Below the pieces are notes generated by a model. That model worked only from the letters and a program-made list of their open reading frames with translations, did not search any database and was not told the origin of the DNA. Below are positions 1-64,000 of a DNA stretch of 64,000 bases, piece by piece. The DNA is from Ptychodera flava (Eukaryota; Hemichordata; Enteropneusta; Ptychoderidae): assembly GCF_041260155.1 (NCBI RefSeq), contig NC_091947.1:26360115-26424114 (forward strand), given 5' to 3'. A program made the translations under genes and the position numbers. The stretch's first letter is position 1; each line of letters begins with the position of its first letter.

Positions 1-139
1 TGACAGAGAGACAATACATATTTCTTGAAATGACGTAAACTTTGTGATAAATATTTTACTCACAGCTCAACGATAAGTAGACATATGATCAATTAACACT
101 AAACATGTTAATATAAAACATTTATTTAAACATACTTAC

Positions 140-2391
140 CGGATCAACACAGTTGTTGACATCTTGTATTTTGTATCCTATTTCTTTCGCTGAAATTAAC
201 ACAATAGGAACGAGTATCAATAATTTAGCCACATAAGTTTCGGCGATTGGTGAAACTACATTGTTCGTGTTTGCAAGACTAGCTTGACACAGGTAGTATT
301 GAAAATTACAAAACAATACGGCGTCAACCGGGCATCGTACTGTGATGTCATACCATTTAACTCGCGCTTGTTTGCAATCTGATAGACTCTAAAGAGAACT
401 ATACGATCGCACTGGGCTAACTTTTGTCTCCTTTTCATCCAATGAACAGACACAAAATACAAAGACTCATGCGGCCTTTGCCCGTTGTGAATACTTCAAG
501 AGCATAATTATAAACATTACAAAATCATTCATCAGGGCATAAGATTCATCAAATTCGCCCTTGACTGAGGTACACCAATCGATTGGTTTGTCTTGTGTAT
601 TACCTGCTTCGATTATGGAGTCACTGTATTTGCTCACGGGTGAGTTGTCAGAGACCGAAAGTAATCCTCCTTTAGAATGATAATCTTTCTGAACAAGGTT
701 TTCACTGTAAATTTAAAAACGTTGAGATGAACTAAACAAACCTTAGACATTCTGATTTTGCAAAGAGCTTAAAGGGGAAGAGGCTGACCAACATTACCTT
801 TATATTTGATTGGTTCTTCAATTAATCCGACATTCTCTCAAACGAATGTATTGACTGTATATTTCCTATATATTTCTGTCTTGTATCGTTTTGCGTTTTG
901 TCTTTTTTCAATAAAGTTAACTGAGCGGCAATAAAGGCCCAATAGCTCAATACAATTGAAGCCATAGTAGCTGCGAATTTTATGCATTATTTCCATGATT
1001 TTGTTGTCAAACCAAAGCTGGTTCATGTAATGTGCTAACTGAGGGACTGCATAGATGTATCACTGATCGCTGATTTCGACCATGCCTACACGTTTTAACA
1101 GGTTAAATAATAGACGCCTGTCCCTCTCATAAAATGGCGCCCCAGGAAAAAGTACAAAAATGCAGTATTTCCTGCACATATACATCGTGATCATACAGGG
1201 AAAGTGCAAGATACCATTTACTTGAATGCACAACACACAATAGCTAACATTTTGTTGTTGTAATCTTTATTTTCTCTGTCACATGATTAGTGTTTAAAAA
1301 TGGCGGGAAATCGTTAAAACATTTGAATTTACATGTCACTTTCGACGCTTTTATATCCTTTAATGGGCCTTTTTCTTTGAAAATTCTTGGAAAACTGAAG
1401 ATATTTTGAGATCGGTCTATTATACATTCGCAGCTATTGTGGCTTTAAGCGGTTTTCAAAATACTTATTTATTAAATTTTCTATTGTCGTTGTCCGATAC
1501 AGTGCGGGGTACTCTTATCATACAGTTGGAAATCTTCAGCGTCAGTCACTACGATATACATCATTAAAATAATCTTGTAAATAAAATACTGTGTACTCGC
1601 ACTCACTTTGTATTTTTTTCCGATTTCAAAAAATACGGAAACACTTCGTCATAGCCCCATCCTTTGGCTCCAAGTCGTTCCCAGGAATCAAAGTCTTCTT
1701 TGCAACCTCTCACATACTGCATAGCATTGACACTGCTCGAACCTCCGAGAACCTCAGAGAGAAATTACGAGAACAAGTCCAGAGTAAAATCCTGAGTTTA
1801 TTAACTCTGATCTGAGAAGTGCTCTGATAAGGTACTCCAGCACAAAATTCGTATTCACCTTTATTTTACGTTGCCGTCAGGTTCCTTAACGAAGAAGCTG
1901 AGCACAACCATTGGATACATTGAAATACAAGAATGTACCTGTCGAAGTAGATTATCCTTTTTGGATCATGGGACAATATTGTTCTTGCGTTTGGGAGGAC
2001 TCTCAAGTGAGTGACACGGCTCATGGCTACGTTCCTAATTCGCTATTATGTATGCTCCCAGAACGTAAAATGAACGCAGAACATAGTTTTAATAATCAGT
2101 GAATGCTTGAATTTATGCATCGTTATAAAATTTACGTAGACAAATCAGCTATCTCGATAGCGCTGGCCAATTATAGTCGTTTATACCAGATATGGACTGA
2201 AAATGCTTACGTGTTTCAGTATATATTGCAGTTGTCTGTAAATTTAAACTTTTCTCACATGTCCTCGCTCACGTTTTCTCATTGAAATTACTATGATCAA
2301 CATCATGAACAATTTTCACAAGAAATTAATTCCAAAGGTATATAAATAATAAATAAATAAATAAGTAAGTAAACAAACAAACAAACAAATA

Positions 2392-2430
<39 letters not shown>

Positions 2431-4048
2431 AATATGTAATTAGATGAAATAAAAATACTAACTTTCTTTGACTGCTGTCATTCTATCACCAATTTATATA
2501 CTAAGTGTAATTGCCTTTGGTCAAGTCCTTCAAGGTATCTATGCCAAACCGTGAAAGTTCATTCGATATGCAAATTATGAATCAGCTGACACGAAAATGC
2601 TAAAATATCTTTCACTCAAACAACAAAGTTGCATCTTCAATATACATAGCAAGTCCATGAACATTTTTGAGTCATCTCGGTCTTCTGTCCCTAACAGTGG
2701 GAAAGTTAGTTAAATATGCAAATCATGAATCGGCTGAAGTAAAAATGCCAAATGACTTTCAATATTGTTGTATCATAGTATATTCTATGTACATGACAAG
2801 TTTCGTCAACTTCGGTCCAGTCAATCAAGATATATAACCCTAATTAGGAAAGTTTGTTAAATATGCCAAATAGAAATTGACTGACGTAAAAATGCTCCAT
2901 GACTTTCAGTAATATTACATCGTTACGTAGTATCTTCAATATACTTACTAAGTTTCGTCAAATTTGATCGTGTCAATTTTGATATATGTCCCTAATTAGG
3001 AAAGTTCATCAAATATGCAAATTAGCAATTCACTTTCATGGCACACCTTTATGTCTTTCATAGCATAAATCCTTCTGTGATTAACTTTTGTAGAAAATCT
3101 CACACAATTCTGTGCAGCCGGTCTCAATGTATATTTTTTGTAATCATTAATTATGCAAATGAGCATGAAATATGCAACCACACACACCACAAACTCACTA
3201 GTTCTTGCCATTCTCAAACAAAATCCATGAACCAAATTTGATCCAATAAGCCGTTCTTGAGATGCACATGGGCACACACGGACACACCCGTATCGCTGCG
3301 ACATTAGCTCATGTGTGTGAACACGTGAGCTAAAAATGGCGCATTCCCGACTGTTTTCGAAAGAACAGCGCAGCTACAGCTGCGCGGAATTGGGGTATAC
3401 AACCAGATAGGTGAACACAATAACACGGAGACAACGACCGTGGATGACCTCGACCTCATGATCAATTTTGATTTCGCCGTCGGCCTTTACAGGGAATCGA
3501 TTCAGGGTAAAACTTTCACATTTTACCAGAATTCCATGTTCTCACTTCTCAAGAATAAATTGTGAAAATGGCATTTAAAAACTGCCACAATATAACATAA
3601 GCGACTGTATTACCTTCCCTCTGTGCCAATTGGAGCGCTGGTCTTTCAAAGCAAGGCAGGCCTGTTTCTGTGGAACAGTCTGCAAAATGAGAGTGAATAT
3701 AAGTCGTTTTGTATAAAAGTCGAAAAGCTTTCTAGAAGCTTTGGATCATAAGGTGTTTTCATATGAAAAAATAAATCGGAAAAGCGATGACTTCGATTGC
3801 TATAGCTCTTGTACTTTCACTCCATAAATCCATTCACTCACCTGGTACAGCCAGTCAACCTCTGAATGTAAAACACACCTCTGGTGACCTGGAACGTGGA
3901 TTTCAGGTTTAGTGTCGTCCGGACCGGCCTCCAGGAGAAGAACACTGACTTTCTCGTCTTCTGTCAAACGGTGTGCCAGAACACAGCCTGCGCTGCCGGC
4001 GCCGATGATAATGTAATCATAAGTGTCTATTTCTTTGCTGGTAGCCAT
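140..4048 (-). CDS. GMC oxidoreductase (choline-dehydrogenase-like), copy A, 5' exons only
   Basis: FAD-dependent alcohol/choline-type dehydrogenase of the GMC family; the substrate cannot be read from sequence. Coding exons, 5' to 3' on the minus strand: 3842-4048, 3614-3679, 1607-1752, 604-704, 140-189; all have GT-AG borders and the 190 codons stay in frame. Exon 1 (69 aa, from the ATG at 4048) holds the FAD-binding Rossmann start [18 protein letters not shown] (residues 11-28) and the acidic strand end LLLEAGPDD. Exon 3 opens with GGSSSVN, the GMC signature 1. The chosen Met matches the Met of copies B and C; an upstream in-frame Met exists at 4114. Exons 6 onward, including the catalytic His, lie beyond the left edge. 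It is more diverged from B and C than they are from each other (for example [12 protein letters not shown] against [12 protein letters not shown]). No mitochondrial presequence is evident. Family assignment is firm; function beyond that is inference. Confidence 0.9.
2330..2440. repeat. AT-rich simple repeat (AAATA/AATC)n
   Basis: A run of imperfect tetranucleotides passes from AAATA-type to AAAC-type to AATC-type units. It lies in the intron between exons 2 and 3 of copy A. No coding signal is seen. Confidence 0.85.
2555..3030. repeat. Tandem repeat, period about 150 bp, three to four units
   Basis: Units begin near 2565, 2712, 2857 and 3011 with the motif ATATGCAAAT. Each continues with a GAATCRGCTGA-like block, AAAATGC, GACTTTCA, a TTCAATATAC block, AAGTTTCGTCAA and CCCTAATTAGGAAAGTT. 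Units are imperfect, so the array is old. It lies inside the copy A intron, next to the hairpin-ended repeat at 3225-3345, and may be an internal array of that element. Confidence 0.7.
3225..3345 (+). repeat. Dispersed repeat ending in a hairpin, copy 1
   Basis: The segment TTTGATCCAATAAGCCGTTC...TCGCTGCGACATTAGCTCA...ACACGTGAGCTAAAAA recurs at 10505-10650. The last 30 bases fold: TTAGCTCA pairs with TGAGCTAA. The family is unassigned. The end hairpin followed by CTAA recalls Helitron 3' ends but is not enough to call one. Confidence 0.55.
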
Positions 4049-6290
4049 GACCAATGCACGCGCAAACGGCCCTTTTGTAGTGTGCTTTAACAGCAGCAAT
4101 CTGTTGTAAGGCACTAGGTGACCTCTTGTTCTGACCAGTGACCTAATTTGTTGAGTTATGTCTGCTGGAATGCAGTGAATGGGAGCGTGAGGTCTCGTTT
4201 CAGGGTCAACCTTTTACCTTACAACGAGGTCGATTGCCACAGTACTAGAGATTTGCCATAATTCATCATGATTTGTACCGTCACAGATTCCTCCGTGAAG
4301 TCTACCATGTCCCCCATGTGAAGACAAATTCCTGGACTAGTTGTAAAAATTCTGAAAACGTACTGTAAAGGAAGCATTCTTCTCGGCACCATTTTACAAT
4401 TGGTATCCACAAACTGATGACGTCAAATCGCTGTGCGCAAAGCGCAGATGCCTTGTAATTATGGCACTGTGTGTTGTGTACGGCGATTTGAAGTCATCAG
4501 TTTGTGGCTATACCACTTGTAAAATTGTGCCTTCTTCTCAATTCCCATTTAAAAAAAATAGAAAAGTATGCTTGATTTATTTATTTATTTATTTAGAGAG
4601 AGGATACATGCTTGAAGCATTTCTGTAAAGTTTTCCACTGATGTGTCCTCAGCCATACAGAATAACGTGATTCAAAGTAGGAAACTAGTTGCACCTGTTT
4701 TATGAAACAAAAGCATATTGAGTTTCTCCAAATAGAAAAGACAAAGAAATTTTCATGCTGACTTTTCTCAGAGAATGACCCTTTCAGCTGGTGATAACGT
4801 GTTTCCCAAAAGTAAAGAATTTGTAGTACCTGCTGATAGGACTTCTACGGGTATTTAATGGCTTCTTGAAATTTTTACTGAAATATCTCAACGTACTTTA
4901 AACAAATACAATTAGTGAATTATCTTGACACCTCACATTATTGCTTTTATGCAGAACTGAAAAGGTTATAAGAAACCTAACGTAGTTGGTGCAAATCAAA
5001 CAGAATTGTACTGTGGTTTGGAGAACAGTAATATACATATTGGGTATTTTCAAGCACTCAGTGTTTGTGCCATGCATCACTGTAAGAAAACTTCCCTGAG
5101 TACACTCTTTGATGAAAATAACACTATTTTGGTGTATTCATCCATTTTCCTTACGGAGCTTTAATTCCATATGAGGATGTCTTAATCCCCGCCACTGGTC
5201 TCCTAATGTCCAGGACGGACAGCTGATGACGCCGTTTTTCTTCTTTCGTTGACGAGTTTACTGGTAATGAATTAGTTAGGCTAAAGTACGACTGAAGTAT
5301 ATCGGCCCGCGTGGAGGTCAATATCTTGATAATATTGCACGGTACGGGTGTATATCATCCTGCCTAAAACTTCACTTAATAAACAACATCAGCGATCTTG
5401 GTATCGCTGAAATGACTTTCCTACACTTCAGTGTAGGATACAATCACTAAGCTAAAGTAGGCCTTCGTCTTCCTTTCTCCACCAGTCTTGACACTCTCCG
5501 TATGTAAATGACTATCCAGTGGTACCAAATTCGAATGAAAGTGACTCTACAAAACCAGACATTACATGAATACAATTCATATAGCCACTTTAATTTGGTT
5601 ATTCACTATTTCTCACCTGGTGTATTTTCGCATCTGTTAGCCGAAATACTCGGGGTACCAGAATCGATTGATCACTTTGTCACTTCACAAGTATAAGCCT
5701 CACAGTTATAGTATTGAAACAATTAGACACTTCACAACAATGAAAAGGTCTGGGCCACGCTGCCTGACTTACTTCCCATCCAGCATCTGAATATTGCACT
5801 GTTGCGGTGCAATACATGGTAGATATTGCACTGGTGTGGGCGTTATCATAATACTGTACTGTTAGTTCAATCGTACATATCCTCGAGAAAAATAAGTCCT
5901 AGACTCCCTAGTGTTATACGTCAGCTGACTTTCAAACCTTGACCATGTGACGAGTCAGCTCCATTTAAATTACTTTCACGAATATGAAACTTGTACATCG
6001 ACATAATAGAACGGAAAACACTTTAATTTGTTACGGAAAGTTTAAATTCTTTCTAAATCAACTTTGATACGTCAAAATACGAAACATGAAAATCATTTCG
6101 AGATGGTTTCTTAATTATGTGTCAAAGTAACTCACTTAAAACCGCCTATAAACCACACGAACCAACTGACTGACCAAAGTCTTTCACTTGATTTTGTGTC
6201 TTTAAAAATCTACTTTGTCAATAGTCATTGAGGACTTCACGTCGGAATGTGAACAATGTGTTAAAATGCGTCCCCAGAGAAATAAACAAA
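4049..6290. other. Intergenic region between copies A and B
   Basis: It contains the 5' flank of copy A (an AAGGTCA-like block is weakly recognisable near 4220), the MITE at 4377-4539 and a short (TTTA)n tract at about 4573-4595. I see no exon-like segments elsewhere. Confidence 0.5.
4377..4539. mobile_element. 147-bp MITE with 8-bp target-site duplication
   Basis: The element at 4385-4531 is nearly palindromic. Its ends are GGCACCATTTTACAA and TTGTAAAATTGTGCC, and the arms run about 48 bp inward (ACAAACTGATGACGTC pairs with GAAGTCATCAGTTTGT). It is flanked on both sides by TTCTTCTC (4377-4384 and 4532-4539). An 8-bp TSD fits hAT or Merlin-type transposases; the exact superfamily is inference. 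Confidence 0.85.
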
Positions 6291-6569
6291 AAATGTTTCC
6301 CTATGACTTGATTCAAACTGTCCAGCACAGCATGAATTAAAGGCTATTGCACGATTTGGACATATGAACAAACTTTGAAAAGAAGTTGCGCTATCTTTTT
6401 TCCAAATAATCACTATCGGAAAGGAAAGTGTGAGATAAGCAATGACCAACTTCTCTGTCTATAAGGGTCCGTCAGTAATTATTTTCACGTTGATTAAGTG
6501 ACGACTTGTACGTACATCTGATTAATCAGAAAACAGAAGAATTTTAAATTTTGAAAAACTACAATAACT

Positions 6570-23635
<17,066 letters not shown>

Positions 23636-23710
23636 GTTGTGAGCAACTGTTTGCATGGGTGTTCGTTCAAAGGTCAGGCATTGGCAACCGATGACGCACT
23701 GGCACTGTAA

Positions 23711-23746
23711 ACACTGCGACCTTTGATAATGACAGCAAGGTCAATT
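23711..23746 (-). promoter_or_regulatory. Conserved 5'-flank block with AAGGTCA half-site (copy B)
   Basis: About 100 nt upstream of the copy B ATG lies CACTGCGACCTTTGATAATG followed by ACAGCAAGGTCAATT. Copy C has the same block at 46704-46740. AAGGTCA is a nuclear-receptor half-site (ERR/NR5A-like). Conservation may only reflect recent duplication, so a regulatory role is a guess. Confidence 0.25.
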
Positions 23747-24489
23747 GTCTTGCAGTGACTGAACGTTTTTGTCCGTCTGACCTGGCAGCTGTATGTACGC
23801 TTATTGTTGGATGGTTCAGTGACGACTGACCCTTTGTCTCATACTTCGGTATATCTTGACAAGCTGTGTAAGCTAAGACACACAGAACAGTGCAAAGTTC
23901 ATGACATCTAGCTTGACACGTGATGCATCATTCTTTTTATAAAATTGACAGTTGAGTAGCCCACCAGTCAAAATTCTAACGTGAATGATTATTTCGGAAA
24001 GCCATCAACTCTTTTCTAGAAAAGTGGTCGACAAATATGCAATTACTCATGCAGTTGATTACGATAACTCCGTTGACTATTCACAGCAACTAAGGGAGTG
24101 TATTGTGTGTAATCTAATGATAACGGTAATAGATTCAGCTAACCAACTGGATAATAGCTTCCGAGATGCTGCACATTAGCCCCGATCACTTTTTTATAAT
24201 GCCGAGTTCATATTAATAATATATGATCATCTAACGTTTAGTGTAAGTTGACCTCAGTATGGTTTACGTGTGAATGAAATCCACAGGAGCTATTTAAGTC
24301 TGATCATCAGTTTGCATTGATGAGCTGTTTACAGTTATGTGTTGAATAGTAAGTGCATTTAGTTTATAACCACTCTACCATACCTGTGGTTGCCCTGACA
24401 GTAGCGTCAAATGAATTAACGACATTTGGTTATTGTCTCTGGATGAAAGTTTAGAACTTATAACCTGAATCAGAAATCGATGGCATGAT

Positions 24490-25045
24490 TATCTACCCCA
24501 CATTATAATTATACACGTGCGTCTATAACCTATGGAGTTTCGTCATACCGTAAGTTTAGGTATCAGAGGGCGCGGAGTCCAATAACCTCGACGCAAAGTA
24601 CAATAGCTTACGGTGTTATTGGACATTATTTGACCTTTGACCTCAAAATACCTTTACGTCAACGCGGGGAAAAGGAGGGATGGTTTTAAATTTTTAATAA
24701 AGAATATACTTCTAAACATTCAGTACTTCACGAAGTTAATAGTGGTCAAATCTAAACCTATGAACTGCGCTGCGCTGGTTGGAATTTCCTCCTGAGCGCT
24801 CAGTGGGACCGAGATTGCTCAGTGCAGTTCGTGACGGGCATTTTCAAAAAGTGCTTTAATTTTGACTCTTTCCCGGTAAAATTTGAATAAAAAGGGTACA
24901 TAATAATAAGGTTATTCACAAAATACCGGGATTTATGTCCTCGTAAATCGCTTTTTATCCTCGAAGCTACGCGTCTCAGACAATACCTCTGCTGCACGAT
25001 GCACTCGAACATAAATCCCGGTATAACCTTATGTTATTCCCTAAT
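24490..25045. mobile_element. Copy-B-specific insertion containing palindromic MITE
   Basis: B and C flanks align on either side (AACTTATAACCTGAATCAGAAAT on the left, AATATTTTTCTT on the right), but this stretch of about 550 bp is missing from C near 47440. Its right end (24897-25036) is a palindrome: AAGGTTATTCAC, ATACCGGGATTTATGT and their inverse. The left end holds a weaker inverted repeat around 24540-24615 (TACCGTAAG / CTTACGGT). No coding content is seen. Confidence 0.6.
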
Positions 25046-25929
25046 ATTTTTCTTCGCTCAGCGAGCAGAAATATGACATTGTCACCACTTGTCTTTGACT
25101 CATGGTGATACGGACATTACACCATTAGTATTTTCCAAGCTGAACGAAGAATAATATACTTATCACGTGCACAGGCCAAGGGTTATTTTTGCAAAATCAA
25201 TGTAATTTTCTTACGCGATTCCATCTTTGAATTTTAATTTTTGGACTACTTATGGAATAAAATCAATACGCCGCGGGCATAGTCAATCGTATCGAATAGT
25301 CGATAGCGTGGGCGAGGAGAGCGGGGAACGTTTTACTGTCGTACATATGCTGTCAGGGCAATGTCGCAATCGCTCGGCTTCAAAATACCACTCGCGAAGC
25401 AAATTTTAAAGATAGCAAAGACTTAGACATTTGCCTAAGAAATTCATCGCATTTTTCTCTGAAAAGTTGGGTTAAACACTGAATCAAGGCGTTCAAAATG
25501 TCAGCCCTATCCTTGTCACAATCATTGAGTTTGAGTCAGATTATTATTATTTTTTCTTTTGCAAAAGTAATAGGGATAGCAACATTGTGGGCCTAAAGTC
25601 GTCATTTTATTTCATTTTAAGACTTTCCAAAACCGGAAGCCAAGTTTACACTTACAATATCCGGTAACGGGATATACATATTGTAACGACATTTTACAAA
25701 ACAGATTTTCATTTGAACAATTTTCTCTGACCTCTTATATGTTCTTCTGATAACATTATATATTTGTGTATTGCTATCAATGAGGTAATAAATTTATTTG
25801 TTGTGTATTAGTATTTAGGTCGATGAGTTTGTCCATAGAAAATTCCCGGCTGTCATTATTCGATCAATATTTTTTCTCCAAAACACTTAACTGTTGTTGA
25901 AGTTTATATCGCTATCGTTCTGTTTTTCT

Positions 25930-26380
25930 GAATGCCAATTACTCGACACTTTCTTTCGTACGAAGATAACTCTGATTCAAGAAAACAAAGGCCAGACGTG
26001 TTCCCATAATGAAGATGGTTGTGAGACTCACTGTGATTGGTACAATGTAGAATTCGTTATCTTTTGACTGCACCAACCATGATATAGTGATCAGTCCTAC
26101 ATACACAAGCAAAGAAATTGCATGCGGTTCTGGACAAGGCAAAATGTTTAGGGAGATTTCCTTTTGACAACAACCACCTTTGAATTTGCAGGAATGCCTC
26201 CATGGCAAATCAACCCAAACTGGCCAGCAAGTACTGTATGGTAGGACCCGCACCGCTTCGTTCATTTAGATCAATGCTCTACTTTTTACCTCTGGGAGCC
26301 AGCTGAACAACCACACGTTGAAACACATGTAACCAGCAAATGGTAGAATTCTCGTGAATGTTGGCAATTTCTCGTTTTGG
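25930..26380 (-). pseudogene. Truncated 3' copy of the polytopic membrane-protein gene
   Basis: It is homologous to 48308-48760, the last roughly 150 codons of the gene at 48290-53191. Shared parts include MNEAVR, SLLVYVGL and ISWLVQS, with internal frame disruptions. Homology stops abruptly near 26375, after GGCAATTTCT, in the middle of the parent exon. The flank at 25045-25930 also matches 47450-48290. It is the edge of the tandem duplication rather than a retrocopy, because flanking intergenic DNA came along. Its final helix (FYIVPITVSLTTIFIMG) is in frame here, unlike in the parent. Confidence 0.8.
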
Positions 26381-27430
26381 GGTCAGACTTCACCCTACAA
26401 CCACAGGCAAATTATGAGTGAATAGTCTAAAAATATGACATCATTTTCGAAATTATTAAAAATAATAAATCTTAATTATGAAATAATGATATCACTAAAA
26501 CGTAGCTGGTATTTAATATCCGGGTTGAGCTTCCTTTCTGCGGAGCAACACTCGATAAAGTCGCTGTACGTGACATGAGTTATGTGTGGTGACCGGCCGA
26601 GGCCGGGTGTCCATAACTATAAAAAAGGGAAGGTTGCCACACAGACAGGCTACTCTACACGGCTTTTAAAACATTCTGTTTTACACGCTTCTACCTTTTA
26701 AATCGCTGTATCTCCGCTGCATCAAATCTGCATTGTTTGGCCCTTTATAATTGTCACCTTATAAACTTTCGCTATTATAGTTTCTCAAACGCTTGACCCC
26801 TGTTCATAGGGACATCCTGAAATCTCAGCTTGAGTCCGATGCCGTTGATTTACTAGCATAAATCATATAGGCTAACATTGAAGAATGTTCAACCAATGGA
26901 CGCTCAGCAACCTCTGCCTGATGATCCTAATGGCTGTAAGCAGAGGACTCAAACTACCACTTAAGAACGCCTAAACGGATTCAAGTTAGATTTGGTAGCC
27001 AGGTACCATATGCTAATGGAAAGACCTGATTAGATTTTGGTTGCAAATTAATGAAGTTATGAAATATCATTTTTTCGTTGTACGGTTTCCTATGGAAACA
27101 ATAATGACAGTGTCGACATATATCAAGAAATACTGCAAAATATTTCATGAAACTTTTCACCGATGACAATCTCTGAACATTATGATGACATTGTGAGTGG
27201 CATGTTAATTATCTGCTTATTTGCAAATTTCATGAACTTTTGTAATTAGTGATATAACTCCGAAATTCCTGCACTACTGTGCGAAAGATGACGTTGCAAA
27301 CATGTGGCAAAAGTTAAATTTACACATTTACACACAACTGTAATATATAATGAAACACATGAGCATTTTCAGTTCATATCTGGTCAAGTATGTGTCGTGC
27401 ATCTATGTAAGAAATCTTGCCCGAGTACAG
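26381..27430. other. Intergenic, nothing recognised
   Basis: The segment lies between the duplication edge and the palindromic element. It is AT-rich, without convincing exons, TIRs or simple repeats. Confidence 0.4.
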
Positions 27431-27433
27431 TAT

Positions 27434-27604
27434 ACACATATTGACTGGCCATGAGGGCAACAGCATACCCGAGGGAATGTGAGTCACCCCCAAAAACAGA
27501 TTGTTTTCCTAGGCCGAAGGGAAACAGTCTTTTTTTGGGTGACTCACAGGCCCGAGGGGTTAAAAACGTATGCTGTTGCCCTCACGGCCAGTCAATATGT
27601 GTTT
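27434..27604. mobile_element. Palindromic foldback element, about 170 bp
   Basis: The outer arms read CACATATTGACTGGCC, GAGGGCAACAGCATAC and GTGAGTCACCC and recur in inverse order on the right. The centre (TGTTTTCCTAGGCCGAAGGGAAACA-like) also folds, so nearly the whole segment is one hairpin. No target-site duplication is clear beyond a TATA-like flank. It is probably a non-autonomous DNA element. Confidence 0.75.
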
Positions 27605-27979
27605 ATAACACACCTCACCCGCAGTCATGCATAGGAACGTACCATACACAATAAAACTTGTCGCATGTAATATGCTGGAGTGGTTCGGCAAGAAAAAGTT
27701 TTTTCCCGGCAGGATCGCAATACTTCTTCAAAACGTTCAATGCACCTTTGATTATCGTTTTCGTCCGTTTCGAGTCCTTGTTGGAAACCAAAGCTTTCGG
27801 TTTTCTTCAGAAAGTAGGATAAACCTAGAAATTTATCGACTATCGTTTTGATCGGCCGCAGACGACATCTTTGTTTACATTTCGGTTCTCGCATGCGCCA
27901 ATAACGTTTTGATGTCAGCGGGCATCATTTTTCGGAACTGAGATATGTGCTATCCGCAGGCAAGGGCCAATTCAAGATG

Positions 27980-29830
27980 GCTCTCAAGGTTAAAAGTAAT
28001 GGACCAGTTCAACCAGAGATTTTAGAGCCAGAGGGAGGTAAGTCAGAGAAAAAGTCTACGAAGAAAACAGAAGTGATATTTCTACTCGAAGATGCAACTC
28101 AGGATGATCCTCAAGTCTGGTAATAAGAGCTACTAAGTAAGTTCAACTACTAGAAGCTTTTACGCACAACATCATATATGAAACGGTTCATAGATAGTTG
28201 TAAGGGGATGAGACGAGTTAAACCACTCACTAAATGCGATATCGCAGTATCGGAGAAGGTATGGATCAACAAACCGCAGCAAACATACGAGATGACTTCC
28301 GACATCACATACCGTATTCAAGTCAGAATACTGAGATGTTGTGCCAGAGTTCCAGGTTACAACACTATCTTCATCCCGAGAAAATCTGCCCTTGCAAGAC
28401 GTATCATTGAGTACAGTCATCCTCAGACATTGCACGTGGCAGTTGCAACTACAATGAGTGAGGTCAGGGAGAAACACTGGATCCCAAAGCTACGATCCAT
28501 AGTCAAATCTACACTACATGAATGCAGCTACTGTGTGAATTATATTGTGCAAAGGTGTTTAATGCTCCAGCAACATCAGCCCTTGCTAACCTACAGAACA
28601 TAATTCACAGAACCATTTGATTTGACTGGTGTGGACTTTTCAGGGCCACCCATGTGGAATCACAAAAGCATGAGACCAGTACGGCTTTCATCGCATTGTT
28701 TACATGGGCCAGCACTAGAGCTGTGCATCTTCAGCTTTGCAGAGACCTGCCTGAGAGTGAATTAAAGTGTTAGTGGAAGGAGTTTGTTGCACCATAGACT
28801 CTCGAGAAAAACTCGAGAGTCTATGGTTGCACGGAGAGGATCACCAAGTGTCATAGAGAGTAACAACGCCAAGGCTTCCATCACAACCAAAATATGGTTA
28901 TCGATGTTATAAACGGATGAAGATTTGTTCAACTATTTGACTACACATAGTATAATGTGGAAATTCAACATGTCACGTTCTCCATGCTGGGTTGGATTGT
29001 TTTAACGACTTATCGACATCATGAAGGGATGTCTGTTGAAAGCAATAGGAAGAGCTCTACTTAAATATGAAGAGCTCGAGGAGGTTCTGCTCGATGTGTA
29101 TACGTTCATGAACAACCGACCATTGTGCCATATAGAGGACGACTTCGAGCAACTAGTGATCACCCAAACCTGTTCTTGCGATGACAACCAGCACGATTTC
29201 TGGAGAACAGCGTCGGTGACATGGATGGCTCAAGAGCTGCGATGAGTATGCGTCTTAAGTACTTCAGATCCTGCAGAGAGAACGTTTGCAAACGTTGGTC
29301 AAGTCAGTATCTTCGCGCTTTGCAAGAACGTTGCGGTAAGAGAATCAAGGCCTAGGATCAGGAGAAACCAGGAAAGAACTCTCGATTGTTCTACTTCAAG
29401 ACACAACTTTGAATCGAGCAAATTGAAAGATATAGGACGGATTGTAGACAACATCGTAGGCAAGAAAGGAGTGACTACAAGATACAAGATCCGTACAGGC
29501 AGTGGCTTCGTTAGACATTTTCAGCACAGTCATCACTGTGCATGTACTAGGATTTGTTTGCGCGGACTGTGTTAAAATGGACACGTTTATCACAAAGTTT
29601 TGAGTGAAAGTTTGCATCATTATTGAATTTATTCGTGTTACATTGTTGTGATTCTGAGGTTTAATATTCATTACTACCAGATTTACCATCGTACTTCCAG
29701 AACCTGTAATGGCCACGCAAATGGATGCAGCGTGCTGTTCTATGCCGTGAGTTGAAATTTAATAACCAATGTTTGTGTTGATCGAGACCTGTCAGTTTCT
29801 TCAGTGTCACTGGGAATGGTCGGCGGCGGC
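27980..29830 (+). mobile_element. BEL/Pao LTR retroelement fossil 1
   Basis: Recognisable parts in order are the 3' half of pol: the stretch before integrase (near 28180-28260), the HHCC-type integrase head (near 28380-28540), integrase core (28620-29190) and a C-terminal basic domain (to about 29470). A degraded LTR-like segment follows (about 29500-29830) and resembles that of fossil 2. Gag, protease and most of the reverse transcriptase are absent. It is broken, with at least five interruptions, and looks moderately old. A 33-bp hairpin has inserted into it at 28793-28825. Confidence 0.8.
28786..28832. mobile_element. 33-bp perfect hairpin insertion with 7-bp direct repeats
   Basis: Positions 28793-28825 are a perfect 14-bp inverted repeat (CATAGACTCTCGAG) around an AAAAA loop. 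GTTGCAC stands on both sides (28786-28792 and 28826-28832). The ends CATAGAC...GTCTATG are shared with the hairpin at 43951-43986. It is inserted in the BEL/Pao fossil. Confidence 0.8.
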
Positions 29831-30214
29831 CAATTTCCGTAAAAAGTGTTTCAATATGACTTGCTTCAAAATGTCTTGTACAGCACGAATTTCCGTTCAC
29901 AATTAAAGGCTATTCTACGATCTGGACATACGAACAAACTCTGAAAAGAGGCTGCACTATTTTCCCCATATAATCACTATCAAGAGGGAAGTGTAAGACT
30001 AGAATAAAATGACCAACTTTTCTGTCTATAAACAATATGAAAGTGATGAAGGGATAAAACAGGACACATAGGTTTCGTCCATAATTATTGTTCAATTTGA
30101 TTCGGTAATAAACGTAAGTGACGACTTGCAAGTATATTCAATTAATTGGAAGAAACCACAAACCAGATTTTACCAAATTTTACAAACCACGTTTTACAAA
30201 ACTGCAATAACTCT

Positions 30215-30344
30215 TCACATATTTTGTTTAATAAAATCTGCGCCTTTTTCAGCGATCATGATGGTAGGTCCGTTCGCATTACCGGAAGTGAGATGAGGCA
30301 TTACAGAGGCGTCAACCACACGAACGTTGTCCAGTCCTCGCACT
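30215..30344 (-). pseudogene. Orphan duplicate of the last GMC exon
   Basis: It has the same 130-nt length, acceptor (TTTCTTTCAG) and stop position as the final exons of B (6570-6699) and C (31912-32041). It encodes [18 protein letters not shown] and [16 protein letters not shown], then ends KQNM and a stop. The partner Asn of the active site is kept, while GNTNAP has become GNANGP. It lies 1.7 kb downstream of copy C's own last exon with no penultimate exon between. It could be a dead duplicate or an alternative terminal exon for copy C. Confidence 0.85.
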
Positions 30345-30390
30345 CTGAAAGAAACACGATGAAAGACTTGTGTATGGTAATGATGATTAA

Positions 30391-31640
30391 ATATAAGAGT
30401 CTGTCGAAAGCAATAGGAAGAGTCCTACAGAAGTTTAGAGGAAGTTTTGTTCAATGTATAGACATTCATGAACAACCGACCATTGTGCCATATGGAGCCT
30501 GGGTCCTGGGCGACTTTGAGTAAGTAGTGATTACCCCAAACCTTTTAGTGTGAGGACAACCAGCACAGTTTGTTTGGGGGGACAGCGCCGGTGACATGGA
30601 TGACCCAAGAGATGCGATGAGTAACCGTCTTTAGTACTTAGGATCCTGCAGAGAGAACGTTCGCAAATGTTGGTTAAGTGAGTATCTTCATGCTTTGCAG
30701 GAACGTTGCAGTAAGAGGATGGAGGCCTAAGAACAAGAGTTATCAGGAAAGAACTCGATTGTTCTACTCAAAGACACAACTAAGAAACGAGCGAATTGGA
30801 AGATAGGACGAATTGTAGACAACATCGTAGGAAAAGGTGGCCTGACAAGAGGATACAAGATCCGTACAGGCAATGGCTATGTTGTTGAGAGGCCTCTCCA
30901 GTTGGTCTGTGATCTGGAAGTCAGCGGGGCTAATGACGCAACAGGTTTTGGCAGTATAGATGAACCAGAAGGAGCTGATCCTGTGATTAACCAGATGCAC
31001 ATTCCAGCTGATGAAGAGAAAGAACTCAAACTAACCAATATTTGAGACACCCTACTCGGCAGGCAAAGACTGTTGCGGTACATCACCTAGTTGGCGTTGC
31101 TGCTAACGAGAATGAGAAGGAGTAGGAAAGCTCGGTATCAAAAGTTTAAGTAACTTTATTAGGGAGAGGGTGTGGAAAACTCTCGACATTATTAGAAGTA
31201 TTTGCTGTTGTTGTTTATCGTTTTATCATTGTTCCGGAAATTTGGCTAAATATTATATGCAATAGTTATTTTTTTGAACACTTACTGCGCATGACGTACA
31301 AACTTTGCTCAACTGAGACTTTTCCATAGTTTGAGCACATCTTTGAGAATCTATGTGCAGGCGACGGCTGAACTTCTCTGATTTGTTTGCGCGTACAGTA
31401 TTAGTGTTTGTCACAAAGTTATAAGAGACACTTAGCTTCATAATTGAATTTATTCGCCTACGTTTGTTGTTATTCTGAGGTTTAATTCTCATTACTACCA
31501 GATTTCTCATCATACTTTGAGAACCCGTAATTGCCATGCACATGGATATGGCGTGCAGTTCTGTGTCGTGTGTTGAAACTTAATAAACATATGTTTATGT
31601 TCATCGAGAACTACGACTTTCTTCAATGTCCAGAGGAATG
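30391..31640 (+). mobile_element. BEL/Pao LTR retroelement fossil 2 with 3' LTR
   Basis: It starts inside the pol integrase region, at a point homologous to 29031 in fossil 1, and runs through the C-terminal domain. A polypurine tract AGGGAGAGGG (31161-31170) is followed at once by TGTGGAAAACTCTCG, the likely LTR start. The LTR-like segment then runs about 450-470 bp. The element is broken in several places, and its 5' part and 5' LTR are absent. With fossil 1 and the GMC last exon it forms a tandem duplication, so it is not an independent insertion. Confidence 0.78.
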
Positions 31641-31911
31641 ATCGGCGGTTAATTTCTCTGCACTTAATATTCCCTACAAAGTCATTCCATATGACTTGCC
31701 TCAAACTGTCTCGTGCAGCACGAATTTCCGGTCACAAGTAAAGGCTATAGTACGATTTGGACATATTAAGTGACTTTGAAAAGAGGTTGAACTGTATTTC
31801 CCCGAATAATCACTATCGAGAGGAAAGTGTAAGACTATAAACAATATTCAATTAACCGGAAGAAACCACAAACCAGAAGAATTTTAAATTTTGCAAAACT
31901 ACAATAACTCT

Positions 31912-34900
31912 TCACATGTTTTGTTTAATCAAATCTGCGCCTTTTTCAGCAATCATGATGGTCGGTGCGTTTGTATTACCGGAAGTGAGATGAGGCATGA
32001 CAGACGCGTCCACCACACGAACGTTGTCCAGTCCTCGCACTCTGAAAGAAACACGATGAAAGACTTGTGTATGGTAAATATGATTAAAGATTAGACCAAT
32101 TTTATTGAATACTGCAAAACGTTCTATCAAATGCTATCTTTCAAACTCGGAGTGATGTTATTTTAATATTAGTGTTCAGTAAAATGTATCGTTTATAATT
32201 TGACAGTATAATCAGTTTGGTTCAGTGTAACTTGGGAAAGTCGACTAATCAGGCACATATAGAATTGAACCACAGTGGTAGAGATACATTACCTCAGGGC
32301 CGGGTTAACCACAGCTGACGGATCGTCCTCTGCTCCCATCTTACAAGTTCCCGCCGCATGAAGATAAGGGAGAGAAATGTGACGGATGACATGTTCCCAG
32401 TATTCATCCGAGTCCATTTCATGGGGACAGTTTGGGAATTGGAAGTAGGCCGGTGTTATCCTACAAGAAAACAGTGTATTTCAATAGGGCTATCGCAGAC
32501 AAACTTGACTGATATACACTTTGTGTGTCTCTTTTGTATCCTCCTTTAGCTTTAAACCTATCAACGAGCCCATATATGTTTGACAGACCAATACTACTTT
32601 TTCGAACTCCCTGTTCATCCAGGTTGGTCTGTTTCAAGTTCTTTTCTTCCCTCAACCAGCTCCCGACATCTCCCACCTTATCCGCGCTACAGTCTATATA
32701 TAATGAATGCCACCAGGTAAGATTAAATTCAATAATTATCATCAAAAAGACAATTATCTTCTTTTGTGGTAGGAAATGGGTACATACCCTAGCTTTTTCA
32801 CAGCTTCAGCATTAATCAATTTCTGGGTGACACGCACACCCTAAACGAAAACACAACATTAAAATTTAATTAGACTCTCTTTGCCCAAATATGACACCAT
32901 GGTAGCCGATATAACTCCGCTGTGAATCTTCATTGAATGTAATCATACCCCAAAGGGCCAACATTGTAACATACCATGTTTGAATCATTAGGCTTAGAGA
33001 GAATTCGGCCCCGGTTTTAGCCAATATACATGAAGCCATCTGGAAAATGAATTAATGCTATGGTTTCATTTAATTTGTTGGTTTCATTTAATTTTCATAT
33101 AATTTGTCTAAAACTGGGGTGGAATATGTGCATGGTCACCAATTTATTCAGTATCAAACAATATGTCGAACAATTTAAGAAGTATCTTGCATCAAACAAA
33201 ATTCATGAAAAATGGCCGACTTTGTCCCTTTTAATATGCCTAATATTCATAGAACCTTATCAGGACATCCCCAGAAAGCTGCAGAGCAATTTATTCTGAC
33301 AAAGTATTCTGACAACTCCGGGCCTTAAAATGTTTAACCAAATACAAGAAAATTAGCCCCAAAATAATTACATATGCAAATATCTTCATCATCTTGACCA
33401 ACCGAGGAAGTCATCCTGAGTGACTAGCATATAAAATGTTCAAAGTTTCGGGGCAGCAGTTTTTGAGAAGAATGCCAAGTCGATGGATAACAACGAACGA
33501 CAGACGATGTATGACAGTCAATGGATGACTGACGCCACAATTAACCTACCTGGCTTTGACAGCTGATCCAAAGATATGTAATGAACTTAAGAGAATTGTC
33601 CATTCATATTGAAAATGAGCTCAATGATGCTAACCTTTATCATCGTTTTGATATCAGACGGGTCCTCGAGGTAGTGAGGATCTATTATTGGATAATCCAG
33701 AGGATCACGACTGTGCAATTTCACGTTACCGGTACTTTTAGGATGAAGCAGTCCCAAAAGAAAACTATAGCCTTCTTTGGCATCCATTTCAGCACAGCTT
33801 GAGTGTTCAAGAGTCTCACTAAATCTATTGACATAAGATGATCAAAGAGGAGTAAGTACGCTAGGTTATTTAACACCGATTTGACCTTACATTTTCCTAA
33901 CTTTTCGAGGTAAGTACTATTCACACGGGTTCGAACTCACAACATACGGCAGCCAGTCGCCTAGCAAGGAGGCAACTGACAGAACCACTCGGCCAAATCC
34001 CCACTCTCAAATAACAGTGGTTTAATAATCGGGCTTAGTTATTACATTTTCTGACTCCGACCGCTCTACACGTTGTAGAGTTCATGAAGCACTCATGCTC
34101 GTACACTAAATATCAAACATCGCACGTACAAACTTTATCGAAGCTATTCATACTAAACCTTTAGCAACAAATATCAGACACTGTATACGAGAAAGTAATT
34201 ACAGTAAGAGTAATAATCCTGTGAATACTGTTAAAGAAAGTACATGATCAAGTTATAGACAGCCTGTTAGGTTATGTTCTTTGAAACGGGGGAAATCATA
34301 GAAATAAAATTATCGATCATGAATTAACAACAAGGGCTAGTTACGACAATTGCCTTCTTCGCAGTACGATGAAATGCAGGATATGTGGATATCATACAAA
34401 GTAGTATTTTTGAATATTTGGGTTCATTTAAGAGTTTCAATTCAATTCGAAGGCATTAATTGAACATCTTAAAACATAGTGCCCCCTCTCAAACTCTAAA
34501 AGTCGTGTGCGTCCTCGATAGACTTCCGAAAGTGTCTGAATCTGAATATTATTCTGTGTAGTGATGATAGCCAAAAATTACTTACTCATCGCGAAATCTG
34601 TAAACAGACTTTTCAAGACCTCGAAATAAATAGTATTCAAAGAAGCCCGTAATCTGCATATCTGGCCATGGAAGTCCTTCCTGTGATTGAAATTATTTGA
34701 TACGATTAGAAAATTGACAGTTATCATTTGAAGCAGTCATTTCATACCAAATTCCCAACGTTTACCGTAATACAGCTAAACTTACAGATGTAACCAATCT
34801 GCCTGATATGTATTTCAGATCTACCATGTCAACTGTCCTCTGAAAATACTCTCGTGAAAAACACTAAATGTCAGAACCCCTAAAGATTGGAGCGCGCCGT

Positions 34901-37900
34901 AGTGGCGTTATTTTGACCAGTGGTTGCTGGGTATATTGCACTGTATGAAAGTCCATAAGGGACATTTTTGTAAGAAAAAAATAATTATCATCCTGTCCGC
35001 ACGAGATACTATCTTGTGCGCACGTGAAAGTATATAATGCGCAACAGATAGTATCTCGTGCGAACGAGGACCTATATCGTGGCCACGGGAAAGTATCTTG
35101 TGCGTAAACAATAAATTCAAACAGCAAATTAACTTGGTCGCTCACTGATGTTGGAAGGCTGATGTGAACAGTTCGCTTCGTCAGACCAGGGCTGGTATAA
35201 ATTTTCTGTTTAAGGTGGAGCTGCATGTTGCCAACACACTTATTTTTTACAAAGGAATATTTCTCATCAAAGATGACAAGGAAACCCCTCACACTATGTA
35301 TTTTCAAAAAGCGGAGAATCTAAAGTTTAGTATGGTAGCAATGGTTTGTGGAGCCGTCATTATTTACGACCTGGGGGTCGGAGGAATGTGAGGGGGTCAC
35401 TCAAAAAAATGAAAACTTCAAGGGGGTTTGCTCAAAATGTGGAGAGGAAGAAGGGGTTACTCAATTTTTGAGTTGATAAGTTTTGGTTTGCAGGACACCA
35501 AAAATTTCAGGTCTTTAAGTTAAAAAGTGGTTTGAAAAAGTCATCGTTAATGACAAAGTCCCCACTGGTTCAATCTGGGAGGTGTTGATCCCAGTTGCTG
35601 ATAACTTGGTCCACTTTGTTTGTTTTTCTTAATTGGCATACAGGTATTTGAAAAATGCATAGCACAGTAGTGACTTGGAGGCAATATGGTCAGTATAGGC
35701 TGCATCTCGAAATTCATCTATGTCAAAGTATCGGAAAACAAATTGTTACACCTATATGTACATTATTGTACATTGTTCTTTTACACAGATTGATTGAAAC
35801 CGATCTATTTCTACTGTCTGCAAAACACCTCCAGCCATGGAAAATTACCACAAACTGGCCACAAGGTGCCCATATTTGATCATTCTATATTTGGACACAA
35901 ATTGACATATATACATCCTAGTAAAGAGTCTTTGTTTAAAAAATAATGGAATCTGTTCAAACATGTTGGTAATGGCTCTCGACATGAAAAATGTGACAAA
36001 ATGAGTGCTTTGCCGTCACATAAATGGGCATATGATGACGCAAATTGACATGCTGTTGTATGTCACACAACACTGGCCTTATGGGCTTATGTCGGCTTTT
36101 CGTGACATGGGACGGCACATATCCACGTAATGGCCCTAAACATGGAAACCCATAACAAAATTGCCACCAGATGGCCATATTGGATCGTATCGCTACACCA
36201 AACTTGAACGGCATGCATATGTATGTCAGAGTACATTGTCCTTGTACGAAAACTAAATGAAATCGGTTCAGAAGTTGCTGAGGAATAGCTATTTTAGGCG
36301 GACTGAAGAGCAGGGCCTTATCCGTTGTTCTCCAGGACTTCATTGCGAGTACTAAAACTCGATAAACGATCAGACTTTGACTATATTTCTTTCTAATTTT
36401 CATCATTTCTGTTCTTTAAAAGACAGAACGCCTTACGCTAGCACGAAAATTTCTAATATTTGCGACAATCCAGCCAGTCAAATGACGGTGAAATACCCTG
36501 TCAATAATTTTCGGAAATTTCTCTACAGGACGTTTAATGCCAACTGTAACAAACATCTAGGGATATTTTCACACCATTCCACTATAACACGATTAGAACT
36601 AATGCGAAATATCTTCATATTTTTTCAACTTCTAAAAAGTGTTAGGTGCCCTTTAGCTGAATGTTGCAATATTACAAATTACTCATAGAAACAAGTGTAT
36701 TACTTGAAAAGCAGATGAGCTTACATTTGTAGATTAAACCGACATTACTTCACCATACAATTATCTCAAATTATTTCCAATCTTGTTCTATAAAAGCAAA
36801 GCAGCTCTACCTTTCCCTCGTCAGTTTACCTTATCGTCGAGGGAAATCCCAGCCGGCCAGTTTAACAAAACACGATGGAAATTTTACTCAGAAAAACCTG
36901 TTCTTCCATTTAGTTTAGTACGGCTAATATTGTGCATAAGAAACGAACCCTTCATCTTCAGTTGAAGCCTTACCTCGGTCTTGACAAATCCATCTACCAT
37001 AGCCTTCTCAGTATCCTGAGAGAACAAGTAACCAAAATTTGAAGTCAGTAAATTTTTTACTTCTTTCTTTTCATTGGACGCTTAAAATATGAGCTATTCC
37101 ATTGTAAACCAACGTTACCATAATAAAATGTGAAATAATTTCTGCGTTTTAGTTTCTCACTTTGTTACTTCAACGAGAGAAGTCGAAATTGACCATTAAA
37201 CGGGAACTAACAACAAATGTTAAATTGTGTTAGGATTCTATATCTGAGTGAGTGTCTGACCTGTAAGTAGGTAGGTAGGTACATGTAGATAGGTAGGTAG
37301 GTAGCTACGTAGGTAGGTAGGTAGGTAGGTAGGTATGTACATATACATGCAAGAAACAACAGAAACCATTCGACAAGGCTTGCCTAAAGCGCAAGTGTAG
37401 CCAACACAGGGCTATACTTTGCTTGCTGTTGTTCCTGAATATTTCATTCCTTGCCTGTTTCAAACGGGCACCAACAACAGTAATAATGATTTTGTTGCAT
37501 TTATGTATCCATGTACGTAAACGCATGCATATGTACGAGCGCATTACGGAAGGACATGCGTACATATCGCATAAGTATAGGGATATAGCCACTGTAGTAT
37601 TTTAGAGTGTATATAGATATTTCATATACACACTGTTGGACACATTGACTGTTAGATCGATTTCGATTGATTTAAACATGAACTTATATTTTCTAAGGTT
37701 ATGTTAGGAAATCACATTAGGGCAACTTCGTTATCTTTACATATGTTCACAACCGTACAATCATTAACATACCTGAGAAAGGGCTCTATCACTGGCATTG
37801 CATCGTATAATAGTCATGATGTGATCCTGTAACAAAATATAGACGAAGACAACCTATCTTAATTTTCAATGAACTGTGAAATATAATTCTTCATTGTATG

Positions 37901-40900
37901 CCGTGTAAATGAAAGAGAGACAATAACATATATACACAATTAAATAACTCAGGCACGCATGTGTGAAGGTAGGTAGGTAGGTAGGTAGGTATGTCGGTAG
38001 GTCGGTAGGTAGGTAGGTAGGTAGGTAGGTAGGTAGGTAGGTAGGTAGGTAGGTAGGTGTGTATGTTTGGATGGTTGGATGGATGGAGGGATGCATGCAT
38101 GCATGCATGCATACATGCACGCATAGTTGTCTGCCTGCCTGCATGGCTGCCTACCTGCGTGCATGCCTGTATGCATGCACGCATACTTGCCTGTTTGCCT
38201 GCTTGTCTGTCTCTCTGTCTGTGTGTCTGTCTGTCTGTCTCTGTCTGTCTTTATGTATGTATGTATGTATGTATGTATGTATGTATGTATGTATGTATGT
38301 ATGTATGTATGTATGTATGTATGTATGTATGTATGTATGAATGAGTGTATGTTTGGATGTATATTTGTATGTGTGTTTGTTCGTTTGATTTTTTGTTTGT
38401 TTGTTTGTAAAATTGTGTAAGATTACTTTTCATCTTTCGAAAAGGTGGAGCGTAATCTTATCTTATTTTTTATTTTTGTCTGTATCTTCTTGACATCTTT
38501 TCACCTGATGTCGATTTTACCGACTCGATTAGCAACACAAAACTTACAGTCAGAATATCTTCAACTACTGTTACCGAACCACGCTCCGAAAAATACTGGG
38601 ACCATCTGCAGAACTCTGAGCATTCAAAACGTACGGTTGGTGATTTTCTGACCTTGAAATTTTCGTAAGGTGACTTGATACATGTTCAATGAGGCCATAG
38701 TAAGCTAAGTCTTTGTTTAATATTTACGAAAGGAAGGCGGAAAACAGGTCGAAGACACGTAGAAACAAACACCCAGAGACAGACATACAAATAACAATGT
38801 TGATTTGCCTAATTCTACAGTTTTCAACATTGCATGATGTGTTTTCAAGGACATTTAAAGTTTCGTCTGAAATGGACTGATACATATTTTGTTTGATGCC
38901 TATGGGCCAACGTTTACCTGCAAGTTTTCACCGACTGGGAGGTCACACAGCATGGATATTCCTAGTGATTCCAGATGATCCCTTGGACCTATGCCTGATA
39001 ACATCAGGAGCTGTTATGGGAATTTTAAGTTAAAAATGTCCGATGAAAAACTGTGGACAACGAATTTCTACGAAGAAGATCAAATGAGAGCTCAAAAATG
39101 TAATACATCCCTTGGAATAGATCTGACATTGACACCACACTTACTGAGAGAGTAAGAAGTCCCAGGCCAGTCATACGGCGAAATGACTGGCTAAAATGCC
39201 AGTCATTTGATGACATTGTTAACAGTTTGGTGATTAACTTTGCTGATAGCATGGCCCCTGTAAACTGGACGTTGGGTCTCCCCTGTTGTGATGTAAAATA
39301 CAAGATACCACTTTTATACATTAAAGCCTGTACTCAATAATTAGTTTATTGAAGCAATCAATCTTTTATGGGATCACTGCTGTTAGTGTCATACAAACAT
39401 GTATTCCATACAGACAGTGTGTTTTGGGGAATTGAAATCAGCTACACTGTTTTCCGTAAACCTAAAGAGACACTGTGAACTCAGCAATTCCCTTGTAAAA
39501 CGGATGTTTGCCTACATAACAAAGAAAAATAATTTTGGTCTACAGACAATAGTCTGTAAGTTACAATGACATTAGTTTTTTCCCTTGGTTATTGTCTAGA
39601 TATGACAAATAAATTGACAGTTGTGTTTTGCATGGTAATATTATCTCAATCTTGAACACAGGGTGCCTATCGTAAACTCTCATTTATAACCCTCGGTAGC
39701 AACGGGGAAGCCCAATGTCCAGTCTTACAGTGGCCATGCGATCAGCAAAGTTAATCACCAAACTGTTTACAACTTCATCAAACGACTGGCTGCTTTGCTA
39801 TAGTCATTTCATCATACGAGTTGCCTTAGACTTCTTACTCTCTCTGTAATGTGATATGACGCTTGCACTGGTGCGTTTGTGCTCCCAAAAATGAAAATTG
39901 TATCATCCATCCTTCCGTAGTCTTACCACTTCCGCTTATCTTTCCATCCGCACGTTTTTAGACGCTGTGCAATTCGAGATTTTGATCACATTATAATCAG
40001 GGGATGTTGACTATTTCACGATCATGGACATTTAAAGAATTATTGTACTAATTCCTACAACTGACCGTAAATTGAGCTTATTAAGTAATACCTGTGGTGA
40101 TCCTATGGATCCCGCTGATAGAATGACCTCCTTGCGCACATGGACTGTGTCTTTCTCGTCATTTTTCAGAATTTCCACGGATGTCGCCCTTTTGTCCTCA
40201 AACACGATCTTAAATTTTATAAGAAATGCAAACACAAACACTGAGAAAATGATAATAATCAAGAGAGTAGATTCATTGAGAGCTCAAGAGCTCTGATGAT
40301 AATTAAAAGAAATAAGGTAGCTACGAACAAGAAATATGCTGTTCGATTCTTGCTAGTTTTCGTTGTTCATAAAAGTTAGTGTATGCTGCCTAGTCGTTCC
40401 AGCAGCCCAAGCTCACAGCATCGTACACGATTAGTCTACTGTCTATTAACTGCAGATTCATCTTCACGGCTTGCTAATAGCTTACTTTGGTTGCGAGAGC
40501 ATCAGTCCAGATTTTCAAATTTGCTCTTCCCCTTACGTCCTGGTTTAGGAAAGCAACGGATGTACTGCAGCGTTTTCCGTCCTTCATTGTGTACTGCGCG
40601 CACCCAAAACTGACCTGCGTAAAATCAGTGAACAGATTAATGTATATTCTGGAATATGGAGGCGTTAAACAAATATCGCCTGTCAATGAGATATATATAG
40701 TGTTTGTGTGTATTGTTCCAGAAAATGTTTGTGCTATGTACGGCTCACACTGGGTTCACAGACTCGTCTTCTCCTTCATTCAAACAGCTGGGTCTTCTTC
40801 AGAAACTTCTCATTTTTAATTGTTTAACGATAACTCTCTTTATGCCGTGAAACGGAAACTGCTGATGAATTTCCATCAGCTGAGGTTTTCAGGTGCTTAA

Positions 40901-43900
40901 GTTTCGAACAGTTTGTCAAATTATCTAACATCTGTTCAAGAAAGCTTTTAAAGAATGCCTTCTTGGTGAAATTTTTAAAAAAATGAATAAAATGCATATT
41001 CTTCATCGTTAAATTGCTTTGTCATTGCCTTTTATTACACCAATATTCTTCATTTAGATCTTCTGTCTTTTAATGCATATGTAGTCCGAGGTGAAGTTAA
41101 AACAGCAAAAAAATATTTTTGGTCTCTTTCACTTTGCTCTATTAAATTAATGTATCATATACATCTTCATATTGTATTATATTATATTATATTATATTAT
41201 ATTATATTATATTATATTATATTATATTATATTATATTATATTATATTATATTATATTATATTATATTATAATATTATGATATATAGTATAGTATAGTAT
41301 AGTATAGTATATTATAGTATATTATAGTATGATTTATGTTATGTCATGTTATGTTATGTTATATTATATAATATCATATCATATCATATTATATTATATT
41401 ATATTATATTATATCATATTATATTATATTATATTATATTATATTATATTATATTATATTATATTATATTATAGTATAGTATATTATATTATAGTTTATT
41501 ATAGTATATTATAGTATATTATATTATATTATAGAAAAGTATAGTATAGTATAGCATAGTATAGTATAGTATATTATAGTATCTTATATTATGATTTATG
41601 TTATGTCATGTTATGTTATGTTATATTATATAACATCATATCATATCATATCATATTATATTATATTATATTATATTATATTATATTATATTATATTATA
41701 TTATATTATATTATATTATATTATATCATATTATATTATATTATATTATATTACATTATAGTATAGTATATTATATTATATTATATTATATTATATTATG
41801 TTATATCACATCATATCATATAATAATTTTCTATATTTATTGTCCATGATGTAATTGTCTCCCTCATTAAAGTAGAAATAAATGAATAGATGATTGATTA
41901 TATTTCATGTGTCTTTAAGAGTCCGTGTCAGGAAAGGAGACGCATGCAGAGACAGACTGCGACACAGAGATCTCTGTGTCATTTACCTTCGATAAAACGA
42001 CATAATAGACCTTAATTTCATGTCCCACATAAAATTTGAGACAGGAAAACCAGCTTCAATTACATCTATATACCTCGGTCATGCTTGCTCTCTTACCGGA
42101 TCAGCGCAGTTGCTGACATCTTGTATCTTGAATCCTATTTCACTCGCTGAAAATGTCACACAAAAAGACGAAATCAATCGACTTTTCCCGAGTACAAAGA
42201 GGAAGTGCGTATGTTGAAACTTTAAAGTCGACAACAATGATATTTTTGGCATCACTGTAGACATTCAAAATTGGGATTTACAAGATTCTGAAAAAGGTAG
42301 GACTGAGAAAATATCCGGTCTATATGGTTGGGTCTATGGTATAAGCTGCAAGTGCACGTCAACATTTTCTGAGGGGTAAATTTTTAATTATTCACCATGA
42401 AAAGTACTCTATGACAAGCACTTATGTCTATACTATGCGGAAGGTGTGCCATCAAAATGTCTGGAAAACAAACAAGCCCATGTAGCGAGACCAAAGAAAT
42501 GTTATGTTTACTCTATGTAACAAAGACATTTAACAACTGTAAAGCCATTTACACGTAAGATCACCTCTGAGCGACACAATTGATGGGTGTACTCTATATA
42601 TTACCTCCCTCCAGTACGGTTTCGGCGAATTTGCTCTTAGTTGAGCCGCTAGATATGGTCAGCAACCCTCCTTTAGAATGATAACCAGATTCGACGTGAC
42701 TTTCACTGTAAATAAAAATGATACAACATTACAGCGAGCCCTGAATATTTGATATATGAAGTGAAGTCTGACATTTATGATTGAAGCAACAACATAATTA
42801 AAGATATCAAAAAAGCCAGTGTGCCGGCCATAAGAAGAATGTCTTAACCTCTTGCGTTTGGTTATCGTAGCACACTAATTTTCAAAATTCCTCTGTAGTT
42901 AATTGGAAAAGTGACAATCTTCTCCTCTTCAAACTTTTTATACCGATTTCTTTCGTCCTGTGGAAACTCACCTCGTGTTGTTTTCTGATTTCAGAAAATA
43001 CGGCAACACTTTATCATAGCTCCATCCTTCAGCTCCAAGTCGTTCCCAGGAATCAAAGTCTTCCTTCGCACCTCTCACATACTTAAGCATATTAATACTG
43101 CTGGATCCTCCGACAACCTGGGCAGACATTTATTTATCTTTTTGGATGGTTAACCCTTTGAGCGCCAAAGTCTCTTTTAGTCACCTTCACAGCAAATATT
43201 TTCTGATTTTTGCCAAAATTTTGGTAAAAAACTGTAGCCGATGAAATGTGATGTCCATTTGGCCCAAAATTATGAAAAATTTTACGGAAAAATTCACTAA
43301 AATTGGTAAAACATGCATGAAAATTTTGGTGGGAAAACTACAGCAGTCAAAGGGTTAATCATAAAAGATCATTAAAATTCCACACGAAACAGAGGCTTTT
43401 AGAAGAGGAACGTGTGAGAAGCATATTCTACATAAAAATGGACTTGATTTTAAAATGCAGTCTTACAGGGACAAAGCGGCTCATTTTTACCCTTTTTGTG
43501 AATTTTGTGTGATATGAAAATTTGTTTGTGTTGTTTGACTTTGTGATACATGCTGAAATATCTATCAAATGTGTACAACTTTAACTCGACTTGCAGCCAG
43601 ACAAGATTAAACACTCTGTGAAACATATTCCGGTCTATACTGTAAAATCAAGTACCGTGCACAACTATTACCCTTGCATATACTGAACATATACTGTTAT
43701 ACGGAAGTTTGGACCTCGTCCCAGGCAAGCTTTCGTGACGAAATATGATAGGCGCTGTCCTTTCAAACAGATAAGAAAAGAAGCTTTTTCTTAACTAGTG
43801 GAAACGTTTTTTTGGAATAGGAAAGCACGTCGGAAAAAGAAATGTCCGTCTTGCCAAGAAGTCACAAACAAAATCATCTGGCAAAGGGGTAATTTTTGAC

Positions 43901-46606
43901 ACTTTTGCAGTTATGTACCGTGGTCTTTTTGTACACTGAGTGACTTTATGCATAGACAGTAGAGGGGGTAACCTCTACTGTCTATGCTTTATGCAAGTAT
44001 TCAACGTTTTCTTGATATCACAAAAAGTTAAAAAATGAAGAGCGACATTATCCCTAACGTAAGACAAAATTGCCATTGTGAGAAATTTTTGATCAAAGTT
44101 AAGCCGAATTCATGAACATGATTTGTTAAGATTTTGGGTTCTAGAAGCCATGTTTACCCCAAAATTTGTTGAAAGCGCAATTTTGTCCTGAGTGAGACAG
44201 CTTCCTTTCAATCAGTACCACTTCTCGCTTCCAAAAGCTTCATCATTAAAAAATTCTTGTTAAGGCCACCTGCATGCATAATTATCTCCTACTGTAAAAT
44301 AGTTCAATGGGATGAACCTTTCTCCAAACGGTGCTTAGTTTTGGCATAAAGTCATACAAGTAGAACGTTTAAATTGTCAAAGAAATTTAATCCTTCTGCA
44401 ATCATCAAAATTAGTCGAAGCTATGCGTGAACACCTGACTGAAAAAATAATACAGCGCTGAAATACGTCTTATCCAAGAAGATTTGACACGCCTTTCTTT
44501 ATGAAATGCATTTTTGGTAATAAATGTAAAGCGAAATATAAAGTTACTACACATTGTAAATAAAGACACTGTGTAGTAATTCTTACCATAGACTGAACAT
44601 GTGCAACGGTGTCATTTGTAATTTTTGCATAGATTATAAATTAGATGTGGGTTTCCAGAGGGTTGTTTACGTAAGCAGAGATTACAATGTGTTAAATATG
44701 ACTTTATTAATCATAATCATAATTTAGTAAAAATCATAATTATAATATGCTCAACTGGAATCCGGTAATCTGATAGGCTGAATCCGCGCTGCGTAACATT
44801 TTCGACCTAGCGCAATTTCGAACTTCAGCTTGAAAACTCAAGGCGAGATAATGTCGAACAAGTGTACGGCTTGAGATTTATTTTGATTATTAAATTTTAA
44901 GCGGATGCAGCACGATGAACCTAGAAATGAAGAGTTAGTTTATAAGCAGCGACGGCGATGTAACAACAGCATAATTTTCTAAGTTTTTTGAGCGTTTTTT
45001 CAAGTAAAATTCTTAAAAGTTCGATGTGTAATCTTAACTTTACCATTTTATAATGAGGTTATAAACGGTACGCTCAGCTATTCGATTGCGGATATTAGAC
45101 CTCTGGGAAGAAAATTCGCTTCGATCGGTGATTATTTCCCGCCAAATATACTGAATTTCACTCCAGAGGTCTTATATTTGCGACCACTGGACCATGCCGT
45201 GACCAAATACCGTCGCTTGCCGTTTATAACCTCTTATTATAATATGCTTACAAACCTGCACTCAGGTATTTGGTTGCGAATTATAATCTCATTATAATAT
45301 GCGAAACTTAAAATCGAGTGGACAATGTCGTTACTTAGGGTCGAAATTGATACGGTAGTTCAGGAGCTCCCAGCCTCACACAAACTCTAAAAAGAACGTC
45401 TCAGAACGTGCATGCGTGCACAGTTGATTTCATAAAATACGGTAACGCAACGCATCGATATCGCGATTAGACATCGAACTGGAAGAATTCTACTTGAAAA
45501 AAAGCTCAAAACTGTTAAATATTATGTTGTTGTTGCATAGCCTTCGCTGCTTACACATACTCTTCATGTGGGTTCGCCGAACTGCACTAGACTTAAATTT
45601 AAAAATCAAAATCAATTTCAAGCCATAGACTTGTTCGACATTATGGCGCGTTTTGAAACGTTCTTTTTGAGAGTTTGTGTTTAGGCGAGGTACCTGAACC
45701 GTCGTTCAAACTTCGGTCCTAAATAACAATATTGGCCACTTGTATTTATCGTAAGCATATTATAATTAGAGGTTATAAACGACAAGCGAGGGTATTTGGT
45801 TGCGGATATAAGACCTCTTGGGTGAAAGTTAGCATAACTGGCGGGAAATAATCACCGACATTGCTTGTAAATAAAATGATAATTATTCTAAAACATTCAT
45901 AATAATAATTTACTGATAGTTATAATTCATGTTTGATCATAATAGGAAAATTCAACACAAATAATGCCTAATTGGCCTGTGCAATTTAAGACTTATTTGC
46001 ATTCTCTCATTTTCGTTCTCTTATGAAGTCATTTGACCTATCTACTTCTAAAGATTACTCATATGACCTTGATTTTGCTTTTCATGCCCATATGATTCTG
46101 CTCCCAACGTTTCGTGTGACAAATTTTAGCCGCCTTACCTTTCCTTTGTTCCAATTTGAGCGTTGATCGTTCATAGCAAGGCAAGCGTGTTTCTGTGGAA
46201 CAGTCTGCAAAATGAGAGCGAATACGATTCACTGTCAGACAAAACTTTCTCAAATGCCATTCACAATACTCTGACCTGACGTTGATTATTGAGAGGACTC
46301 AGGATTGCAAGGCAGATGATGGCTCTTTTTACTTTATTACTCTTCATAGCAAGTGCATCATATGGGCCATGGAAGGGGCTCCCTAAAAGAATGCCTTACC
46401 TGATATGACCAGTCGATCTCTGAGTTCAAAAGACATCTCACCATCGCTGGAACATGAATTTCCGCCTTGGTATCATCAGGGCCAGCCTCCAACAGTAGAA
46501 CACTAATGTTCTCGTCCTCTGACAGCCGGTTCGCGAGAACACAACCTGCACTGCCAGCGCCAATAATAACATAATCATAGACGTTGGTTTCTTTATTAGC
46601 AGCCAT
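31912..46606 (-). CDS. GMC oxidoreductase (choline-dehydrogenase-like), copy C
   Basis: This is the complete copy. Coding exons in order: 46400-46606, 46139-46204, 42972-43117, 42605-42705, 42097-42146, 40486-40614, 40092-40208, 38918-39010, 37773-37826, 36974-37015, 34586-34680, 33635-33824, 32788-32840, 32293-32460, 31912-32041. All are GT-AG and give 546 aa, a normal length for the family. Seen: Rossmann [16 protein letters not shown] (residues about 13-28), GGSSSIN in exon 3, SAGSIGSPQ plus LLMLSGIGP across exons 7-8, GENLQDH across exons 8-9, the active-site His in [10 protein letters not shown], the partner Asn in GNTNAP, and C-terminus KQNM. The base before the catalytic His codes Leu where B has His. 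The start Met aligns with A and B; no mitochondrial leader or peroxisomal tail is seen. The micro-exon found in B has lost its acceptor here, so it is presumably skipped. Substrate is unknown. Confidence 0.93.
33920..34012 (-). repeat. tRNA-derived SINE head or tRNA pseudogene
   Basis: Read on the minus strand, TGGCCGAGTGG (A box) is followed about 55 nt later by GAGTTCGAACCC (B box), as in Leu/Ser-type tRNAs with a long variable arm. The acceptor stem does not close, so it is not a working tRNA. Copy B lacks this stretch. The adjoining 34015-34130 contains a block shared, reversed, with the repeat at 10.4 kb. Confidence 0.6.
34985..35115. repeat. Palindromic minisatellite with GTGCG/CGCAC units
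   Basis: Four or five alternating forms of AGTATCTTGTGCG and its inverse CGCACGAGATACT stand in a row. They lie in a copy C intron segment (34920-35488) that has no counterpart in copy B. Confidence 0.6.
35655..36360. repeat. Old interspersed repeat with sub-repeats (copy C)
   Basis: This is the counterpart of 11060-11745 at the same intron position. It shares GACACAAATTGACAT, GGCCATATTGGATCGTATCG and GAAATCGGTTCAGAAGTTGC. It was present before the duplication. Confidence 0.6.
36830..36859 (-). other. Relic of the 30-nt micro-exon in copy C
   Basis: On the minus strand the segment ends GGGATTTCCCTCGACGATAAG-like and keeps a GT donor (GTAAAC). The CAG acceptor present in copy B (AAACAG) is gone: C reads AAACTGGCC, two bases shorter. 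Skipping it leaves the main frame intact. Confidence 0.5.
37265..37335. repeat. (TAGG)n microsatellite
   Basis: TAGG units interrupted by ACATGTAGA, in the intron between exons 9 and 10 of copy C. It is equivalent to 12464-12535. Confidence 0.85.
37965..38345. repeat. Compound microsatellite (TAGG)n (TGCA)n (GTCT)n (TATG)n
   Basis: Successive tetranucleotide tracts end in an uninterrupted TATG run (about 38252-38340). It is the counterpart of 13840-14222 plus 16572-16630 in copy B, but without the LINE. Confidence 0.92.
39142..39850. mobile_element. 700-bp DNA element with roughly 150-bp inverted termini
   Basis: The left arm (39144-39290) carries GAGAGAGTAAGAAGTC, CAGTTTGGTGATTAACTTTG and GCATGGCC. 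The right arm (about 39700-39847) is its inverse, ending GACTTCTTACTCTCTC. About 400 bp of unique AT-rich sequence lies between. Copy B has no counterpart in the matching intron. No transposase is recognisable, so it is non-autonomous. Confidence 0.8.
41160..41825. repeat. (ATATT)n satellite-like array with ATAGT and TTATG variants
   Basis: About 650 bp of pentanucleotide ATATT units are broken by blocks of ATAGT and ATGTT. The block sequence (ATTATAGTATGATTTATGTT, then ATCATATCAT) occurs twice, near 41310-41390 and 41570-41660, so part of the array expanded by higher-order duplication. It lies in the intron between exons 5 and 6 of copy C. Confidence 0.9.
43150..43359. mobile_element. piggyBac-like MITE with TTAA target-site duplication
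   Basis: The 202-bp element (43154-43355) starts CCCTTTGAGCGCC and ends CAGTCAAAGGG. It is flanked by TTAA on both sides. Copy B has the empty site (GGATGGTTAATTTATAAAAG near 21230). A relative lies reversed at 59137-59361. Confidence 0.88.
43944..43993. mobile_element. 36-bp perfect hairpin insertion with 7-bp target-site duplication
   Basis: Positions 43951-43986 form a 15-bp perfect inverted repeat (CATAGACAGTAGAGG) around GGGTAA. They are flanked by CTTTATG at 43944-43950 and 43987-43993. Copy B has the empty site GACTTTATGCAAGTA at 21833-21847, which shows this is an insertion. It shares its outer seven bases with the hairpin at 28793-28825. Confidence 0.88.
44735..45900. mobile_element. 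Large foldback element with nested inverted repeats
   Basis: It occupies most of copy C intron 2 and is absent from copy B, whose intron is about 1.2 kb shorter. The left arm (about 44840-45030) carries TAATGTCGAACAAGTGTACG and AAGCAGCGACGGCGATG. The right arm (about 45400-45680) is its inverse. A second hairpin (45050-45250) pairs AGGTTATAAACGG with CCGTTTATAACCTC and recurs near 45770-45860. The motif ATTATAATATGC marks the junctions (44743, 45235, 45290, about 45765). No coding capacity is seen. Confidence 0.75.
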
Positions 46607-46703
46607 GTTGAATGACTTTCTAAATATGAGCGACCTATTTGCATGCATGGGTATTCTTTTAAAGGTCAGGCACTGACGACCGATGACACACAGGCACTAT
46701 ACA

Positions 46704-46740
46704 AACACTGCGACCTTGGATGATGTCAGCAAGGTCAATT
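46704..46740 (-). promoter_or_regulatory. Conserved 5'-flank block with AAGGTCA half-site (copy C)
   Basis: It matches 23711-23746 upstream of copy B: CACTGCGACCTTGGATGATG followed by TCAGCAAGGTCAATT, about 100 nt before the ATG. A transcription-factor role is unproven. Confidence 0.25.
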
Positions 46741-48289
46741 TTCTCGCAGGGACCGTCTCACTGATGTGTGCAAGTATTGCAAGTATGTTTCTCTTACAAT
46801 CTTTATGCAGTGCTGAATTTTTGCTGTACGGTTTACCTGTAAATATTTCAGTACAACAGCTTGAACGGTTTTTTTTCCGTCTGACCTGACAGCTGTATGT
46901 ACGCTTATTGTTGAATGGGTCAGTGACGACTGAGCTTTTGTCCCATACTTCGGTTTATCTTGACAAGCTGTGTAGGCCAAGGTATAAAGAGACAGTGCAA
47001 AGTTCATGACATTTAGCAAGTCATGATTCAATTTAAACGTGAATGCTTATTTCGTAACGTTGTTTACTGTTTCCAGAACAGTGGTCGAAAAATATGCAGT
47101 TACCCATGCAGCTGATTACGATAAATTGTTTATAATGCGGAGTTCATAATAATAATAAGTGTTCATCGAACTTTTAGGGTAACTTAACCTCAGTATAGTC
47201 TATGTGTGGATGACGTCCACTATAGCTAACTCCGATCATCACTTTCCATTGATGACCTAATTATTCCATTATGTGTTGAATGAGTAGGTGCACTGCGTTA
47301 ATAACCACTCTACCATGCCTGTGCTCGCCCTGACAATGGCGTCAAATGGATTAACAACATTGGTTATTGTCTCTTGATAAAAGTTAAGAACTTATAACCT
47401 GAATCAGAAATTGATAGTATGATAACCTATCATACATTTTTCCCCAATATTTTTCTTTTCGTTCAGCAAGGGAATATATGACGGTGTCGCCAGCCGTCTT
47501 CGACTTATGGTAGTAAGGACATTACGTCATTAGTATTTTCCAACTAAACGAAGAATAATATACTTATCATGTGCACTAGCGAACAATTCGTTATTTTCGC
47601 AAAATAAATTTAATTTTCTTACACGATTCCGTCTTTGAACTTTTGGAATACTTATGGAATAAAATCAATACGCCGTGGGCGTAGTCAATCGCATCCATTC
47701 GTCAATCTCGCGGACAAAGAGAGCGGGAAACGTAGTAGTCATATGTGGTCGGGCAGATGCCGCAATCGTTCGGCCTACAAGTAGTCGCGAAACAAGATTT
47801 CAAAGAGAGCAAAGACTTAGACATTTGCCTGAGAAATTTCTCCCATTTTTATCTGATAAGCAGGGTGAAACACTGAATCAAGGCGTTCAAAACGTTAGCC
47901 CTATGCTTGTCATACTCACTGAGTTTGAGTCAGATTATTTCTTTCTTTATTGTGGGCATACAGTCGTCATTACATTTCAAACCCAAACCGAAGCCGAGTT
48001 TATACTTAAAAAATTCGGTAACGGGATATACATATTGTAACGACACTTTACAAAACAGACTGTCATTATCGAAACAATTTTCTCCAACCTCTGTATAGTA
48101 CATTGAAATTCCTCTATCCAATTGTGTCCGTTCTCCAAGATAACGTCATTTGTGTAATGCTAATAATGAGGTAAACACATTTAGTTGTTGTATATTAGCG
48201 TTCAGGTCAATGAGTTAGTCCATAGAAAGTTCCCGGCTGTCATAATTCGATCCATATTTTGTCTCCAAAAATGTATATACTTTTGTAGT
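46741..48289. other. Intergenic region, paralogous to 23747-25929
   Basis: The flanks of copy B and copy C align through here into the 3' end of the membrane-protein gene. The B version has the extra insertion at 24490-25045. No exon-like segment is evident. Confidence 0.6.
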
Positions 48290-51200
48290 TTATATCGCTA
48301 TCGTTGTATTTTCTTGAAGGCCAATAACTCGACACTTTTTTTCGCACGAGGAAAACTCTGGTTCAAGAAAACAGAGGCCAGACATGTTCCTATGATGAAG
48401 ATGGTTGTGAGACTCACTGTGATTGGTACAAGGTAGAATATCTTGTGACTGCACCAGCCATGATATAATGATCAGTCCTACGTACACAAGCAAAGAATAG
48501 ACTATGCATGCGGTTCTGGACAAGGCAAAGCTGTTAGGGTGATTTCCTTTTGGCCACACCCGGTTTTGAATTCGCAGGAATGCCTCCATGGCAAACCAAG
48601 CTAAAATGGCCAGCAGGTACTGTATGGTAGGGATCCGCACCGCTTCGTTCATTCGGACCCATGCTCGACCTTTCGCCTCTGGGAGCCAGCTGAACAACCA
48701 CACGTTGAAACACATGTAACCAGCAAATGGCAGAATTCTCGTGAACGTTGGCAATTTCTTCCAGAATGACAGAGAGAATATCTGTGTCATGGCGAACAGC
48801 CAGAGGAACCCGCATAGAAACATCGGCCATGATTTAGTACCGTCAAGTTCGGGTCCGGCTATCTGAACAGCCACTGTGGTGCTGTGGACCACCACCCACA
48901 CTTCTAGAAACAACCTCCAGTAACGATTCAAGTGCATTCTGGTGTACATAAGGCTTCCCTGAAGCATCAAAATCCAAGTATATGCAAACCCAGAGACATG
49001 GGCCCAGGTGTTCTCCATTGGATGATACCAGAAAGTATAGACTGCGGCCCAGGCAAATGCATAGCCGTGGTACTTGCGGATGAAGTCGATGGGTTTGCTT
49101 CCAAGTCTCAGTTTTTGACTGAAGAATCCTTGGCTCTTCTCAGTTGGCCAGCCAAAGGCTAATCCACGGTCTTTGTACTCCAATAGTAGGACCAGAACGA
49201 GAAGCATTATTACGGAGCCCTGTGAGCTGGCTACGCTAACATCTTGAGCAAGCGCATCATAGAAGACTTGGGTCTGAATCAAATGCAACAGATGAAATCC
49301 TGCATTGATGTACAAAGCATGCCAATTAAATGGCGCCATCTCAGTCGAGTACTTTGGCTCTTTTGTTTTCATTTTCATCTTCTGGGCTTCGTAAATGACC
49401 ATCCATACGAAAATTTGATGAAATACGTAACACAGCCATACGACGATCCTCGTCAATGCGGTTGCCTTTTCGGGAGGCAGCTTCCAGTAGTGCCATCTGT
49501 AATGTGCGTCGGGACCGTACCTTCCGGTGATGTTAAACTCTTCTTCGAATGGTTCCGGAAGAAATCTATCTCTCGAGGTCATGCTAACGTTGTGTGTGTG
49601 GCCAGATTTAGCATCCCAGCCGCGTAGAGATCCAAGCCCAAATATGACTGCAGTGAGACACACTATGAACATCATTCCGAATTTCCACGCCCTCACGTCT
49701 TCCCGTTTATCTTTGTGCGTTACCTTTAAGTAAAAGAAGGAAAAAGGAGACTTAGCAAATGCCAATGGTGCGTACTCTAATAACATGTTGAATAAATTGA
49801 AGTTATCAGGACGCTTGAGAGTGAATATGTCAACATCAAAACATCGAAGCAACATTTTCTGAATGAGTCCAGTGGTACAATGATAACTTAAAGGGCAACA
49901 AAATATTCTCTTCCATGGCGGGAAATAATTGCAAACATTAGAGGAGGCACAAACAGACATTATACGAGAGGGGATAAAGACAGAATATGCTGCAACACTA
50001 CTCATTGCTATAATTTAGACTCCTGGAAACATATAATCAAATGAAATGTAAAAAAAGAGAGCTGTGATATCTCAGACTTAGGGTAGCTGAGAACGCGCCT
50101 CGGGGACAGATATTCTGACTCTCAAGCTTTTACAATACTTTTCTGATCTAACACTTGTGATGGTTTATTTTAAAGCTCCTAGGGTAAGAAAGACGTTCAC
50201 GATCATAGTTTTTCAGATATCAAAAATTTTATTTTTCCTCATGGAGTTAACCAAAGGGATGGCGGCCATTTTGAATTTCAACTTACATGAAGATGTCCGG
50301 TAATTTATTTTTTTCTGGTTACCAAAATTTGCATGGTGACCCCTGATTTTTATTCTTGATCGGGTAAGAGTATGGTTGAAAGTTTCATAGGTAAAAGGTT
50401 TGTGCAAAAGTTTGAGTATTTCACTTTCGAGGTACGTACTGCCTAAAAAACTGCTGCCTGACGTCACCGTTTTGAGAATTATCTCAAAACCAAATCACTG
50501 TACTAGAAATTGCTTAAATGGCATGAAGTCAAAGGTCAAATCGGCTAAGAGTGGACCGAAATTTTACAGGTAATCGCAAAACGTCTTCATTAAGTTATTT
50601 TACTCAAAGTTAAATATAATTGCTACCCATATTGTGAATTATTTTAAATTAGGGGATATTCCACAGCTGCCTAATCGCAGGAAACATGGCCCATATCTTT
50701 CAATTTAAGTGACGGGAAATACCATATTTGAGGCCGAGAGGAAACGCTAGCATGCACTGTATTTGAGAGCAAATATGCAAAGGAAATTTAGCAAAAATGT
50801 ATTTTTTTACGTTATTAGAAACATAAATGTCATCAACAGCATTGGTATAGAAAGATGACTAGTAGCAGGAATTCATGATGATAACAATGTAACATCAGAT
50901 ATCATTTACAGTATAATAAAATGTAAAACAACTGGGACATAGAAAAGGTAATATCAATCATCCCAAAGGTAGCGACTCAGGTTCATTGGCACGTATTTTC
51001 AATTTCTGTAAACCACCGATGCGCATTTTCATGTGGAAGAAGATGTCACACACGGGAGATGGGGTACATTTTTATTGGCTACGTCATCGAAGAGTTCAAA
51101 AAATGTGCCAGTTTTTCAAATACAGTGAGCATACGGTTGTTTTACTCAAAATCGCATTTTTTTTTTTAGTTTTTTAAGCAAAAAATTTAAGTCTCGATGG

Positions 51201-53191
51201 TGATCTGTTTACGGCAATGGACAGCTGGGTATCCTGGGAAAAAAACTTGACTTTGATTGTTGAAATTCTTCTGTTTTCGCACAATTGAGCCTTCAAAGTG
51301 TCAACTTGACGAGTTTTGCATAAATTGTCGGCCTTTGGTCGCATTTGTCAAGATATCTTCTCATCAGGGCCATTTATCGGAAATCTGAGTCACTGTCTTT
51401 CAGATATATCTATTGACTGTCTACAGGTGAAAAATCAGGTAAATCTCTACAGGCGCCGACGACTTAAATAAAGTACCCAAACTGAACTCAGAAAATCAAC
51501 TATCTCTGTAAACCACCGATGCGGCACACATTGTAGGCAAGAAATCCGACCATAATGAGTGCTCGGTGAGCGTCGCTTGTTAGGAAGACCGTTGAGGGCG
51601 CATACCTGCGCAGCGAACGAAGGGGCTGTGAAGAGAGTCAACATGGAGCTTAGCTCCATGATTATACTGAGTGGACTTGTTTGCCTTTGTCCGTACTACC
51701 ATGGACATAAAACCAAGTTGGAAAGCATAACATCATAACATCAACAGCTTTTAATTATGTTCGTCACGGTATTCTTTTAGTGAAACTATCGGCAAGGGAT
51801 GTCAAGCCTTATCCCATAAAGATTTAGTCATACACGCATAGGTACCAAGACTTTATCGTGTGTTGGAATGGGTTGTTATTAGAACCTTTTCATTCGAAGA
51901 ATGATGTTTAACAACGTGGAATTACGTCACCTCTTTTTTCACCGTTTATTTGGATGATATTAGTAAGAACCTCTTTGGTGACGATAAGGTGAAGCGCCGA
52001 CGATTTAGTAATTATTTCTACCGGCGCCTATGGCCAGCAGATGCTTTGTTTATACGTGTAGTCATCAATTAACATATTATGTAACCATGCCGTACCCATC
52101 TTCTCTTTTAGTGTTTAGGGAAGAACCGTTTGATTTCGGAGGGTTGGAGAATTTTTGGAAAGTTGATCCAGTAATGTCTTGAAAACAAAATTGATCATAG
52201 CACGTCAAAGAAAAAATAATTGACACACAATTTTGGAAATCTAACTCTCTCATTCTCTCGTGTTCTCAGAAGGTGCGCCGGCTTCGTTGGCGCTAACATT
52301 TTCAAAATACTCGAGGAAGTCCAATGTCTTTTTTCCCAATATTCGTGATAAGAACACAGAACAAAAGTTATGTCAAAACTCGTTCAGCAAAAACTTTTGT
52401 TGTATGCTACGTCCTGGCAAGCACGTTTCATGGTTTATGTTGCAATAAACACTGTCATGATCAAAACTTAAATAAAGATGTTTTCGATGGACTTGTTCAG
52501 TAAAGTGAAAATTTAAAACACACAACAGGATTCGCTACACTACTGTTAAACAGGATATATTATTATTTAGTAATTTAATGTCATCTGTCCTGTGCTCACA
52601 CAGAATACTATATTCTCGTTATTTTTAGATATGCAGGTGTGAACCAGTGACATTTAATTAACTCAAGAACCGCATATTAAACAACTGGTAAATCACGAAA
52701 AAAATTAAAGATTGCATTGTTTCCACATGTGGAAAAAATGATGCAGGTCAGACAATAGAAAACAATTTGCTGCCACGGTGGCGGGGAAAAAATTGCTGCC
52801 ATACTCATTTCCTCCATCCCACCCCCACCCCGAAATCGAATCGTTCTCCCCTCTTATCGTTCACTGTATATCAATCTTGTTGGTAAATTCAAATGAAAAT
52901 TAAAATATTTCTACCATTGTTAATCCACGAAAAAAATGTAAATTTAAAACGTCGCAAATTAGCCCAGTGATTTTGAAATTTACTCTTTTAAGGTTAGAAA
53001 TTCCCATGTCCGTGTTTGCCGCCTTCTCAACAGATTAATGATTAACCAAGCATTGACTAGGACAATGATATCGATGTGCAAGACATTGGATGGTCATGAA
53101 GTGACAATTAAATCTTACATAAATATTATGCACATACCTTTATTGGTTTGCTCGCTTTGCCATTCTGATGAATGATTGAGGGTCCGTTCAT
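48290..53191 (-). CDS. Polytopic membrane protein, two exons, family not recognised
   Basis: Exon 1 is 53138-53191, encoding MNGPSIIHQNGKASKPIK from the first ATG after an in-frame TAG, with donor GTATGT. Exon 2 is 48290-49723, entered after a pyrimidine-rich tract ending TTAAAG; both borders are phase 0. The product is about 495 aa with 11 hydrophobic segments. The loop after the first carries N-glycosylation sequons (NVSM, NITG). Several predicted helices contain His: VFHQIFVW, WHALYINAGFHLLH, YTFWYH, VVVHSTT. That may mean heme or metal binding, but this is inference. Relative to the pseudogene at 25930-26380, 5 nt are missing near 48440. This shifts the frame after ISWLVQSQD and replaces a final helix (FYLVPITVSLTTIFIIG in the other frame) by a hydrophilic tail ending TTIAI. 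The intron (49724-53137) shows nothing else recognisable apart from a short direct repeat. Confidence 0.8.
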
Positions 53192-53421
53192 GATGGTGTT
53201 GTGATACGGTGCATCCAAAGAACAGAGATCGACGTCAGTTGTGTACGTTACCGCAACAGTAAAGGTCTATTCTCTGATTTTAATGTGGATTGTAACAGTC
53301 CTCGTTATCGAACAAAGCTATCGACGCCAAACAGATGAGTTATTGCGTAATAATGGAGATTGCTTGGTGTGCAGAACGAGGAAACAATATTGACTTCGAT
53401 AAGGCCCCACCCCAAAAAAAT

Positions 53422-53747
53422 GTGCTGTTCCGATAACCCGACCTACCCTATTTTTTATTTGCCGACCCTAAATTTTAAGAGCTACGTAAGCACGGAAGTC
53501 AAAAAGAAAGAAAGAAAAACCCGCAAAATCACGCGTTCGTTACTTGGCAGTTGATTTTTGCTTGAACGAATATGTCTTTTATGTTTTTTTCCTTTTATAT
53601 GTATGATACATTTTTCTGGAAATGTTGTGGCCAGTGTTTGACCACCCTGAACCCCGAAATGCATATTTAAAAATAAAAATATTTTGGAAAAAAAATCCTG
53701 CCGACCTACCTACCCTATTTTTGAAAACCGTGTTATCGGAACAGCAC
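53422..53747. mobile_element. 326-bp MITE with TGTGCTGTTCCGATAAC inverted termini
   Basis: The left end GTGCTGTTCCGATAAC is repeated inverted at the right end (GTTATCGGAACAGCAC). Both ends are bordered outside by A-rich or T-rich runs. A CCTACCCTATTTTT block follows on both inner sides in direct orientation. It lies 230 bp upstream of the membrane-protein start codon. Confidence 0.75.
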
Positions 53748-54701
53748 AATTTTTTTTATTTTTATTTTATTTTTTTCCCTCATTTAAATACAGGTTTTTT
53801 GTATGTGTGAATATCACAAAGCAGGGAAAATATTCGTGCTATTATAATTCAACGAGACACTGTTTTCGGTAAAAATCACATCACAAACTTAAAGTATTGT
53901 TCAGTGTACAATGTACATTAAGTGACAGTCGATCCATACAGTGAAACAGTGGCAAATGTAACAAATCCTTCTTGCTGTTGAATCGGGCCTATTCTGACTT
54001 CAATGTGCACCGTGAAACTCTTTGCATCCTGTCTGCTCAGTGTACAAGGTCACCGAGGTGTAAGAGCTCCCCTAACCCTATAAATCCAAAAGAAATTATA
54101 AAATTCTATGTACTTTCATGGGACGACCGTACTCGGCGTACTTCCTGCAACAAATATCAAAAAGTGAACGCTGACCATTCGCCGTCTATATTCATACGTA
54201 TGCCTAATCATGGTGGTATTGTCGCGAAGAAAGACGGGCGTAATTCCAACCGATGATAAAACGCTTACGATACGGCTAGAGAAGTTATGCTGACCTCGTT
54301 TTGAAGGACTGCGACAATGCATTGACAGATTGTCGTGTTTGTCAAGTCCAAAGATCATCCGGGTATATTTTGCCGCTTGATAATTTGTAATGATTTCTGA
54401 TGTTATCAGATTCCGTGCTGTTCAATAATGTTTCTACTATATCCCAGCCGGCAAAAATGCTGTTACCACCGTTCAGCTTCCAATGAATTACCTATTTTGA
54501 TCAGATGAAGAACTAATCTTGCTTGATCACACATTGGCTACAATCACAGTCCCTCCATCGCGTGTACATTTTTTATGAACTACGCCTGAATCGTATACTA
54601 TTGGCGCTTCTATTTGTGACGGGGAAAGATTAATTCAAGTTGAAAGGTTGATGAGAATTTAGCTTATTGATATTACATGTTTGTAGCAAATTTCATTGCA
54701 G

Positions 54702-54883
54702 GATGTTCAGAGGTGAAACCTTGTGAATCCCGTACTGTTCGATTGATTCGATTTATCACCCAAGAGTATGGTGTGGAAATGATTAGAATCTGTAGACTTC
54801 TTGAGGGGTCATCCCGTCTGCGGCTGCGCGACTTTCTTGTTGATAAACTGGCCTCTGCCAGGACATTAGCGATGGATGTCTAG
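54702..54883 (+). CDS. Unassigned exon-like ORF
   Basis: The frame begins after an acceptor-like TTTCATTGCAG and runs about 60 codons to a TAG. The peptide has an amphipathic, basic look (TVRLIRFITQEYGVEMIRIC, then RLRLRDFLVDKLASAR). I do not recognise it, and no partner exon or start is evident. It could be a last exon, a retroelement scrap or chance. Confidence 0.2.
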
Positions 54884-56254
54884 CAGAGTGAAGTAAATTC
54901 AGCATTCGATGCATGTTCATAGTCCGTCGGGTTTTGTGGCTTTGAAATTACTACAAGACTTTGCTGAGTAAACTGTAATTGCCATCGTCTCCTCGTCTAT
55001 ATGAAGCTGCTTCAGGCGCCATCACCAGTTTGGTACAGCCACCACTTTAAAAGTGGGATATGTATCTTGGATAGGCTGTGCATAGCAACGGACCTGTTGT
55101 ATTGGTCCAATCAATGGTCAGTCTTTTATACTGTTGTTTTACGGTCTTTTTTTTACCTTCCCTCAGTGCGAAGAGGGTCGACGCATCTCTACATCGGATT
55201 GTATAGGAGGATACGCACAGCAGCAAATGGGACAACCTCCTCCCTTTCAGATACAAGATGTATAAAATAACCTTTTCTGTGTTTTTTCCTCAGGATTGTA
55301 CTATTTTTGTCATGTATTTCTACGTGAACAGTCAAAATAGCTTCACTGGTTAGCCTGATGGATTTCATGTGACTTCAATAAGTCATAGCAAACGGCCGGG
55401 CAACAATAATTATCGAGCGAAAACCCTGCAAGTCTGAGATTAGAGAAATCATAACCTGTGATCGATATTTGAAATTCGATATGACTGCTGCACAACGTGG
55501 TCACTATACGAAGGAAAATATTGACTTCGATTAAATTCACAAAAACAACTAGACGCTCTGACACTCCCTTTACTCCACAGCGCAGTCTTCAAAGTGAGTC
55601 CGGCAGCAAACCTTAAATAAACTGTACATTTTTTAGCGTCCCAGAATCTCTCGCCGACTTTCATTCTACCTTCAATGGAAGTCCTCTTGCGTATTCAGCA
55701 CACGACTCTCTGACTTTTCTGAACGGTCGGCTTCAAAACGTTCTGTCAAAAAGTGACGCGTTTTGTCACACTTGACGTAGGCGGCGCACTCCTGTTTGAT
55801 GAACTGTGTGATGAATGCATTATGTCGAAAGATGAAACGATGTGACTTTCTTACTGTTCGATTGGGTTTCACCCTGGAGTGTAGGGGGAAAATGATGAAA
55901 ATGTGTATGTCGTTCGTCTGATCTCTGCAGACTTTTCAAGAGACAGAATGTCTGAAACAATCTGATAACCTTTGACCTTCAGGATAATAATATAATAACC
56001 AGGATAATAATATTTCACTATACTGTAAGATTCGTTTCCATAATTCATTTTGTCAGATTTTTGATATCTTTTCCCTAAAATTAATTGACCCATTAAGAAT
56101 AAAAACTAAATACAACATAAAACAGTACTAAAATTTCCAGCTTGCAGAACTCGTCATAACGTTAACATGACAAGACTCCCCATGTTATGGCCAAAGTTAC
56201 ATTTTTGCAACAGTTACTGAAGGGACGTGTACACCTTGGAAATCGAGACCTGCA

Positions 56255-56255
<1 letters not shown>

Positions 56256-56294
<39 letters not shown>
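56256..56294. repeat. (AC)n microsatellite
   Basis: About 20 uninterrupted AC units in otherwise unremarkable intergenic DNA. Confidence 0.95.
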
Positions 56295-56295
<1 letters not shown>

Positions 56296-58533
56296 GTAAA
56301 GGAGCCCCTTGCATTCCCATAAAAACAGACTGATATCAAGAACATGCCATGGATTTCTCAACGGTAGATTTGATGTTTCCCATGCAATGCAAGCAAGAAG
56401 CGAGGCGCGATCCCAAGAAGACCATCTTACACTTCAATTACTCGGTCAACGACTCATAGTTTTTCGCATAAAATCAATGCCATAGATTAGGTCTAGCATT
56501 TCAACGATATACGCTTGGTCTGTTGAGTTCGAAAATCAATTCTCCAGAGCATGCGCACAAAGCCGACGTCCATTGAAGTCAGCGAAACGTTCCCCAGAGA
56601 CAGATCTAGATGAACCTGGCGACCCTCGGCTTTGCAATTTCATGAAGTCATTTCGTAAGGAAGATGCCGTATTCTCGAGGGCACATTTCTCAGACTCAGT
56701 TTCCATACTGTACGAGTCTCTCATAAATGAAAGATGGTCACCCCATGGAGTGATAAAATTTTAAAAGAAAAAATAAGACTGTTTATTGAATATAAAATTC
56801 AATGGAAAATAAAAGTCTGATAGGAGAGTTCATGTACAAACGAAAGAATAGTTAAACCACGACACGAAAAGTTATATGGTATCTGAGATTCTACACAAAC
56901 TTACAACAAGGAGATAATAAACGATAACAATTTCATTCAAACTATTAGTCTATTTTGTCCGAATTGAAAATGATTCCAATCAATAGAAAAATCACTTTTT
57001 GTGAACGAACTTTCCGAAATTATCGGAATAACACGTAAATTATAATAGTTTGGAATGTCTCAGACTGGAAAAATTCTAATTTGATCTCCTCTTTAAACAT
57101 CCGAGAAAAAATATATGTTTCAATGTCTGTATTATACGCACAGACACACACACACAGACACATCCTAAAGATCAAAATCCTATCACAATCGTAATCTGAC
57201 CGGCGTCACGATGAAAAATCATTGAGTTATTAAATTTCACCAACTCTGACACGCAGTGGCATGGGATGCAATGAATATATGATTGATATCAATACAAAAT
57301 TCAAACTCAATCTATAGGTATATCAAATCACTTCACGGCATCTGTGGCTATCAGAATGATATATGATATAATGCTAAAACAAACTAACATACTAAAATTA
57401 AGGGTTTTTTTCATTTCAAACTACAGCAACAATGTATCTGTAATCTAATACACCTATCAAAAGCAGACTTTTATCAGTTTGTGTAAACTCGTTTTCAAGA
57501 AACCAGCCAAGGCCTGATCATTGCCCACTTCAATCAAATTTTTATTGTTTGTGCTACCAGTTGCTGCAGTTGCCGCCTAAGGGATCATTGCATACTGAAA
57601 GTAACTGTTATATAACACAATATGGGTGTTATAAACACGGAGAGTTTGGCAGACAAGACAGTGTTCATACCTAGTTTCAACTATTGCAGTTGAAGTCCAG
57701 GAATAAAACAAGTACATTTGAACATCCACATGACAAAGTATTCATCTAATCTCATCGCGTGACGTATCTCTGCTGACAAGCACTTTCCCCCTGGCGAGAT
57801 TAGCCTGTGTACGGTGATGTATTCCAGAAAACGTTCCTGAAGAATGTCATTGCTTCTTCTGGACTGTTGTGACAGGTTCTTTTCTCAGCTTCATCTTACA
57901 CAGAAAGGTTGTCTTCAACGTGTCGTAATGTTAAAAATAAAAAGTATAAGTGAAAGCTCAGATCATGTTAACGTCTGCTAGAAGTTCACTCAAGGTATAC
58001 AGTCACCAGTAATCTAAATATGCACATATATGGTCAAAGGGGCGTTCCTTGGTATTCAAAATGCCCATGCGAGGGCGCTGTTTTTAAAAGCAGCCACCCG
58101 CTTAAAATCTATGATCGGTTAGATTTTCTTTTTCCATGGTACGAAACTAACTGTGGCAAAATTGGAACAGGTGACAATATATCTTTAGTAACTGGCCAAC
58201 TATCCAGGATAGGCATGACCAACACTTCAAGATGGGTATCATCAAACGCATCAGGTGAGTACCAGCCTATTCGTCTGCCTTGTAACGAAAAATTCAATAA
58301 TTAGACCTGATTAGTATTATACTAGAAACAAATATTGCATAACTGTCAAAACCCACAAATTGCTCATAAGAATACACTGCTAATATTTTAAAACATCTGC
58401 ATATACATTTATTTTAATTCATGAACTTTCAATATTTGTATTTATTCTATTTTTGTGTGTTACTGAAATTATTTTCAAAATAACTGTTTTGTAAACATTG
58501 TTTCTCTATTACATTTTGCCAAATGTAGAATCT

Positions 58534-58539
58534 ATGATT

Positions 58540-58606
<67 letters not shown>

Positions 58607-58608
58607 TT
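58534..58608. repeat. (TTTA)n microsatellite
   Basis: About 18 TTTA units. They may be the reversed tail of a degraded retroelement, but no body is recognisable beside them. Confidence 0.9.
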
Positions 58609-59136
58609 GTATTGTATTTTTAACCAATAAAGCACACCCAGCGACGGTATACCATTTTGGACTGTTCACGACATATGTGCACGAAAGATGGCGAGTGCAT
58701 GTACATGGAGTGAACTGGTCAAAATCGAAGTGTATCATCGCTGAGGTAGTTTATATGGCTATTTTACCACAATATTACATTGAAATTCTGGCTTGAAACA
58801 TCAAAAAGGGAATGTTTCTCGAGCTGAGAGCTCGTGCATGTTCTAAGCATGCTATATTGCGAGTATAGCACGGTTATTTTCACGTTTCGAGCAATCAGAT
58901 AGCAATATTTGCGCCATCAGTATACTGGTATAATATAATTATGTTTAATATTCAATAGGTGAATACCGATTTATTGATCCATTGATTTGGTGCAAAACAA
59001 ATTCAAAAAACAATACCAAACACATTGTTCGCATTAGCATCAATTTTCTGGTATTCTACTTGAATGTTTTGTTGATGCAGTATTCCTCAATCAAGTAGAC
59101 CTTGATGGATAGTGAACGTGAATTCAATTGCTTTTG

Positions 59137-59361
59137 TTATCCCTTTGAGTGCTGTAATTTTTCCCACCAAAATTTTAGTGCAACATTTTACCAATATTTA
59201 TGAATTTTTCTGCAGTTATTTTGATTATTTTGGACCAAAAGGACATCATATGTCATTAGCTAAAGTTTTTTATCTAAATTTTGTAAAAACTCTGAAAAAG
59301 AATTAACTTTAGAACATTTTATAAAGGCGACAAAAATTGACTTTGGCGCTCAAAGGGTTAT
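59137..59361. mobile_element. piggyBac-like MITE, second copy, TTAT-flanked
   Basis: The 217-bp element (59141-59357) starts CCCTTTGAGTGCTG and ends TTGGCGCTCAAAGGG. It matches the 43154-43355 element in reverse orientation. The flanks are TTAT on both sides, a variant of the TTAA target. Confidence 0.82.
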
Positions 59362-60230
59362 ACGGGATATAGCTATGGCTGGGTGCAGTGACAAGAAGAA
59401 AATCATTGAATGAGATTATACTTTCATGGCAAAGTAAAGACATACAATTACTCGCCATTTTTCCTGTATAAAGTGTTCCTCGGCGGAGACAAGTCTAGCT
59501 ACAGTTGTCTAAAAGGATGACGTCTCCCCCCCCCCCCCTCAAATGACGCTAGTAAAAGACAAAGCGCTGATGAGGTCAGTAAAGATAAATGATGGTTCGG
59601 CATGTATGACACAACCCCTTCGTGATGAAGAAGTGATCAAATGTGTTAGAAGACTACGATTTAGAAATCCCATACCTATAAACCACGTCAAAACGTACTC
59701 ATGGAATACGATTCCAAATCGGTTGTTCGTTCGGTCTTCCTATGGTCACAGTCGTGGATTCCCTCTCTGCAAATATGAATCCGAGGCTTGGTTGCTTGCT
59801 GTAGCAGTTTTGTCTCGTGATTTCAGGCAAGCCTTTTTGCATAGGGGAAATAAACGACTCCCCTGATGGAACAGCCTTACAAACGCTGATGACATGCAAG
59901 AATATTCACAGTAGAAACAGGTTTCTCGGTAGAGCTTTCTGCATGAATTCGAATGTCGTAAAGAGTTTTCCTGCAGTCTATAGGTAAGGGAATGTTTCAT
60001 TTCATGATCAAAGTTGGATTTATGTTCACTCCATTTGGAGTACTTGCAACGTTCAGGCCTCGTTGGTCCTTGTCCAAAGCGCAGGATGAGGTCGGTCTCG
60101 TCGTAGGCTACTGTACGGAAGCGTTACTTGTCATGACAAGTTAGTAGACTAAGTAAGTGACCGTGTCAACGTTCAAATGCAACGCCGATGTTGGTATTGA
60201 TACTGAATTACATATTTGAGAGATGGAATG

Positions 60231-60440
<210 letters not shown>

Positions 60441-60552
60441 TAACCTGGCAATATAATATAGGCCTTGAATAGTATGTAGTCATGCATATACTAAATATCG
60501 ATGCCTTCGAATTAGTAATAAAACTGCATACACATATCGTCTGTCGTCAGGG

Positions 60553-60700
60553 AAGGAATAGAATAGAATTGAACAGAATAGAATAGAATAGAATAGAATA
60601 GAATAGAATAGAATAGAATAGAATAGAATAGAATAGAAAAGAGTAGAATAGAGTAGTAGAATAGAATAGAGTAGAGTAGAATCGAGTAGAATGGAATAGA
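60553..60700. repeat. (GAATA)n pentanucleotide array
   Basis: Units of AGAAT/GAATA with GAGTA variants lie directly left of the foldback copy at 60735. Confidence 0.92.
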
Positions 60701-60734
60701 AAAGAAGAAAAGAGAATAAAATTATAGAAGTATA

Positions 60735-61222
60735 GGATAAAGCCCGAGTACGAGGGTTGTTCTGGTATATAAAGTCCAACCCAACGATAAAATGTCGAGG
60801 CCGCAGGTTTTATCCGACTTAAAAACTATCGCCCCTAACTGATATATTTTTGTTTTCAATGTGTTTACGTCAACCGTCCCCTTTGTCAATGTTACATGTT
60901 TAGGATATGAATTAAAACTGTTATTTGTGAAAAAGCCTTCCAATGTAATGGAACATCCTATAAATGCCCTTTGGCACATTATATAAATGCCCTAGGGCAC
61001 AGCAGATTTTGTGTTGCAGCTGGTTTCCGCTGTATTACCAAATTTGAATATTAAAACGTACCAGATGTCTACAGAATATGACATGTTCACTTTTGATTGG
61101 ACAGTACTTTACTACGGCGCTGTCATTCGTTTCTGGAATTTGGTGACCAAGGCTTTACGAGTAAATAAAACACCCTGAATTGAGCACTCTGATTGGTCAA
61201 GCAACAGTAGATAGTTTTTAAT
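60735..61222 (-). mobile_element. Second copy of the foldback composite element
   Basis: It is the reverse complement of 17893-18447. Shared blocks are TAAAGTCCAACCC, CCTAGGGCA, the TGGTTTCCGCTG region and the terminal CAACAGTAGATAGTTTTT. One arm of the terminal palindrome seen at 18298-18445 is missing here, so the palindrome is a variable part. Confidence 0.85.
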
Positions 61223-61849
61223 GGAATATAAACCACATTTCCGCCATTGTGAGCGTGTGTAACTGTTTAATATTTGCGGCGACATGGTCACCAAAAATCG
61301 CTGCAGCCGCGTTTTGTGGTTGAAGTTAAACACAAGACACGATAGAGACAAATTTAAAATTATTGATTCGACGCATAGGTAATATGTGTGTCAACGAAAG
61401 GGCTACAAAGTACCGCTCAACCACTATAGGTAACTTTGCATATCGTGTTGAGAAAATATGCGGACATGAATGCTGTCTGTTTAACGGAAATCTCAGTGTG
61501 TAACTTCCATGGCTAGAAACATTCCGCAAGTTTTCGCCACGCTAATTTAACTTTTCTTTCCCGTTGAGAACTCAAACTCAAATACATGTCTGTATTTAAC
61601 GGTGCAAGTGTCAACACCTATTTACACCTAAGTCTAGCCTAAGAGAAGCCTGATCATCGGGTTTCACCAGGGTTTTGTCGAAGAAGCAGTGACTGTAATG
61701 TATTTACTGTTGAAGTTTGAAAAGTACAACATTTACTGTTCTCAATTTTGATTGGCCGAGAATGAGAAATATGAGATGCGTCCAGAAGAGGCACATCACG
61801 GTGATGATGTATTTCTATAGCTACGAAATCTCTGTCAATTCAAATTGTA

Positions 61850-62185
61850 TAAAGTTCGTTCAAAGTACTTAATCGGCCAGCACACTCAACTGCAAGCGTA
61901 CGACAAGCCAAAAAAGGGTAAGGATATAATTTTTGGCGGAAAAACACTGGGCAGTAATCATACATTCAAGAAAACCTAAAACTACGACTAATAATACTCT
62001 TCTTTTTCGCAGATCACTTTATCGGATTCCAAGTTCGACAGTCTAATGCAAGAGAACCAAGCCAATCGCGTGAGGGGGTAACGTTAATACAACTCTGAGA
62101 AACCATTGCAGTCCAACTATGTTGAACCGTCGTCACGTACCGTTTATAATTGCAATTTTAGACATCCTGTCTAGTTTCCACTCAG
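61850..62185 (+). CDS. Candidate 5' end of a plus-strand gene
   Basis: A possible non-coding exon ends at 61917 (AAAAAAG followed by GTAAGG). A TCTTTTTCGCAG acceptor at 62012 opens a second exon, in which the ATG at 62119 begins MLNRRHVPFIIAILDILSSF, a hydrophobic leader-like peptide. That exon ends at a clean CAG|GTAAGC (62185). An 11-codon upstream ORF precedes the ATG. No downstream exon is recognised before the right edge, so this rests on splice signals alone. Confidence 0.25.
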
Positions 62186-63611
62186 GTAAGCATCTCTTCT
62201 ATTAAAATCAGCTTCACAAATGAAGATCCATTGATCGCAATATTACTGGATGGTTCTTTTTTGTCCTTAAAAATAACTTTTCTAGAAATCGCCTAGCAGT
62301 TTCATAAGTGTCAAGCGTTAGCGGCGTGATGTATTGAAGTCACGCGCTGTGCAAATTCTGATGTAAAACACCTTGACAACAGCATCCGACTGAACGGACG
62401 TGATTCACAGAGCCTTCAACATGCCATGTATTGATTTAATAGTTCAGTTTGAGCAAGCTCTTTGAAGACATGTGACAAAATCAAAGAGGGAAGGGTGTTC
62501 CATATTTGACTTAAAATGCACTATTAAAGTCGCTCTGCAATTTCGGCAGATACTTCTTGATAACGTGTTCATGTTATTGGAATCACGCCAACTTTATTGA
62601 CAATGCCCCGTAAGCTGTAACTCCTGTGTTCCACTGCGCTTTTTATGTCTGTAAAATATACCCTTTAATGCTGCTCCAAAAAATAACTCCGAAATGCTTG
62701 GTGCTTAACTTGTCAATGCAGCCTGCCTGCGCAAGCGTAATATCTGGTGCAAATTTAACACAAAATTCGAGGAATAATGAAAAGAAATAATTTTTACACA
62801 ATGTATACATTCTGCACAAAGCTTAGTGTTCACAAGGCTAATACATATTTCGTCTTTCAACATACCTCACTGTAGCGAGGAAGAAAATGCTTGTTTAATG
62901 GAACAAAAATAATCAAAGTGTTATCAAAATTGACAATTATTGTCCTTTCAATCGTAAGTCTACCGTTGTAAGAAGTACTTGTCGTATTACCATTGCGTGA
63001 AACAGTGCCGTTATTATCCAGGAATCTGAAGTTTTTGACACATTTTGTTCGTGTAATATCTTGTCATGGTAACGGTGTTTATAATTTTTGTTTGGAAATA
63101 AAGCAATATTGAGTCAAAGAATGTACGTTTCGATTACAATCTAGTGAAGGAAGATATTTTCAACCATAATTTTTTAAATTTTTTTACCATTTCAGAGCCG
63201 ATCTGTAATATTTTATAACTCTCTTAAAACTCGTAGACGGGCATCGTTTAAAGAGATAAAATATTTATTAACAAAATGACTGCCTTTGTGGGAGACGAGT
63301 GGATTACGCATTATCGTATGTCAACGTATGGTTATTACTTTCTGTTTACAATGCATTGTTATATTTATTAACTTTCAACCGTATACTACACATCAGTCTA
63401 CGATTTGATTTTGCGCAAATCATCAACCCATCCTACAATGTTGTTCTTTTTGCATCCACCTACTCTCCGGCTAGCTTTCGACTTTTCTATATTGTTTTCT
63501 AGTCTGTTTCTCTGTCCTTGTGTGCACTCTCTGTCTGTCTGTTTGTCTGTCTGTCAGCATGTCTGACCGCCAAAATGCATTATTTACCTCTTTTCCCCGT
63601 ACTTTCTATCA

Positions 63612-63642
<31 letters not shown>

Positions 63643-63873
63643 TGTATGTATGTATGTATGTATGTATGTATGTATGTATGTATGTATGTATGTATGTATG
63701 TATGTATGTATGTAGTATGTATGTATGTATGTATGTATGTATGTATGTATGTATGTATGTATGTATGTATGTATGTATGTATGTATGTGTGTATGTGTAT
63801 GTATGTATGTATGTATGTATGTATGTATGTATGTATGTATGTATGTATGTATGTATGTATGTATGTATGTATG

Positions 63874-63935
<62 letters not shown>

Positions 63936-63965
63936 TATGTATGTATCTATGTATCTATGTATGTA
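63612..63965. repeat. (TATG)n array with single-unit slips
   Basis: About 85 TATG units are interrupted by one-base slips near 63714, 63790, 63902 and 63933. The long MYVC-type reading frames on the plus strand are artefacts of this repeat. Confidence 0.97.
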
Positions 63966-64000
63966 AGCATATAACTTAGGGAAATGAAAAGATTTTGAAT

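Follow-up and report, generated by a model that had tools for sequence, protein, structure and literature searches.

A 64,000-nucleotide stretch of Ptychodera flava DNA, hereafter the window, contains two short perfect hairpins that begin and end with the same seven bases and lie between exact direct repeats. These structures raise the question of whether so small a sequence can be a mobile element in its own right or is what a larger element left behind. An earlier note on this DNA had described the hairpins as a family of ultra-short transposons. A mobile family of this kind was not borne out. The hairpins are built like the P-element excision junctions that have been sequenced. We consider each hairpin to be the excision scar of a larger DNA transposon from the P superfamily rather than a minimal mobile element, with a probability of about 0.64. 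At the same level of confidence, what had been taken for transposons of record-small size is re-interpreted as excision scars in which a P-type cut is preserved.

The positions of the hairpins and their perfect stems of 14-15 bp were correct in the earlier note when re-read in the window (Table 1). The hairpins are laid out as 14+5+14 and 15+6+15 nt, and a motif search of the window retrieved the outer seven bases, CATAGAC on the left and GTCTATG on the right, in both. Directly outside these ends stand the exact 7-bp repeats GTTGCAC at hairpin 1 and CTTTATG at hairpin 2. As read from the sequence, the duplication at hairpin 1 is unambiguously 7 bp long; the one at hairpin 2 is also readable as 8 or 9 bp, since element and flank have the following two bases, CA, in common. 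The claim that inner stems and loops differ held for the centres, which are unlike, but not for the arms, which agree at 11 of 14 positions (CATAGAC--T-GAG; beyond the outer seven, position 10 is T and positions 12-14 are GAG). For the inner arm, the chance probability of at least 4 of 7 matches is 0.07, and the outer seven bases hold nearly all of the significance. Arms as alike as this point to a pair of related terminal repeats, not to one family with free interiors. No differences were found among the 43 compared pairs of arm and repeat positions, which bounds the divergence at 6.7%, and on this count both hairpins look young.

Table 1. Hairpins, target duplications, empty site and interrupted gene remnant in the window
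Feature	Position	Strand
Left GTTGCAC copy, 7-bp target duplication of hairpin 1	28786..28792	+
Hairpin 1, 33 bp, perfect arms (14/14), centre AAAAA	28793..28825	.
Right GTTGCAC copy of hairpin 1	28826..28832	+
Left CTTTATG copy, 7-bp target duplication of hairpin 2	43944..43950	+
Hairpin 2, 36 bp, perfect arms (15/15), centre GGGTAA	43951..43986	.
Right CTTTATG copy of hairpin 2	43987..43993	+
Copy B (paralogue), empty site GACTTTATGCAAG with one CTTTATG (21834-21840)	21832..21844	+
Decayed retroelement integrase remnant split by hairpin 1	28154..28909	+

The outer motif with a spacing of 15 to 28 nt (CATAGAC-N15-28-GTCTATG) occurred twice in the window and not once in 100 shuffles. Outside low-complexity DNA, two hairpins with a stem of at least 12 bp and a loop of 3-8 nt were found, both bordered by an exact 7-bp repeat where CATAGAC starts, while 60 first-order Markov sequences contained a mean of 0 hairpins of this stem and loop size. 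When stems of at least 8 bp were admitted, the window held 25 hairpins, two of them with a boundary repeat, against null means of 8.7 and 0.017. A stem of at least 9 bp with a loop of 3-12 nt gave 160 hairpins, 149 of which were lost to the low-complexity filter, leaving 11. Several simple-repeat arrays are present in the window, among them an AT-rich one that is built of ~10-bp units and starts at 41021 (end near 41800), and others near 13786-14260, 38030-38420 and 63500-63960. The earlier note would have yielded to flanking repeats at chance level; they exceed it, with two observed against the null mean of 0.017 and a joint probability of ~4e-9 for two exact 7-bp duplications if equal base frequencies are assumed. 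A general scan of the window for terminal inverted repeats (TIRs) with target duplications returned four candidates with 7-bp repeats (null 0.45), among which only the two hairpins were free of mismatches, together with nine with 6-bp (null 1.9) and five with 8-bp repeats (null 0.35). No candidates had 4- or 5-bp repeats, probably an effect of a copy-number filter. Several of the 6- and 8-bp candidates lie in repetitive or AT-rich DNA, for which a Markov null is not strict enough, so that the scan adds little alone.

Matches to the outer motif CATAGAC...GTCTATG in viral_contigs (at least 121 matches at no fewer than 120 loci) were used as a sample of chance pairs. Among the 121 matches listed, stems of at least 13 bp occurred in three and a flanking repeat of at least 5 bp in none. 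One of those listed had a stem of 14 bp and a 4-bp repeat; being a palindrome, this GATC does no more than lengthen the stem. The exact arms of both hairpins were absent from viral_contigs and genome_contigs, as expected for an animal element. Taken as an observation, the pair of flanked hairpins is real and statistically solid.

The view that both hairpins are genuine insertions with target duplication was upheld by an empty site in DNA for hairpin 2 and by a reading frame for hairpin 1. Hairpin 2 lies in copy C of a paralogous pair, and comparison with copy B revealed 43 extra bp in copy C, the sum of 36 and 7. The flanks of the hairpin are 93% and 88% identical to copy B over 40 columns, an identical stretch crosses the hairpin site without interruption in the paralogue alignment, and the empty site in copy B carries neither arm. 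The empty site reported earlier is thus real, and its position is that of Table 1, one base to the left of 21833-21845. By comparison with the 6.7% bound for the hairpins, identity between copies B and C is 61% in the whole forced alignment and roughly 73-84% in local matches of that stretch. A survey of gaps of at least 12 bp with a flank identity of at least 0.6 in seven pairs of paralogous blocks yielded 20 gap rows (19 distinct), and a repeat of at least 5 bp was present at only two gaps, namely at hairpin 2 and at a 227-bp insert.

The latter, an insertion relative to the paralogue at 33917-34143, is flanked by the 7-bp direct repeat CTATTCA and starts with CACGGGTTCGAA, which we take to resemble a tRNA B box and possibly to mark a piece of a SINE. 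An element of ~550 bp at 17902-18450, whose ends are approximate and which contains an internal palindrome at 18303-18441, is absent from the paralogous block (empty site near 40080-40089) and has an inverted copy with 86% identity at 60725-61221 on the minus strand.

For hairpin 1, no matching stretch of at least 100 bp was found elsewhere in the window. The open reading frame upstream of it (28154-28603) contains an Integrase_H2C2 domain (Pfam, E 9.1e-8). The frame before the hairpin ends with ...WKEFVA and the frame after it starts with VARRGSPSVIESNNAKAS (VARRG...), the residues VA being encoded by the duplicated GTTGCA. We take the remnant to be of BEL/Pao type. Five short pieces of it beside hairpin 1, two of them overlapping, matched no Pfam family, so that the remnant is identified by its H2C2 domain and by known motifs. 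The argument from the frame carries less weight than the empty site that hairpin 2 has at DNA level. Together, the empty site in copy B and the continuity of the integrase frame indicate that both inserts are secondary and duplicated their target. Elsewhere in the window, a reverse transcriptase remnant, presumably of the non-LTR type, extends over two frames at 14931-16365 (RVT_1, E 6.8e-28 and 0.0029).

The insertion of something with duplication of 7 bp of the target is thus the first step of the history of both hairpins. If they are excision scars, the insert would have been a transposon with terminal inverted repeats that started with CATAGAC and were at least 14-15 bp long, those of the two parents being related and not identical. 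The ends of such parents would be sequences matching CATAGACTCTCGAG or CATAGACAGTAGAGG, with 7-bp duplications. The transposase would have cut one strand exactly at each end of the element and the opposite strand some 17 nt into the repeat, leaving ~17-nt 3' tails of terminal repeat on the flanks. End joining and fill-in may then have united these tails, with a loss of 1 nt at hairpin 1 (33 = 34-1) and a gain of 2 nt at hairpin 2 (36 = 34+2). Hairpin 1 would accordingly consist of two joined TIR remnants of ~17 nt with 1 nt lost or shared, and hairpin 2 of two 17-nt remnants separated by 2 nt (or of two remnants of 18 nt). As both tails would stem from inverted repeats, the scar should be an almost perfect palindrome, interrupted by a short odd centre, inside the old target duplication. 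Arms that are perfect within a scar and different between scars fit two parents, each with matched ends, and the arms would be terminal-repeat sequence of these larger parents.

The P transposase is described as cutting 17 nt inside each terminal repeat, and the donor site after P excision carries 17-nt 3' tails of terminal repeat (PMC2895639). This long cut inside the repeat is described as setting P apart from other characterised cut-and-paste elements. A P footprint should retain ~17 nt of each TIR with a short junction, and the hairpins measure 33 and 36 nt as compared to 34 nt for 2x17. The ends of such footprints should begin with CA(T), here CATAGAC, and their target duplications should be 7 or 8 bp long, here GTTGCAC and CTTTATG. 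The fly P transposase is also described as binding internal 10-bp sites. A scar has no room for internal binding sites of this kind and should not move again; in our reading, what the larger element left behind is no longer mobile.

A direct comparison was possible with 66 sequenced end-joining junctions of P{wa} from Rad51-deficient (spn-A) flies (PMC2895639, Table 1). Palindromes were recomputed for the 44 isolates whose junctions can be set out as a remnant with a complete target copy on either side; the remaining 22 isolates (20 with long microhomology and two with partial loss of a target copy) were left uncomputed and kept in the denominator. Arms of at least 12 nt directly between the target copies were present in 34 of the 66 isolates, with a total length of 25-44 nt and a centre of 0-18 nt, and 13 of these 34 palindromes had a total of 31-38 nt. 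Examples close to the window hairpins are 16+4+16=36 and 16+5+16=37, yet a centre of 3-7 nt together with a total of 35-37 nt, similar to the window hairpins, was seen in only eight of the 34. Nineteen were perfect palindromes without a centre (14 of 30 nt and five of 32 nt), unlike the hairpins described here, and the junctions of 32 of the 66 isolates were not palindromes of this kind. Fly P excision footprints and the hairpins therefore share their order of parts, i.e. target copy, an end of ~16-17 nt, a short or no centre, the inverse end and target copy. The fly footprints differ in their 8-bp duplication, the end CATGATG, their induction in the laboratory and the lack of a centre in the commonest product; moreover, the parent is given in flies and deduced here.

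The modal target duplication is 7 bp for 1360 and 8 bp for the P element (PMC3276498), and Galileo duplications are mostly 7 bp long (PMC4168063). The P-superfamily elements 1360 and Galileo thus share the duplication length of the hairpins; both are known as Drosophila elements, and the repeats of Galileo can be relatively long. The zebrafish element Pdre2, a THAP9-type P element, is reported to have 13-bp ends starting with CATACC(T) and subterminal repeats far inside (PMC10983969). Its terminal repeat starts with CATA and approaches the arms of 14-15 bp in length, but its duplication is 8 bp and only the first four bases match both hairpins by position. In duplication length, the fly P element and Pdre2 fit less well. 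Given the 7-bp duplications of 1360 and Galileo and the CATA ends of Pdre2, the combination of CATAGAC, arms of 14-15 bp and a 7-bp duplication fits the P superfamily, from which we infer that the hairpins descend.

Several observations count against excision scars. The longer element with CATAGAC termini that the earlier note had envisaged was not present in the window at spacings up to 8 kb: when 103 starts and 95 ends within one mismatch were paired, allowing at most one mismatch over the ends and the 7-bp repeat, only the two hairpins matched (offset control 0.08). Neither a P transposase nor a THAP domain was matched by Pfam among 16 distinct open reading frames and fragments of the window. 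Two scars per 64 kb is a high density which would extrapolate to very many per genome, but the window was selected for them; local hopping has been reported for P elements. The zebrafish zfTHAP9 protein, when excising fly P elements in S2 cells, produced larger flanking deletions than the fly transposase (PMC10983969), and intact tails are therefore not guaranteed outside flies. The target motif of the P group is given as ANAGT...ACTNT (PMC3276498); by inspection, the GT...AC form is present in the duplication of hairpin 1 and absent from that of hairpin 2, in a sample of only two. The Pfam survey of the window also covered a 574-aa open frame at 48290-50014 on the minus strand, which by eye is rich in hydrophobic stretches and matched no Pfam family at E 0.01. 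DNA related to this frame lies near 25034-26372, and four other pieces of the window are GMC- or FAD-oxidoreductase-like.

It is unlikely, though not as unlikely as the readings that follow, that the hairpins are self-standing mobile elements of ~33-36 bp, whose CATAGAC tip and folded shape would be recognised by a transposase or hairpin-specific integrase with a 7-bp stagger. Two insertions with exact ends and a common duplication length, their density of two per 64 kb, which suits a spreading family, and the perfect arms (0 of 43 pairs differ), which suggest young age or a hairpin intermediate, agree with such mobility. The centres, however, are unlike and the arms differ at three of 14 positions, so that neither hairpin is a copy of the other. 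Internal or subterminal sites like those described for fly P and Pdre2, if needed, would find no room in 33 bp, and a non-exhaustive literature search brought up no target-duplicating mobile element of comparable size. MITEs and foldback elements have inverted repeats and target duplications, as do both hairpins, but the hairpins are far shorter than the size range of MITEs and have no common interior: beyond the tips, the two copies in the window share 11 of 14 arm positions and have unlike centres. Imperfect foldback stretches at 27431-27605 and 4385-4531 are 75% and 80% self-inverse. The REP palindromes of bacteria (GTAG/CGTC) are comparable in size (20-40 bp) and thought to be mobilised, but they are prokaryotic and carry an unpaired motif at one end; the likeness is one of description. 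The repeats of pithoviruses and the introners of Amoebophrya, as described, were rejected for misfits in duplication length or structure.

Slightly more doubtful is that the hairpins are collapsed elements, i.e. longer transposons that lost their interior by abortive gap repair or by replication slippage between the terminal repeats. The end product would be the same, a target duplication and two terminal repeats, and internally deleted relatives of the P superfamily (Pdre) have been reported (PMC10983969). A stop near 17 nt on each side is not predicted by such a collapse, which would be expected to leave variable, usually longer and unequal ends.

Less probable still are excision or one-ended products with long end remnants from another superfamily with 7-bp duplications, be it an unusual hAT, a Mutator or an undescribed group. 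Neither 7-bp duplications nor CA...TG ends are exclusive to P, and no transposase was seen among the window pieces scanned. Against this, the long cut inside the repeat is the very feature described as distinguishing P, and the authors who described Muta1 of the Mutator superfamily infer a cut outside the repeat, so that no such scar is expected from Muta1. Dada, for which no terminal inverted repeats were found and which inserts in small RNA genes, does not fit the perfect inverted repeats of both hairpins; ARAGORN detected no tRNA in the window. To our knowledge, other superfamilies are likewise not expected to leave such scars.

An artefact of chance or mutation, such as a template-switch palindrome or a library or assembly error, is very improbable: template switching makes perfect hairpins, and long stems did occur in the chance pairs from viral contigs, but the empty site lacks both arms of hairpin 2, no chance pair listed had a comparable flanking repeat and two 7-bp duplications are not expected by accident.

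A non-exhaustive search of the literature returned no report of natural P-type hairpin scars across a genome or of target-duplicating animal elements of 33-36 bp. Should mobile units of ~34 bp exist after all, nothing but their 7-bp tip and their folded shape would identify them, and they would be the smallest transposons with target duplication known to us. If the hairpins are P-type scars, they are natural fossils of excision in an animal that is not an insect; they would suggest that the ~17-nt cut within the repeat, characterised in the fly P element, also worked in a lineage with 7-bp duplications. Genome-wide counts of such hairpins would then reveal, with no need for a biochemical assay, how long the cut of any P/THAP9 family is and by which pathway it is repaired; they would also expose the past activity of families of which no full copies survive.
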